This document shows, piece after piece, positions 1 to 48,961 of a stretch of 48,961 bases of DNA; the first letter of the stretch is position 1; each line of letters opens with the position of its first letter. The stretch is from a virus. Location of the stretch: IMG/VR virus record IMGVR_UViG_3300047409_000197, positions 1-48,961 of that record. One strand, written 5' to 3'. Position numbers and translations under genes: made by a program. The notes below the pieces were generated by a model. It did not search any database. It was not told the DNA's origin and worked only from the letters and a program-made list of their open reading frames with translations.

Positions 1-384
1 GGGGGGAAGGGCGAGGATAGTGTAGAAAAGGTCTAAGAGTTGTTTGGGGGATCGCCAGTTGAAAGCGGATAAACCAAGACCTTCACTAAGAATCCGGGAA
101 AGTTGATCGCTAAGTTGTGCCAACTGCATTTCGTATTCTCGAATAACTTCTCCGCGTCGTACCTGATCAACGAGCACACCTCGCAATCGCATTTCGAGAA
201 CGGGACCTTGGAGAGCTTTTTCAAACTCGTAAGTCGCGCGAGTGGTTTTGTCAAGCTGTGGTTCGATGACATGGTATATCTCGTGGGTTAGAGCGCAGTC
301 CAATCCGTTGTACAACCAGTGCTGCTCGGTGGCCGACAAGGGCATGTTGAGTTGGGAAAGCTCGTGGGTTTTGATCGCGCGCAT
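1..384 (-). CDS. DNA polymerase family A, N-terminal fragment (runs off window start)
   Basis: An open frame of 128 codons starts at ATG 384 and stays open to base 1, so the gene is cut by the window edge. It shows the segment between exonuclease and palm of phage Pol I enzymes: an N-terminal NGLDCALT stretch (an exonuclease III-like remnant), then EMRLRGVLVD, then SPKQLLDLFY. The rest of the enzyme lies at the other end of the window (47938-48961), so the fragments are one gene in a circular molecule. The start overlaps the upstream stop by one base (TAATG), which implies translational coupling. The 3'-5' exonuclease domain is not in this gene but in the product at 725-1747. Confidence 0.88.
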   Translation of the reverse strand, partial: MRAIKTHELSQLNMPLSATEQHWLYNGLDCALTHEIYHVIEPQLDKTTRATYEFEKALQGPVLEMRLRGVLVDQVRRGEVIREYEMQLAQLSDQLSRILSEGLGLSAFNWRSPKQLLDLFYTILALPP

Positions 385-728
385 TATTCGAGAATCACTT
401 CCTGTTTCGCCCGGTCCCCGTCGAGCCACCGAAGTTTAATCGGCTTCCCCGCGACCGCGGCCTTCACCAGTCCCCGCACCATCCCTTCCGTCATCCCGAA
501 GTCCATGTAGACCGCGACGGCGTCGGCGACTTCGAGCCAAGCGTGGGCGGCCTCGATGCCCTTTTTTCGTTCGGCGGGAATCTTGTCATCTAAGACATCC
601 TTCTGAGTATAGAGCAGATGACTGGCAAAAGGAGACTCACCGCGATTAAGGCAGTCACGAAGGCATCGACGACTGTAGCGGACATTGGAAAAGCCTCCGG
701 CGTAGGGGGACTCGACGATGACCCTCAT
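384..728 (-). CDS. Nucleoside deoxyribosyltransferase-like protein (DUF7768/DUF4406 type)
   Basis: This 114-residue protein begins with ESPYAGG and contains ASHLLYTQ near residue 40 and MDFGMTEGM near residue 77. These are the glycine-rich nucleotide site and glutamate-containing loop seen in small nucleoside 2-deoxyribosyltransferase-like phage proteins. The family probably acts on nucleotides or nucleosides, but the substrate cannot be told from sequence. It sits between the UDG-exonuclease and the polymerase, overlapping the first by 4 nt (ATGA) and the second by 1 nt, so all three are probably made together. A role in the nucleotide pool or in DNA base modification is inferred. The family name is from memory. 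Confidence 0.72.
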   Translation of the reverse strand: MRVIVESPYAGGFSNVRYSRRCLRDCLNRGESPFASHLLYTQKDVLDDKIPAERKKGIEAAHAWLEVADAVAVYMDFGMTEGMVRGLVKAAVAGKPIKLRWLDGDRAKQEVILE

Positions 729-1747
729 GCGTCACGCTTAATCGTCTCGGTCAGGCCTCGCTTACCAAGCAACTTCCAAGACTGTTCATTCGAGTACACA
801 GAACCCAAGAACCCTAATCCTTTTTGGCTCTCTGGTTGGAGCGCATGGTGGGCAAGCATACTGTCGTTACCGGCGTTATTCACTGGAATTCCGTACTGTC
901 TCCATAAGAAATGGATATCGTAAAGTCCATTCTGTGCGATTTTCGGGTGAGGCGTAGCCAGCACTCGGCGGACGTAGTTCCAGGCGCGGCCTTCAGACTC
1001 GATATCAGGCCAGTAAGAATGTCCCGGTCTTCGTGGGTCAACGAAAGGGACCACAAGGGCGCAAGAAGGACCTGGAGCGAATCCGATACAAGTAATTTGG
1101 TCTCCGGAAGTTTCAATGTCGAACGAAAGGCTTTTGCACGGGACAATCTTCGTTGCATAGAACCACTCCATGTCGGCGAGGTCAGGCTCGATGTAGACGA
1201 CTCTTTCCGGTCGACGGATTTCGGGGAACTCGGATTCGCGGCGGGCCTTCGCGAAATCGAGGACTGTCACGGCGCGGAGAGACCAGTCGCGGAGGATCGC
1301 GGCGGGATGGAAGGCGGGGATTACTTTGCCGTATCCATAGAGGCTTCCTGTGACTGTCCCTCTGACTTTTGAAATTGACTGATTCGGACCGATGAGAGCC
1401 CAAGTTGCGGTGTTACCGAGAGCGAGGATAATATTTGGTTTAACTTCTCGAAGCTCACGGTCGAGCCGCCCGAGTTCACCAGCCAATTCAGATTTGCAGT
1501 ATTTTCCAGCTTTAAGAGGTCCACGATTAACAATGCCTCTAGCTTTATCTGTACAGAGATTTTCGATGTCATTTGTCGGCTCCGGTTTCACGTTGAAGAC
1601 GTTGGTTAAGAAACAATCCGCGCGATGGATGCCCGCCTCGGAAAGCATTCGGGTCAGTTCTTGGCCGGAGGCCCCGACGAAAGGGGCTCGCGCTTTGGCC
1701 TCTTCCGCGCCCCAGGCCTCACCGACGATGGCGATCTTATAAGTCAT
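725..1747 (-). CDS. Uracil-DNA glycosylase fused to a PolA-type 3'-5' exonuclease
   Basis: The 340-residue protein has two domains. Residues 1-175 match the family 4/5-like uracil-DNA glycosylase fold, with GEAWG at 9-13, a conserved TNVFNVKP segment at 48-55 and HPAA at 147-150. Residues 205-330 look like the DnaQ-type proofreading domain of Pol I: FDIET (D210, E212), QNGLYD at 272-277 and NDSMLAHH with D295. The polymerase domain is missing here and is encoded two genes downstream. The protein would remove uracil and mispaired 3' ends during phage replication, probably in a complex with the separate polymerase. The N-terminal CxxC of iron-sulfur family 4 enzymes is absent, so a cluster is doubtful. 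Confidence 0.85.
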   Translation of the reverse strand: MTYKIAIVGEAWGAEEAKARAPFVGASGQELTRMLSEAGIHRADCFLTNVFNVKPEPTNDIENLCTDKARGIVNRGPLKAGKYCKSELAGELGRLDRELREVKPNIILALGNTATWALIGPNQSISKVRGTVTGSLYGYGKVIPAFHPAAILRDWSLRAVTVLDFAKARRESEFPEIRRPERVVYIEPDLADMEWFYATKIVPCKSLSFDIETSGDQITCIGFAPGPSCALVVPFVDPRRPGHSYWPDIESEGRAWNYVRRVLATPHPKIAQNGLYDIHFLWRQYGIPVNNAGNDSMLAHHALQPESQKGLGFLGSVYSNEQSWKLLGKRGLTETIKRDA

Positions 1748-1901
1748 TGTTGAGTTTAAGCTTTCGAAGCAGGGCTGAGAGACAATCGTCGAGGATTTCT
1801 TTCGTCATATAGAACGTCTCGTTCGTTCGGCCCTCGCCCATGATAGAGACTTTGAAGATTTTTTCTTCCTCGTTTTTCAACGTGATGACGATCTGATTCA
1901 T
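1737..1901 (-). CDS. Small protein of unknown function (54 aa)
   Basis: This 54-residue frame starts at ATG 1901, overlapping the stop of the methyltransferase gene by 4 nt (ATGA), and ends 11 nt inside the next gene. The product is rich in charged residues, with a predicted beta strand pair (QIVITLKN, IFKVSIMG) followed by a C-terminal helix. The overlaps on both sides are typical of this operon and are the main reason to call it. I do not recognise a family. Confidence 0.72.
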   Translation of the reverse strand: MNQIVITLKNEEEKIFKVSIMGEGRTNETFYMTKEILDDCLSALLRKLKLNNDL

Positions 1902-3163
1902 TTCGCCTGCCCCGCGAGTTTCATTTGTAGTCTGGCGCGGTCGGCGAAGTCCGAGTTGATTTCAAGTCCGAGCGCAGCTTTCGCACCCGCCTCTTTAGCC
2001 ATTCGCACCGAACTTCCTGAACCACACGTAGGGTCGAGGAATACAGTCGAGCCGTCGACGAACATTTTGAAGAAGTGTCGAAGCATTCCATCTGGCTTAA
2101 TGGACATATGATCGTCGCGCTGGGAAGGGTGGCTGAAAGCATTACTAACAGGGCTAGTGATTCGGCGGTCTCCACGGGAGCCGAAGAAAGCCGTTTCATA
2201 AATCCTCCTCGGTCCGCGTTCGGGGTCAGGGATGATTCCTATGTTATCCGATTTGATCCAAACCAACGGGAAACGATCAAGTGTAAAATTAGAATGGCGC
2301 TCAATTGTATCAATAGTCTCTCGATAGAAGTGCATTGAAAACCAAAACATGATGTGACAGGACTCATTCCCCAGACGGTCCAGGTTATCACACAAGCAAT
2401 GGATAAGATTAAAGTAATTATCCGGTCGATCATCATATCCTCCGTGTATGTCTGCGGACCCTTGCACAAACTTATCCGCCCCGATTCCGTAAGGGAAGTC
2501 GCAATGGATAAAGTTGAACTTAGGGCCGGAATAGGTTTTTGCCCACTCGCGGAAGTCGGCGGTGAGAATTGACTCAGGTTCCTTGGCTGGCGGTACGCCG
2601 AAGGCTTCGGTGAGGGCAACGGAGGCGCTGTTCGCGGCGCGTTCATTCGCGCGCCGGACGATGCCGGTGGCGGTGGACATCTTCGGCGCGGCCATGACTC
2701 GCGAGTTGCCGTTCATGATTTCCGAGGCGACCTGGATTAGTTCCTCAATCCGGCGGACGGAATAGCCAAGTTCAGTGGATGTGTTTTCTTTATTCCACTC
2801 AGGCGCCTCGGCCCGGCGCAGGTCGTGGTATTCTTTAACCGCGAGGCATTCCTCTTTCCATTCGAGATTCTTTCGGCGGACGTTCTCTTCGAGTTCTACG
2901 GCACGTAAAGCAGTAGAGTCAAGCTCGTCAATATACTGTATAGGAATGCTAGTCCAGCCAAGACGACGGGTAGCCTCCAGACGGCACTCGCCGACCACGA
3001 GCGTTCCGTTGCGATCGATGACAGGAGGATGAATAAGGCCCCGTTTACTGATAGAATCAGCGAGAGAATTGATATACGCATCGTCGAGCACCCTCCGTTG
3101 CCGTTCCTCCCGGTTGACCGTGATTGAATCGATCGGAACTGAGGCGAAAGAACCTGAAGTCAT
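1898..3163 (-). CDS. ParB-domain DNA methyltransferase (N6-adenine/N4-cytosine, beta class)
   Basis: The 421-residue protein joins two modules. Residues 1-115 are a ParB/Srx-like domain with GECRLEATRRLGW at 58-70. Residues 200-421 are an SAM-dependent DNA methyltransferase with catalytic motif DFPYG at 222-226 and SAM-binding motif DPTCGSGSS at 377-385. The catalytic motif comes before the SAM motif, as in beta-class enzymes. It probably modifies phage DNA, which would protect it against host restriction; no partner endonuclease is seen nearby. The variant DFPYG in place of DPPY is tolerated in the class. It overlaps the upstream small gene by 4 nt. Target sequence is unknown. Confidence 0.87.
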   Translation of the reverse strand: MTSGSFASVPIDSITVNREERQRRVLDDAYINSLADSISKRGLIHPPVIDRNGTLVVGECRLEATRRLGWTSIPIQYIDELDSTALRAVELEENVRRKNLEWKEECLAVKEYHDLRRAEAPEWNKENTSTELGYSVRRIEELIQVASEIMNGNSRVMAAPKMSTATGIVRRANERAANSASVALTEAFGVPPAKEPESILTADFREWAKTYSGPKFNFIHCDFPYGIGADKFVQGSADIHGGYDDRPDNYFNLIHCLCDNLDRLGNESCHIMFWFSMHFYRETIDTIERHSNFTLDRFPLVWIKSDNIGIIPDPERGPRRIYETAFFGSRGDRRITSPVSNAFSHPSQRDDHMSIKPDGMLRHFFKMFVDGSTVFLDPTCGSGSSVRMAKEAGAKAALGLEINSDFADRARLQMKLAGQAK

Positions 3164-3360
3164 GAATGCCTCTCGCCTTTGCTATCAATATCCAGCCCCC
3201 ACGCGATGTAGGTGCGGATGAGTTCGGTCGGACTTGTCCGACGGCGCTTTGCGATGCGGATAAGGGCGGCCTTGTCGGTGTAGTCGAGGAGGACGGAAAG
3301 CTGCACCCGGCCCCCATTTGGGTCGCGCTCAACGGTGCTGGGTCGGCCGCGTTCGGTCAT
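3160..3360 (-). CDS. Small ribbon-helix-helix-like protein (66 aa)
   Basis: The product has a short basic N-terminus, a strand-like segment (RVQLSVLLD) and two predicted helices (DKAALIRIAKRR, PTELIRTYIAWGL). This layout fits CopG/Arc-type ribbon-helix-helix DNA-binding proteins. It overlaps the methyltransferase start by 4 nt and is the first gene after a strong hairpin (3405-3451). Two TATGGTTC motifs lie just upstream on the opposite strand and could be binding sites; that link is inference. Confidence 0.62.
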   Translation of the reverse strand: MTERGRPSTVERDPNGGRVQLSVLLDYTDKAALIRIAKRRRTSPTELIRTYIAWGLDIDSKGERHS

Positions 3361-3404
3361 GATATGGTTCCCGCGAATACCGCGATGTATGGTTCAAAGG
3401 AAGT

Positions 3405-3451
3405 GGGACGGCGGCGAGTCAGACGGGAGTCTCACTGATTGCCGCCGTCCC
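3405..3451 (-). terminator. Long near-perfect hairpin between SSB-like gene and RHH gene
   Basis: The arms 3405-3415 and 3441-3451 are perfect 11-bp complements (GGGACGGCGGC type). Inside them, 3417-3424 and 3429-3436 pair at 7 of 8 positions around a TCCC loop. In leftward transcripts the hairpin follows the stop at 3466 and is followed by a weak U-rich stretch (CUUCCUUU), so it may be a partial terminator or an RNA-stability element. Confidence 0.6.
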
Positions 3452-3465
3452 CGGCGCGAGGAGGA

Positions 3466-3906
3466 CTAAACCCGCGCCGTTGAGTTGACCTCGGCGAAGA
3501 TGGACTGGCCATCCTGCGAGGCGCGATGTGTGACGTTGGCGATGACCTGGCGGCCGGGTGCCATTGAAATCGCCTGCTTCCGCGATGTGCCCATCTCGAT
3601 GCCAAGATGCTCGAAGAGAAAGATATCGAGGCGGTAGACGGCGTCTTCGGTCAGGTAGAAGTCGGTTCGGAAGTTGAAGTCCGAAGCGTTTTTGCCGGTG
3701 GCCGCAACCGCCGCCTGAAGCTCGTCGCCCATTGCCTGAACCGGCTTGAGTTTGAAGCGGACGAAGTCGGTCTGCTTCTGTTTGGACTTATCGAAAGCAG
3801 GGATACCGTCGACGATACAGAGATAGGGTCCGGCGGGCGGTGTCGGAGGGCGTTTGATTTCGCTGACTGGGGTATCGAGAATGGCCGCAAAGTTAGGGTT
3901 ACTCAT
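3466..3906 (-). CDS. Putative ssDNA-binding protein / recombination partner (146 aa)
   Basis: The 146-residue product has a proline-rich linker near residue 20 (KRPPTPPAG), a central beta-rich body with KQTDFVRFKLKPV and FRTDFYLTEDAVYRLDIFLFEHLGI, and a C-terminal strand region. It lies directly downstream of the Sak4-like ATPase. In many phages such ATPases are encoded next to a dedicated single-stranded DNA-binding protein, and the size and beta-rich pattern fit an OB-like fold. It lacks the acidic C-terminal tip of classical SSB. The function rests on context and is only probable. The gene is followed by the hairpin at 3405-3451. Confidence 0.6.
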   Translation of the reverse strand: MSNPNFAAILDTPVSEIKRPPTPPAGPYLCIVDGIPAFDKSKQKQTDFVRFKLKPVQAMGDELQAAVAATGKNASDFNFRTDFYLTEDAVYRLDIFLFEHLGIEMGTSRKQAISMAPGRQVIANVTHRASQDGQSIFAEVNSTARV

Positions 3907-3916
3907 GAGGGTTCCT

Positions 3917-4714
3917 TTAGCTTCTGAGGGTCTTCACAAATTCCGCCAACCCCGTTTCGATCGGCAGAGAGGGTTTCATTACCGCTGATGCAGGGTTTTT
4001 AAGATCGATCATCGCGGTGGCGACGGTTTGGATGGTGCGCTTTCCTCCAGCAGCAGTTTGGCAAAGAGCGACTGAATTAAAGTAACGGGGGATAGTGGGT
4101 CCCAATGCAGAACCGACTGCTGTTGGGTAGCCTTTTTTAGTTCCATCAGGGTTGTCGGTGTATCGAATGTGAGTGATAACGATAACGTTAGTACGAAAGG
4201 ACTCTCCTGTAAGAAGTGCCAGGACGTTCTCGACGGCGTTCTGTGCGTCATAATAGACCATCCGTTTGTCATACTTCCCGCCCGTGGCGGATTTCGTCAG
4301 GGCTTCTCGCCAGTCAAAGGCAGCGTCGGCGAGGAAGGTGAGACTGTCCAAGACAAGCCAAGTGTCCGCGCCCCAAGTGGCCGGAACGCCAAGGTCAATT
4401 TCATTGTACTTCCATCGATCCAGCATTTGTAGAGCGGTGGTAAACGCACTGGGAACCCCATCGATGACAGGACCAGCAGCAGTGGCTCGTCTTTTGTCTC
4501 GAAGGGTACGAAATTCCACATTCCCGAGGTTGGCAGGACATGTTCGTTTAACTGCATTTGCAAGCGAGTCGAGTCCATTGTCCATATCCAATATTCGCAG
4601 CTTGAAGCCTGCCGCGACGAGGGAGGCAAGAGAGCCGGTCTTGCCGGAGCCGGAATCGCCCTCAAGTAAGAGTTTTGTAAACTCTGACGATTGGTGTTTG
4701 TCAAGGCTGGGCAT
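3917..4714 (-). CDS. Sak4-like RecA-fold ATPase (single-strand annealing recombination)
   Basis: The 265-residue product carries a Walker A motif GDSGSGKT at 19-26 and a Walker B-like VLDSLTF at 121-127, followed by VIVITHIRY, which fits sensor segments of RecA-core phage ATPases. Length and architecture match the Sak4 / phage nucleotide-binding protein group, which anneals single-stranded DNA with the help of SSB. The likely SSB follows after 10 nt. Together with the nuclease at 5124-6170 it would form a recombination and repair unit. The start overlaps the upstream small gene by 14 nt. Confidence 0.83.
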   Translation of the reverse strand: MPSLDKHQSSEFTKLLLEGDSGSGKTGSLASLVAAGFKLRILDMDNGLDSLANAVKRTCPANLGNVEFRTLRDKRRATAAGPVIDGVPSAFTTALQMLDRWKYNEIDLGVPATWGADTWLVLDSLTFLADAAFDWREALTKSATGGKYDKRMVYYDAQNAVENVLALLTGESFRTNVIVITHIRYTDNPDGTKKGYPTAVGSALGPTIPRYFNSVALCQTAAGGKRTIQTVATAMIDLKNPASAVMKPSLPIETGLAEFVKTLRS

Positions 4715-4886
4715 CGGGCACCGTGTATTCGAGGACGAGGGAGATTGGGGACTCGGTAATTAAGGGCTTTTCGTCTCCGTAGTGAAGGTTGACCTCCGCG
4801 CCGGGGAAGGTAAGGATGACGGTCCAACCGAGGCCCTCGATGTGCTTGACGCGGGCGGGGACGCGGAAGATGTCACGGCGTTTCAC
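4701..4886 (-). CDS. Small protein of unknown function (61 aa)
   Basis: The product is beta-rich, with alternating hydrophobic residues (IFRVPARVKHI, WTVILTFPG, ISLVLEYTV) and no cysteine or membrane segment. It overlaps the Sak4-like gene by 14 nt and the upstream gene by 14 nt, so it belongs to the recombination operon. No family is recognised. Confidence 0.6.
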   Translation of the reverse strand: MKRRDIFRVPARVKHIEGLGWTVILTFPGAEVNLHYGDEKPLITESPISLVLEYTVPDAQP

Positions 4887-5127
4887 TGGCGGCCCTGCTT
4901 ACTTCTTTCATTTCCTCTAGTGAGGCACCAAAGCATCCGACCATCATTCCTTGGATGTAACCGAGCCATCGCATGGTCTTGTTTTCAGACATTCCTTTGA
5001 CCATCTGCTCAATCATCCAAGCAAGATGAGCAGGCGTGTTTCCTTTTTCGTTTCTTTGTTCACCAATCTCAGGAAAATGAACACGCTGTATTTCAAGCGC
5101 GGCTTTAATAGCTTGTTCTCTTGTCAT
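4873..5127 (-). CDS. Small helical protein of unknown function (84 aa)
   Basis: The frame is open further upstream, but ATG 5127 gives the 4-nt ATGA overlap with the nuclease stop that is the rule in this operon, so I place the start there. The product is mostly helical, with MTREQAIKAALEIQ at the start and several methionine-rich amphipathic segments (MIEQMVKGM, GYIQGMMVG). No known family is recognised. Its position between the nuclease and the Sak4-like ATPase suggests a DNA-metabolism accessory role. Confidence 0.66.
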   Translation of the reverse strand: MTREQAIKAALEIQRVHFPEIGEQRNEKGNTPAHLAWMIEQMVKGMSENKTMRWLGYIQGMMVGCFGASLEEMKEVSRAASETP

Positions 5128-6170
5128 CGTGACTCCAGTGGATTCCACGGCCGCCGCTCGAAGTCGCTTTCGAGGAACCGTTCGCGGACCTCGGGACTTT
5201 TCGAGCATATCTTGCGGAAAGTGCAGCCACCGTACATGGAGCACGACTTGTCATTCATCGGCCAATGGCCTTTTTCCGCGAACCCTTCCGCTTGCGCGAA
5301 CCAGTACCGGGCGTCGGCGAGCCACTCTTCGAGTTGGGCCTCGGTGCGATACGTAAAGCCACGCTGAAAACGAGTGAATCCGACAGCGATTTGTGCAGCG
5401 TCAATGATGACTCCAGCGACCGGAGTGCTAAACTGAACGCGTGCGGCGAGAGTGTAGATGGACATTTGATTATCTGGTGCAAACCCATCGAAATAATGTG
5501 GAGTTGGACTAGAGCCTGTAGTTTTTCTGTCCATGACATACTTTTGCCCTCCGAAGTCAACAACGCGATCAAGGTGGCCGCAAAGGATGTAAGGCTGCGA
5601 AGCAGAATGATCTTCCGGCCCCCAGTCCAGTTCCATCCGAAAGCTCAACTCCACCGCGGGCTTGCCGTTGGCAAGGATCAACGTCGCCGCCGGATCGTCC
5701 TTGAATTGGTCGAGATACCAAATGACGGAGCGGACGAGGGTCTCGCGGTTTTTGGAAGGGTGGTCGGAGGCCCAGGGGCCATCAGGTCCGGTCTTTTTTT
5801 GGCCGCCACATTCAGAGCATACACCATCATAGTTGGCAGGGCCAATAAGACCTGTTCCGCCACAAGTCGGACAATCTTCCGCATGTTCCCAGGTGGTTCT
5901 AAGCAAAGTCTTAACAACAAAGCGCAAGGCGCCCTCGTGATCCGCGTGTTCGGCCCCGTGATTGCCGGTTCGGAGCTTGTCGTAAAGTTCGAGGGACGAA
6001 TGATACCACTGGCCGAAAAGCAAGTGGACGCCGGTTCCGCGTGAACGCCAGCCCTCGATCATTTGGTATTCATAGAGGCGGGGGCAGGTCTTGAGCCAAG
6101 ACAATGAAGTCGAGTCCCAAGCAAACTGGACCTTGGTTCCGGGAAGGAACGGTGACTGGGCCTCGGTCAC
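5124..6170 (-). CDS. PD-(D/E)XK nuclease, Cas4/AddB-like with Fe-S cysteines
   Basis: The 348-residue protein has a RecB-type nuclease core: GHLDRVVDF with D201, the DRK motif at 214-216, and Q235xxxY239. Cysteine 29 (LKTCPRLYEY) and C310, C316 and C322 near the end are spaced as in Cas4 and AddB, where four cysteines hold a 4Fe-4S cluster. A second set, CPTC at 100-103 and CSEC at 118-121, lies before the core and resembles a zinc ribbon. It probably trims DNA ends during recombination with the Sak4-like ATPase. It overlaps both neighbours by 4 nt. The nuclease call is strong; metal ligands are inferred. Confidence 0.85.
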   Translation of the reverse strand: MTEAQSPFLPGTKVQFAWDSTSLSWLKTCPRLYEYQMIEGWRSRGTGVHLLFGQWYHSSLELYDKLRTGNHGAEHADHEGALRFVVKTLLRTTWEHAEDCPTCGGTGLIGPANYDGVCSECGGQKKTGPDGPWASDHPSKNRETLVRSVIWYLDQFKDDPAATLILANGKPAVELSFRMELDWGPEDHSASQPYILCGHLDRVVDFGGQKYVMDRKTTGSSPTPHYFDGFAPDNQMSIYTLAARVQFSTPVAGVIIDAAQIAVGFTRFQRGFTYRTEAQLEEWLADARYWFAQAEGFAEKGHWPMNDKSCSMYGGCTFRKICSKSPEVRERFLESDFERRPWNPLESR

Positions 6171-6364
6171 TTCGGCACCTCCCCCATCAAGTCATCAAGG
6201 TCAATCTTTTCCACCTTCTCGGTTGAGGCCTTCGCCTTCTTCGCTCCGGTGCCGGTGAGGTTAAAGTTGGCACGGGCGGCGCGGAAAGCAGCAATTATCG
6301 TGTCGATATTTTCCCTCGTGAGGTTAAGAGGGTCTTCATCAAAAAGCTTCTGCAAGTCGCTCAT
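6167..6364 (-). CDS. Small protein of unknown function (65 aa)
   Basis: The product has an N-terminal helix pair (MSDLQKLFDEDP, NIDTIIAAFRAARANF), a lysine-rich linker and an acidic end (KIDLDDLMGE). An acidic tail of this kind can bind partner proteins. It overlaps the nuclease gene and the RHH-like gene by 4 nt each. No family is assigned. Confidence 0.68.
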   Translation of the reverse strand: MSDLQKLFDEDPLNLTRENIDTIIAAFRAARANFNLTGTGAKKAKASTEKVEKIDLDDLMGEVPK

Positions 6365-6570
6365 GATTCCTGCCCCGCTTCCAGCATTTCCGCCTCACTC
6401 GCCCCGCCCTCGGCCAGTTTCGCGTCAACCTTTGCAAGATACCCGATGACCAGCCGCGCGATGACCGGGCCGGAACCGAGTTGGGGGTGGAGTTCGCGGA
6501 GGCGGGCGAAGTCGCCCTTACGGATGTTAATGGTGACCTTTTCGAGGTCGAAGGGTTGCTTGCGTTTCAT
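6361..6570 (-). CDS. Small ribbon-helix-helix-like DNA-binding protein (69 aa)
   Basis: The product starts with a basic segment, has a strand (KVTINIRKGD), then helices (FARLRELHP, GPVIARLVIGYLAKVDAKL). This strand-helix-helix order fits Arc/CopG-type proteins that bind DNA as dimers. It may regulate phage or host promoters. It overlaps both neighbours by 4 nt. The fold call is by pattern only. Confidence 0.6.
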   Translation of the reverse strand: MKRKQPFDLEKVTINIRKGDFARLRELHPQLGSGPVIARLVIGYLAKVDAKLAEGGASEAEMLEAGQES

Positions 6571-6770
6571 TTCTTGACCTTAATGATCCAGAGTTGGGTT
6601 GGGTTAGTTGGCGAAGTGACGAAAGATAAACAACCCAAGTCTTGATCGTTGGCCTGATCCCGGAGGCGGTAAAGTTTTTGCCTCGCCCGCTCCGGGTCAG
6701 GCGTCTCGATGCAAAGGCCGATGGGCTCGGCGAGGGCATCGTACAGTAAAGTGAGGGTGATGGGTTGCAT
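6567..6770 (-). CDS. Small protein of unknown function (67 aa)
   Basis: I use ATG 6770; a TTG at 6782 is possible. The product includes EPIGLCIETPDPERARQKLYRLRDQA and ends in a beta strand with a basic tail (LWIIKVKK). A tiny frame starting at ATG 6796 (MELHYCSC) ends in TGA that overlaps this ATG (TGATG), so translation may be coupled to that leader peptide; this is weak. No clear ribosome site lies at the usual distance. Function is unknown. Confidence 0.55.
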   Translation of the reverse strand: MQPITLTLLYDALAEPIGLCIETPDPERARQKLYRLRDQANDQDLGCLSFVTSPTNPTQLWIIKVKK

Positions 6771-6809
6771 CAACAGGAGCAATAATGCAATTCCATCACC
6801 CTCTTCCGG

Positions 6810-7313
6810 TTAGGCCGCAGGCGGTTGAGCGGGAGGTGCTTCCACGGCCTTCTCCGGAATCCCGGCGACGATGTCATCAAGCGCATCAGCCGCCAACGAC
6901 TGCTGCTCCGCAACCCGCTGCTGGGCGAGTGCCCAGATCGGCTGGCCGTGCGGACCGTTGAGCATGGACTTCGCGGCGGCCGTGATCTGATCGCCATCGG
7001 CCTTCTTGCCCTTGGCCTTGAGCATTTCCTTGATCTTGGCTTTCGCCAGACGCATGTACTCGGCCATGACGGGGTCGGCGGTGCGGCCGCCAGTTCCGGC
7101 GGTGCGAATGCCGAACTGATACTCGCTGGCGTAAGAATCGACGGCCTCCTGCGTCAAGCCCTCTTTCTTCGACAGGTTGTTGCGGACGTTCTCGCGGAGG
7201 GTTTGGTTGAGGGCGGAAGCCTCGCCCGCGGTGATCTCATGCCCTTCCTCATACCGCTCCATAACGGTGTAAGTGTGGCCGTTGATGGTAAGTTCCTGAC
7301 GCTCAAGTGACAT
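6810..7313 (-). CDS. Phage protein of unknown function, paralogue of the 12965-13435 product
   Basis: The 167-residue protein has a short beta N-terminus (QELTINGHTYTV), a helical middle and an Ala/Pro-rich tail. It shares DPVxAExMRLAxAK, L(K/R)AKGxK and a helical ELARxRV/ALAQQRV segment with the product of 12965-13435, so the two are diverged paralogues. Both are clearly translated, with GGAG-type sites (here CGGAG 8 nt before ATG). It is the first gene after its own promoter and a structured leader, which suggests separate and strong expression. I do not recognise the family; helical content could fit a DNA- or protein-binding early protein. Confidence 0.72.
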   Translation of the reverse strand: MSLERQELTINGHTYTVMERYEEGHEITAGEASALNQTLRENVRNNLSKKEGLTQEAVDSYASEYQFGIRTAGTGGRTADPVMAEYMRLAKAKIKEMLKAKGKKADGDQITAAAKSMLNGPHGQPIWALAQQRVAEQQSLAADALDDIVAGIPEKAVEAPPAQPPAA

Positions 7314-7463
7314 TGGTTATCTCCGAAATGGGCCGGACAGGCCCGGTTAAGAAAACCGTGCGGGCCGGGTCAACCCCGACTCAGTACCTTTAGGGCCTAT
7401 CACTGACTTCATCCCTAAGCTTCTAGGTAGGCCGAAGCCTCCGCACGGTGCCGGGTTGCCCGA
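7314..7463 (-). promoter_or_regulatory. Structured 5' leader with attenuator-like pairing
   Basis: The leader of the 7313 gene holds arms 7441-7449 and 7355-7363, which are perfect 9-bp complements. In the leftward RNA the second arm is followed by UUUUCUU, as in an intrinsic terminator, but the loop is 77 nt. A competing pairing exists between GGCCCG (overlapping the second arm) and CGGGCC a little further on, next to a GGGCC/GGCCC hairpin. A small AGGC-GCCT hairpin lies at 7430-7441. No open frame with a good start is seen here. Confidence 0.5.
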
Positions 7464-7469
7464 CGATGC

Positions 7470-7498
7470 ATTGAACCACACCCATATCCGTTTGTCAA
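7470..7498 (-). promoter_or_regulatory. Sigma70-type promoter upstream of the 7313 gene
   Basis: A perfect -35 TTGACA (7498-7493) is followed by a 17-bp spacer and a -10 TTCAAT (7475-7470, 4 of 6). The start would be near 7463, giving a leader of about 150 nt. It lies just past the end of the gene at 7529, so it starts a new transcript within the left arm. Confidence 0.6.
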
Positions 7499-7528
7499 CC
7501 ATTATTTTGATGGCTCGAATTACTTTAT

Positions 7529-7825
7529 TCAGGCGGGTGGTATGGTTCCGATTTCATGCACGGCGACTGGCTGGAGGGAGCCTTCATGCTCAATCAACAG
7601 CACCCGTTCCTCCGGCTTCTCCAGCCGAAGCACGAGGCCGTCGAATTGACTAACCCCGTCCCCATGTCCTTTGTCTCGCGCCCTCGCGTCAAGCTTTCGA
7701 TCCGACGCGCGGAGCTTGTTACATCGGTCCCGGAACCGGATGGCGAGGGCTTTTGACTCGAACTCGACACGGAGGCCCTTGGGGGAGGCCAGGGCGCGGT
7801 CGAGGATTTCGCGGTAATTAGTCAT
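7529..7825 (-). CDS. Small protein of unknown function (98 aa)
   Basis: ATG 7825 has AAGAGA at a good distance, so it is preferred over upstream in-frame codons. The product begins MTNYREILDRALASPKG, has a basic helical middle (RFRDRCNKLRASDRKLDARARDK) and a beta-rich C-terminus (LVLRLEKPEERVLLIEHEG). A basic helical part of this type could contact nucleic acid. A TGGTATGGTTC motif on the plus strand overlaps its last codons. No family is recognised. Confidence 0.66.
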   Translation of the reverse strand: MTNYREILDRALASPKGLRVEFESKALAIRFRDRCNKLRASDRKLDARARDKGHGDGVSQFDGLVLRLEKPEERVLLIEHEGSLQPVAVHEIGTIPPA

Positions 7826-7964
7826 GCTTGATCTCTTTTTGCCGTTTACGTTCCTCTTCGAGGCGCTTGAGTGATTCGTCGCCGGGACGAGCGTTGTCGT
7901 CTCGAATATTGAAACCAACTAAACGTGATAACGCGTCTGTGGCATCTTCTGCTTTTTTATCCAC
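7818..7964 (-). CDS. Small charged protein (48 aa), GTG start
   Basis: A GTG at 7964 overlaps the stop of the helicase gene and is preceded by GGAGGGG, the strongest Shine-Dalgarno sequence in the left arm. The 48-residue product is helical and ends in a highly charged segment (LKRLEEERKRQKEIKHD). The stop overlaps the next start by 8 nt. Function is unknown; the ribosome site is what supports the call. Confidence 0.68.
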   Translation of the reverse strand: MDKKAEDATDALSRLVGFNIRDDNARPGDESLKRLEEERKRQKEIKHD

Positions 7965-9414
7965 TAAACCCCTCCATCGTCACGAGCCAGAGCTCTTTTT
8001 TAGCCCTGGTAGTAATGACGTATTCAATGTTGAACTCTTGTTCTCTGTCTTCTGGACTCGCCGCCCACGGGGACGGGATTCGGTGGGGGTCCAGGTGATA
8101 CACAACTTCCCACTCGAGCCCCTTAGATTTATGGCCTGAGAGAAGCTGAATGGTTCCCTGGGACTTAAAGAGGTGCTCGGCATATGCAACAGCGGCAGAG
8201 AGGGTTGCGCCATGTTCTGCGAATACTCGGAGACACTCAGCTCGATCAGCAACTGATTCCTTGCTCTTGGCTTTGGCAGCACGGCTGTTCTCCCATTGGT
8301 CGATGGCGGTGAAGACGGCATCTTGGGGCATGGTTTCTGGGCCAAGTTTTTTGAGCACTTTCACAAGCCCCGGCCCGATGTCAGCACCAACAATACTAAC
8401 ACCACGGCCAGAACGGATAAGACTAAAGCCCAGTCGAAAAAGCGGGGCGTTATTTCGACAGATGATAGCGGCGCCCTCGGGAATTTGACTGGCCGACCAT
8501 TGCTTCGGCTCATGGATCGATCCTTCCTCGGCCCACTCGGGCCAGTTCATGTGTGGGGCGCGAGATTGGGCCTTGCGAACGATGGCGCGGGGGCATCGAA
8601 ACGATGTACTGAGACTCATTTCGACCATAGCATGTCGATTTTGTAAGCTTGCCATACCGGATTGGACAGCGCCTCGGAAGGCGTATATTGACTGATAGGG
8701 ATCGCCGACAGCAATAAGTCGCACTGTGACGAGCTTTTCGAGCATTGCGTGATTAAGGGCTGAAAGGTCCTGAGCTTCGTCCACCATGACGAGAGGAAAA
8801 CGAGGGAATGTTCCTCCGAACAATGTGGGCATGTATATCTGATCGTCAAAGTCGATTTGGCCCTCGTAGGCGAGGCGGATGCCTTCGATGAGGACTTCGT
8901 CAACGAGCGTAAAATTGATTTCGTCTTCGTCGAACTGATCTCGAAATTCCCCTTGGGAAGTAATTCGTCTTGCGTGAAGATAGGCGTGTTCAGGTATGTA
9001 CCCACATACTTTCGCTTTCCCGATCGCCTTGAGCGTTTCACTGAATGTGTCATAGGCTTCCATTCGTTGTGGGCGGGGGAGGGCGTCGATTTTATTCTTC
9101 AGCAGATCGTACGATTTCTTCGTAGAGACAACGAGTCTTTTCGCACACGCTGCGGCCCAAATACCATGCCCCAAAGCATTCATAGTCTTGACTGTAACAT
9201 GGCCGGGGAGGCGCGTTTTCATTTCCTCCGCGATGCGTTTGTTGAAAGCGAGGCAAAGGATCGGGGAAACGGGGAGGGCTTGGCATATCATCTCCAAAGT
9301 TGAGGTCTTCGCCGCGCCCGCGAGGGCGGAGATAAGGATAGAGTCCTTCGATCCTTTCGCGGCCTCAATGATGGCGGATTGCTCGGAGGTTGGCGTGAGG
9401 GTTTTTGCAAGCAT
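7957..9414 (-). CDS. UvrD/Rep-family superfamily 1 DNA helicase
   Basis: The 485-residue protein shows the motif order of UvrD-like SF1A helicases: Walker A-like AGAAKTST at 32-39, VDEAQD at 211-216, GDPYQSIYAFRGA at 237-249, STSFRCP, GHKSKGLEWEVV near residue 435 and YVITTRAKKELWLV near the end. It is shorter than host UvrD (about 720) and lacks much of the 2B subdomain, as phage versions often do. It would unwind DNA in replication or repair. The Walker A serine/glycine pattern is degenerate (AGAAKT rather than AGSGKT), but the lysine and threonine remain. It is coupled to its neighbours by 1-nt and 3-nt overlaps. Confidence 0.88.
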   Translation of the reverse strand: MLAKTLTPTSEQSAIIEAAKGSKDSILISALAGAAKTSTLEMICQALPVSPILCLAFNKRIAEEMKTRLPGHVTVKTMNALGHGIWAAACAKRLVVSTKKSYDLLKNKIDALPRPQRMEAYDTFSETLKAIGKAKVCGYIPEHAYLHARRITSQGEFRDQFDEDEINFTLVDEVLIEGIRLAYEGQIDFDDQIYMPTLFGGTFPRFPLVMVDEAQDLSALNHAMLEKLVTVRLIAVGDPYQSIYAFRGAVQSGMASLQNRHAMVEMSLSTSFRCPRAIVRKAQSRAPHMNWPEWAEEGSIHEPKQWSASQIPEGAAIICRNNAPLFRLGFSLIRSGRGVSIVGADIGPGLVKVLKKLGPETMPQDAVFTAIDQWENSRAAKAKSKESVADRAECLRVFAEHGATLSAAVAYAEHLFKSQGTIQLLSGHKSKGLEWEVVYHLDPHRIPSPWAASPEDREQEFNIEYVITTRAKKELWLVTMEGFSG

Positions 9415-9674
9415 TACTCTGCCGCTCCAATGCGTGCGACCATTTGATCGTAGGGCTCGCGTTCGACGGCCTCCCGATCATTGCAGGCGTTGATGGCGGA
9501 AGCGTACAGATGGATTGTCTCGGCCGGGCCGTGAATGGAGATTTCTTCCGCCTCGCGCTCGTCGCTGTTAAAGTGGTCGCGCTCGATTGTGATGAGGGCT
9601 GAACTGCGCCCACCATCATGGTCGAAGACGATTGCGCTGATCCTTCGCGCACCCATTATGACTGTGTGGCTCAT
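9414..9674 (-). CDS. Protein of unknown function (86 aa)
   Basis: The product has an N-terminal beta segment (ISAIVFDHDGG, SALITIERD) and a helical C-terminus with AETIHLYASAINACNDREAVER. It overlaps the helicase start by one base (TAATG). Charged and soluble, with no signal or membrane segment. No family is recognised. Confidence 0.65.
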   Translation of the reverse strand: MSHTVIMGARRISAIVFDHDGGRSSALITIERDHFNSDEREAEEISIHGPAETIHLYASAINACNDREAVEREPYDQMVARIGAAE

Positions 9675-9851
9675 TCAGCCCTCCCTCGCACGCTTGCGCA
9701 GTATGTCGACCTTGTCGGCGAGTAGGTCGCGGGAAGAGTCGAAGGCCTCGTTCGAGGCGTCCTCGTAAGCCTTATCCCACGGCACGCCCGCTGAAGTCTT
9801 CTCAGACAGCTTCCGCTCCATCTCCGCGAACCAAAGGTCTTTGTATCTCAT
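9675..9851 (-). CDS. Small helical protein (58 aa)
   Basis: The frame begins at ATG 9851 with a 4-nt overlap (ATGA) with the upstream gene and ends in TGA directly abutting the next ATG. The product MRYKDLWFAEMERKL and following residues is strongly helical and acidic-basic mixed, ending in a basic tail (LRKRAREG). Function is unknown. The tight packing on both sides supports it. Confidence 0.7.
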   Translation of the reverse strand: MRYKDLWFAEMERKLSEKTSAGVPWDKAYEDASNEAFDSSRDLLADKVDILRKRAREG

Positions 9852-10036
9852 GGCTTCACCTCGATTACGATGAAAGCGGGTTTGTTGTATGTGCCTGCAT
9901 AGCCTTGCGCCTCATCAACAAGACCCTCGATGATGGTTGTAAGCTCGGAGTCGGGTTGGTCGAAATACTCGCGTGCGGTTTCGCGTGAAACCTCCACCGC
10001 GAACACACCGTCATCCTCAAGATCGATCTTGCTCAT
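9848..10036 (-). CDS. Small acidic protein (62 aa)
   Basis: The product is acidic (KIDLEDDGVFAVEV at the start) with a helix (ETAREYF, LTTIIEGLVDEAQGY) and a terminal strand (AFIVIEVKP). It overlaps both neighbours by 4 nt. No family is recognised; small acidic early proteins sometimes act as inhibitors of host factors, but nothing here shows that. Confidence 0.65.
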   Translation of the reverse strand: MSKIDLEDDGVFAVEVSRETAREYFDQPDSELTTIIEGLVDEAQGYAGTYNKPAFIVIEVKP

Positions 10037-10236
10037 TGTATAATCCTCGGTTTGGGTTGGCCCTTGACTTGTCCGTCGCCGACCATCTGATAAAGCCCTT
10101 GCTTAAACTCTTCCAACTTCGTCGCGACGATTTGCCAGGGCTGATCGGGGCGGCACGACGACAACTCGATGGCGAGGTCTTGGCAGGACTTGATGTGGTC
10201 GATGAACTGGGAGAAGATTTCGTGCTCGGTTTTCAT
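10033..10236 (-). CDS. Small helical protein (67 aa)
   Basis: Helical product with two cysteines (C18, C28) and the segment IFSQFIDHIKSCQDLAIELS, then a basic proline-containing tail. It overlaps both neighbours by 4 nt. Function is unknown. Confidence 0.63.
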   Translation of the reverse strand: MKTEHEIFSQFIDHIKSCQDLAIELSSCRPDQPWQIVATKLEEFKQGLYQMVGDGQVKGQPKPRIIQ

Positions 10237-10526
10237 GAGTCAAGTTTCCTTGCCCACATCCCATCTATCGACGAATAGCTTGATGTATGCCATTCATAGC
10301 ATTCAAGCTGGGCTATTAGACCTCGACTTAAGATGTCAGAAAGAAATCCTTCATCATTGAATTTATATCTTTCTCGCTGCTCAGGATGACTTTCTAACCA
10401 CTCATCCCTAAGTTTTTTTGTGTCGATTTCGGTTAATGTCTCGAATACTCCAGCGATAGTATAATCAGAGTATTCTCCAGTTGAAACAGTAAAAAGTTTT
10501 CCTTTTGGAATAATTTCGTCTGTCAT
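10233..10526 (-). CDS. Protein of unknown function (97 aa), AT-richer than neighbours
   Basis: The product contains FTVSTGEYSDYTIAGVFET at the N-terminus and a helical charged middle (LRDEWLESHPEQRERYKF). The first part resembles the strand pattern of small phage proteins with a YSDY motif, but I assign no family. Its DNA is visibly richer in A and T than the genes on both sides, which hints at a recent gain. It overlaps both neighbours by 4 nt. Confidence 0.66.
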   Translation of the reverse strand: MTDEIIPKGKLFTVSTGEYSDYTIAGVFETLTEIDTKKLRDEWLESHPEQRERYKFNDEGFLSDILSRGLIAQLECYEWHTSSYSSIDGMWARKLDS

Positions 10527-10885
10527 CGTCCGCCCTCCTGCGTCATGACCGCCTGCACCGGCGCGAACATTTCTTTCAGCTTTACCGCCTGTTCGGCCAT
10601 GATTTGTTTCGACTCAATGACCGCCGCCACGCGCGAGGCGTGCTCGTCAATCGCGGAAACGATTGCATCATGCCGCTTGGTCAACGCGACCATGAGGGCA
10701 TCGGTATCGTCGCGGAACTGGCGAAGTTGGTCGAGGGCTTGGGAAGTGAGGTTGGCCATGAGTTGCGATGATCGCTCGTGGGCGATATCGACTGGATGAG
10801 GGGCAGGATCGAGGCGCTGTGCGCGAAGCGCATCAAGATCAACCGCTTCGCGAAGCACGCGGTCTTCTGTCGTGTTAGTTTCCAC
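10523..10885 (-). CDS. Coiled-coil-like early protein (120 aa), GTG start
   Basis: An ATG at 10891 stands only 1 nt after AAGGAG (10898-10893), whereas GTG 10885 lies 7 nt from it, so I choose the GTG. The product is almost wholly helical, with RQFRDDTDALMVALTKRHDAIVSA and VAAVIESKQIMAEQAVKLKEMF as likely coiled-coil or amphipathic segments. It overlaps the upstream gene by 11 nt. Function is unknown; a structural or scaffolding role in the early complex is possible. Confidence 0.66.
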   Translation of the reverse strand: METNTTEDRVLREAVDLDALRAQRLDPAPHPVDIAHERSSQLMANLTSQALDQLRQFRDDTDALMVALTKRHDAIVSAIDEHASRVAAVIESKQIMAEQAVKLKEMFAPVQAVMTQEGGR

Positions 10886-11165
10886 AGTCATTCTCCTTCG
10901 ATGTGATCCGAGTGCGGTACTCCCGTTCAGCGCTCTCATCTTGATCTCTCCGGGTTAGAAGGGATGCTCCAAGTAAACCGGCTAGGCTGCTGATTTGTTC
11001 CGCGAGCATAACCGATTGATTAGTTGTGGTTTGCGAGTTTATAATGGCTCGTGCCTGCATCTGCATCATGCGCGCGAAACCGAGGTAACTGTTATGTTTC
11101 CAAATCTCCCGACGGCGAAGCTCCCCCGGAGTCGGACGTAAAAAGCTCTTCGAGGTTGATCGCAT
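10875..11165 (-). CDS. Helical protein of unknown function (96 aa)
   Basis: ATG 11165 has GGAG about 9 nt upstream but lies 74 nt inside the preceding gene; a later ATG at 11069 is the alternative. The middle holds RRREIWKHNSYLGFARMMQMQARAI and a hydrophobic segment (MLAEQISSLAGLLGASLL), then a charged tail. The hydrophobic segment is too short and polar for a clear membrane helix. No family is recognised. The long overlap lowers certainty about the start, not about the gene. Confidence 0.58.
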   Translation of the reverse strand: MRSTSKSFLRPTPGELRRREIWKHNSYLGFARMMQMQARAIINSQTTTNQSVMLAEQISSLAGLLGASLLTRRDQDESAEREYRTRITSKENDCGN

Positions 11166-11382
11166 CGGTTAAGCTCCGCTTGGTTGGATTGAGGCCACGC
11201 CGCTCTTCCCAAATCTTGCAGAGGGTGCAAAAGGGGGCGAGCGCGGCGGTGTGAAGTTCCTTGAAAAGTTGGTAAATTCTTTCCTCGTTCGCGTTCAAAG
11301 TGGCCTCGTCATCTACAACAATCATAACACCTCGAAGCACGGCGAGGTTTGCTCGAAGCCTGTCTTTCTCGTCCTCCGTCAT
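11092..11382 (-). CDS. Protein of unknown function (96 aa) with CTLC motif
   Basis: ATG 11382 overlaps the upstream stop by 4 nt and has TGAGGT as ribosome site. The product is mainly helical (EDEKDRLRANLAVLRGV, NEERIYQLFKELHTAAL) with FCTLCKIWEERR near residue 60, a CxxC pair that could bind a metal with other ligands, though no second pair is present. Function is unknown. Confidence 0.66.
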   Translation of the reverse strand: MTEDEKDRLRANLAVLRGVMIVVDDEATLNANEERIYQLFKELHTAALAPFCTLCKIWEERRGLNPTKRSLTDAINLEELFTSDSGGASPSGDLET

Positions 11383-11522
11383 GGAAACCTCATAATCCAG
11401 CCGGGGGCGAAACCGGCGAAAAGGGCGGTTAAGAGTACGATGACCGCCGCCCCGGCCATAATGGCGCAGATGCAGTAAACGAAGCCCGGCATCCAACTGT
11501 CGTTTGGGGGGCCAAACGTCAT
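11379..11522 (-). CDS. Small single-span membrane protein (47 aa)
   Basis: This short frame has 4-nt overlaps at both ends (ATGA at 11522 and 11382). Residues 13-41 (GFVYCICAIMAGAAVIVLL and on) form a clear transmembrane helix, flanked by a short polar N-terminus and a tail ending WIMRFP. It would sit in the host inner membrane early in infection. Possible roles include superinfection exclusion, but none is shown. Confidence 0.68.
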   Translation of the reverse strand: MTFGPPNDSWMPGFVYCICAIMAGAAVIVLLTALFAGFAPGWIMRFP

Positions 11523-11851
11523 AACCCGATCTCCGACAGCACCCGTTCCGCCTCGGCCTTTGCAGCGGCTTTCGCGGCTTTGTCCTCGTTCATGGCGGAA
11601 AGCCAAGCCTTAAACTTTTCATCACTTTCCAGCGCCTTCTCAACATCATTCCGCACCTGCGCCCCGGCCTCGCCGATCTTCGGCCGATGACTGATTGCGC
11701 GGGCCTTGAGCATTGCGAGTAAGGCGCTGATTGCATTGGGGCGGGAAAGCGGTATTTGGACCGTTGATGCCTCTGGCATCGCGAGCATGATTGTGTCGCC
11801 GACGAGCCAAATACTGGCGGCGTAAGACGGTGGTGGATAGCGCTCGGTCAT
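11519..11851 (-). CDS. Protein of unknown function (110 aa)
   Basis: The N-terminal half is beta-rich (SIWLVGDTIMLAMP, VQIPLSRPNAISALLAMLKARA), the C-terminal half is a long alanine/lysine-rich helix (EDKAAKAAAKAEAERVLSEIGL) that could be a coiled coil. It overlaps both neighbours by 4 nt. No family is recognised. Confidence 0.68.
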   Translation of the reverse strand: MTERYPPPSYAASIWLVGDTIMLAMPEASTVQIPLSRPNAISALLAMLKARAISHRPKIGEAGAQVRNDVEKALESDEKFKAWLSAMNEDKAAKAAAKAEAERVLSEIGL

Positions 11852-12027
11852 TGTTGCAAAGCCTTTTCTTCCTCGTTGGTTAAGCCACGAAGGTTAAGGT
11901 GCAAACCTTGGTTTAGCTTGTCGACAATAAAACGAATAAATGGCTCGCCGAAAGGCATATCAACTCGATCAATATGCTCGCCGCCATCGATCTTAGTATC
12001 TTCCCAAACATCGACTCTAATAATCAC
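11848..12027 (-). CDS. Small protein of unknown function (59 aa), GTG start
   Basis: GTG 12027 overlaps the upstream TGA as GTGA, matching the local rule, so it is preferred over in-frame codons further upstream. The product starts IIRVDVWEDTKIDGGEHIDRVD and continues with a helix (PFIRFIVDKLNQGL) and an acidic end. Function is unknown. Confidence 0.62.
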   Translation of the reverse strand: MIIRVDVWEDTKIDGGEHIDRVDMPFGEPFIRFIVDKLNQGLHLNLRGLTNEEEKALQQ

Positions 12028-12209
12028 TTCAGCACCCACGCAATATCTTCCGCGGCTTGCTGAAGGCTCGGCCGGGAGCCGTATTTGCCCCCGCACTCAA
12101 TCCACCACGCGCCGGACGCGAAGATGATTTGGACGGGGAAGCCAAGCAATTGATAAACGGATGGGCTTGGGACTGCGAATTGAAGGCCCGCGATTGTGCG
12201 CTTAGTCAT
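12024..12209 (-). CDS. Small protein of unknown function (61 aa)
   Basis: The product has a beta-type middle (VYQLLGFPVQIIFASGAWWIECGG) and a helical end (SLQQAAEDIAWVLK). The pattern with ASGAWWIE resembles short phage proteins seen next to early genes, but I name no family. Overlaps both neighbours by 4 nt. Confidence 0.66.
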   Translation of the reverse strand: MTKRTIAGLQFAVPSPSVYQLLGFPVQIIFASGAWWIECGGKYGSRPSLQQAAEDIAWVLK

Positions 12210-12379
12210 GGGCGCACCAAATAGCGATGCAGACTGTTGCGCAAAATGTTTAGATGCAGGTATGCTTTCGCGGCCTCACACTTTTCGGCCGCTCCGAATA
12301 ATTCTTGCCAATGGATCACGCAATTGATTGCACGCTTTAGCTCACGGATTTGGTTTTCAGCTTGCTTTCGCTTTGTCAT
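12206..12379 (-). CDS. Small basic helical protein (57 aa)
   Basis: ATG 12379 has GGGAG 8 nt upstream. The product is basic and helical (MTKRKQAENQIRELKRAINCVIHW, AAKAYLHLNILRNSLHRYL). It is the first gene of the run that ends at 7818, downstream of the promoter at 12601-12629. Its stop overlaps the next start by 4 nt. A nucleic-acid-binding role is possible from the basic helices only. Confidence 0.66.
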   Translation of the reverse strand: MTKRKQAENQIRELKRAINCVIHWQELFGAAEKCEAAKAYLHLNILRNSLHRYLVRP

Positions 12380-12600
12380 CGAAGATGCTCCCTTTCACCG
12401 AAGCTTCTCACCGGGCTGCGGCTTTGCCGCCAGCGATCCTGAGCTTCGAGTTGGGCTCTTTTCACGTCCGGCCTTGTCGGCTACTTAATCGGCCAGTATT
12501 GGCTGGCTCGATGTTTCGCCCTAGGACAACCCTTTGGTCATTGCTCGCTGGCGGTTAGCCTCGGCGCAGGCACGCAATACCCATTTCCCGCGTTGCCGAT
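12380..12600 (-). promoter_or_regulatory. Untranslated leader region with hairpin
   Basis: I see no convincing gene in this stretch. It holds the probable 5' leader of the 12379 gene, with a GCGGC-TTT-GCCGC hairpin at 12418-12430. Two tiny frames (25 and 6 codons) are present near 12540-12620, but neither has a good ribosome site and the longer one begins upstream of the predicted transcript start. Confidence 0.5.
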
Positions 12601-12629
12601 TTCATAACACGCCATTGCCCCATTGTCAA
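12601..12629 (-). promoter_or_regulatory. Sigma70-type promoter with extended -10, leftward
   Basis: Perfect -35 TTGACA (12629-12624), a 17-bp spacer and -10 TATGAA (12606-12601) preceded by TGT, giving an extended -10. It reads toward the 12379 gene and lies just past the stop at 12646. The same layout (TTGACA, 17 bp, TGn before the -10) occurs at 14864-14892 on the other strand. Confidence 0.66.
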
Positions 12630-12645
12630 TGGCCTGTTTCTAACT

Positions 12646-12819
12646 TTATTCAGTTGGCCGGAGGCAAGCCTCCAAGAATTTAACACTGTCGAAAGCCGGA
12701 TTGTCGACCAGAAGGCAATCGGCAATTGTCCCCTGTAACATATTCCATTCCGGCTCGGGAACCTTCGCGCGCGCCCGTGAGAATGCCCGTGCAATCTTTT
12801 CAAAGTCTTTCCTCGTCAT
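12646..12819 (-). CDS. Small protein of unknown function (57 aa)
   Basis: ATG 12819 has GGGAG 6 nt upstream. The product MTRKDFEKIARAFSRARAKV then PEPEWNMLQGTIADCLLVDN is of a type common as a short phage early protein: a helical start and a compact acidic body with one cysteine pair (C34, C52). The function is not known. It stands alone between a hairpin cluster and a promoter, so it may have its own transcript. Confidence 0.68.
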   Translation of the reverse strand: MTRKDFEKIARAFSRARAKVPEPEWNMLQGTIADCLLVDNPAFDSVKFLEACLRPTE

Positions 12820-12957
12820 TGATAACTCCCATTGATTGACCGATCCACACCAGGCCCGCCTTCGGCGGGGACCGATGACGATTGCCCCGTCCACACCAGT
12901 CGCGGCCGTTGGCCGCTTGGATGAAACGCGGGGACCATATCACGCGGTCCCCGCGTT
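12820..12957 (-). repeat. Intergenic cluster of three hairpins and a 22-bp direct repeat
   Basis: Hairpins: 12925-12957 (12-bp perfect stem, 9-nt loop), 12902-12916 (GCGGCC/GGCCGC, 3-nt loop) and 12855-12869 (CCCGCC/GGCGGG, 3-nt loop). Two imperfect direct repeats, 12834-12855 and 12880-12901, match at 18 of 22 bases with a 46-bp period. The first hairpin follows the stop of the 12965 gene and may be a terminator, but it lacks a U-run. Its loop contains GTGATATGGT, a match to the recurring motif of the control region. Confidence 0.6.
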
Positions 12958-12964
12958 GGCTGTA

Positions 12965-13435
12965 TCAGAGTCCGAGTTCCGTCAAATCCGCATCATCGGC
13001 GATGGCCGACTTTGCCTGCTCGACGCGGGTGCGCGCCAGTTCCATGATTGACGGGTCTTTCGCGAGAAGCTTTTGCGCGGCTTCACGCTTGACTTTGGCA
13101 TCAACCTTCGACGGCTTTGTGCCCTTCGCGCGCAGGTATTGGTCGACTTTGGCCAACGCGAGCCGCATGGCTTCGGCTCGAACCGGATCACCCTCGCGCG
13201 TGCCCGCAACGCGGACTTCGCCGTTGTACATGGCTTCAAGTTTCTTTTCGACAATCGCGCGGGCCTTGGCCTGATAGTCCGTCTCGTCGGTGGAGATCCC
13301 CGCGTGCGAGTCCATGAGGATGTTTCGGAGTCCGATACGAATGACATGCTCGCCGACCGTGTGTGCATCGGCCATGAGGCCGAGTTTATTCAAATCCGCA
13401 TCAATCGTGATGCCCTTACCTACGTTGATTTCCAT
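12965..13435 (-). CDS. Phage protein of unknown function, paralogue of the 6810-7313 product
   Basis: The start is ATG 13435, with GGGAG 9 nt upstream, not the earlier in-frame codons. The 156-residue product has a beta-type N-terminus (MEINVGKGITIDADLNKLGL) and a helical remainder with DPVRAEAMRLALAK, LRAKGTKPSK and SIMELARTRVEQAK. The last three blocks align with the product of 6810-7313. A hairpin (13456-13470) precedes the ribosome site and a strong one follows the stop. Family unknown. Two copies with separate control suggest an abundant early protein. Confidence 0.72.
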   Translation of the reverse strand: MEINVGKGITIDADLNKLGLMADAHTVGEHVIRIGLRNILMDSHAGISTDETDYQAKARAIVEKKLEAMYNGEVRVAGTREGDPVRAEAMRLALAKVDQYLRAKGTKPSKVDAKVKREAAQKLLAKDPSIMELARTRVEQAKSAIADDADLTELGL

Positions 13436-13508
13436 TGCCTTAACTCCCGTTGTTCGCGGCATCGCGCCGCATGGTTGAAGACTAACTCCGATTGGATTGA
13501 TTATCAAA

Positions 13509-13745
13509 TCACGAATTGTTACTGACTACTTGTGGCATGATGCGCAACCAGTCCGCGTTTGCGTCATTGTGCGTTATTGTGGCTGTGCCATTGGACATGA
13601 ACTTGATCGGGATACGAAACTCGTTCGGGCGAGTTTTCCACAGTTTTGTTTTGCCGTGGCGCCGCACGCGATATATTTTTTTGTTTGTTGTTAAGATAAA
13701 CAATTCGCCGCGATCCAATGCCAACTCGATGGCTTCGCGTGTCAT
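13509..13745 (-). CDS. Small basic protein of unknown function (78 aa)
   Basis: ATG 13745 follows GGGGGGAG, a very strong ribosome site. The product begins MTREAIELALDRGELFILTT and is basic in the middle (YRVRRHGKTKLWKTRPNEFRIP), with a beta-rich pattern that could bind nucleic acid. A 4-nt overlap joins it to the upstream gene. Function unknown. Confidence 0.68.
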   Translation of the reverse strand: MTREAIELALDRGELFILTTNKKIYRVRRHGKTKLWKTRPNEFRIPIKFMSNGTATITHNDANADWLRIMPQVVSNNS

Positions 13746-13921
13746 GACTCCCCCCTTTGAATGATGACTTGCCGCCCAATCGCACGACTCACGCCATCGA
13801 TGCGGGAAGCAAGTTGTGAAAGCGTCAGCCCGCTTACAAAGCGGTATCCGAACGGCCACTCAATCAACGCGCACCATATGCCCGTTGATCCGTGGTTGAT
13901 TGTCGCGCGTGCCGCAGTCAT
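13742..13921 (-). CDS. Small protein of unknown function (59 aa)
   Basis: ATG 13921 is preceded by AACAACGGGG, a leader shared with two neighbouring genes. The product contains WCALIEWPFGYRFVSGLTL and a helix-turn-helix-like stretch (LSQLASRIDGVSRAIGRQVI), so DNA binding is possible. It ends in an ATGA overlap with the next gene. No family is recognised. Confidence 0.6.
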   Translation of the reverse strand: MTAARATINHGSTGIWCALIEWPFGYRFVSGLTLSQLASRIDGVSRAIGRQVIIQRGES

Positions 13922-13940
13922 TTGATTAGCCCCGTTGTTT

Positions 13941-13953
13941 CCGGCTTTGCCGG
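13941..13953 (-). other. Small GC hairpin
   Basis: CCGGC-TTT-GCCGG lies between the genes ending at 14023 and starting at 13921. A hairpin of the same form (GCGGC-TTT-GCCGC) lies at 12418-12430. No U-run follows, so termination is not clear. Confidence 0.4.
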
Positions 13954-14022
13954 GCCGCGTGCCATCATCAGCACGGTTATCGCGGCGTTACCCGTGGACG
14001 CGCATTGGCGCGCGTTTCGGCA

Positions 14023-14250
14023 TCATGCACCAACGTAGGATGCGAAATATGTGCGAATATCACCTGCGCGGGATTTGGCACGATACGAGTAAACGTAAAC
14101 GCGGCCACCCGCATGATGAACTGGATCGCGCACAAATATCGCGCCGCGATTGGCTGGATGCAACACACAGAATGGCGGGTCAATAGACTGCGCCATTTGA
14201 TAATGTTCGGCCGCTTCGCGTGTCTTAAACCCGCGCCGTTCATTTGTCAT
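14023..14250 (-). CDS. First early gene, small protein (75 aa)
   Basis: ATG 14250 has GGGAG 6 nt upstream inside a shared AACAACGGGAG leader. It is the first gene after the leftward promoter at 14279-14307, so it would be among the first products in the cell. The product has a helical start (KTREAAEHYQMAQ) and beta strands (GAIFVRDPVHHAGGRVYVYSYR). The family is not known; immediate early products often act on host defences or transcription, which is inference. Confidence 0.66.
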   Translation of the reverse strand: MTNERRGFKTREAAEHYQMAQSIDPPFCVLHPANRGAIFVRDPVHHAGGRVYVYSYRAKSRAGDIRTYFASYVGA

Positions 14251-14278
14251 GTGAGTCTCCCGTTGTTTCGATCCCCGT

Positions 14279-14307
14279 ATTGTGCGCCCGAGTCGGGTAT
14301 GGGTCAA
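14279..14307 (-). promoter_or_regulatory. Leftward early promoter (PL-like)
   Basis: -35 TTGACC (14307-14302, 5 of 6), 17-bp spacer, -10 CACAAT (14284-14279, 4 of 6). The DNA just upstream (14308-14345) is very AT-rich and could act as an UP element. It reads into the 14250 gene with a leader of about 20 nt. Confidence 0.6.
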
Positions 14308-14317
14308 TATCAATATG

Positions 14318-14332
14318 AGCAATAAAATTGCT
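14318..14332. promoter_or_regulatory. Perfect 6-bp inverted repeat, operator-like
   Basis: AGCAAT-AAA-ATTGCT lies 11 bp upstream of the -35 of the leftward promoter, in the AT-rich segment. The symmetry and position fit an operator or activator site. The protein that binds it is unknown. Confidence 0.42.
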
Positions 14333-14434
14333 TAATTGTATCGTGTGTATCGCGGCGTCCATTGCCGTGTTGCCTGCGGCCGCCGTTCCCGTGTTTCCCG
14401 TATTGTCGTGCAATTCCCGCGCGGAGCCATTGTC

Positions 14435-14458
14435 GTATGGTTGATATGGCTCATGATG
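14435..14458 (+). repeat. 24-bp inverted repeat, left copy
   Basis: This copy contains GTATGG and TTGATATGGCTCATG and matches the reverse complement of 14802-14825 at 22 of 24 bases. Two overlapping copies of the TATGGY motif lie within it. Confidence 0.65.
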
Positions 14459-14509
<51 letters not shown>

Positions 14510-14721
14510 TTTAATCCCACTGGTATGGCTCACGAGTCCGCACGACAACACGGGAAATTTGGGAAACACGGCCGTGCCGGCGACAGGGCGATCAATGGGT
14601 TAGCCTCGAGCGTTGATGCGATGGTTGATGATACGGTCGCCGCGATGTCCGCGTGGTATGGTTCAGGCCCGATCGCGTGCCACCTTGATGCCCGCACCGT
14701 CGCCAGCCGCGTCACGCTCGA

Positions 14722-14742
14722 GGGGGTACCCCCACCCGGGGG
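14722..14742. repeat. GC-rich palindromes
   Basis: GGGGGTACCCCC (14722-14733) is a perfect 12-bp palindrome, followed at once by ACCCGGGGG, which contains another palindrome and can pair with the preceding C-run. Such a structure may be a protein site or part of an origin or packaging signal. Confidence 0.45.
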
Positions 14743-14801
14743 CCGTCGAAGACCGGGGTGGCTTGCGCGGGCAGAGGGCTCGAGAAAAATATGCAGCCAT
14801 C

Positions 14802-14825
14802 CAGCATGAACCATATCAACCATAC
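14802..14825 (-). repeat. 24-bp inverted repeat, right copy
   Basis: Read on the minus strand it contains GTATGG and TTGATATGGTTCATG and differs from the left copy (14435-14458) at two positions. Confidence 0.65.
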
Positions 14826-14863
14826 CCATCGATTGTGTTGCGCAGATGCCACACCCCAAGCCC

Positions 14864-14892
14864 TTGACAGGCGCCTTGCGCCGTGGTATGGT
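14864..14892 (+). promoter_or_regulatory. Rightward late-arm promoter (PR-like)
   Basis: A perfect -35 TTGACA (14864-14869), a 17-bp spacer and -10 TATGGT (14887-14892) preceded by TGG (extended -10). The start would fall near 14899, about 90 nt before the first gene of the right arm. Its -10 is itself one copy of the TGGTATGGT motif found elsewhere in this region, so a factor binding that motif would control it. Confidence 0.7.
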
Positions 14893-14987
14893 GCGCGCTG
14901 GAATGGGGCGGACGTGCCCGAGCCATACCAGGACCCTCGCCGATGCAAAGGCTTCCAGTTTATCGATCCCACAAAACTGTTGAGGCA

Positions 14988-15197
14988 ATGAAGATCGCGG
15001 CGATCGAGATCAATAAAGACGGTTCCGCGAAGATTGCGCCGGCTGATGACGGATACTCGATAATTGAAACCGCGCTCGGATTCAAGGAGCGCTTCAAAGG
15101 CTTCGACGCCGACCTTGGCTATTACGTCAAGTACGCCGACGGTTACGAGTCCTGGTCCCCGACCAAGGCCTTCGAGGAAGGTTACACCCAGGTTTAA
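14988..15197 (+). CDS. First right-arm gene, small protein (69 aa)
   Basis: I place the start at ATG 14988 because the product MKIAAIEINKDGSAKIAP reads as a compact fold from there; an ATG at 14943 is possible and neither has a strong ribosome site. The product includes KERFKGFDADLGYYVKYADGYESW, typical of short beta-rich proteins found just upstream of phage terminase genes. No function is known. Confidence 0.66.
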   Translation: MKIAAIEINKDGSAKIAPADDGYSIIETALGFKERFKGFDADLGYYVKYADGYESWSPTKAFEEGYTQV

Positions 15198-15199
15198 CC

Positions 15200-15379
15200 A
15201 TGCCCGACAAGCCCAAGCGCAAATTCGAATACAAGCTCGCGAAGCTCCCCGACCGGGCGGAAGACCTTGTGGCGGAACTCAATGCTCTTTCCGCCGACGG
15301 CTGGGAGATCGAGCATCTGAACTGGGACCCGACCGACCACGTTAAGAACGTCGCCATCCTTCGCCGCGAGCCTGCCTGA
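15200..15379 (+). CDS. Small protein (59 aa), DUF4177-like
   Basis: The frame starts 3 nt after the previous stop. The sequence FEYKLAKLP then EDLVAELNALSADGWEIEHL has the pattern of the short strand-helix-strand DUF4177-type proteins, in which DGWE is common. Function of that family is not known. It ends in a TGATG overlap with the next gene. Confidence 0.66.
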   Translation: MPDKPKRKFEYKLAKLPDRAEDLVAELNALSADGWEIEHLNWDPTDHVKNVAILRREPA

Positions 15380-15498
15380 TGCATTCCGTCACCCCCTGGC
15401 CAATCGCGGACTGGTTCCTTTGGGGCTTCTTCATGGGCTTCGGGTGGACCCTGATCGCATTCTTTCTGAACCGGCTCTTGTCAAGGCTTTTCCCCTGA
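15379..15498 (+). CDS. Small single-span membrane protein (39 aa)
   Basis: Both ends are TGATG overlaps (with 15379 and 15498), which supports translation in spite of its size. Residues 8-34 (IADWFLWGFFMGFGWTLIAF and on) form a transmembrane helix followed by a basic end (NRLLSRLFP), so the C-terminus is probably cytoplasmic. It sits directly before the terminase. Its job is unknown; a small membrane protein here could help lysis timing or anchor packaging. Confidence 0.66.
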   Translation: MHSVTPWPIADWFLWGFFMGFGWTLIAFFLNRLLSRLFP

Positions 15499-16136
15499 TG
15501 GACCTTGACCTGAACCTCGTCGGCCGAAAGCATCAGCCAATCCTCGCCGAAGTCGTCCGGTCCTTGACCGAGGCGGATGTAGCCCTGCTTTCGACCGAAC
15601 GAGGGATTCAGCCCTCGTCGATCAAGAAGCTCACCGACAATCACCACGCCCTCGCCCGCTGCCTTTCAACCGGAATGTCAGATGTTGAAGCATCCGCAGT
15701 CACTGGGTACACTCCCAGTCGCATCAGCGTTCTTCGGGATTCGCCCCTCTTCTCCGAATTGGTATCTCATTACCGAGGACGAGAAGATTCTGCACTTGCT
15801 GACTTTCAGGAGCGGATGCACACGACCGGCCTGGTTGCCGTTCAAGAACTCGCCGATAGGCTGGAAACCGAACCGGAAAAGATCGGCACGGCCACTTTGA
15901 TCGAGGCGGTTAAAGCCTTGGCTGACCGCACCGGCCACGGCCCTCAGTCAAAAACTACCAACCTTAACGTCAACGTTTCCCTCGCCGAGCGCGTCGCTGA
16001 GGGTCGACGCCGCGCGCAAGGGCTGAGCACGAAGGTTGCGCCGCACGTACCTTCCGTGCTCGGGCCGGTGCAGGGTCCATCGCTTGCACCGGCCCTCGAA
16101 CAGTCAGTCATCGACGTGAAGGATGACGCCGCGTGA
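15498..16136 (+). CDS. Terminase small subunit (putative)
   Basis: The 212-residue product begins at ATG 15498, coupled to the membrane protein. Residues 45-95 hold a likely helix-turn-helix region (ALARCLSTGMSDVEASAVTG, TPSRISVLRDSPLF), typical of small terminase subunits that recognise phage DNA at the packaging site. A helical multimerisation segment follows (ADFQERMHTTGLVAVQELADRL). The C-terminus is loose and alanine/proline-rich. Position directly upstream of the large subunit, with a GTGA overlap, is the best support. Confidence 0.8.
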   Translation: MDLDLNLVGRKHQPILAEVVRSLTEADVALLSTERGIQPSSIKKLTDNHHALARCLSTGMSDVEASAVTGYTPSRISVLRDSPLFSELVSHYRGREDSALADFQERMHTTGLVAVQELADRLETEPEKIGTATLIEAVKALADRTGHGPQSKTTNLNVNVSLAERVAEGRRRAQGLSTKVAPHVPSVLGPVQGPSLAPALEQSVIDVKDDAA

Positions 16137-17653
16137 ACCCCGACCTCGAACAAGTCATCTTCGACCTGACGGCCTTCACGTCCGACCCTTACGGCTTCGT
16201 GATGTATGCCTTTCCCTGGGGCGAGGCAGGGACCGAGTTGGCAGAAGAAAGCGGCCCCGAAGAGTGGCAAATCCGCCTGATGAACTCGATCCGCGACAAG
16301 CTCGCGGCGGGGACCGATTTCGGTGAGGCGGTGTCGACGGCCATCCGCGAGGCCCGCGCCTCTGGCCACGGCGTCGGGAAGTCGTGCGTTGTGTCTTGGA
16401 TAATCCTTTGGGCAATGGCAACCTTCGAGGACTGTCGCGGAATCGTCACGGCGAACACGGAGAAGCAGCTTTCGACCAAGACCCGCGCCGAACTCGCGAA
16501 GTGGCACCGATTGTTCATCGGCAAGGAGATGTTCCACCTGTCCGCGACTGCGTTGTTCTCCACCGACAAATCCCACGAGATGACTTGGCGCATCGACCTG
16601 ATCCCTTGGTCCGAGAACAACCCTGAAGCCTTCGCGGGCCTCCACAACGCAGGCAAGCGCATTCTCGTGATTTTCGACGAGGCCTCCACCATCGCCGATT
16701 GCATTTGGGAAGTCGTCGAGGGTGCGATGACGGACGCCTTAACCCAGATCATCTGGCTCGTCTTCGGAAACCCAACCCGGAACAGCGGCCGCTTCAAGGC
16801 GTGCTTTTCGCCTGGAACTCGTTGGGGCATTGAGCAGATCGACGCCCGCCTTGTCCGTCGCGCCAACCATCGCCAGCATCAGGAATGGATCGATGACTAC
16901 GGTGAGGATTCCGATTTCGTCCGAGTCCGAGTCCGTGGCGTCTTTCCCCGTGCCGGTTCGCTCCAATTCATCCCCTCCGACTCGGTCGATCAGGCTTGCC
17001 TGCGGGAACCACTTGCACATCTTCATGATGCCCTCGTACTCGGGGTGGATGTTGCACGGTTTGGTGACGATGCGTCAGTTATCTACATCCGAAAAGGTCG
17101 AGACGGTCGAACTCACCCGCCTCAACTTTTCCGGGGTCTGGATACAATGAGCCTAGCGGGGAAGGTCAGTGAACTCTATTCCCAATATAGAGCCGACGCA
17201 GTTTTTGTTGATGGTGGCGGGGTTGGTGGTGGTGTTGTTGACCGCCTCCGCCAGCTACACGTTCCTTGTTTCGATATACAGTTTGGTGCGAAAGCTGATG
17301 GTATCCCGTCGGAAGACGAGATAGAGAAGTTCGCCAACAAGCGCGCCGAGATGTGGGGCGCGATGCGGAAGGCCCTCAAGTCCGGCCTCGCCATCCCCGA
17401 TGACGACCAACTCAAGCAGGAACTCGTCGCCGTCGAGTACGGCTTCAACCAGCGCGACGAAATCCAGCTTGAAAAGAAATCCGACCTGAAGAAGCGCCTT
17501 CCGGCCCTCGGCTCCCCGGACATGGCCGATGCGCTTGCGCTGACCTTTGCCTATCCCGTTGCGGCGTCACGATCCGCCGGTCGCCTTGGCGCTGACGCTG
17601 TTGCGCTTTGCGAGCACGAGTACGATCCGTTTAAGATGGAGGAGGCGGCATAA
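16133..17653 (+). CDS. Terminase large subunit
   Basis: The 506-residue product starts at GTG 16133. It carries the packaging ATPase with Walker A SGHGVGKS at 77-84 and Walker B VIFDEAS at 179-185, and an RNase H-like nuclease with D306 (GVDVARFGDD), D360 (VFVDGGG) and a third acid in SPDMADALAL near residue 475. It would cut concatemeric DNA and drive it into the prohead. The length is normal for the family. Since the window ends lie in the polymerase gene and no fixed end is visible, a headful mechanism is possible. Confidence 0.94.
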   Translation: MNPDLEQVIFDLTAFTSDPYGFVMYAFPWGEAGTELAEESGPEEWQIRLMNSIRDKLAAGTDFGEAVSTAIREARASGHGVGKSCVVSWIILWAMATFEDCRGIVTANTEKQLSTKTRAELAKWHRLFIGKEMFHLSATALFSTDKSHEMTWRIDLIPWSENNPEAFAGLHNAGKRILVIFDEASTIADCIWEVVEGAMTDALTQIIWLVFGNPTRNSGRFKACFSPGTRWGIEQIDARLVRRANHRQHQEWIDDYGEDSDFVRVRVRGVFPRAGSLQFIPSDSVDQACLREPLAHLHDALVLGVDVARFGDDASVIYIRKGRDGRTHPPQLFRGLDTMSLAGKVSELYSQYRADAVFVDGGGVGGGVVDRLRQLHVPCFDIQFGAKADGIPSEDEIEKFANKRAEMWGAMRKALKSGLAIPDDDQLKQELVAVEYGFNQRDEIQLEKKSDLKKRLPALGSPDMADALALTFAYPVAASRSAGRLGADAVALCEHEYDPFKMEEAA

Positions 17654-17862
17654 TGTTCGGTGGCAACAGCACTCCCCCCGTCCAACCACCTCCCATCCCC
17701 ACCCCTCCGCCGCCGAACGCGCCGACCTTCGGCCTGTCAACCGCGGCCGCCGCTTCGCGACAGAATCGACCGGGCCAGGGCTACGGGTCATCGATCCTGA
17801 CATCTGGCGCTGGCTTGACGACTCCCGCCAACACCGCGCGCAAATCGTTGCTGGGGCAGTAA
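17653..17862 (+). CDS. Proline-rich small head protein (69 aa)
   Basis: The frame starts in a TAATG overlap with the terminase stop. Residues 7-25 are mostly proline and the rest is Ala/Gly/Ser-rich with a GQGYGSSIL motif and a basic end (ARKSLLGQ). Similar short disordered proteins lie between terminase and portal in podoviruses; a role in head assembly is inferred from position only. Confidence 0.68.
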   Translation: MFGGNSTPPVQPPPIPTPPPPNAPTFGLSTAAAASRQNRPGQGYGSSILTSGAGLTTPANTARKSLLGQ

Positions 17863-17865
17863 TCC

Positions 17866-19542
17866 GTGGCCGATCCCCTTTCACTCCGCGGTCATGTCGA
17901 GGGTCGGCTTTCCGGCCTGAAGAACGACCGCTATTCCTTTTGGGTCCACTGGCAGGAAATCGCCACGTTCATCCTCCCCCGGAGATATCGATGGCTGATT
18001 ACGCCGAATCAGTGGAACAAGGGTTCTCCTATCAACGGTGCTATCATCGATTCTACCGGGACTATCGCAGCCAGAACGCTTGCCAGCGGTTTGATGTCTG
18101 GTATCACCTCCCCAACCCGCCCATGGTTCAAGCTGACGATCGAAGGCATGGGCACCGACATAACCGACCCGGCGAACAGGTGGCTCGCTGAGGTCGAGCG
18201 CCGAATGTACCGCGTCTTCCACGAGTCCAACTTTTACACCGCGATGGCGGTCCTTTATCAAGACATCCCCGTCTTCGGCACCGCGCCCCTGATCATCAAC
18301 GAGGACTTCGAGAACGTCGTCGACTTCGACAACCCTTGCGCGGGCGAATATTACGTCGCGAACAACGACAAGAACTACGTCGATGTCTTCTACCGTGAGT
18401 TCGTGAAGACAGTGGCGGCAACGGTTCAGTGGTTTGGCATCGACAACGTTTCCGAGGCAACCAAGCGCCTTTACCAGATGGGTGGCCCGGCCCTGTCCCA
18501 GGAACTGATGATCTGCCAAGCCGTCGAGCCGAACAATCCCCCGCGCGGGAAGACCCCGAAAGAGTTTCCCTTCCGATCCGTCTACTGGGAACGCGGCTCG
18601 GGCGAAGAGGACGGCTTCCTTCAGGAACGTGGCTATCACGAGTTCCCCGCCCCAACCGGGCGATGGGACTTAGTCGCCAACGACGCTTACGGCCGCTGCC
18701 CGGCAATGGACGCTCTCGGCGACATCAAGCAACTTCAGCAGGAGACCAAGCGCAAGGCCCAGGCCATCGACAAAATGGTCAACCCGCCGATGATCGCGGA
18801 CGTGCAGTTGAAGAACCAGCCCGCGTCCCTGTTGCCGGGTGGAGTGACCTACGTCACCGGCCAGAACAATGTCGGCTTCAAACCCGTCTACGAGGTCCAG
18901 CCCCGCATCGCCGAGATGCAGCAGGACATAGCGGAAATTCAGAATCGGATCAGGTCAGTCTTCTTCAACGACCTGTTCATGATGATTTCGCAGTTGCAGA
19001 CTGTGCGCACCGCCACCGAGATTGACGCGCGGCGGGAAGAGAAGCTGATCATGCTCGGGCCGGTTCTTGAGCGGTTCCAGAATGAGTTGCTCGACCCCGT
19101 CATCGATCGCGTCTTTGCAATCATGAACCGGGCGAAGCTTCTCCCGCCGCCGCCCGTAAATATCAGTGGTCAGTTTATTAAAGTCGAATACATCTCGATG
19201 CTCGCCGAAGCACAGAAGGCAGTTTCAACCGGCGCGATTGAACGTATTCTTCAGGTCGTTGGTAATGTCGCGGCAGCCAATCCTGAAATCAGCGATAACA
19301 TCGATTACGACGCTGGTATTCGAGAGTATGGAACCTTGCTTGCAGCTAATCCCAAACTCTTCCGCACGCCGGATCAAGTCCAGCAGATTCGGATGGAACG
19401 GCAGAAACAGAATCAGCAGACTGCCCTCGCAGCGGCAACGCCAGGTATGGCGAAAGCGGGCAAGACCCTGTCCGAAATCGATGTCGGCGGCGGGAAGAAC
19501 GCCCTTCAATCAATCCTCGGAAACGAAAGTGTTGCGGCATGA
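17866..19542 (+). CDS. Portal protein (head-to-tail connector)
   Basis: The 558-residue product starts at GTG 17866. Features of the T7 gp8/BPP-1 portal family are seen: an early WQEIATFILPRRYRW segment, LASGLMSGITSPTRPWF near residue 75, RCPAMDALGDIKQLQQETKRKAQAID near residue 280, and RTATEIDARREEKL with MLGPVLERFQNELL near residue 385, which forms the crown and stem helices. It makes the 12-fold ring through which DNA enters and leaves. Length and place after the terminase agree. Confidence 0.92.
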   Translation: MADPLSLRGHVEGRLSGLKNDRYSFWVHWQEIATFILPRRYRWLITPNQWNKGSPINGAIIDSTGTIAARTLASGLMSGITSPTRPWFKLTIEGMGTDITDPANRWLAEVERRMYRVFHESNFYTAMAVLYQDIPVFGTAPLIINEDFENVVDFDNPCAGEYYVANNDKNYVDVFYREFVKTVAATVQWFGIDNVSEATKRLYQMGGPALSQELMICQAVEPNNPPRGKTPKEFPFRSVYWERGSGEEDGFLQERGYHEFPAPTGRWDLVANDAYGRCPAMDALGDIKQLQQETKRKAQAIDKMVNPPMIADVQLKNQPASLLPGGVTYVTGQNNVGFKPVYEVQPRIAEMQQDIAEIQNRIRSVFFNDLFMMISQLQTVRTATEIDARREEKLIMLGPVLERFQNELLDPVIDRVFAIMNRAKLLPPPPVNISGQFIKVEYISMLAEAQKAVSTGAIERILQVVGNVAAANPEISDNIDYDAGIREYGTLLAANPKLFRTPDQVQQIRMERQKQNQQTALAAATPGMAKAGKTLSEIDVGGGKNALQSILGNESVAA

Positions 19543-20315
19543 AGAACATCGACCCAGCAAAATTCAATGGCTTCGAACCGAAGAAACCTCTCATCGCCGT
19601 GGGCCTTCCCACCTTCGACGATGTCAAGGCCGACTTTGCCCTTTCCCTCGCAATGATGGTCGCGCACACCCGCCAAGTCCAATTCGCCTTCAACCACTCT
19701 AAAGCCACTTGGGTCGCGCACGCGAGGAACCTGATTGTCCAGGGCGCGATCGATCTCGGGGCCGAGTGGCTGCTCTTCATCGACTCCGACACCACGTTCC
19801 CCCGCGAGACGCTGAACCGCCTGATGTCTTGGGACAAGGATATCGTCTGCGCCTCTTACGTGAAGAAGAAACCGCCCTACATGACCGTGGGCAAGCTCGT
19901 CCAGCGCCCCGGCGACAAGATGGGCAAAGAGGCCCAGGTCGAGGCCAACGGCCTGTACGAGATGGAAGAGATTGGCCTCGGCATGTGCCTGATCCGCATG
20001 TCGGTGTTCAAGGACTTGCCGAAGCCCTGGTTCCATTACGAGTACCGCAAGGGCTCGAACCTGATGACCGGCGAGGACATCTTGTGGTGCCACGAGGTCC
20101 GAAAGCTTGGGTACAAGATTTGGATCGACGCGGCCCTGTCAATGCACGTCGGCCACATCGGCAACTTCGTCTTCCGACCCGAGCAGGCATATTCAATGTT
20201 TGACGTGGAGACGGGGCAGCGGAAGCAGGACGCCGATATCGTCGCGGAACAGGTGCAGAAGGCCGCCCTCGCCCCCACATCGATGACCTCGTCGGGGATG
20301 CGGGATGACCGATGA
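19539..20315 (+). CDS. GT-A fold glycosyltransferase-like protein
   Basis: The 258-residue product has the layout of a GT2-like enzyme: an N-terminal strand (PLIAVGLPTFD), WLLFIDSDTTFPRE with a DSD metal site at 82-84, a hydrophobic acceptor region, and TGEDILWCHEVRKLGYKIWID near residue 190 with the ED(x)xW-type catalytic acid. It overlaps the portal gene by 4 nt, so it is made with the head proteins. It could glycosylate a virion protein, host surface or modified DNA base. Which of these cannot be told from sequence. Genes of this kind are found here in some BPP-1-like phages, but its target is unknown. Confidence 0.75.
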   Translation: MKNIDPAKFNGFEPKKPLIAVGLPTFDDVKADFALSLAMMVAHTRQVQFAFNHSKATWVAHARNLIVQGAIDLGAEWLLFIDSDTTFPRETLNRLMSWDKDIVCASYVKKKPPYMTVGKLVQRPGDKMGKEAQVEANGLYEMEEIGLGMCLIRMSVFKDLPKPWFHYEYRKGSNLMTGEDILWCHEVRKLGYKIWIDAALSMHVGHIGNFVFRPEQAYSMFDVETGQRKQDADIVAEQVQKAALAPTSMTSSGMRDDR

Positions 20316-20643
20316 TGACCGCCCCTACGACGCAGGCGACCCAAAAGATGTCAAGGCCGCAATCAAAGCCGCCCAGCGATGGGATGACAAGCGGGATCGT
20401 GTCATTTCGGTCGTCATGTCTACCGAGGATGGCCGTCGATGGGTCCGTGAGTTCCTTGAACTTTGCCACGTCGGGGCTTCCAGTTTCAGCACTGACGGAT
20501 TGCGGATGGCGTACCTTGAAGGCGAGCGAAACATCGGCAATGTATTCATGGCCTCGATCATGAACGCCGACCCGAAACTGTACATGCTGATGATGGCGGA
20601 AGCCGCCCCGAAACCTGAATCAAAGGACGAGACAAATGGCTGA
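20305..20643 (+). CDS. Bbp19-like head protein (112 aa)
   Basis: The sequence VISVVMSTEDGRRWVREFLELCHVG then SSFSTDGLRMAYLEGERNIGN matches the pattern of the Bbp19 family (phage BPP-1), which lies between portal and scaffold. The family is thought to take part in head assembly. The start overlaps the previous gene by 11 nt, and the stop overlaps the scaffold start by 8 nt. Confidence 0.76.
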   Translation: MTDDDRPYDAGDPKDVKAAIKAAQRWDDKRDRVISVVMSTEDGRRWVREFLELCHVGASSFSTDGLRMAYLEGERNIGNVFMASIMNADPKLYMLMMAEAAPKPESKDETNG

Positions 20644-21307
20644 CGAACCGACCGTTGCACCAACGACTGAGCCCCCCGCTCCTGCCGCGGCCCCGGCTTC
20701 GTCAGCCGCCACTTCAGTCCTCGCGACCCCTGCACCGAAAGAACCGGCAGCAGACGCGAAGCCGGCGGATGCGGCGAAGCCAGATGACAAGCCTGCGGAC
20801 AAGCCCGCCGATAAACCGGCAGACAAGGCTGTTTCCACGGTTGATCCCAAGGCATTCAAAATCCCCGACGGCTTGACCGTCGACGAGAAACAGATGGGCG
20901 ACTTCGCGGCCGTCGCCAACGAGTTCAAACTTTCACAAGACGCAGCGCAGAAGCTCGTCGACATGCACGCCAATGCGCTCAAAGCCGCCTCGGAGACGGG
21001 TAGCAAGTTTTGGGCGGAGAAGAACGCCGAATGGACGAAAGAACTGAAGTCCGACTTCGGCGAAGAGCCTATGAAGAACCCAAAAACTATCGCAGTTGCA
21101 AAGATGATCGACTCGCTGGGCGAAAAGGCCGCGAGCGACTTCCGAGCCGCGATTGATTTCGTGGGAGCCGGAAATTCCCCCGGCATCATCCGAGGCCTCG
21201 TGGCCCTCGCAGAGCGCTTGACCGAACCGGGGCACGCCAAGGGCGACCCGACGAGCAAGCCTTCTGACCCGGCCGCGGCCTTCTATCCCAACATGAAACA
21301 AGGATAA
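20636..21307 (+). CDS. Scaffolding protein (putative)
   Basis: The 223-residue product has a disordered Ala/Pro-rich N-terminus with repeats of DKPA (about residues 45-65), then a helical body (GDFAAVANEFKLSQDAAQKL, AEKNAEWTKELKSDFG) and a C-terminal helical part with a short basic tail. This acidic, low-complexity-plus-helix design and position just before the capsid gene fit phage scaffolding proteins, which guide capsid assembly and then leave. The repeat may vary in length between relatives. Confidence 0.8.
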   Translation: MADEPTVAPTTEPPAPAAAPASSAATSVLATPAPKEPAADAKPADAAKPDDKPADKPADKPADKAVSTVDPKAFKIPDGLTVDEKQMGDFAAVANEFKLSQDAAQKLVDMHANALKAASETGSKFWAEKNAEWTKELKSDFGEEPMKNPKTIAVAKMIDSLGEKAASDFRAAIDFVGAGNSPGIIRGLVALAERLTEPGHAKGDPTSKPSDPAAAFYPNMKQG

Positions 21308-21314
21308 CTGAGTC

Positions 21315-22373
21315 ATGGCAACACTTGCAGCTGGCGTCCTTACTTACGCCGACTGGGCAAAACGTGTTTACAACGATTACAAAATCGGGTACATCGTTGA
21401 AGTTCTGTCCCAAACGAACGAAATCCTTCAGGATATGCTCGTTGGAGAGGGCAACCTCCCCACCGGCGATAAGACGGTCATCCGCACCGGCCTGCCGACC
21501 GCCACCTGGCGCCTGTTGAACACCGGCATTCAGCCCACCAAGTCGACCACCGCGCCCATCACGTTCACCTGCGGCAACCTCGAAGCTGAATCCCAGCTCG
21601 ACGTTGACGTAGCCAAACTGAACGGCGACACCGCGCAGTTCCGCCTGTCCGAGGCTCGCGCCTTCATCCAGGGCATGAACCAGCAGATGGCCGCGGCCTT
21701 GATGTACGGAAACCAGACGACGAACCCGGAACGGTTCACGGGGCTTGCGCCCCTGTACTCGACCGTGTCAACGGCGACCGCGCAGACCGCTTACAACGTG
21801 ATCGACGCGGGTGGTACGGGTTCTGACAACACCTCGATTTGGTTCGTCACTTGGGGACCCGACACGACCAAGGGTATCTTCCCGAAAGGTTCGATGGCCG
21901 GGCTCCAGCATCAGGACATGGGCAAGTGGCGCGTGCAGGATGTCGGCCAGACCTTCGCCACCGGCGCATACTACTGGGCCTGGGTCGATCACTTCAAGTG
22001 GGAACTCGGCCTCGCCGTCAAGGATTGGCGCTACAACGTCCGCATCGCGAATATCGACGTGTCCGACCTCCAGACCGTCAACGCCGCGAACCTGATCAAC
22101 GCCCTCGTCCGCGCCGCGAACCGCCTCCCGACCACCATGACCGGCCTGACTGCCGTTCAGACGTCTGACGCGCCGACCATTCAGGGCGCGATGGGCCGCA
22201 CCGTCATCTACGTCAACCGCACCGTTCGGACCTACCTCGAACTCCAGGCCATGAACAAAGTCAACGTCCTGCTCCAGCTCGTTGAGTGGCAGGGCCAGAC
22301 CATCCTGAAGTTCCGGGGCGTCCCGATCCGAACTGTGGACGCGATCCTCAACACCGAATCTCGCGTCGTCTAA
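21315..22373 (+). CDS. Major capsid protein (Bbp17-like)
   Basis: The 352-residue product follows the scaffold and precedes the cement protein, as in BPP-1. It begins ATLAAGVLTYADWAKRV and has features of an HK97-like capsid: an N-terminal arm, an NEILQDMLVGEGN segment and a long helix near residue 105 (SEARAFIQGMNQQMAAALMYG). A single cysteine is present. The coding DNA has a strong GC3 bias, as in highly expressed genes. The ribosome site lies within AAGGATAACTGAGTC just upstream. Confidence 0.9.
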   Translation: MATLAAGVLTYADWAKRVYNDYKIGYIVEVLSQTNEILQDMLVGEGNLPTGDKTVIRTGLPTATWRLLNTGIQPTKSTTAPITFTCGNLEAESQLDVDVAKLNGDTAQFRLSEARAFIQGMNQQMAAALMYGNQTTNPERFTGLAPLYSTVSTATAQTAYNVIDAGGTGSDNTSIWFVTWGPDTTKGIFPKGSMAGLQHQDMGKWRVQDVGQTFATGAYYWAWVDHFKWELGLAVKDWRYNVRIANIDVSDLQTVNAANLINALVRAANRLPTTMTGLTAVQTSDAPTIQGAMGRTVIYVNRTVRTYLELQAMNKVNVLLQLVEWQGQTILKFRGVPIRTVDAILNTESRVV

Positions 22374-22388
22374 GAAAGGACCCGCACC

Positions 22389-22838
22389 ATGATCCTCGAC
22401 GGACAACTTGTGTTCGATGCCTCGGGCACGACAATCACGACCACCGCAACCAGCACTAACGTCATCGACCTTTCGGTCGCCCGTGACCTCGGCGTTGGTG
22501 ACTATCCGGCCCTGAAACTGGCAATCTTCGTCGGCACGGCGTTCACGTCAACCGCCGCGGCGACCCTCCAGATCCAGGTCCAGGGTTCGACCGATAACAG
22601 CAACTTCACGACTATGGCCGAATCGCGTGCTTACGCCATCGCCGACCTCGTCGCCGGAACCAAGCTCTTCCCGATCGACCTCCCGGCAGCTGGCGGTGTT
22701 CAGGCTATCCCGCGTTATCTTCGCCTCAACTACGTTGGCGGAACGGCCACCTTCACCACCGGCAAATTGTCGGCTTACCTCGTCCTCGACCGCCCGGATA
22801 CCATCGCGTATCCTGCCGGCATCAACATCACGAACTGA
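22389..22838 (+). CDS. Capsid cement/decoration protein (Bbp16-like)
   Basis: The 149-residue beta-rich product (MILDGQLVFDASGTTITT, ATLQIQVQGSTDNSNFTT) matches the Bbp16 family, which forms trimers or dimers that lock the BPP-1 capsid. It lacks cysteine. It is 15 nt downstream of the capsid gene, with AAGGA 9 nt before ATG. Confidence 0.85.
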   Translation: MILDGQLVFDASGTTITTTATSTNVIDLSVARDLGVGDYPALKLAIFVGTAFTSTAAATLQIQVQGSTDNSNFTTMAESRAYAIADLVAGTKLFPIDLPAAGGVQAIPRYLRLNYVGGTATFTTGKLSAYLVLDRPDTIAYPAGINITN

Positions 22839-22849
22839 GGACGAAACAC

Positions 22850-23494
22850 ATGAACCGCAAGATCGCACTCGCGCTGGGGTTGGCCCTTTGGCCTGCCCTG
22901 GCTCTCGCCCAGCAACCCGGCGGCACCGGCGTCAACACCGTTCCGCAAGCTGGCGTTATCACCGGCATCAACAACCAGCAGTCCACTTATACCGCTGGTT
23001 TCATCGGCCTCGTTCCGCCCGCGTCGGCCACCGACACGATCTGCATCGCGGGGTCCTCGACCAAGACCATCGCGGTGACGAGGATTCAGCTTTCCGGCAC
23101 GGCGGGCACGCTTGTGACCTTGCCGATCACGCTCGTCCGTCGAGCCTCTGTAGACACCGGCGGCACCGCGGCCTCCACCACCGCGAACCCGGCGAATAAC
23201 ATCGCGAAGCACGACACCAACAACGGCACGGCTACGGCAGTTCCAATCGCTTACACCGCCGTCCCGACGATCCCTGACACCTCCCCGACGTACCTTCAAA
23301 CGGCCAACTTGACTTTGCCCGTCACGACTGCGGGCACGTCAACTGTTCCGCTTGATTGGCGCTTCGGCAACATCGCTACGGGCGAGCAGCCTTTGATCCT
23401 CCGTGGCGTCACGCAGCAACTTTGTCTCAACTTCAACACTATCTCGGTCTCGTCTGGCGTGCTTACCGGCTCGCTGACTTGGTACGAGTTCTAA
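22850..23494 (+). CDS. Signal-peptide structural protein (214 aa), function unknown
   Basis: The N-terminus is a textbook Sec signal: basic NRK, hydrophobic core IALALGLALWPALA, then the cleavage site ALA-QQ. The rest is Thr/Ala/Gly-rich and beta-like, with no charged domain and exactly two cysteines (TICIAG near residue 65 and QLCLNF near residue 190), which could form one disulfide. It lies directly after the head genes and before fibre-like genes. It may be a virion or tail protein that is exported, or a secreted decoy. The signal is clear; the role is unknown. Confidence 0.75.
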   Translation: MNRKIALALGLALWPALALAQQPGGTGVNTVPQAGVITGINNQQSTYTAGFIGLVPPASATDTICIAGSSTKTIAVTRIQLSGTAGTLVTLPITLVRRASVDTGGTAASTTANPANNIAKHDTNNGTATAVPIAYTAVPTIPDTSPTYLQTANLTLPVTTAGTSTVPLDWRFGNIATGEQPLILRGVTQQLCLNFNTISVSSGVLTGSLTWYEF

Positions 23495-23510
23495 CCGAAA
23501 GGTCTTCCCC

Positions 23511-23885
23511 ATGAAGTATCGTCTCGATGAAAGTCACTACGACGAATACGCTGAACTCCCTGCGGGCACGGAAGTCGGGGACGGGACGGCAGTTTCATGG
23601 AAATATCCTGAGACCATCGACAACGTGACTTTGAGGGGGAAGTACAAGCCCCCCTCAAAGTCAATGACGCCCCTCGACGACGAGGCGAAGAAGGCGTACG
23701 CGGAACACTTTAAGATCGAGGCGCCGGTGAAGGACCCGGAGAAGAAGCCCGCGATCTTCAGTGCTAATCCGAGTGATACCGGAACCGCCGCGCCTTCGAC
23801 CGGTAATACCTTCACCGGCAAGCCGATCTTGCCCCCAGCGTCAGCCCCTGTCTCTAAGCCCATCGACAAATCTGGAAGGGACTAA
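23511..23885 (+). CDS. Structural-region protein of unknown function (124 aa)
   Basis: Unlike the genes on both sides it has no signal peptide and no cysteine. The N-terminus is acidic (MKYRLDESHYDEYAELPAGTEV), the second half is Pro/Ala/Ser-rich and looks disordered (PSDTGTAAPSTGNTFTGKPIL). Its position fits a virion accessory protein made in the cytoplasm. Confidence 0.72.
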   Translation: MKYRLDESHYDEYAELPAGTEVGDGTAVSWKYPETIDNVTLRGKYKPPSKSMTPLDDEAKKAYAEHFKIEAPVKDPEKKPAIFSANPSDTGTAAPSTGNTFTGKPILPPASAPVSKPIDKSGRD

Positions 23886-23890
23886 CCCCA

Positions 23891-24553
23891 ATGCTTTCGC
23901 GTAGTGCTCTCATAGGCTCTTTAGCCGCAGGCTTCGTCTTTATGGGAGCCTACGCGGTTGGGCAGGTTGTCCCGCAGCCAGGACCCCCGTATAATATCGC
24001 CTGCGCCTATAACACGTCCCCCGTGACGTTGACCAACGGTCAGGCCGGATGGGTTCAATGTGATTCGAGTGGAAAACTCGCTATTTCCGCCACGATTGAT
24101 ACGACAGGGCTTGCAACCTCAGCTAATCAGGCGACAGAAATATCATCGCTTGCGACTATCGCTACTGCGGTACAGGCCGCGATCCCAGCGGGCACAGCAA
24201 TCATCGGCAAGGTCGGCATCGATCAGACCACGCCAGGCACCACGAATAATGTCAGCGTCTCTCCGCTCCCTCGCGCAGCACGCAACTTCCCCGGCTGCAC
24301 GGTCGGTAACACGACAACTAACTGCCTTGCCGCCTCAACGGCGGTGACGTTTCTTCAAATCCAGAACGTCGATACATCCGCGTCAATGGCATGCGCCTTT
24401 GGGGTATCGGCCGTGCTTAACGACAAAAGTTCGTTGCAGCTTGCCGCAGGGCAGGGCGCATCATGGGGACCAAACACTGGAGGCGTGCCGACCGGGCAGC
24501 TTAATTGCATCGCGTCAGGCGCGTCTAAGCCGCTTTATGTGGAGTGGAATTGA
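23891..24553 (+). CDS. Signal-peptide fibre-like protein (220 aa)
   Basis: The start SRSALIGSLAAGFVFMGAYA reads as a signal peptide with likely cleavage after AYA or AVG. The mature part is Thr/Ser/Ala-rich and contains six cysteines in short sets (NIAC, WVQC, FPGC with TNC, SMAC, QLNC). An even number and close pairs fit disulfides formed outside the cytoplasm. A helical repeat-like centre (ISSLATIATAVQAAIPAG) resembles fibre stalk regions. The gene overlaps the next by TGATG. It is probably part of the fibre or an exported surface protein. Confidence 0.75.
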   Translation: MLSRSALIGSLAAGFVFMGAYAVGQVVPQPGPPYNIACAYNTSPVTLTNGQAGWVQCDSSGKLAISATIDTTGLATSANQATEISSLATIATAVQAAIPAGTAIIGKVGIDQTTPGTTNNVSVSPLPRAARNFPGCTVGNTTTNCLAASTAVTFLQIQNVDTSASMACAFGVSAVLNDKSSLQLAAGQGASWGPNTGGVPTGQLNCIASGASKPLYVEWN

Positions 24554-25347
24554 TGATTAGCGCGCGCACCGATCAGTGGCTTCGCATCGCGGCTTTGTGC
24601 CTTGGCATTGCTGTCTTCTCGCTCGTCGGGTCGCAGGCGCAGATCGGGCCAGCGCCGGGCGGTGGCGGCGGCACGCCGGGTGGCAGCAATACGCAGTGCC
24701 AGTTCAACAATTCTGGCGCGTTCGGTGGGGATAGCGGTTGCATTTATGCAAGTGGAACACAGACGCTTAGCACTAAGTCCGTCGCCCCTAGTTTTGGCGA
24801 CGGAACTAATTTCCAAGTCAAGTGGATAACATCACCGGATACTGTCGCAGCTTTTAGAAACACCGCCGATAATGCTTATATTCAGGTTTATGCCTTTGCT
24901 TTTTTTGCTGGAAATTCCAGATATTCTTACGGACAGAATGGTGTTTTCAGTTCTGTCGCTAATAGTGCAAATTTAACGGCGTCGGACTGGCGTAGTGCAA
25001 TGCAGGCGCTTGAATTTGGTTCTGGCGCAGGTATGTCGTGGGCAACAACCAGTAATCAAGACAGTGGAACCTACGATACAGGCATTTCACGAAATGCAGC
25101 GGGCGTTGTTGAAGTTAATAATGCTACAGCAGGAGCATTTCGGGATGTGTTAGTGAGACAGATCATCACTAGCCCGGTTGCGGTTGGCTCATTACAAACT
25201 TGCAATTCTGGCAATAAGGGGGCACGAGCCTTTGTGACCGATAGTAATGCCGTATCTTTCACGGCAGGCATAGGAGCGGTGGTGGCCGCTGGCGGTTCAA
25301 CCAATGTCCCCGTCGTGTGCGATGGTACGAACTGGAGAATTGGGTAG
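24553..25347 (+). CDS. Signal-peptide fibre-like protein with NNSGAFGG motif (264 aa)
   Basis: ATG 24553 overlaps the previous stop. Residues 1-29 form a signal peptide (core IAALCLGIAVFSLVG, cleavage after SQA). A glycine-rich stretch leads to QFNNSGAFGGDSGC, a motif common at the start of phage tail fibre shafts, where the usual valine of TQVQFNN is cysteine. Four cysteines remain after the signal (TQC, SGC, QTC, VVC). The body is beta-rich and polar. A fibre or fibre-linked protein is likely, and the signal is unusual for one. Confidence 0.78.
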   Translation: MISARTDQWLRIAALCLGIAVFSLVGSQAQIGPAPGGGGGTPGGSNTQCQFNNSGAFGGDSGCIYASGTQTLSTKSVAPSFGDGTNFQVKWITSPDTVAAFRNTADNAYIQVYAFAFFAGNSRYSYGQNGVFSSVANSANLTASDWRSAMQALEFGSGAGMSWATTSNQDSGTYDTGISRNAAGVVEVNNATAGAFRDVLVRQIITSPVAVGSLQTCNSGNKGARAFVTDSNAVSFTAGIGAVVAAGGSTNVPVVCDGTNWRIG

Positions 25348-27291
25348 ATGTTTGCGACTGCCCGAATATTTCTTGCATTCGTCGTTGCCTTCATCATCGC
25401 GGAGGCGATGCCCAACACGGCAAAGTCGTGGATACACGGCGCTATCGCGCAAGGTAATTATTGGGTGCAATCAGGACTCAATATTTATTATAACACTGGA
25501 AATGTTAGTATTGGAACAACGACGAATCTAACACTTGCTCCGCTTGAAGTTGTTAACGGTATCAGTGTCACATGCACTAATCCTTCTGTTGGCAACGACG
25601 CGAACGAACGTCGCTGTTTAGACGTTCGTAATACGGTCAATACTTCAAATTCAAACCCGGATTTTACTAACGAAGAAAATATTGTTTCTTCTTTGACCGC
25701 TACCAATGGCCGTAATTTTTATAGTGCTGATACTCAAGTAAAGACAACTTTCTTCCCACTTAATATTTACGGGAATTATACTGCGGCAGGTCAGAAGTTT
25801 ATCCTTTCTAAATCGGCCGACTGTAAGGGTATGGGTGACTGCTTCATGGAGACGAAGCGGCTGACCTTTTCAGGAGGGCCGGTCTCTGGTGATGAGGGGC
25901 AATCGTGGGCATCGGTTGGGACTTTAGGGCAACCAAATAGCCTTTCGAGAGCGGCCATTGCGTCAATTCCGGCCCAAACAACCTGTAACACAACGCTTAC
26001 GCAGGCGGTTACCAGAAATATCAGCGCGCAAGCGGTTAGTGTTGCTAGTACGACAAATTGTAATGTTAATGATTGGGTCGTGATAGATCAAGCATTTGAC
26101 CAAGTGGCTCCGAATATTGAGGCGGTTCAGATCACCGCTGTTGGCGGGGGCAGGATCACGGCGGTATTTTCTGCTAATCATCAAAGCGGCCGAACAGTTA
26201 CGCCAGCAAAGGTGTTAGTGCTCGATAGCTTTGCTGGGAGTGGTTGGGGACAGGATAGAGAGGTCGTCAATCTATCCGGTGCATCTTATACAACTGGAAC
26301 CGTTGCTTCTATTGATAGTAGCTCGGGGTTTTCCAAGTTCGTAGGCTCAGGGACGACTTGGGCGAATAATATGGTTGGTGGAAGCGCAACGAATATTGGC
26401 TGCGCCTCGCTTGATAACGACACATTTAATGGTTCTCCGTTTAATGGGTCTGGAGCAACTTCTCCGCTACGCTCGTGGTACGTTATTAACAGCGTGATAG
26501 ATGCTACACATTTCAGCATTATATCTTTTGAGGTAGCCGCCAACATTTCATACCGAGGAAACGGAGTCGGATCTGGTGGCTATCAGGTGCGCCCATGCGC
26601 ACGTGCCTTGCGTATAAATGGCACTACCATAATTATGGAAACTACAGCCGCCACGTGGACTGTTGGTGATACACTTGAACAAGCAATAAATCCCTATCCT
26701 TATGTGGTTGGATATCAAGATCGTGTACAGGTGTGGACGCCGGGAATGTCTGTCAATGCGTATTTTGACCTTAAAAATGTAGGTGCTAGGGCGATGGCAT
26801 CCGGCTATTCTTGCGACTCAGTTATGGCTACAGGTTCGGGGGCGCAAACATACGGTTGGGAGTCGTGCGTCATAGCAAATAAAGCAAATTATGGATTGCG
26901 AACAAACGTAATAAACACCGCTGCTATTTATACAGAAAGCGCCTTTAGTTCTGGAAGTGTGACCGACAACGCCAGCAAAATAGTAATTGGCGGGCCGTAT
27001 GTGATGATGAACACCCCAAATGAGGGTATTTACTTTCAAACTACCCCCACTGGCGCTGGTGGTTTGGTCACGGTTAAAAGTCCGAATATAACACTAGAAG
27101 ATCGGCCGCGTTGGGATTGGGATGGTGCGTTTGGACTAACTAGGTATATATCTGGTATTGAAATCACTGCCCCTTCGGCTCCTGCCGCGAATGGCTGGCG
27201 TATTTACGGTAAAGATAATGGCGCAGGGAAAACGCAGATTTGCGCGCTATTCAATACTGGTGCAGAGCAATGCTTCGCAACTCAGCCATGA
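25348..27291 (+). CDS. Signal-peptide tail fibre / adhesin-like protein (647 aa)
   Basis: ATG 25348 follows the previous TAG at once. Residues 6-20 (RIFLAFVVAFIIAEA) form a signal or signal-anchor. The body is beta-rich with a NVSIGTTTN motif near residue 50 of the type seen in trimeric fibre heads, and 12 cysteines in sets such as KSADCKGMGDC and RPCARAL. The end contains ITAPSAPAANGWRIYGKDNGAGKTQICALF, a phage fibre C-terminal pattern. It is probably host-receptor binding. The DNA is AT-richer than the head genes, which fits a region under frequent exchange. Confidence 0.8.
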   Translation: MFATARIFLAFVVAFIIAEAMPNTAKSWIHGAIAQGNYWVQSGLNIYYNTGNVSIGTTTNLTLAPLEVVNGISVTCTNPSVGNDANERRCLDVRNTVNTSNSNPDFTNEENIVSSLTATNGRNFYSADTQVKTTFFPLNIYGNYTAAGQKFILSKSADCKGMGDCFMETKRLTFSGGPVSGDEGQSWASVGTLGQPNSLSRAAIASIPAQTTCNTTLTQAVTRNISAQAVSVASTTNCNVNDWVVIDQAFDQVAPNIEAVQITAVGGGRITAVFSANHQSGRTVTPAKVLVLDSFAGSGWGQDREVVNLSGASYTTGTVASIDSSSGFSKFVGSGTTWANNMVGGSATNIGCASLDNDTFNGSPFNGSGATSPLRSWYVINSVIDATHFSIISFEVAANISYRGNGVGSGGYQVRPCARALRINGTTIIMETTAATWTVGDTLEQAINPYPYVVGYQDRVQVWTPGMSVNAYFDLKNVGARAMASGYSCDSVMATGSGAQTYGWESCVIANKANYGLRTNVINTAAIYTESAFSSGSVTDNASKIVIGGPYVMMNTPNEGIYFQTTPTGAGGLVTVKSPNITLEDRPRWDWDGAFGLTRYISGIEITAPSAPAANGWRIYGKDNGAGKTQICALFNTGAEQCFATQP

Positions 27292-27334
27292 GAACCGCCT
27301 TCGAAATCAACTTCGCACTTTGGGGAATGATCGC

Positions 27335-30300
27335 ATGCGTCGTCTTGCACTTTTGGGGCTAATCGCCCTTTGGCCCGGACTGGCCGCGGCCCAGTGGCAG
27401 GTCCCAACCGGCTCGATTCCCCTCGGCAAGGGCCAGGGCAAGGTTGGCTTTGGTTTCGTCACCCCTTCCGGCGGCGGGACACAGTGCCTTCTCGACACCG
27501 CCCCGCCAACTTTCGGTGCTTGTGGGGCGGGGGGTCTTCCGTCTCTTACCAACGGCCGAATTTGGGTAGGCAACGGATCAAACGCCGCCGTCGCGGTTGT
27601 TATGTCCGGCGATTGCACTATCGTTGCGGCAGGTGCAATCACCTGCACTAAAACTGGCGGCGTTGCTTTCGGCCCCTTCGCCTCCGCAACCGGCACGGGT
27701 ATTCCTTCCCAAACCGGCAGCACAATTAACTTCCGCACAATCACCGGAACCACAAATCAAATCACCGCCACTAATGGCGATGGGACGTCTGGAAATCCAA
27801 CTCTTTCTTTCCCGACCGCGGATTTCATCTCTGTCAGCCCCGCTCTAGCCGCAGCATCATCTACTGTCGCGAAATTCAAAAACACAACCGCCGCTAATAA
27901 TACCGCGGTCGAGATTGACTCGGTTGCTAACCAAAACGCGGGTGTTGTTTTAGACAATAATACCGCAATTAAATGGGTGATTCGTAACACCGGCTCCGAC
28001 ACGACAAACAGATATTCAATCTTGAATGCAGCGGTGGCCTCTGAGGTATTCTCGATCTTGCAGGCCGGAGATGTCGGTGTTGGAACAACTACTCCATCGT
28101 CGCCGTCAGGCTTCACTAAAGCACTTGAATTATCACACGCATCCAGTGCTTCGTTTGTAGTAACTGGTGGAGCAAACCGCGCCGAGTTCGGTGTGTCGGC
28201 AAGCGGCGGCTACATTGGTAGCGCAGGAAGTCTACCTTTCCGCCTTGGTGCGGCTGGGGTTGAAAAGGCCAGAATCGATGCTTCTGGAAATTTTGGTTTT
28301 GGCACTACGACCCCGATTGTGAATGCGAATACAAGTATTTTTGCGACTTTATCTGGAGACGCTCTCGGCGCAAATAAATTCGGCGAGTTCTCGATAGGTG
28401 GCAATATCACCGGCACTAGTAATCCAGTTGGTAACCTAAATTTCTATAATAGTGCGCTTGGAACCGCAGACAAACGCATTGCTACGATCGCTGCATCGAA
28501 CAACGGTGCGACCAATTCAGGTGTACTTGATTTCTATACCTATAATGCAGGCACTCCTGCCTCGGCTATGACAATAGATAAATCTAGAAATGTTGGCATT
28601 GGGACATCGACGCCTTCCGCCCAGCTTCACACGACCAGCACCGTTCGCTTCGCCGGTCTTTCCGGCGTCGGGACCTCTGGCTGCCTTGGCAACGACACGT
28701 CCGGGAATATCACCGCAGGCAACCCCTGCACCGGCACCGGCTTTCCTTCTGGCGGTGTGAAGGGTGATATCGCATACTATAGCGCGGCGAGCACTGGCGC
28801 GGCGACGAAAGCCTCGGATGCGAACATCATTATCCAGGGCGGCGATCCGTCAGGTGGGTCAACCTCAACTGCGGCGGCGGTATTGGCATATGGATACTCG
28901 AAACGTATCGTTCTTCCTCCTGCTTCTGGCGGCGCAACGGGAGTATATAAATTCTCTACTGATGTTATTTTCCCAACCGGCACCGAATTGAATATTCCTT
29001 GTGGCGTAACTCTTAAGCCTGATAGTGGTAAGGTCGTCCGAAATATCGGTGTAACAAAGGGAGGGCAATGTCAGATTGCGGACACGTCTGCGGGTGGCAC
29101 GGTTTATCTCGGTCGTGACGTTAAGGCCGAATGGTGGCCCTCGACTGGTGGTGATAGCGCCCTTGCAATAAACGCAGCAGACGCGAGTACGACTGATGCG
29201 GTTACAAATAATGCGGATGGAGGCGAAACGATTATTCGGCTTGCCTGTAATAAAACTTACACACCTCTTACCTCAATTACTTTGCACGCAAAGTTGGGGA
29301 ACGACCAAAAGCTAGTCGGCTGTGGACCGAGTACTGTCTTCGATCCAACAGGCGGGTCGTTTTCGACTGGAGGAATGCTGACGCAAATCGGCGCGACCGG
29401 CAGCGACAGTCTTATGGCGTTTACCTGGAGTGACTTTACGGTCACCTGTTCTGCCGATCAAAACCTAGAGGCACTTACCCTTGCCGGTTCCGGGGGCGGA
29501 TCGAACTCGATTCGATCGAACACCAAAAACAGAATTGCGCGCTTGCGAATCACTGGTTGCCGCACAGGCATTGGATTTTATAATACTCGAAACGTTGTGG
29601 TTGAGGATGTCCAAATTCAGGTTCGCGGGGATACAACTTTTGACTCTCGAACCATGTACTTTGGTGGAGCTGCCTTTGTTGGCGACACTGATATTGTTCG
29701 TGGTCAATATGAATGTTCTCCTGGCCCAACCCCAACCGGCGGTGTAGGCTATGGTATGCGATTTGATTCTACGGCAGGAACCAACATTTCAGGTATTCGA
29801 GTTAATGGGACTGTATTTTATAATTGTAACAAGATGATTAACGCGACGTGGTCCTCTACAGGAACTATGGGAGATCACTGGTTCTACGGAGGCACTCAAT
29901 GTGAGACGTGCAGTAACATTGCTGATTACGGTGGAAGCGCGGCGGGTATCAATGCTGCAATGATTCGTTTCAATGATCTATATTTTACAAATTCACAAGA
30001 TACCCAATATACAGCAACGATTAGTGACGGTGCGGGTGGCTCCGGTAATCAAATGGCGATCTCTGCCGTCGTCTCTGGATTACCTGATTATAATACAAAA
30101 CTAAGAGTAGGATTTTCGGTTCGTGGTGCAGGTGTTACGGCTGGGACAATTGTTAGCGCACTTGGTACTTGCACAATGGTTCCGTTAGCTCCGTGTACAG
30201 CAACAGTAAGCAATAACCATACTATTCTTGGGGGGACTGCAATGGTATCAAACGATTCTCAACCCAAGTTCCGTTTTGATGGGGGAAATGCTGATGAAAT

Positions 30301-30676
30301 CGTAGACGTTTCGATTAACAAGGTTCGTATTCGAGGGGGCGGAGGTTGTACCTCATGTCGAATTGCGTCGTTTGCAGGAACCTCGTTAATCAATATTACT
30401 GATAATCAATTTGCGAGTGTAAATGGGTCTGGAAGTATGCCAGTAGAAATTTTCAGTTTTGTTAGTTCACGAAAAGCAACTATTATAGGTAACACAATAG
30501 ATCCATTTGGAATCTCTGGAGCCCCCGACCATTTAGTCTCTGCTTCGTCAAGCAGCAATGATATTGTAATTACAGGAAACAATGTTCGTGGTGGAGCCTC
30601 AGACATCGCTAATTTTAGCGGGGTGACTAATTCGTGCGTCAGTCTTAATCTCCCAAACTCGAATGTGTCATGCTAA
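27335..30676 (+). CDS. Signal-peptide tailspike/fibre, large (1113 aa), beta-helix type
   Basis: I choose ATG 27335 because it gives a perfect signal peptide (MRRLALLGLIALWPGLAAA, then QWQ) with GGGGA upstream; the longer frame from 27158 overlaps the previous gene. The shaft has GVGTTTP, GFGTTTP and GIGTSTP copies (about residues 250-430). After residue 500 VYLGRDVKAEWWPSTGGDSALAIN marks the head-binding/pectin-lyase start of tailspikes, followed by a beta-helix domain with NVVVEDVQIQ and similar rungs. It has 22 cysteines after the signal, mostly in close pairs. A polysaccharide-binding or depolymerase role is inferred; catalytic residues are not identified. Confidence 0.83.
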   Translation: MRRLALLGLIALWPGLAAAQWQVPTGSIPLGKGQGKVGFGFVTPSGGGTQCLLDTAPPTFGACGAGGLPSLTNGRIWVGNGSNAAVAVVMSGDCTIVAAGAITCTKTGGVAFGPFASATGTGIPSQTGSTINFRTITGTTNQITATNGDGTSGNPTLSFPTADFISVSPALAAASSTVAKFKNTTAANNTAVEIDSVANQNAGVVLDNNTAIKWVIRNTGSDTTNRYSILNAAVASEVFSILQAGDVGVGTTTPSSPSGFTKALELSHASSASFVVTGGANRAEFGVSASGGYIGSAGSLPFRLGAAGVEKARIDASGNFGFGTTTPIVNANTSIFATLSGDALGANKFGEFSIGGNITGTSNPVGNLNFYNSALGTADKRIATIAASNNGATNSGVLDFYTYNAGTPASAMTIDKSRNVGIGTSTPSAQLHTTSTVRFAGLSGVGTSGCLGNDTSGNITAGNPCTGTGFPSGGVKGDIAYYSAASTGAATKASDANIIIQGGDPSGGSTSTAAAVLAYGYSKRIVLPPASGGATGVYKFSTDVIFPTGTELNIPCGVTLKPDSGKVVRNIGVTKGGQCQIADTSAGGTVYLGRDVKAEWWPSTGGDSALAINAADASTTDAVTNNADGGETIIRLACNKTYTPLTSITLHAKLGNDQKLVGCGPSTVFDPTGGSFSTGGMLTQIGATGSDSLMAFTWSDFTVTCSADQNLEALTLAGSGGGSNSIRSNTKNRIARLRITGCRTGIGFYNTRNVVVEDVQIQVRGDTTFDSRTMYFGGAAFVGDTDIVRGQYECSPGPTPTGGVGYGMRFDSTAGTNISGIRVNGTVFYNCNKMINATWSSTGTMGDHWFYGGTQCETCSNIADYGGSAAGINAAMIRFNDLYFTNSQDTQYTATISDGAGGSGNQMAISAVVSGLPDYNTKLRVGFSVRGAGVTAGTIVSALGTCTMVPLAPCTATVSNNHTILGGTAMVSNDSQPKFRFDGGNADEIVDVSINKVRIRGGGGCTSCRIASFAGTSLINITDNQFASVNGSGSMPVEIFSFVSSRKATIIGNTIDPFGISGAPDHLVSASSSSNDIVITGNNVRGGASDIANFSGVTNSCVSLNLPNSNVSC

Positions 30677-30882
30677 AATACGGAGCCATCATTATCGTCC
30701 TAATGATCGCCATGCTCCTTGGCTGGTACTGGTCGCTGCCGCGCCTGGACCCGACCGGGAAGTATGACTCTTCCGCCGCGATCAAGGCAATGATTGATGA
30801 TCGGCCGGTCGTCAATGCCTCGTCCGGCTGGCCGATGACCCGCACCGGCTGGCCTTTCTTCGAGCGGTATTCACCCAAATGA
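30670..30882 (+). CDS. Small single-span membrane protein (70 aa)
   Basis: The N-terminal residues 4-24 (YGAIIIVLMIAMLLGWYWSL) form a transmembrane or uncleaved signal segment, followed by a short periplasmic-type domain (RLDPTGKYDSSAAIKAMIDD). It overlaps the tailspike stop by 7 nt. It precedes the holin, so a lysis or membrane role is likely; single-span proteins here can act as antiholins, which is speculative. Confidence 0.7.
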   Translation: MLKYGAIIIVLMIAMLLGWYWSLPRLDPTGKYDSSAAIKAMIDDRPVVNASSGWPMTRTGWPFFERYSPK

Positions 30883-30947
30883 TGATCGAGGCGATTCAGG
30901 AAATTGAACGTCTCAAAACCGGGGCGCTGCCCCAAAAGGAGAACCTC

Positions 30948-31274
30948 GTGAATAAAGAGCAAGTCAATTCTGGAATCCGTTGGTTCGTCTCGACCTTTGG
31001 CGGCGTCCTCGCCGGATACTTCGCCGCGTGGTCGGGGTGGTTCTCGGCGGATCAGATTGTCGGCGCGCTGAATAGCCCGACGTTTCTGGCCCTGGCGACT
31101 TCGATCGTGATGGGTGTGTGGGGCATCTTCAACAAGACCGACAAGAACATCGTCGCCTCTGCCGCGGCTTTGCCTCAGGTCTCTGCTATCACAGTATCCA
31201 CTCCGGCTCTTGCAGTTGCAGCTAAGGCCGCCGATCCAAGCACTAACGTCACGACGGAGCCTGTCACCAAGTGA
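30948..31274 (+). CDS. Holin (Pam3_gp28-like)
   Basis: The frame is open from ATG 30879, but GTG 30948 has AAAAGGAG exactly 6 nt upstream and begins MNKEQVNSGIRWFVSTFGG, matching known holins. The product of 108 residues has two or three hydrophobic segments (WFVSTFGGVLAGYFAAWSG, TFLALATSIVMGVWGIF) and an Ala-rich C-terminus. It would form the membrane lesion that starts lysis. A GGGGC-GCT-GCCCC hairpin lies just before the ribosome site. Whether the upstream ATG also makes a longer antiholin-like form is unproven. Confidence 0.78.
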   Translation: MNKEQVNSGIRWFVSTFGGVLAGYFAAWSGWFSADQIVGALNSPTFLALATSIVMGVWGIFNKTDKNIVASAAALPQVSAITVSTPALAVAAKAADPSTNVTTEPVTK

Positions 31275-31495
31275 GTTGGGTCAGTCTGCTTATCATCGTC
31301 CTGAAGTTCGCGTATGCCCTTTTAAACAAGGTGCATGACGAAGAACTGATTAACGAGGGCGAGGATCGGCAGATCACGAAGATGCTGATGGAAATGACGA
31401 AGCGGTCGAAGGTGGCGAAAGAGATCGATGACCGCTTCGCACACGCCACGCCGGAAGAAGTGGAGAAAGCACTTGACAAAGATTTTCGGGATTAG
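31271..31495 (+). CDS. Small membrane protein, possible i-spanin (74 aa)
   Basis: GTG 31271 overlaps the holin stop (GTGA). The product has one N-terminal hydrophobic segment (MSWVSLLIIVLKFAYALL) and a charged helical remainder (QITKMLMEMTKRSKVAKEID) that would be periplasmic or cytoplasmic. Its end overlaps a lipoprotein gene in another frame, as in i-spanin/o-spanin pairs. The short length is below normal Rz (about 150), so the assignment is tentative. Confidence 0.62.
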   Translation: MSWVSLLIIVLKFAYALLNKVHDEELINEGEDRQITKMLMEMTKRSKVAKEIDDRFAHATPEEVEKALDKDFRD

Positions 31496-31658
31496 TCTTC
31501 TGTTGATGCTGGGCGGATGCGCGCACGGGCAAGCCGTGGTCAGCGATTATTGCCAATTCTCGCGTATCATCCGCCCTTCGCATAAAGACACTTTCGAAAC
31601 CAAGCGCCAAATCGCCGCCGCAAACACAACTTATCGAACCCTGTGTCAAAGCCAATGA
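31473..31658 (+). CDS. Small lipoprotein, Rz1-like (putative o-spanin)
   Basis: A TTG at 31473 has GGAG 7 nt upstream and starts MTKIFGISLLLMLGGC, a lipoprotein signal with lipobox LGG-C at residue 16. The mature part of about 45 residues contains SDYC and TLC, with IRPSHKDTFETKRQIAAAN between, a pattern common in small phage lysis lipoproteins. It overlaps the preceding gene by 23 nt in another frame. The outer-membrane partner of spanin disruption is the probable role. The TTG start is inferred from the ribosome site and lipobox. Confidence 0.72.
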   Translation: MTKIFGISLLLMLGGCAHGQAVVSDYCQFSRIIRPSHKDTFETKRQIAAANTTYRTLCQSQ

Positions 31659-31879
31659 GTGTTGAACCTAATACCGTGTTCATTTTCCTCAGTGCATTAT
31701 TGAATGCGGGCACTGCCTATATGGCCTGGAAGACGAAGAAAGCGTCTGAAAAGACCGAACTCAATACGAACAGTATGCGTGAGCAATTGGTCGCCGCTAC
31801 TGATGCGGCTGCTCATGCAAAGGGAATGAGTGATGAACGAGCTAATGTCGCTCGCGCAGCGGATAAGGCAAAGGAGTAG
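31655..31879 (+). CDS. Small membrane protein (74 aa)
   Basis: ATG 31655 overlaps the previous stop by 4 nt. Residues 5-23 (PNTVFIFLSALLNAGTAYM) are hydrophobic, followed by a charged, helical, coiled-coil-like tail (SMREQLVAATDAAAHAKG). It lies in the lysis cluster. A membrane-anchored accessory role is likely, but no family is named. Confidence 0.68.
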   Translation: MSVEPNTVFIFLSALLNAGTAYMAWKTKKASEKTELNTNSMREQLVAATDAAAHAKGMSDERANVARAADKAKE

Positions 31880-31882
31880 GTT

Positions 31883-32035
31883 ATGACCACGGTTTTGATT
31901 GTCATTTTGGTTTTGATCCTGCTCGGGGCCGCGCCTATGTGGAGTCATTCCGAACCCTGGGGATGGGGTCCGAGTGGGCTTGTTGGCGTTCTTTTGATCG
32001 TCCTTTTAATCTTGCTCTTAACCGGCCGACTATGA
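31883..32035 (+). CDS. DUF3309-like small membrane protein (50 aa)
   Basis: The product has two hydrophobic stretches (VLIVILVLILLGAAP; VGVLLIVLLILLLTG) joined by WSHSEPWGWGPSG. This W-S-x(n)-WGxGPSG hairpin is typical of DUF3309 proteins, which occur in many proteobacteria and some phages with unknown function. AAGGAG lies 9 nt before the ATG. It may be of host origin. Confidence 0.75.
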   Translation: MTTVLIVILVLILLGAAPMWSHSEPWGWGPSGLVGVLLIVLLILLLTGRL

Positions 32036-32042
32036 GTATGCC

Positions 32043-32339
32043 GTGGTGATCGACTATACCATATCCATCGGAAACTTAGTTCAGGTCGGTGCCTTTGCCG
32101 TGATGGCTATCGGCGCATTCTTTGCGGTTAGAGGGGATATTAAAGTCTTGCGACATGATATTAAAAGTATTGAGCACCGTCAAACTATTCTTGGTACTGC
32201 TTTTGAGGCAATGGGGCATATTATGCGGGATATCGCTGTACAAAATCAGCGAATGGGGTACATGGAAAAGATGATCGATGAGCTGCGCCACGGCAAAGGT
32301 CTTGTAAGGAACGGTGAAAACGATGCCTACCCCTCCTGA
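32043..32339 (+). CDS. Membrane-anchored coiled-coil protein (98 aa), GTG start
   Basis: The product has a hydrophobic segment (LVQVGAFAVMAIGAFFAV) at residues 11-29 and then a helical charged region (IKVLRHDIKSIEHRQTIL, MEKMIDELRHG) suited to a coiled coil. The layout is like i-spanins and other phage membrane anchors, so this is a second candidate for that role. It starts at GTG 32043 or 32046. Confidence 0.65.
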   Translation: MVIDYTISIGNLVQVGAFAVMAIGAFFAVRGDIKVLRHDIKSIEHRQTILGTAFEAMGHIMRDIAVQNQRMGYMEKMIDELRHGKGLVRNGENDAYPS

Positions 32340-32736
32340 AAATTCCGTCACCAGCCAAATTTGGGGCTGGATGAAGGTCGACTGCGGCCCGACTATTGGC
32401 TGGGTTAACCGGCCGATGTTCAATGATACGATTATAACCTCGGGCACGACGTATACAGTGCAGCCGTTTGACTTTCAAATCCTCGTTTCGGTCAATGCGG
32501 ACTTTACCGTGACCTTGCCCGACGTGACGACGTGGAAACGGCAGCCCTACGGTTTGTTTCCCTTGTTCGTGAAGGACGTTGGAGGCTTCGCCACTGTTCA
32601 TAACATCACCGTGACCCCGGCAGGGTCAGATACGATCGACGGTCTTTCCGGCACCTCCGTCGCCATAGCCAGCGCCTACGGATCGTTATCTGTCCGCCCC
32701 CGTTTCGGTTCAACTGACTGGGTGCTCGCACCATGA
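32323..32736 (+). CDS. Beta-rich virion protein of unknown function (137 aa)
   Basis: ATG 32323 has GGTGA 5 nt upstream; a GTG at 32314 is possible. The product is beta-rich, with YTVQPFDFQILVSVNADFTV and VTPAGSDTIDGLSGTSVAIA, a pattern common in the repeats of fibre or tail-decoration proteins. It overlaps the previous gene by 17 nt and the tail tube gene by 4 nt. Its position suggests a tail component. Confidence 0.66.
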   Translation: MPTPPENSVTSQIWGWMKVDCGPTIGWVNRPMFNDTIITSGTTYTVQPFDFQILVSVNADFTVTLPDVTTWKRQPYGLFPLFVKDVGGFATVHNITVTPAGSDTIDGLSGTSVAIASAYGSLSVRPRFGSTDWVLAP

Positions 32737-33509
32737 GCAGCGATACGGAAGTTGCGAATCTGGCGCTGGCGAAGATTGGGACGCGGTCGACCATTGCCTC
32801 ACTTAGCGAGGACTCAAACGAGGCCCGTGCAATTAACCTGATCTACACCAATACCCGTGACCAAGTTCTTGGCATGGCCTTCTGGAACTTCGCGAGGAAG
32901 ACCGCTAACCTTGGCGTGCTGAAGATTGCGCCGGGGGCAATGGGGTCAACCTCGCCGGGCGGGAATGTTTGGGACCCCTCGTGGCCGCCGCCAGGCTGGC
33001 TGTACGAGTATGCTTATCCGTCCGATTGCATTCAGATGAGATTTGTGTCACCGCAGTTCTCGAACAACATCGGGATTGACGGCATCCCGGTCTTCGGCAA
33101 TGCGGTAACGACCGTCGCCCCTTACTCGACAGCCGCGGTTCGGTTCGAGGTCGCGACGGACAATATCAATAACATTCAACAGAATGTGATCCTGACTAAC
33201 CAGTACCAGGCCATCGGCGTTTACACCGTCCGCATAACCAACCCCGACCTGTGGTCCGCGCAGTTTATCGAAGCCCTTGCCGCAGCCATCGCAGGCCGGG
33301 TTTCGATGCAGTTGACGGGGGATAAAGGGCTGGTCTCGGCGATGTTTCAGTATGCTAATTCGGTTCTGCTCCAAGCCCGCGCCACGGACGGCAATGAGGG
33401 CCTGACCGTTCAATCCTCCATGCCCGACTGGATCATTGATCGGGACATCGGCGGTTACGGCAACTACGGCCCTTGGATAACCCCCTTCAATCCCCTCTTC
33501 GCGATATGA
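32733..33509 (+). CDS. Tail tubular protein A-like adaptor (gp11-like)
   Basis: The 258-residue product begins SSDTEVANLALAKIGTRSTIASL followed by EDSNEARAINLIYTNTRDQVL, the hallmark of the phage tail tube A / gp11-like adaptor family (N-terminal VANLALxKIG and a NLxYxxxRDxxL helix). It binds the portal and tail tube in podoviruses. Length and context fit well. Confidence 0.88.
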   Translation: MSSDTEVANLALAKIGTRSTIASLSEDSNEARAINLIYTNTRDQVLGMAFWNFARKTANLGVLKIAPGAMGSTSPGGNVWDPSWPPPGWLYEYAYPSDCIQMRFVSPQFSNNIGIDGIPVFGNAVTTVAPYSTAAVRFEVATDNINNIQQNVILTNQYQAIGVYTVRITNPDLWSAQFIEALAAAIAGRVSMQLTGDKGLVSAMFQYANSVLLQARATDGNEGLTVQSSMPDWIIDRDIGGYGNYGPWITPFNPLFAI

Positions 33510-33516
33510 GGATCAG

Positions 33517-33909
33517 ATGGTTTTGACAGCGAAAGACAATGAACGACTGAAGCGGGCGCACCCGGACCTCGCGAAGATCGTTCGTCACGCGGCGGAAATT
33601 ACAACCGTGCCCTTCACGATTCTTCAATCCGATCGAACCCTCGCGCAGCAACAGGCCAATGTCGCGAAGGGTGTCTCGCAAACGATGAAGTCGCGGCATT
33701 TGATCTCGCCTGATGGATTCGTTCGCGCGGTTGATATTGCTCCGCTGGAAGGAAAGAACGCTTCCTTCGCGTGGCCGCTTTATTACAAGTTCGCGCCGAT
33801 AATGAAGCAGGCGGCGAAGGACGTTGGGGTACCTGTTGAATGGGGCGGAGACTGGGTGAAGTTCAAAGACGGCCCGCATTGGCAATTGCCCTGGAAGCAA
33901 TACCCGTAA
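33517..33909 (+). CDS. Endolysin: M15-family L-alanyl-D-glutamate peptidase
   Basis: The 130-residue product has the M15 (VanY/CwlK) motifs SRHLISPDGFVRAVDIAP with H61 and D73 as zinc ligands, EWGGDW at 108-113 and DGPHW with H121. No signal peptide is present, so it needs the holin to reach the cell wall. It is 7 nt after the tail tube gene, away from the holin, so the lysis genes are spread out. It would cut peptide cross-links of peptidoglycan. Confidence 0.92.
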   Translation: MVLTAKDNERLKRAHPDLAKIVRHAAEITTVPFTILQSDRTLAQQQANVAKGVSQTMKSRHLISPDGFVRAVDIAPLEGKNASFAWPLYYKFAPIMKQAAKDVGVPVEWGGDWVKFKDGPHWQLPWKQYP

Positions 33910-36465
33910 ATGAGCAATAATGTAATCCAAAGTTCCTTCAACGCGGGCGAGCTTTCCCCGAACCTATATGCTCACGTCGACCTCGCGAAGTACCATTCAG
34001 GCGTAGCGCTGGCGCGGAATTTCTTTGTCGACTATCGGGGTGGCCTGACCACGCGGCCAGGCTTTGCGTTTTGCGCACAGTGCCAGATTTCAAACAAACC
34101 CGTTCGGTTGATCCCGTTTCAGTTCTCGGTTATTCAAACTTACATGCTTGAGTTTGGCGATGGGTACATGCGTGTTTTCATTGAAGGTGCGCCGGTTTTG
34201 GAAGCCGCTCTGACGATCCTTGGAATCACCCAGGCCAATCCGGGCGTGGTGAATGTGACTGCGCACGGGTACGTGACGAATGATGAGGTTTATCTTCTCG
34301 TCGCAGGCATGACTCAGCTTAACCAAGTGACCGCCAAGGTCAATGTTATTGACGCGAATCACTTCAGTCTCGTTGACCTGTTCGGCGCGGCGATTGATAC
34401 GACGAGTTACAGTGCGTTCACGTCCGGCACAGTCGGACGTGTTTACAGCCTGGCTACACCGTTCTTGGCCGAGGACCTGTTTGACTTTAAGTACGTCCAG
34501 AACGCAGATACAATGGTCTTCACCCATAAAGACTACGTCCCGCGAAGCCTGACTCGAACCGGCCACACGTCTTGGATTCTGGCTGCGATTACGACTGGAT
34601 CAACGCAGGCCGCGCCAGGGATTTTGACTGGATCGCAGAGCGCTGGCGGCACGACCGATTACCGCTACGTCGTTACGGCGGTTAGTGCGTCGGGGGATGA
34701 GTCGGTTGCCTCGCCTGATTTGCATTGGGGGTCGGCGGTTGATATCGCCACCACGGCGGGATGGATTGGGATTTCATGGGCGGCGGTCACGGGTGCGGCG
34801 TATTACAATGTTTATAAGGCTCAACCTGTCGTCGGCGGCACGGTGCCGGTGGGGGTCAACTTTGGCTTCATCGGTGACACGACAGGTACGACTTTCATTG
34901 ATACCAATGTCGTGCCCGACTTTGTGACCACGCCCCCGCTTCACACCGACCCGTTCAGTGGGAATAGCCCCAGTACTGTTGCATACTTCCAGCAACGTCG
35001 TGTCTTCGCCGCCTCGATCAACTTCCCCGAAACCTTGTGGATGAGTCAGCCGGGGTCCTTTACCAACTTTGACGTGACGAACCCAGTCGCAGATGACAAT
35101 GCAATCACGGCGACCCTAATCTCGAACCAGGTCAACAACATCAAGCACATGATCGCAATGCCGGGCGGCCTGATTTGTCTGACCGGCGGCGGGGCTTGGC
35201 AAGTTTCAGGTGGAGGAAATGATGCACCGATTACGCCCCGCTCAATCACGGCCACTCCTCAAGCCTACAACGGATGCAGCGATGTCCCACCCATTGTTAT
35301 CAACTACGACATTCTTTATAATCAGGCCCGTGGTAGTGTTGTTCGGGACCTTGCTTATAGTTTCTATACTAATATCTACACTGGCACTGACATCAGTGTT
35401 CTGGCTAACCACTTACTTACTGGCCGCGTTGTCACGAGTTGGGCTTATGCCGAAGACCCGTTTAAGGTAGTTTGGTCGACGACTTCAGACGGGGAATTGC
35501 TTTCGTTGACCTATCTTAAGGAACAAGAGGTCTACGGCTGGGCGCACAGTGATACCGCGGGCCTGTTTAAGTGCGTTTCGCAAGTGCCGGAAGGAACGAC
35601 TTCTGCGGTCTACGCTATCGTCGAGCGGACGATCCAGGGCCAAACTCTAAAATACGTCGAGCGCATGGTTGAAAGGAGATTCCCCTATGGTTCCGAAGAC
35701 GCCTTCTGCGTCGACGCCGGATTGCGGAATACCCTCACCTACCCTTCCGCAACAATTAGAGCTTCCGCTGCCTCCGGTACTGGAGTCCTTTTCTCGGCTT
35801 CCGCGGGAGTCTTTGCACTGGGAGACGTGGGGAAGATACTTCGGATGGGAGGCGGAATCGCAACGATCACTGGATTCAACAACGCAAGCCAACTTGTGGG
35901 AACGCTGACGCGGCCGATTACAGGAGTTGTCCCAAATACTAACCCAGTTGAAGTCGCGCCGGTGGAAGAAGGGGATTGGTCACTCGTCAGTCAATTCACG
36001 ACATTTGGAGGGCTTCAACATCTGACTGGGCAGACGGTTAAGCTGCTTGGCGATGGTAATGTCTTCCCCGATCAAACCGTCAGTGCCTCTGGCACCGTGA
36101 CGTTCAGCCAGCCGGTGAGTAAGGCCTGCGTTGGCCTCGGCTTCACGGCGCAGATGCAAACGCTTTACCTTGACGTTGGCGACCCGACGATTCAGGGGAA
36201 ACGGAAGAAGATCGCGGCCCTGACCACCCGCGTCACCGAGACCCGTGGATTGAAGATGGGTTCCGATTTCGATCACTTGACCGAGTTCAAAATGCGCAAC
36301 TCACAGCCAATGGGGCAACCGATTGAACTTGAAACCGGCGACCAGCGGATTGTCATGGACCCGACCTGGAATGTCTATGGACAGATTTGCATCCAACAAG
36401 ATTACCCTCTTCCCGCAAGCGTGCTCGGAGTTATCCCAGAAATTGTTGTCGGGGACACTAAGTGA
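33910..36465 (+). CDS. Large tail protein, tail tubular protein B-like
   Basis: The 851-residue product starts NNVIQSSFNAGELSPNLYAHVDLAKY, the conserved opening of the large podovirus tail protein that follows tail tube A. It contains RPGFAFCAQC near residue 55 and beta-rich middle domains with Ig/fibronectin-like character (VVTAVSASGDESVAS). It probably forms the tail nozzle. It ends in a GTGA overlap with the next gene. Seven cysteines in a cytoplasmic protein are probably reduced. Confidence 0.86.
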   Translation: MSNNVIQSSFNAGELSPNLYAHVDLAKYHSGVALARNFFVDYRGGLTTRPGFAFCAQCQISNKPVRLIPFQFSVIQTYMLEFGDGYMRVFIEGAPVLEAALTILGITQANPGVVNVTAHGYVTNDEVYLLVAGMTQLNQVTAKVNVIDANHFSLVDLFGAAIDTTSYSAFTSGTVGRVYSLATPFLAEDLFDFKYVQNADTMVFTHKDYVPRSLTRTGHTSWILAAITTGSTQAAPGILTGSQSAGGTTDYRYVVTAVSASGDESVASPDLHWGSAVDIATTAGWIGISWAAVTGAAYYNVYKAQPVVGGTVPVGVNFGFIGDTTGTTFIDTNVVPDFVTTPPLHTDPFSGNSPSTVAYFQQRRVFAASINFPETLWMSQPGSFTNFDVTNPVADDNAITATLISNQVNNIKHMIAMPGGLICLTGGGAWQVSGGGNDAPITPRSITATPQAYNGCSDVPPIVINYDILYNQARGSVVRDLAYSFYTNIYTGTDISVLANHLLTGRVVTSWAYAEDPFKVVWSTTSDGELLSLTYLKEQEVYGWAHSDTAGLFKCVSQVPEGTTSAVYAIVERTIQGQTLKYVERMVERRFPYGSEDAFCVDAGLRNTLTYPSATIRASAASGTGVLFSASAGVFALGDVGKILRMGGGIATITGFNNASQLVGTLTRPITGVVPNTNPVEVAPVEEGDWSLVSQFTTFGGLQHLTGQTVKLLGDGNVFPDQTVSASGTVTFSQPVSKACVGLGFTAQMQTLYLDVGDPTIQGKRKKIAALTTRVTETRGLKMGSDFDHLTEFKMRNSQPMGQPIELETGDQRIVMDPTWNVYGQICIQQDYPLPASVLGVIPEIVVGDTK

Positions 36466-36896
36466 TTTTCATCCGGCCGACGAGAGCAGCGGATATCGAG
36501 GATATCATTCCCCGCTTGCGAGCGCACGACCGGAAGACGATTGAACGATTAGGCCTTGATCCCGTGCGCCTTCTCCGCGATACTTACATGAACGGTTCGC
36601 CGATGTTCACGGCCGATCTTGACGGTGTCCCGGCCTGCATGTGGGGATTAGAGAAGAAAACCGTGCTGTCCCCTTGGATGCTTTGGATGCTGACGACGGA
36701 CGCGATTGACGATTATCCGATTAGATTTCTTCGGGAGTCGCGGAAGATTATTCAATCCCTATCTTCGGCTTATGGCACAATCGAGGGCCTTGTCGATTCT
36801 GACTTTGACGTGTCGGTTAAATGGTTGCGTTGGCTGGGATTCCACGAGGTCGCCGAGGGTGAGTTCAAAAAGATGAGGTATTCCTGTGGGGATTGA
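36462..36896 (+). CDS. GNAT-like internal virion protein (gp13-like)
   Basis: The 144-residue product starts at GTG 36462 and has IRPTRAADIEDIIPRLR, an opening seen in phage proteins with an acetyltransferase-like fold, and a C-terminal WLRWLGFHEV. Residues for acetyl-CoA binding are not obvious, so it may be a structural version, like T7 internal virion protein gp13, that lies in the same place. It overlaps the next gene by 11 nt. Confidence 0.76.
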   Translation: MIFIRPTRAADIEDIIPRLRAHDRKTIERLGLDPVRLLRDTYMNGSPMFTADLDGVPACMWGLEKKTVLSPWMLWMLTTDAIDDYPIRFLRESRKIIQSLSSAYGTIEGLVDSDFDVSVKWLRWLGFHEVAEGEFKKMRYSCGD

Positions 36897-37422
36897 AACA
36901 CTCGCGGCGGCAAGTATTGGCGCGACGGTTCTTGGTACTGGCGTATCGATGATGGGGGCCGGGAATGCCGCGCAATCGCAAGCGCAGGCGGCGAATTATC
37001 AGGCGGCGGTGGCGAGGAATAATGAGATTATTGCTGGGCAATATGCCGACCGGGCGATCTTGACTGGCGGGGCGAAAGCGGAACAGCAGGATTATCGAAC
37101 GCGGGCGATGCTTGGAACGGCTAAAGCCGCGCAGGCGGCATCGGGGGTGGACGTTAACTCAGGGTCACCGCTTGACGTTCGACAGTCGATTGCGGAGATT
37201 GGGCAGCTTGATAAAGAAACGATTATGTACAATGCGGCGAATGAGGCGTATGGGTACAAGGTGAAGGGTGCGGGTTTCGCTGCCGATGCTCAACTAGACA
37301 AAATGAAGGCCGACAACGCCATCACTGCCGGGGACTACGCGCAGGCGTCGAGCTTCCTTTCCGGCGTCTCGTCGGTTTCGAGTAAGTGGCTCGGTTATCA
37401 ACAGAAGGGGACGTTTTCGTGA
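36886..37422 (+). CDS. Internal virion protein (gp14-like)
   Basis: The 178-residue product starts at GTG 36886. The first part is hydrophobic and glycine/alanine-rich (AAASIGATVLGTGVSMMGAG), then a helical, glutamine-rich body (QAANYQAAVARNNEII), as in T7-like internal core protein B, which is ejected into the host envelope to form the outer part of the ejection channel. RTRAMLGTAKAAQAASGVDV near residue 75 is typical. Confidence 0.84.
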   Translation: MGIETLAAASIGATVLGTGVSMMGAGNAAQSQAQAANYQAAVARNNEIIAGQYADRAILTGGAKAEQQDYRTRAMLGTAKAAQAASGVDVNSGSPLDVRQSIAEIGQLDKETIMYNAANEAYGYKVKGAGFAADAQLDKMKADNAITAGDYAQASSFLSGVSSVSSKWLGYQQKGTFS

Positions 37423-37619
37423 TGGATGTATGCACTCTTATCTTCGGTGGCTGGTCTATTGCTCATGCTTGCATGACTGAAAAATGTCACGAAGAAAAAG
37501 GAAGAAAATTATGTGTTCCTGTTCCTTGCCAAAGCGGCAGTTTCATTCCGCCAAAATATAGCTGTGTTAAAGAAGATGGAACTGTTTATGAGTATACACC
37601 GAAGCTGAGGTTGGAATAG
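37422..37619 (+). CDS. Small cysteine-rich protein inserted in the core-protein genes (65 aa)
   Basis: ATG 37422 shares its base with the previous TGA (TGATG). The 65-residue product has six cysteines (about positions 4, 17, 22, 32, 37 and 48) and lacks charge clusters; PKYSCVKEDGTVYEYTPKL ends it. The DNA is clearly richer in A and T than the core protein genes on both sides. The first residues (CTLIFGGWSIAHAC) are partly hydrophobic. The even cysteine number may mean disulfides or metal binding. Function is unknown; it may have come from elsewhere. Confidence 0.68.
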   Translation: MDVCTLIFGGWSIAHACMTEKCHEEKGRKLCVPVPCQSGSFIPPKYSCVKEDGTVYEYTPKLRLE

Positions 37620-37620
37620 A

Positions 37621-39789
37621 ATGCCGCAGGTCCCGCAGGTTCTCCCGTCCGTCCAGCCGCAAAGTGGCGGGGGTGGAGGGTTCTTTAATATTCAAGACCC
37701 GACGATGGCGTTTGGCTACGGCGCGGGCAAAGCCCAAGAGGGCCTCGGACAGACGATTGAGAAAACCGGCGATATGCTGGAGAAGCACGCGAATGTGCTT
37801 CAGGATCGAGCCAATCAGGCCGCGGCGACAGATATGTTTGTCGAGTGGGATAAGGAAGCCGCGGGCCTTCAAATGTGGCATCGGCAACAGGAGGGCTCGA
37901 ACGCAGTCAACACGTTGCCGGAACTGTATCGGAAGCAGGACGAGCTTCGTGAGAAGTACACCAGCACCGCACCAAACATCGAGGTTCGCAGACTGTTCGA
38001 TCAGGACTCGAAACGGCGCCTTGGTTTCATGATTCAGGACGCGGGATCATATGCGGCGAATCAGAATAAGCAATCGAATATCCGGGCGGCGAAAGCGCGA
38101 ACGACTCTTGCAATTCAAGGAGCTGGTAACTCGCAAAGTGATGAGGAATTTAACTTCAACGTCGATCAGGCGATTAAAGGCGTCGATGCCCAACAAATGG
38201 AGCATGGCTGGTCGGACGAGGAAACGAAAGTTCAGCGCCAGATCGCTGTCAGCGCAACTTGGCAATCACATCTTGACTCAATCGCGATGACCGATCCGTT
38301 CCGGGCGGAAAAACTTTATAAGGAGAATAAAGAGAAGATCGCCGACCCAACTACCCGAATGCACATCGAGCGAAACCTAATCCAGCAATTCAACTCCGTC
38401 GGCACTGGCCACGATGAAAATTCTATCGTCAATGGTGCGCCATTTAAGGAGTTCCCGACTGTTGGCGGTGGCACGGCTCGCGGGGCGATCTCGTCCGTCG
38501 AGACGGGACATATTAAGGGCGAGACAGCGAAATATAATGCTGAAGGCCCTGTTGTTCAAACTGGCCGATATGCCGGTCAGCGCGCGATTGGCAAATATCA
38601 AGTCATGGAGAACAATGTCCGGGATTGGACGAAGGAAGTCCTTGGAAAGGAAATGACACCTGATGAGTTCAAAAAGAACCCCGAAGCACAAGACAAAGTC
38701 TTCGACGCCAAGTTCGGTCAGCTTCTCGAAAAGTATGGAAATTTCCAGGACGCCGCGTCCGCATGGCACTCTGGACGACCACTTGCTGAGGCGATTAAAG
38801 CAGGCGCGACAGATTCGTACACGAAGACAGAAGATTATGTCAAACGAGCTTCCGCCGCCTTCGGAACCGGGGCCGGACCTCTTACCACTGACTCGGGGCC
38901 GACATGGTTAAGTGCTGCAACCGATCGTGCAAGGGCTATTTCAGCAGCGAGATTCCCGAACCCCGAAGATGATGCTCGAAGGCAGAATTACGAGAGGACA
39001 TTAATCTCGCGTGTACGCTCGAACTATGACACTGTACACACTGAGCAAAACGCCGTTAAAACCGAAAATTTTATGACAGTGCAAGGCGCACTGAATGAAC
39101 TGGATAATAAAGGGCGACCAAAAATTACTAATCCGTCTCAAATCTTTTCAAATCCAGCACTTAACGAGGCATTTAATAAACTTGATGAAGTGAAAAAGAA
39201 ACAAATTCTTGGCCAGATTGAAAAGAACGCGAAGGCAGACGTTCCGTTGAATGATGAGCGGCTGGCGCGGTTTAATGAGATTATGGGGATGCAGCATAGC
39301 AACCCTGATGAATTTATGAACGTTGTGCCTGGGGATGAGGATATCCCATTCTCGCTGAAGAAACAAATCTACACCGCGCAGCGAGGTGTTCAGCAGAACA
39401 AGGTCATGGACCCCGGCTTTCAACGGGCACTGAATAATGTTCACGGGATGCTGAACGATGCGGATATCGGCGCCTCGATGAGTGATAAATCTAAGAACTC
39501 TCGATATAATCAGTTTGTTGGCGCGTTTCAAACCGCTCGTGAACAGTGGATGAAAGATAATGGCGGAAAGGTTCCATCGAGAGAAGATAACTCGAAGATC
39601 GCGGCGGGACTTTTGACTGATGTTGAAAGGCCGGGGCGGTTTTTTGGGACGAACACCACGCCTGCGTTTGAGGTCCCGGCCTTTGAAGAAGCCAAAATAA
39701 TCGAGGCTTATAAGACGAAACTCGGCACTCGCCCGACTCCAAAGCAAATCTACGACGCTTACCAGCGGAAGGTTGGCAATGGCGGATAA
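37621..39789 (+). CDS. Internal virion protein with lytic transglycosylase domain
   Basis: The 722-residue product has a Gly-rich N-terminus, a long helical region with KTGDMLEKHANVLQDRANQAA, then at residues 285-395 an SLT-type lysozyme: AISSVETGH with a catalytic glutamate near 293, AIGKYQVM near 322 and ASAWHSGRP near 380. The C-terminal part is helical. In T7-like phages a core protein carries this activity and opens a hole in the peptidoglycan as it is ejected. It overlaps the next gene by 11 nt. Confidence 0.85.
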   Translation: MPQVPQVLPSVQPQSGGGGGFFNIQDPTMAFGYGAGKAQEGLGQTIEKTGDMLEKHANVLQDRANQAAATDMFVEWDKEAAGLQMWHRQQEGSNAVNTLPELYRKQDELREKYTSTAPNIEVRRLFDQDSKRRLGFMIQDAGSYAANQNKQSNIRAAKARTTLAIQGAGNSQSDEEFNFNVDQAIKGVDAQQMEHGWSDEETKVQRQIAVSATWQSHLDSIAMTDPFRAEKLYKENKEKIADPTTRMHIERNLIQQFNSVGTGHDENSIVNGAPFKEFPTVGGGTARGAISSVETGHIKGETAKYNAEGPVVQTGRYAGQRAIGKYQVMENNVRDWTKEVLGKEMTPDEFKKNPEAQDKVFDAKFGQLLEKYGNFQDAASAWHSGRPLAEAIKAGATDSYTKTEDYVKRASAAFGTGAGPLTTDSGPTWLSAATDRARAISAARFPNPEDDARRQNYERTLISRVRSNYDTVHTEQNAVKTENFMTVQGALNELDNKGRPKITNPSQIFSNPALNEAFNKLDEVKKKQILGQIEKNAKADVPLNDERLARFNEIMGMQHSNPDEFMNVVPGDEDIPFSLKKQIYTAQRGVQQNKVMDPGFQRALNNVHGMLNDADIGASMSDKSKNSRYNQFVGAFQTAREQWMKDNGGKVPSREDNSKIAAGLLTDVERPGRFFGTNTTPAFEVPAFEEAKIIEAYKTKLGTRPTPKQIYDAYQRKVGNGG

Positions 39790-42700
39790 TGAATATCTGG
39801 GCTTGATCGGCGCACCGGCGCAGCCGAGGCAAGCTCCGCAACCTCAGCCGGGCGGGAAGAACGAATATCTTGACCTGATTGATAGCAATGTCATCGCCCT
39901 TCCTCGCGCGCAAGCGGGTGCACTGAAGAAACCAGATCAAGCGGGACAGGCGGTTCAACTCGGTCAGTCGATGGGCTTCCCCTCCTCGGTGATCGGGGCG
40001 GACCTTGAGAATTATCAGCAGATTGATAAGGGTCAAAAAGCCGCCCAGGCGATTGAGCGGAATCAATGGATTTCCGGCTATGTCGCGCGGAACCCGGAGG
40101 CGGCGGAAGTAAGTAATGATGATTATGATAAGCTCGAAACCCTGTCAAAGAAAGTCCAACCCTTCACCATCGCGGGGCGCTCAGGTGGTCTGCTTCAAGC
40201 CGCGCCGGAATTTGTCCTGAACACCCTGCCCCAACTTGGCTCGATGCTTTCGACCTCAGAGGGCCGATCGAAACTCCTCGGCGGCGTGACAAAGTTTGGC
40301 GAACAGTTCGCGAGTATTCTCGGCTCGCCGAGGGACGCGGAAAAGCAGGGGTTTGATATCCACGACCCGGCTGATCTTGACCGGGCGATGAGCCTGGGGA
40401 TGCTGATTGGGTTGGGGAAGCAGGCGCCGAAAGTTGGGCTTCCAGTCGCGGCGAAGTTTGAAATCGGAGTTAAGTCTGTCTCGACCGGGGCCGAACTTGA
40501 TCGATTCCTGATCGACGCGATTTTGACTAAGGGCCAGGACCCGAAGACAGTCCTTCAGATCGAGCACGCGAAAGCCGACTCGGCCGCCCTCGATTCCGCC
40601 GTCGCCGCTGCTTCCGAAACCGCGACGAAAGGTCGGGCACCGACGTTGCTTGATGACTTCGTAAAGGGCCATGAAACGGGCACTCTATCCATCCCAGCGG
40701 AAACGATTGCGGAGGTTTATAGAGCGGAAGGAAAGGTCCCGGTGGTTGGGGATGGGCTTTTCGGTTTCGTGCCGGACTTGGCGAGGAAACTTCCAGGCGC
40801 GGCGGATACGGGGACTGAGATTGACGTACCTGTGGCGAGTTATTTGGCACATATTGACCCGACTGTTCATGAAAAAGTGAAGAAGGCGATTCGGTTCTCG
40901 AATGACGGGATGACGCTGGCGGAGGCGAAGGAGGCTGATCCGAATGCGATTGAGGCGTTTCATGGGTCGCCGCATACGTTTGATGCGTTTGATATCTCGA
41001 AAATTGGGACTGGCGAAGGCGCGCAGTCTTATGGACATGGATTGTATTTTGCTGAAAATCCTGAAGTTGCCTCAATTTACAAAGAGCGTCTTGCTGGCAA
41101 AGCTGCGCCGATGGGTGGCGTGCATGGCGGTCAACTTGAGATTCGTCAAGAACAGGGAATGTGGAATGTTTACCAAGACGGAGAACTTGTAAATGCTTTT
41201 GGCGCGAAGTCTGACGCTGAGCGTTATATCAATCAGGGCTCGTTTTACAAAGTCGCCATCACCGCCAATCGCGAGCATTTTCTTGATTGGGATAAGCCGT
41301 TGAGTGAGCAGCCACAGGCGGTGAAGGATTACTTTACTTCACAATATAATAGACTTAAAGAAGCCGGGCTTCCTTTTGAAGTTAGTTCTGAAATGACAGG
41401 AGAGGAGCTTTATCGAGGTCTTACTGGTGGCGCCTATGATGCCCGACTTCCAAGTCCTGAAAGTGTAAGCTCGGAAATGGCTGCCGCCGGTATCCCCGGC
41501 ATCAAATATCTCGATCAAGGATCGCGTATCTTTCAAGGTGCTGCTGGTGAGGCAAGAGCCAAGCAGATTGAGCGGGCGTTAAAAGAGTCTCCGAGTGATG
41601 GAACGCCTGAAGGTAATGCACGAATTGAAAAGCTGCAAAAAGAACTTGATAGCCTTAGCAAGCCGACCTCCAACTTCGTCATCTTCGACCCTGCATCCGT
41701 CACCATCCTCGAACGCAACGGGCAGGCTCTTCGTGCCGCGGCGCAGGTGGAAGAAACGGAACTAGGCCTTCGGCCCCTCTTAACCGAACCCCTCCCCGGC
41801 CAAACCAAAACCGATTTTGAGCGATACAACAAAAAGATCATCGCCGCGCAGCAAAAGGCACTGGATAAGGCCACGGAGGTCCAAACCCGCGAGGCCACGA
41901 AACGACAGGGTGAAGAATGGAAAGCGAATGAGGCGGCCCTGCGGCCGGAGGTCGAGGCGGAGGTCAGAGTATTTCCTGATATTGCGGCGGATAGGTTCTT
42001 GCGGGACGGGACTTTGCCTGATGGCTCGACCATGCCGAAGGTGCGGCTGGATGAAGGCTACGTCAATGCCCTGCTTCCCAAGACCGAAATCCCGGCCATG
42101 ATGCTTGCCAAGGACGGCATTCACCCCGACGACATCGCGCCACTGTTTGGCTTCAACTCCGGGGCCGAAATGGTGCGGTCGCTGAATGACCTGAACGCCG
42201 CCCGGCGTGGGGCGAAAGAATCCCCGACGCAGCATCTGAACCGACTAATCAAAGAGGAACTGAATGCACAGATGGAGGCGAAGTATGGGAACCTTGACGC
42301 CTCGATCGCGGAGGAGGCCCGTGCGCTCGCCCTCGACGATCTTCATTTTGATATTCTGGCTGATGAACTGCGCGCGCTGGCGACAGAGGCGGGCGGGACT
42401 ATGCCGATTAGTAAGGATGGGATTAAGGCCCTGGTTCAAGATCACTTCGCCCGGCTCGACGCGAAAGAGGCCGCGAACTTTGAGAAATTCCAAAAAGCGG
42501 CCGGACGGAATGGGCTTCTAGCGGAAAGGGCCTTGTTGAAGGGCGACGCGATTGAGGCGTTTAACGCGAAGCAAAAGCAGGCGATGAACTTCTTGCTCGC
42601 GAAGGAGGCGCAGAAATTTGGGAAGCTGGTTGATCGGATTGCGAAGAAGATTGATCGGGTGACGAAGAATGACTCGATTTCGTCGATGAATCAGGAGCAT

Positions 42701-45151
42701 TTTAATCAACTGCGGTCCTTGCTGTCAGACCTGGGTTTCGACACGAAAGGCGACGTGACGCGGTCTGCGACTTCCCTCGGCGATTTCGTCGCGAACAGTG
42801 ACGGGCAATTGGCGGTGGCGGCGTGGTTGACTGACGGCACGATGCTGCCGCGCGATCCGAGCAAGCTCACTGTTCAACAAATGACCGAGCTTGGTAAGTC
42901 AATCGACTCAATGATGCACGTTGGGCGCGAGGTCAAGACCCTTGACTCGGCGCGCGGGAAAGCGGGGTTGCAGAATGTCATCTTCGACGTTAAGGGCGAG
43001 CTTGATCGTTTTGATTTTGTTGCAAACCCTCTTAACCCTACAGTTGGTCAGAGAGCTAAGGGGCTCGCTCGTTGGGTGTCAGCCTGGAGCCTTCTTGTTG
43101 AGAGGATGCTCGACTACACCGACAAGTTCGATCCCAACGGCCCTCTCACTACCTATCTGGACCGACCCCTCCGTGACGCAAACGTTAAAGAGATTCAACT
43201 CAACGAAAATGTTACTCGAGCCCTCAGAAAACTGAGCGAGCTAACTGATAACTCGATTAACGACATTATCCCAAACAATGTAATCCCCTCCGTCCGCAAC
43301 GATTCCGGTTTCCTCGACATGAACCGGCGGAATCTGCGACAGTTGATGGGGTATATGGGGTCGGAATCAGGTATTGCAAAAGTCGTGAATGGCTGGAAGG
43401 TTGACGAGGCCGCGGTTTGGAAACTGATTAACGACAACGCGACGAAGGCGGACTGGCAGTGGGTTGCCGGGATGCATAAGATTTTTGAGGGCCTGTGGGC
43501 CGAAGCAGCGGCGATGATTGAGAGGGATACAGGGGTTCCGGCTGATAAGATCGATCCAAAGGTAATGAAGTCTGAAAAGTTCGGCGACTTCCCTGGCGGA
43601 TACTGGCCGATTAAGTACGATCGGATTGACTCGAATATCGAGGGCCATGTTGCCGGGAAGCGGTCGCTGTTCGATAAGCACTACGTCTACGCCGCCACGC
43701 CGCAGGCATACACCTTACCGCGGACTGAATGGTGGGGAGCGTTGGACCTTAGCGGTCAGCTTATTGCCTCGCATCTTCGCGGCGTGATCCATGATATAGC
43801 CTTCCGCGAGGCGGTGCGTAATGCGGCGAAGCTGATTAATAGTCAAGAATTTATGTCGGAAATGACGCAGAAATGGGGGAAGGAATACGCGGGCCTTATG
43901 CCGGGGTGGATTAAGGACATAGCCAACGCACACAACGTTGACGACTCGTACGCACAAGGAGCAGCCCGGTTCTTCTCACTCGTTCGGCAAAATCTAACCG
44001 CGACCTTGATCGCATGGAATCCAGGAACGGTGATTAAGCATGGCGGCACGGCGCTGGGAATGTCGGCGGCGGCGGTAGGGCCAGGGAAGTTCCTGTCGTC
44101 GACTTGGGAGTTCGGTCTTCGTGGAATGGCCGGGGCGGCGAAAGACTTGATGACTGGACAAGTCGAGCGCCCTACCGAACAGATGCTTGATGCACTGAAA
44201 GCCGTGACGGACCCTGGCGAGTACGGGGACGGCGTGCGGCAATTCATTCTTGACTCGTCGGCCGTGATGCGCAATCGTCAGCGGCAATCGATGGACAACA
44301 TTCGCGAGCAAATGAACCGGAATCTGCGCTCGGGCGGAACGCAGACTTTCATGGATTTCCGGGGCGCGGCGTTAGACTTTGGCCGAGTGCCAATCGCGGC
44401 GTCAGATGCGGTCTCGGCTTTCCCGACCTGGCTCGCGGCATATAAGGAATCGATGGCCCGGACTGGCGACCACGCGCAATCGGTGTTTGAGGCGGATAAG
44501 CAAGTCTCCCGCGCGCACGGATCAGGGTTCATAGGTGACAAGCCCCGCGTCCTCCGCACCGGCGAGGCAATGCGCTGGGTGACGCCGCTTTATAACTTCT
44601 TCAATCACAACTTCAACATGGCCCTGCAATGGGCTTGGGACGCAGGGGCAAAGTGGAAGGGGCGGGACGAGCCGGGCGCGAATATTGGGAGTCTGAGTAA
44701 CCGAATGTTCTGGGGCTTCATGATGGCCGTGGCGATGGAAGAACTGGCGGCACCGGCGTTGGATCAGAGTAAGCGAGGGATTGGAACGTCGCTGTTGCTC
44801 GCCGGTATTCGCCATGTCGGCGCTTGGATGCCGGGACTTCGTGACTTCACCAATGCCCTCGCGAGTGGATATGAACCGTCAGTCGGCTTTCTTGGCACGG
44901 TCGCAAAGACGATCGCGGATACCGCGAAGGACGTTTCGAAGTCACTCCAGGCCGGGAAGACCGTCAGCCAGAATTGGCTCGTCCACACCGCAACCGCTAT
45001 CGGCCTCGCAACCGGCATCGGTGGCTCGCAGTTTGGTCGTACAGGTTCTTATCTGAAAGATCGCGCTACCGGCCGAGAACGCACACCACGCACCTGGGAT
45101 GAACTTCGTCAAGGCCTCCGCACCGGCCACTCCAAATCGAGGGTACACTAA
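39779..45151 (+). CDS. Giant internal virion protein with ART-PolyVal-like domain (1790 aa)
   Basis: ATG 39779 is chosen over TTG 39773. The protein is the largest of the window. Residues about 390-650 hold an ADP-ribosyltransferase-like domain of the polyvalent-protein type: FHGSPHTFDAFD near 392, SYGHGLYFAENPEVASIYK near 418, GIPGIKYLDQGSR near 575 and NFVIFDPASVTILE near 635. Long helical parts follow, with repeated acidic/basic coiled coils, and at the end a GTSLLLAGIRHVGAWMPG segment. It corresponds to a large core protein like T7 gp16. Ejection of an enzyme into the host is plausible; target unknown. Confidence 0.82.
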   Translation: MADNEYLGLIGAPAQPRQAPQPQPGGKNEYLDLIDSNVIALPRAQAGALKKPDQAGQAVQLGQSMGFPSSVIGADLENYQQIDKGQKAAQAIERNQWISGYVARNPEAAEVSNDDYDKLETLSKKVQPFTIAGRSGGLLQAAPEFVLNTLPQLGSMLSTSEGRSKLLGGVTKFGEQFASILGSPRDAEKQGFDIHDPADLDRAMSLGMLIGLGKQAPKVGLPVAAKFEIGVKSVSTGAELDRFLIDAILTKGQDPKTVLQIEHAKADSAALDSAVAAASETATKGRAPTLLDDFVKGHETGTLSIPAETIAEVYRAEGKVPVVGDGLFGFVPDLARKLPGAADTGTEIDVPVASYLAHIDPTVHEKVKKAIRFSNDGMTLAEAKEADPNAIEAFHGSPHTFDAFDISKIGTGEGAQSYGHGLYFAENPEVASIYKERLAGKAAPMGGVHGGQLEIRQEQGMWNVYQDGELVNAFGAKSDAERYINQGSFYKVAITANREHFLDWDKPLSEQPQAVKDYFTSQYNRLKEAGLPFEVSSEMTGEELYRGLTGGAYDARLPSPESVSSEMAAAGIPGIKYLDQGSRIFQGAAGEARAKQIERALKESPSDGTPEGNARIEKLQKELDSLSKPTSNFVIFDPASVTILERNGQALRAAAQVEETELGLRPLLTEPLPGQTKTDFERYNKKIIAAQQKALDKATEVQTREATKRQGEEWKANEAALRPEVEAEVRVFPDIAADRFLRDGTLPDGSTMPKVRLDEGYVNALLPKTEIPAMMLAKDGIHPDDIAPLFGFNSGAEMVRSLNDLNAARRGAKESPTQHLNRLIKEELNAQMEAKYGNLDASIAEEARALALDDLHFDILADELRALATEAGGTMPISKDGIKALVQDHFARLDAKEAANFEKFQKAAGRNGLLAERALLKGDAIEAFNAKQKQAMNFLLAKEAQKFGKLVDRIAKKIDRVTKNDSISSMNQEHFNQLRSLLSDLGFDTKGDVTRSATSLGDFVANSDGQLAVAAWLTDGTMLPRDPSKLTVQQMTELGKSIDSMMHVGREVKTLDSARGKAGLQNVIFDVKGELDRFDFVANPLNPTVGQRAKGLARWVSAWSLLVERMLDYTDKFDPNGPLTTYLDRPLRDANVKEIQLNENVTRALRKLSELTDNSINDIIPNNVIPSVRNDSGFLDMNRRNLRQLMGYMGSESGIAKVVNGWKVDEAAVWKLINDNATKADWQWVAGMHKIFEGLWAEAAAMIERDTGVPADKIDPKVMKSEKFGDFPGGYWPIKYDRIDSNIEGHVAGKRSLFDKHYVYAATPQAYTLPRTEWWGALDLSGQLIASHLRGVIHDIAFREAVRNAAKLINSQEFMSEMTQKWGKEYAGLMPGWIKDIANAHNVDDSYAQGAARFFSLVRQNLTATLIAWNPGTVIKHGGTALGMSAAAVGPGKFLSSTWEFGLRGMAGAAKDLMTGQVERPTEQMLDALKAVTDPGEYGDGVRQFILDSSAVMRNRQRQSMDNIREQMNRNLRSGGTQTFMDFRGAALDFGRVPIAASDAVSAFPTWLAAYKESMARTGDHAQSVFEADKQVSRAHGSGFIGDKPRVLRTGEAMRWVTPLYNFFNHNFNMALQWAWDAGAKWKGRDEPGANIGSLSNRMFWGFMMAVAMEELAAPALDQSKRGIGTSLLLAGIRHVGAWMPGLRDFTNALASGYEPSVGFLGTVAKTIADTAKDVSKSLQAGKTVSQNWLVHTATAIGLATGIGGSQFGRTGSYLKDRATGRERTPRTWDELRQGLRTGHSKSRVH

Positions 45152-46770
45152 TGACCATCTCCACCACCGCGAGCCTTGTTGTCTACGAGGGCAATGGCGC
45201 TACGACGACGTTTGATTATGCGTTCCTGATCCCGGCCGCGACGGATGTGGTCGTGACTTACACCGATGCTGACGGGGTCTCGACGGACCTTAATACAAGT
45301 CAGTACTCGATCACTGGGATCAACAACGCTAGTGGTGGGACGGTGACGTACCCGCTGACCGGATCGCCGATTGCGAACCTGACGTTCTTAAGCATTCGTC
45401 GCGAGTTGCCGTTGACGCAAGAAACCGACTTCGTGAACCAAGACGGATTTTATCCGCAGGTGCTTGAAGACGCGCTTGATTATTTGACGATGCTGGTGCA
45501 GCAGGTTAATACCGTCAACACCCAGGCGATCCGGGTGCCTGCCGACGAAGACCCGCCCGATGAACTCCCGGCGGCGGCGCTGCGCGCCAATCAAACCCTG
45601 GTCTTCGACGCGGACGGGCAGCCGACTGTTGGATCAGTCACGGGCACGACTGTCTCTTCCGCCATGCAGCCTGTCGTTGGTGCGGCGACCACGGCATCAG
45701 CGAGGACTTTGATGGGGGTTGGATATGTGCCCTCAGCCGTGACAACTAATCAAACCATTGCCCTCGCGAACATCACAACGCGGTATATGGCGACCGGGGC
45801 ACTGAACTTCACGATGCCCGACACGACACAGGTTCCGGCAGGGTTCAGCTTCAGTGTCTATGCGCTGACGGCTGATTGCACTCTGACTCCGGCCGGAACG
45901 GATACCATTTTCGGTTACTCGCTTGGCGGCGCAGCCACAGCCTCGGCCGGAACGGTGGTTGAGGCGGTGACGGATGGAGCAGGGAACTGGTGGCTAACGA
46001 CAGTTGTATCTACAGATGATTTTGTTGGCGCAATTAGACCCTACGGCGGGTTCTTTGCTCCGTCAGCGAAATATAAAATCTGCGACGGAACGAGTTATCT
46101 TCGATCCGATTTTCCTGCTTGCTTCACCGCTATCGTTATGAGTCTGACGGTAACAAAGACAAACGGATCGCCGGTTCTTGGAGGATTTACTTCGGTCCAA
46201 ACCGCCGCATTGGCGGCTGGGATGCTGGTTGAAGGGACAGGAATACCTTCGGGCGCGACGATCCTGACAACACCTTCAGGCGGGGACACGTCAATCACAC
46301 TGAATCAAAATGCAACAAACAGTACGTCGCAAACCGCCACCATAATTCCTTATGGCGCGGCCGACACTACCCACTTCAATATCCCTGACCTTCGTGGCCG
46401 AGTGCTTGCTGGCGCAGAACCAGCAACGAACGCGGCGACAAGATTGACTACAACTTACTTCGGTTCTGTTCCTAGAATTGGGCGATCGGGAACTGCAACA
46501 GAAAGCGGGCTGGTGCTGAAGGCGAACCTTCCGAGTGTCGGGACTTTCGCCGTGACGGATAATCGAACCTGGGCATTGGGATCGTCACCGATTGTATCAA
46601 CTGGTGGTGGGCCGGGAACAATCCCTGGCGGAACGGGGGCGACTGTTGGAAGTGCAACGGTGACGCCTTCCGGCGCGGCTCCGACCGCGGCTATCGGCGG
46701 ATCGGATACTCCTATAACAAAAGTGCAACCAACGCTGGTGGCGAATTATCTTATTCGAGTGTTGCCCTAA
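45151..46770 (+). CDS. Tail fibre with T7-like N-terminus and collar-type C-terminus
   Basis: The 539-residue product begins SLVVYEGNGATTTFDYAF and has EDALDYLTMLVQQVN near residue 105, the N-terminal head-attachment pattern of T7-like tail fibres. The C-terminal part contains FNIPDLRGRVLAG near residue 410 and ends VQPTLVANYLIRVLP, as in phage tail collar fibres. Three cysteines and no signal peptide set it apart from the fibre block at 22-30 kb. It starts in a TAATG overlap with the giant protein. It is the last rightward gene; its stop overlaps the opposite gene. Confidence 0.86.
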   Translation: MTISTTASLVVYEGNGATTTFDYAFLIPAATDVVVTYTDADGVSTDLNTSQYSITGINNASGGTVTYPLTGSPIANLTFLSIRRELPLTQETDFVNQDGFYPQVLEDALDYLTMLVQQVNTVNTQAIRVPADEDPPDELPAAALRANQTLVFDADGQPTVGSVTGTTVSSAMQPVVGAATTASARTLMGVGYVPSAVTTNQTIALANITTRYMATGALNFTMPDTTQVPAGFSFSVYALTADCTLTPAGTDTIFGYSLGGAATASAGTVVEAVTDGAGNWWLTTVVSTDDFVGAIRPYGGFFAPSAKYKICDGTSYLRSDFPACFTAIVMSLTVTKTNGSPVLGGFTSVQTAALAAGMLVEGTGIPSGATILTTPSGGDTSITLNQNATNSTSQTATIIPYGAADTTHFNIPDLRGRVLAGAEPATNAATRLTTTYFGSVPRIGRSGTATESGLVLKANLPSVGTFAVTDNRTWALGSSPIVSTGGGPGTIPGGTGATVGSATVTPSGAAPTAAIGGSDTPITKVQPTLVANYLIRVLP

Positions 46771-48050
46771 AGCTTTCGCTTGTCGGCGGGGACGTAGGCC
46801 TGAAGGCCGCGAACGGGTTCGACCTTCAGCATCCCCGACCGCACCATGACCTCGATGACGCGCGGGATATTGTGGCTCGCGACGCGATCGCGGAGGTAGG
46901 CGTAAACCGCGTTCTCGAAAACTGGCACCCCGGACTTTTTGAAGGTTGTGTAAACGTAGAACCAAGTGTCATCGATGGCCTTTCTATCGCCCCCGACTCC
47001 CATGTTGGCGAAGATATCGGGCATGGTGGACTCGGCCTCGAGAAGCCAGTCGAGGGCGGTTTGGTAGTCCTCTAACCAGATTTGCTTTCCGTTTCCTCTG
47101 GACGCAGCGGCGACAATACATAGTTTAATAAGATGGGCAAGGCGTCGGGAATTGTAGTGCTGAAGTTTAGGCTGTTCGGGAACCGGACATAGACCGCCAG
47201 CGTTCCACTTGGTGATAGCATCAACTGAACCAGCGTCCCAGTCGAATTTTCCGTAAAGCTGAGAGATTGATTTAATGTCAGCAATAAGACTATTGTGGAA
47301 AAGCTCATTGTGATTGTTGTTAGGGATTGATTCCTCGAAGAAGATGGGAGTATCCACAGTGGTTCCGCAATAAATAAAAATTGTGCGAGACGTGAATCCT
47401 TGATCCCATGCTCCCTCAGGTAAAAAGGTGTTGAGATAGCTTGGCGTTGTTCCTCCGATAAAATTGAGCTGAGGCCGGGGCATGGTAATGTGTATTTTAG
47501 CCGTCCGCCTTCTCTGTTCATAGTGCTCTCCATCATAGAGTTTGGTTAAGGTGTTCATGAAAAGTCTGTCGTACTCGGGGAGGAAGACGCCGAGTTCGGA
47601 AGCGATAACGGTGAGGTGATTGAACTCGATGTGATTTGGAACTTCCCCCATACGGATGATGCTTCGCTTCGCGTCGAACAAGGAATCGATGAGGCTTGCA
47701 TCAGATACCGAGGACGGAGCAACGCAAATATCCGGTACGGCCCGAAGGAATTTCTCAGCCAAAGATAAAATCGCGGATTTCCCAATACCTGGAGGTCCAA
47801 CCAAACAGATATACTGGTTAGGGAACAAGTCACTTCCCTTAGTTCGGACCCATACTTTTTGTTCGAGTGCACCGGCGACGATCCCTATTGCGGCCCACTT
47901 GCGGAAGATCGGAGGCGACGCAAAGACTGACGTGTACTCAACAAACGAGTCGATCCAAGATGCTTGCAGCTTTCGCGGGGCGGGAGCGCCGACGGGCATC
48001 GGGCCGCGAAGGGCTCCAGCGAGTAAGTCCGTCGGGGTTCGACTGTTCAT
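46767..48050 (-). CDS. P-loop ATPase, probable replicative helicase (DUF3987/DnaB-like)
   Basis: I choose ATG 48050, with GGGGTGA about 5 nt upstream; a GTG at 48086 is possible. The 427-residue product has Walker A GPPGIGKS near 85-92, after WIDSFVEYTSVFASPPIFRKWAAIG, the opening of a group of phage DUF3987-like helicases. VIASELGVFLPEYDRLF near 150 carries the Walker B-like acid. A helical C-terminus with a winged-helix-like ending (FENAVYAYLRDRVASHNIPRVIE) follows. It lies next to the polymerase, so it probably unwinds the fork. Its 3' end meets the tail fibre gene. Confidence 0.75.
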   Translation of the reverse strand: MNSRTPTDLLAGALRGPMPVGAPAPRKLQASWIDSFVEYTSVFASPPIFRKWAAIGIVAGALEQKVWVRTKGSDLFPNQYICLVGPPGIGKSAILSLAEKFLRAVPDICVAPSSVSDASLIDSLFDAKRSIIRMGEVPNHIEFNHLTVIASELGVFLPEYDRLFMNTLTKLYDGEHYEQRRRTAKIHITMPRPQLNFIGGTTPSYLNTFLPEGAWDQGFTSRTIFIYCGTTVDTPIFFEESIPNNNHNELFHNSLIADIKSISQLYGKFDWDAGSVDAITKWNAGGLCPVPEQPKLQHYNSRRLAHLIKLCIVAAASRGNGKQIWLEDYQTALDWLLEAESTMPDIFANMGVGGDRKAIDDTWFYVYTTFKKSGVPVFENAVYAYLRDRVASHNIPRVIEVMVRSGMLKVEPVRGLQAYVPADKRKL

Positions 48051-48961
48051 TCCATTCACCCCAGTTCCATCCACATTTCGCCTCACTTGGTATGACCAAT
48101 GTTCTATCGTGCTTGAGCTGGATGGGGTGTTTGATGGTTTCGAGAAGGAGGGGAATTATGGTTGATTCTTGTTCTGATGGATATTGGACGAGGATTGCAT
48201 CGTGTATTTGAAGGAGCAATTCAACGGTTCCGAGTCGCCAAACTGCCAGCATACCTCGATTGAGTATGTCACCGACAGAGCCTTGCGGATCGTAGGCAAT
48301 AGCTTCTCTGATAGTTGCATCGTCATTTCGTCTACCAAAGAACCATCGTCTTCTACCAGTGAGAGTCGTAAGGTTGCCATTGAGATAAAGCTCCTGTGCT
48401 ACTCTTGCGTGCCACTGTCGATGAGCCGGAAATGCTGTAAAATATCTGTCTTGAAATTGGGCAATGAGCTTCTGATCGAGCTTAGTATGCTTGGCCATAG
48501 TGAACGGCTTGCCGTTATAGTTAGTTCCATGTCCAAGGACCTTAGCCATATGCCGATATGAATGTTGTCTGTAGAATGGTACCTCCGCAAGTTGCCGATC
48601 AGTGCGAAGATCGCCGGTCCATCGGATAACATCTCCCCACGCGAGACGACAAACGGTGGTGTGGAGGTCTCCGGACTCACAAGCGTCAAGGTAACGACCG
48701 TCTTTGAAAAGGTTCCACTCGATTGCTCCGACAAGTCTGCTCTCCGCTTGTTCGAGGTCAATGTAGGCGAATTTCATTCCTTCGTCGGCGATGAAGACAC
48801 TTCGGAGTCGGGACTCGATGTTTTGAAGATTGGTTCCAGTGCCAAAATCGCCAAGGCTAGAACTAAATCGGCCTGTTGTCGTTCCTGCAATGTTGTAAGA
48901 CGTACGCATGCGCCCGTCCAAGTCAATTTCAGTCTTAAGAACCCCGATCTTTTTTCCAATG
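47938..48961 (-). CDS. DNA polymerase family A, catalytic C-terminal part (enters at window end)
   Basis: The frame is open to the last base (48961 is a third codon position). The first visible residues are IGKKIGVLKTEIDLDG, then TGRFSSSLGDFGTGTNLQN, motif A FAYIDLEQAESR, motif B RHMAKVLGHGTNYNGKP and motif C QIHDAILVQYP. All three catalytic motifs are intact. The last 30 or so residues (WSPSRPDARRRSRP and on) are unlike polymerases and overlap the helicase gene by 113 nt. The N-terminal 128 residues are at 1-384; about 40 residues between them are missing from the window. Confidence 0.92.
   Translation of the reverse strand, partial: IGKKIGVLKTEIDLDGRMRTSYNIAGTTTGRFSSSLGDFGTGTNLQNIESRLRSVFIADEGMKFAYIDLEQAESRLVGAIEWNLFKDGRYLDACESGDLHTTVCRLAWGDVIRWTGDLRTDRQLAEVPFYRQHSYRHMAKVLGHGTNYNGKPFTMAKHTKLDQKLIAQFQDRYFTAFPAHRQWHARVAQELYLNGNLTTLTGRRRWFFGRRNDDATIREAIAYDPQGSVGDILNRGMLAVWRLGTVELLLQIHDAILVQYPSEQESTIIPLLLETIKHPIQLKHDRTLVIPSEAKCGWNWGEWNEQSNPDGLTRWSPSRPDARRRSRPAKAASILDRLVC

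Follow-up and report, generated by a model that had tools for sequence, protein, structure and literature searches.

A family of uncultured, soil-type tailed phages was found to carry, inside its virion-gene operon, a block of fiber-like and capsid decoration-like proteins, almost all of which begin with a protein-export signal and have paired cysteines, suggesting that they are sent out of the host cytoplasm to fold, which is not how tailed phages are known to build their parts. The sequence from which the analysis started, the IMG/VR virus record IMGVR_UViG_3300047409_000197 (positions 1 to 48,961; this whole stretch of 48,961 nucleotides is further called the window), belongs to a BPP-1/epsilon15-like podophage, with the capsid, cement, tail-tube and internal virion genes in the order typical of this group and with a 10-kb insertion between the cement and the tail-tube genes. 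The earlier note had claimed that five proteins of this region each have a Sec signal and an even number of cysteines, mostly in close pairs, and this observation was confirmed and proved to be general among related loci, although close pairing was not shown for every protein.

The insertion, all on the plus strand, is bordered upstream by the major capsid protein gene (21315..22373), which served as the anchor for the locus comparison and whose product has about 50% identity to the phiV10 major head protein and 45% to BPP-1 Bbp17, and by a cement/decoration protein gene of the Bbp16 family (22389..22838; Pfam Bbp16 4e-20, phrog_427 6e-29). The block itself starts with P0001 (22850..23494), consisting of a signal peptide (22850-22909) and a predicted single jelly-roll domain with two conserved cysteines (65 and 192). 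It is followed by P0002 (23511..23885), a small charged protein without signal and cysteine, which is a conserved neighbor in the block, and by P0003 (23891..24553), with a signal peptide (23891-23956) and a 198-residue domain with 6 cysteines. P0004 (24553..25347) has a signal peptide (24553-24639), a TQCQFNN/GDSGC module (Cys 49 and 63) and a C-terminal AFVTD...VCDGTNW module (Cys 217 and 256), while P0005 (25348..27291) combines a signal peptide (25348-25407) with a fiber-like protein containing a VSIGTTT repeat and 12 mature cysteines. The last and largest product, P0006 (27335..30676), includes a signal peptide (27335-27391), an N-terminal GKGxG/C..C module, a GIGT-repeat shaft-like stretch and a cysteine-rich C-terminal part, with 22 cysteines. 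Possible lysis genes (30670..31658, small membrane proteins with a spanin-like overlapping pair) are located directly after the block, assigned by arrangement only, without a family match. The downstream border of the insertion is the tail-tube adaptor gene (32733..33509, phrog_394 tail protein 1e-41), next to an endolysin gene (33517..33909, phrog_465 1e-47). A cytoplasmic-type collar fiber without a signal but with the N-terminal fiber anchor domain is encoded at 45151..46770 (phrog_1640 tail 4.6e-38, Pfam Collar 1e-8), on the plus strand like all of the genes above.

All five open reading frames exist at the starts given in the earlier note, each behind a purine-rich, RBS-like stretch. The signals were evaluated with a rule-based Sec/SPI score and not with SignalP; 11 of 12 known E. 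coli signals passed the threshold of 4.6, with PhoA scoring 4.48. The possibility that the signals would score low had been raised in advance as a reason to reject export, but P0001 and P0003 to P0006 reached 5.58, 5.05, 5.23, 5.74 and 5.81, respectively, and no other late gene scored from its annotated start, while the terminase scored only from an internal start. The number of cysteines after the predicted cleavage is 2, 6, 4, 12 and 22, exactly as claimed, with one more inside the signal of P0004, compared to 1 in the capsid protein, 3 in the fiber at 45151 and 3 in the portal protein (the latter by reading of the sequence).

A comparison with relatives, which had likewise been proposed as a check because homologues lacking the N-terminal segment would have argued against export, showed that in related IMG/VR loci 125 of 280 genes at positions +2 to +5 from the capsid gene score as signal-bearing, in contrast to 0 of 300 head genes at positions -3 to 0 and 0 of 258 genes at +2 to +5 in phiV10-type relatives under 60% identity. 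Of the 63 loci with at least 2.5 kb after the capsid gene, 56 have a signal-bearing gene. The signals are conserved by family, while their letters diverge: 20 of 20 clustered relatives of P0001, 26 of 28 members of another family and 13 of 13 of yet another are signal-bearing. In homology searches 47 of 54 homologues of P0001, 7 of 7 homologues of P0003 and the single full-length relative of P0005 (E 2.6e-115) had a signal, and the N-terminal module of P0006 is shared with the proteins L014 and L097 from related loci, both with a signal and with the Cys pair. An alternative, that the N-terminal segments are not cleaved and represent functional hydrophobic ends of virion proteins, for example for membrane contact during DNA entry, might be considered because hydrophobic N-termini are present on many proteins of the structural operon. 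Actual translocation and cleavage were not measured, but this alternative is very unlikely in view of the full three-part signal architecture, with A at -1 in 122 of 131 and A at -3 in 92 of 131 sequences (although the scoring rule itself favors these residues), of the lack of sequence conservation in the segment, of the parity of mature cysteines and of the exact replacement of a start Met by a signal in one relative (both described below).

Even cysteine counts in five proteins alone are weak evidence (1 in 32) and were set aside as such before the larger set was made. In the latter, the mature counts were even in 83 of 90 non-redundant signal-bearing proteins against 62 of 134 neighbors and 88 of 194, and, with one protein per family, in 43 of 48 (p 7e-9) against 24 of 61. 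Pairing between sequence neighbors was observed in 43 of 59 cases against 27.5 expected (p 4e-5). Within the window, close pairing is real for P0006 (mean gaps of 16.8 within and 87.7 between pairs, 0 of 20,000 permutations) and P0005 (p 0.017), but it was not shown for P0003. In the P0001 family the Cys pair is invariant in 13 members and conserved to at least 90% in 39 members. The claim that the usual valine of the fiber motif TQVQFNN is replaced by cysteine in P0004 was also correct: the protein reads TQCQFNN, with 13 residues between Cys 49 and 63, while none of 80 proteins with the general motif has that cysteine and no other viral contig matched a QCQFN pattern.

Another fiber motif exists in two forms, which split by signal: the form GDN...IATTAFV is almost never accompanied by a signal (3 of 82), while the form CPTRP.GD..NACASTAFV almost always directly follows one (67 of 76 by strict score, most of the rest looking signal-bearing by eye; p about 1e-30). 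It might be argued that disulfides form only after lysis, as in Agrobacterium phage Milano, and that the signals have another reason or are over-called. The structural proteins of Milano hold 2.1% Cys and many disulfides, without signal peptides being mentioned in the paper (PMC10811340), and some tailspike-like proteins without a signal in the same block of the loci studied here are also Cys-rich. However, cysteine parity and density are tied to the signal and not to position, the two motif forms split by signal, and no head gene at -3 to 0 is signal-bearing, making this explanation improbable.

In PHROGs no family was found for P0001 and P0003 to P0006, and Pfam produced a single sub-threshold hit. 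Kinship with fiber modules was evident for P0004 and P0006 by motif and for relatives of the cassette, but was not shown for P0001 and P0003, the latter being unassigned. Signal-bearing relatives carry Pfam Collar (3.5e-14) and PHROG tail, fiber and spike matches. In one of them, L434, position 2 of the phrog_1640 profile falls on residue 34, exactly after the predicted cleavage at 33, so that a signal peptide replaces exactly the start Met of the canonical fiber-anchor domain, and this was the only such anchor found in that 62-kb record. This is, however, a single record with a modest E-value (0.0034 in PHROGs; 3e-22 by phmmer with P0007). In 48 Cys-form fibers the first 35 mature residues are 57% identical and the rest only 22-23%, and 64 of 78 Cys-form loci also hold window-type structural genes.

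The AlphaFold2 model of P0001 (pLDDT 89.4) is a jelly-roll, for which VIA-align lists phage turret, cement and capsid chains among the best matches. A first model with the signal included (pLDDT 75.8) gave only weak matches. Foldseek against PDB gave no match at 1e-3, and the VIA-align matches were middling (Z up to 8.5, mostly with unrelated capsids), which leaves it undecided whether the fold is close to that of a solved decoration protein; since a shared fold shows no function, these matches were not used to claim one. The P0001 family and a family of 140-residue small proteins are not detectably related by profile and have no solved relative by sequence, and neither P0005 nor P0006 has a sequence relative in PDB.

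Searches outside the IMG/VR loci were mostly negative. A tblastn search with P0006, P0001 and another small signal-bearing family against isolated phages gave no match, and a full Cys-form fiber gave one chance-level hit. The Cys-form motif produced nothing in plasmids and only short hits in isolated phages, of which the three that were read had no signal and no cysteine. No homologue of the P0001 family was found in 84,980 genomes with the patterns used, while the Cys motif gave five scattered hits there which were not examined further, so the host is unknown. The insertion is variable between relatives, which could point to lysogenic-conversion or host-surface genes (morons) picked up between late genes, but this is highly unlikely, given that the modules are phage fiber modules, that a site in a late structural operon suggests late expression, and that no homologue of the P0001 family was found in these genomes with the patterns used.

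The explanation favored here, with moderate confidence, is that the block is a cassette of phage-encoded virion accessory proteins (a jelly-roll decoration-like protein, small beta proteins and fiber/spike-like proteins) made with cleavable Sec signals. In this view, the proteins cross the inner membrane, lose the signal and fold in the periplasm with disulfides, largely between sequence neighbors, and at lysis, when periplasm and cytoplasm mix, they would attach to virions already assembled in the cytoplasm, adding oxidized, robust receptor-binding or decorating parts. The sequences provide strong inference for the export signals, the disulfide pairing and the kinship with phage fiber modules, while attachment to virions and its timing are inferred only: no protein was tested experimentally, there was neither an isolate nor proteomics of virions, none of the five window proteins carries a known virion-attachment domain, and the window also has an ordinary cytoplasmic fiber. 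A less likely but possible alternative is that the proteins are exported and disulfide-bonded but never join the virion, acting as secreted or surface-retained receptor-binding mimics or enzymes which block superinfection, keep progeny from sticking to debris or cut exopolysaccharide. It shares the same export evidence and is compatible with fiber-like binding modules that could cover receptors, with lipobox-like signals in some members of one small family that could tether them, and with the presence of a separate fiber without a signal in the window. On the other hand, the genes are located inside the virion operon beside the cement gene, fiber-anchor and collar domains follow signals in some relatives, many small domains without enzyme signatures occur together, and no enzyme family reached a curated cut-off. 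The interpretation in the earlier note, which offered outside assembly, a secreted depolymerase or decoy, or surface display changing receptor access, was partly supported: export to an oxidizing place is strongly supported by comparative evidence, and the virion-type folds and domains, the signal-bearing fiber anchor and the conserved N-terminus with a variable C-terminus lean to virion parts joined outside the cytoplasm without excluding secreted blockers or enzymes, but not all five proteins are fibers.

Tailed-phage assembly is generally taken to be cytoplasmic, and the lack of a signal peptide has been cited as support for the phage origin of variable proteins (PMC6199706). It is about as likely as not that a large clade of tailed phages builds part of its virion outside the cytoplasm, with whole cassettes of Sec-exported decoration and fiber proteins oxidized in the periplasm and added to finished particles at lysis, and with ordinary fiber modules converted for this purpose by gaining a signal peptide plus paired cysteine staples. 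Such a cassette would add a second assembly compartment, help to explain disulfide-rich environmental virions and give a simple rule (a signal plus paired cysteines at fixed motif positions) for finding them; if the proteins are secreted instead, it would be an unrecognized phage secretome of receptor-binding modules. No described phage with this property was found in what was searched, nor did literature searches on signal peptides and phage virion or tail proteins, limited to open-access papers, find a report of the phenomenon.

Among the closest known systems, the minor coat protein G3p of the filamentous phage M13 belongs to a non-tailed phage extruded through the membrane and has a membrane anchor; sequence kinship with it was not examined. 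Agrobacterium phage Milano has a Cys-rich virion with extensive disulfides (PMC10811340), but it has a contractile tail and its disulfides include inter-subunit ones. The tailed-phage cement, decoration and turret jelly-rolls are represented by the HFTV1 turret, KHP40 cement, and GP4 and Pam1 capsid chains, to which the P0001 model aligns with Z 5.6-7.5; values below 8 may mean only a common arrangement, and P0001 differs in having a signal peptide and a conserved Cys pair. Repeat motifs homologous to the fiber modules with GDN...IATTAFV or TQVQFNDGG are present in isolated phages, such as Touem01 and Dinoroseobacter phage R5C, but the isolated versions have no signal and no cysteine. Finally, the podophages BPP-1, epsilon15 and phiV10 share with the window the portal, capsid, Bbp16 cement, tail-tube and internal virion genes in the same order, but have no signal-bearing genes between the cement and the tail tube, as judged from the relatives under 60% identity.

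The analyzed stretch comprised a whole IMG/VR virus record of 48,961 bases, the completeness of which is not stated. The capsid protein was about 50% identical to that of phiV10 and 45% to that of BPP-1, and the record also encoded a Bbp16-type cement protein, tail-tube proteins, internal virion proteins, an endolysin and a collar fibre with the usual N-terminal anchor. A glycosyltransferase-like ORF (recognized by eye) was located at 19539-20315 between the portal and the scaffold/protease genes, which is an unusual place. While in BPP-1, phiV10 and a Manatee Spring phage the cement gene is followed within a few short genes by the tail-tube gene, here the two were separated by 10 kb containing five signal-bearing proteins, one small protein without a signal and a run of small genes resembling lysis genes.

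A rule-based Sec/SPI score was applied to the late genes, low-scoring signals having been foreseen in the earlier note as evidence against its claim. The score passed 11 of 12 known E. coli signals and all five proteins of the block, while no other late gene scored from its annotated start; SignalP was not run. The cysteine numbers after the signal were 2, 6, 4, 12 and 22. Hence, the observation made in the earlier note, that five proteins of this region combine a Sec-type signal with an even number of cysteines, was confirmed. The close pairing, also claimed there for most of the cysteines, was evident in P0006, the protein of the block with 22 cysteines, in which short gaps (mean 16.8) alternated with long ones (87.7), a pattern not matched by any of 20,000 permutations; P0005, a fibre-like protein with 12 cysteines, gave p 0.017 and P0003, with six cysteines, p 0.17.

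The capsid-based searches resulted in 86 loci at 60% identity or more, some of which overlap or repeat each other, and 74 more distant loci (individual loci are designated below by L numbers). Genes scoring as signal-bearing accounted for 45/79, 25/73, 28/67 and 27/61 at positions +2, +3, +4 and +5 after the capsid, respectively, in contrast to 0 of 300 at positions -3 to 0 and 0 of 258 at positions +2 to +5 in the distant set. ORFs on the opposite strand scored in 44 of 1185 cases, indicating a background of the method near 4%. The description of this group as soil-type rests on the impression from the sample set rather than on a test, and the host is unknown. Further signal-bearing fibre-like genes were present 4 to 9 genes before the capsid gene in L021, L125, L127, L140 and L159, which represents a second place for such genes.

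Homologues lacking the N-terminal segment would have spoken against the export signals, as anticipated in the earlier note, but the families kept the signal: 20/20 in the family of P0001 (the predicted jelly-roll protein of the block), 26/28, 13/13 and 7/7 in further families, and others. In the P0001 family the signal letters diverged, while Cys65 and Cys192 were invariant in 13 members and at least 90% conserved in 39. P0003 had 7 of 7 signal-bearing homologues, while for P0005 one full-length relative (two loci from one contig) was found, also with a signal. P0006 shared its N-terminal module, together with the signal and the Cys pair, with proteins of L014 and L097, whereas P0004, the protein with the TQCQFN module, had no full-length relative. 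The small charged protein encoded at 23511-23885, with neither signal nor cysteine, was also conserved and sat among the signal-bearing genes in many relatives (a cluster of 43 members in 29 loci). Two signal-bearing cassette proteins, L095:12253 and L097:9485, had twin-arginine (Tat-like) signals (TRRGLLR and TRRKIL), which would export folded protein, and three members of one small Cys-rich family, L019:5559, L132:2402 and L152:10274, had lipobox-like signals (LLGC), so that some cassette proteins may be lipoproteins.

Among 98 non-redundant signal-bearing proteins (60% identity), 90 contained cysteines and 83 of these had an even number (p 7e-18), in comparison to 62 of 134 neighbours without a signal and 88 of 194 upstream genes. 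The cysteine density was 1.75 against 0.95 per 100 residues. Since the loci are not all independent, the test was also made on these dereplicated proteins and at the family level, whereby one protein per family gave 43 of 48 even (p 7e-9) against 24 of 61. Neither a higher score threshold nor removal of the lipobox-like cases changed this result. Tailspike-like proteins without a signal in the same block (L014:7971, L014:9425 and L094:15463) were, however, also Cys-rich (10-16 cysteines), which is against a strict link of cysteines to export. Pairing of sequence neighbours was enriched in the signal-bearing set (43 of 59, expected 27.5) and not clearly in the others. This is what disulfide bonding in an oxidising compartment would select.

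A natural experiment was provided by a common fibre motif, APTP..GDNsTxIATTAFV, which also exists in a cysteine form, CPTRP.GD.sNACASTAFV, with A and I changed to C at matching places. Two separate pattern scans yielded 82 N-terminally complete proteins with the first form, of which 3 had a signal, and 76 with the second form, of which 67 had a signal by the strict score (Fisher p 1.5e-30); most of the remaining nine looked signal-bearing when read by eye, while one, in L467, was a chance match. When both Cys positions were required and duplicates removed, 54 proteins had signal and Cys, 1 signal only, 5 Cys only and 74 neither. The Cys form sat directly after the signal, and 64 of 78 such loci also encoded structural genes of the type found in the analyzed record, so that an independent query led back to the same phage group. 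In contrast, the three isolated phages with the first form that were read had neither a signal nor a cysteine. P0004 showed the same kind of change in another module, from TQVQFN to TQCQFN, which none of 80 other carriers had. Ten proteins with the QFN fibre motif, in L256, L267, L270 and L272, scored as signal-bearing without the cysteine, so exported fibres may exist in other phage groups.

None of the five proteins matched PHROGs or reached a Pfam cut-off, while signal-bearing relatives carried Pfam Collar (3.5e-14) and PHROG tail, fibre and spike matches. In L434, a 62-kb record with a 41%-identical capsid, the fibre-anchor profile began at its position 2 on residue 34 and the predicted cleavage was after residue 33, so that the signal stood exactly in place of the start Met; this was the only such anchor found in that record. 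In 48 Cys-form fibres the first 35 mature residues were 57% identical and the rest 22-23%, although part of the N-terminal conservation comes from selecting by the motif. The model of mature P0001 (39 sequences, pLDDT 89.4) was a jelly-roll. Its best matches in viral models were uncharacterised proteins of uncultured tailed phages (E 1e-13), while among solved structures the matches of middling score included capsid proteins and tailed-phage turret and cement proteins.

From the conserved signals, the cysteine parity and the motif swap, Sec export, signal cleavage and disulfide formation are strongly inferred. Binding to finished virions when lysis mixes the compartments, as decoration and receptor-binding parts, is the probable mode of action but is inferred only; neither proteomics nor an isolate formed part of the analysis, and a secreted receptor blocker or enzyme remains the main rival. 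The interpretation of the earlier note, which had proposed outside assembly, a secreted depolymerase or decoy, or surface display, was supported in part. The novelty of the cassette was judged from profile libraries, records of isolated phages and open-access papers, so that a report in a subscription journal could have been missed. The closest working precedent is G3p of M13, a Sec-dependent virion protein (PMC8310372). On the other hand, the Agrobacterium phage Milano shows that a disulfide-rich virion needs no reported signal peptide (PMC10811340), so the parity and the motif swap, which follow the signal rather than the gene position, are the key evidence for export.
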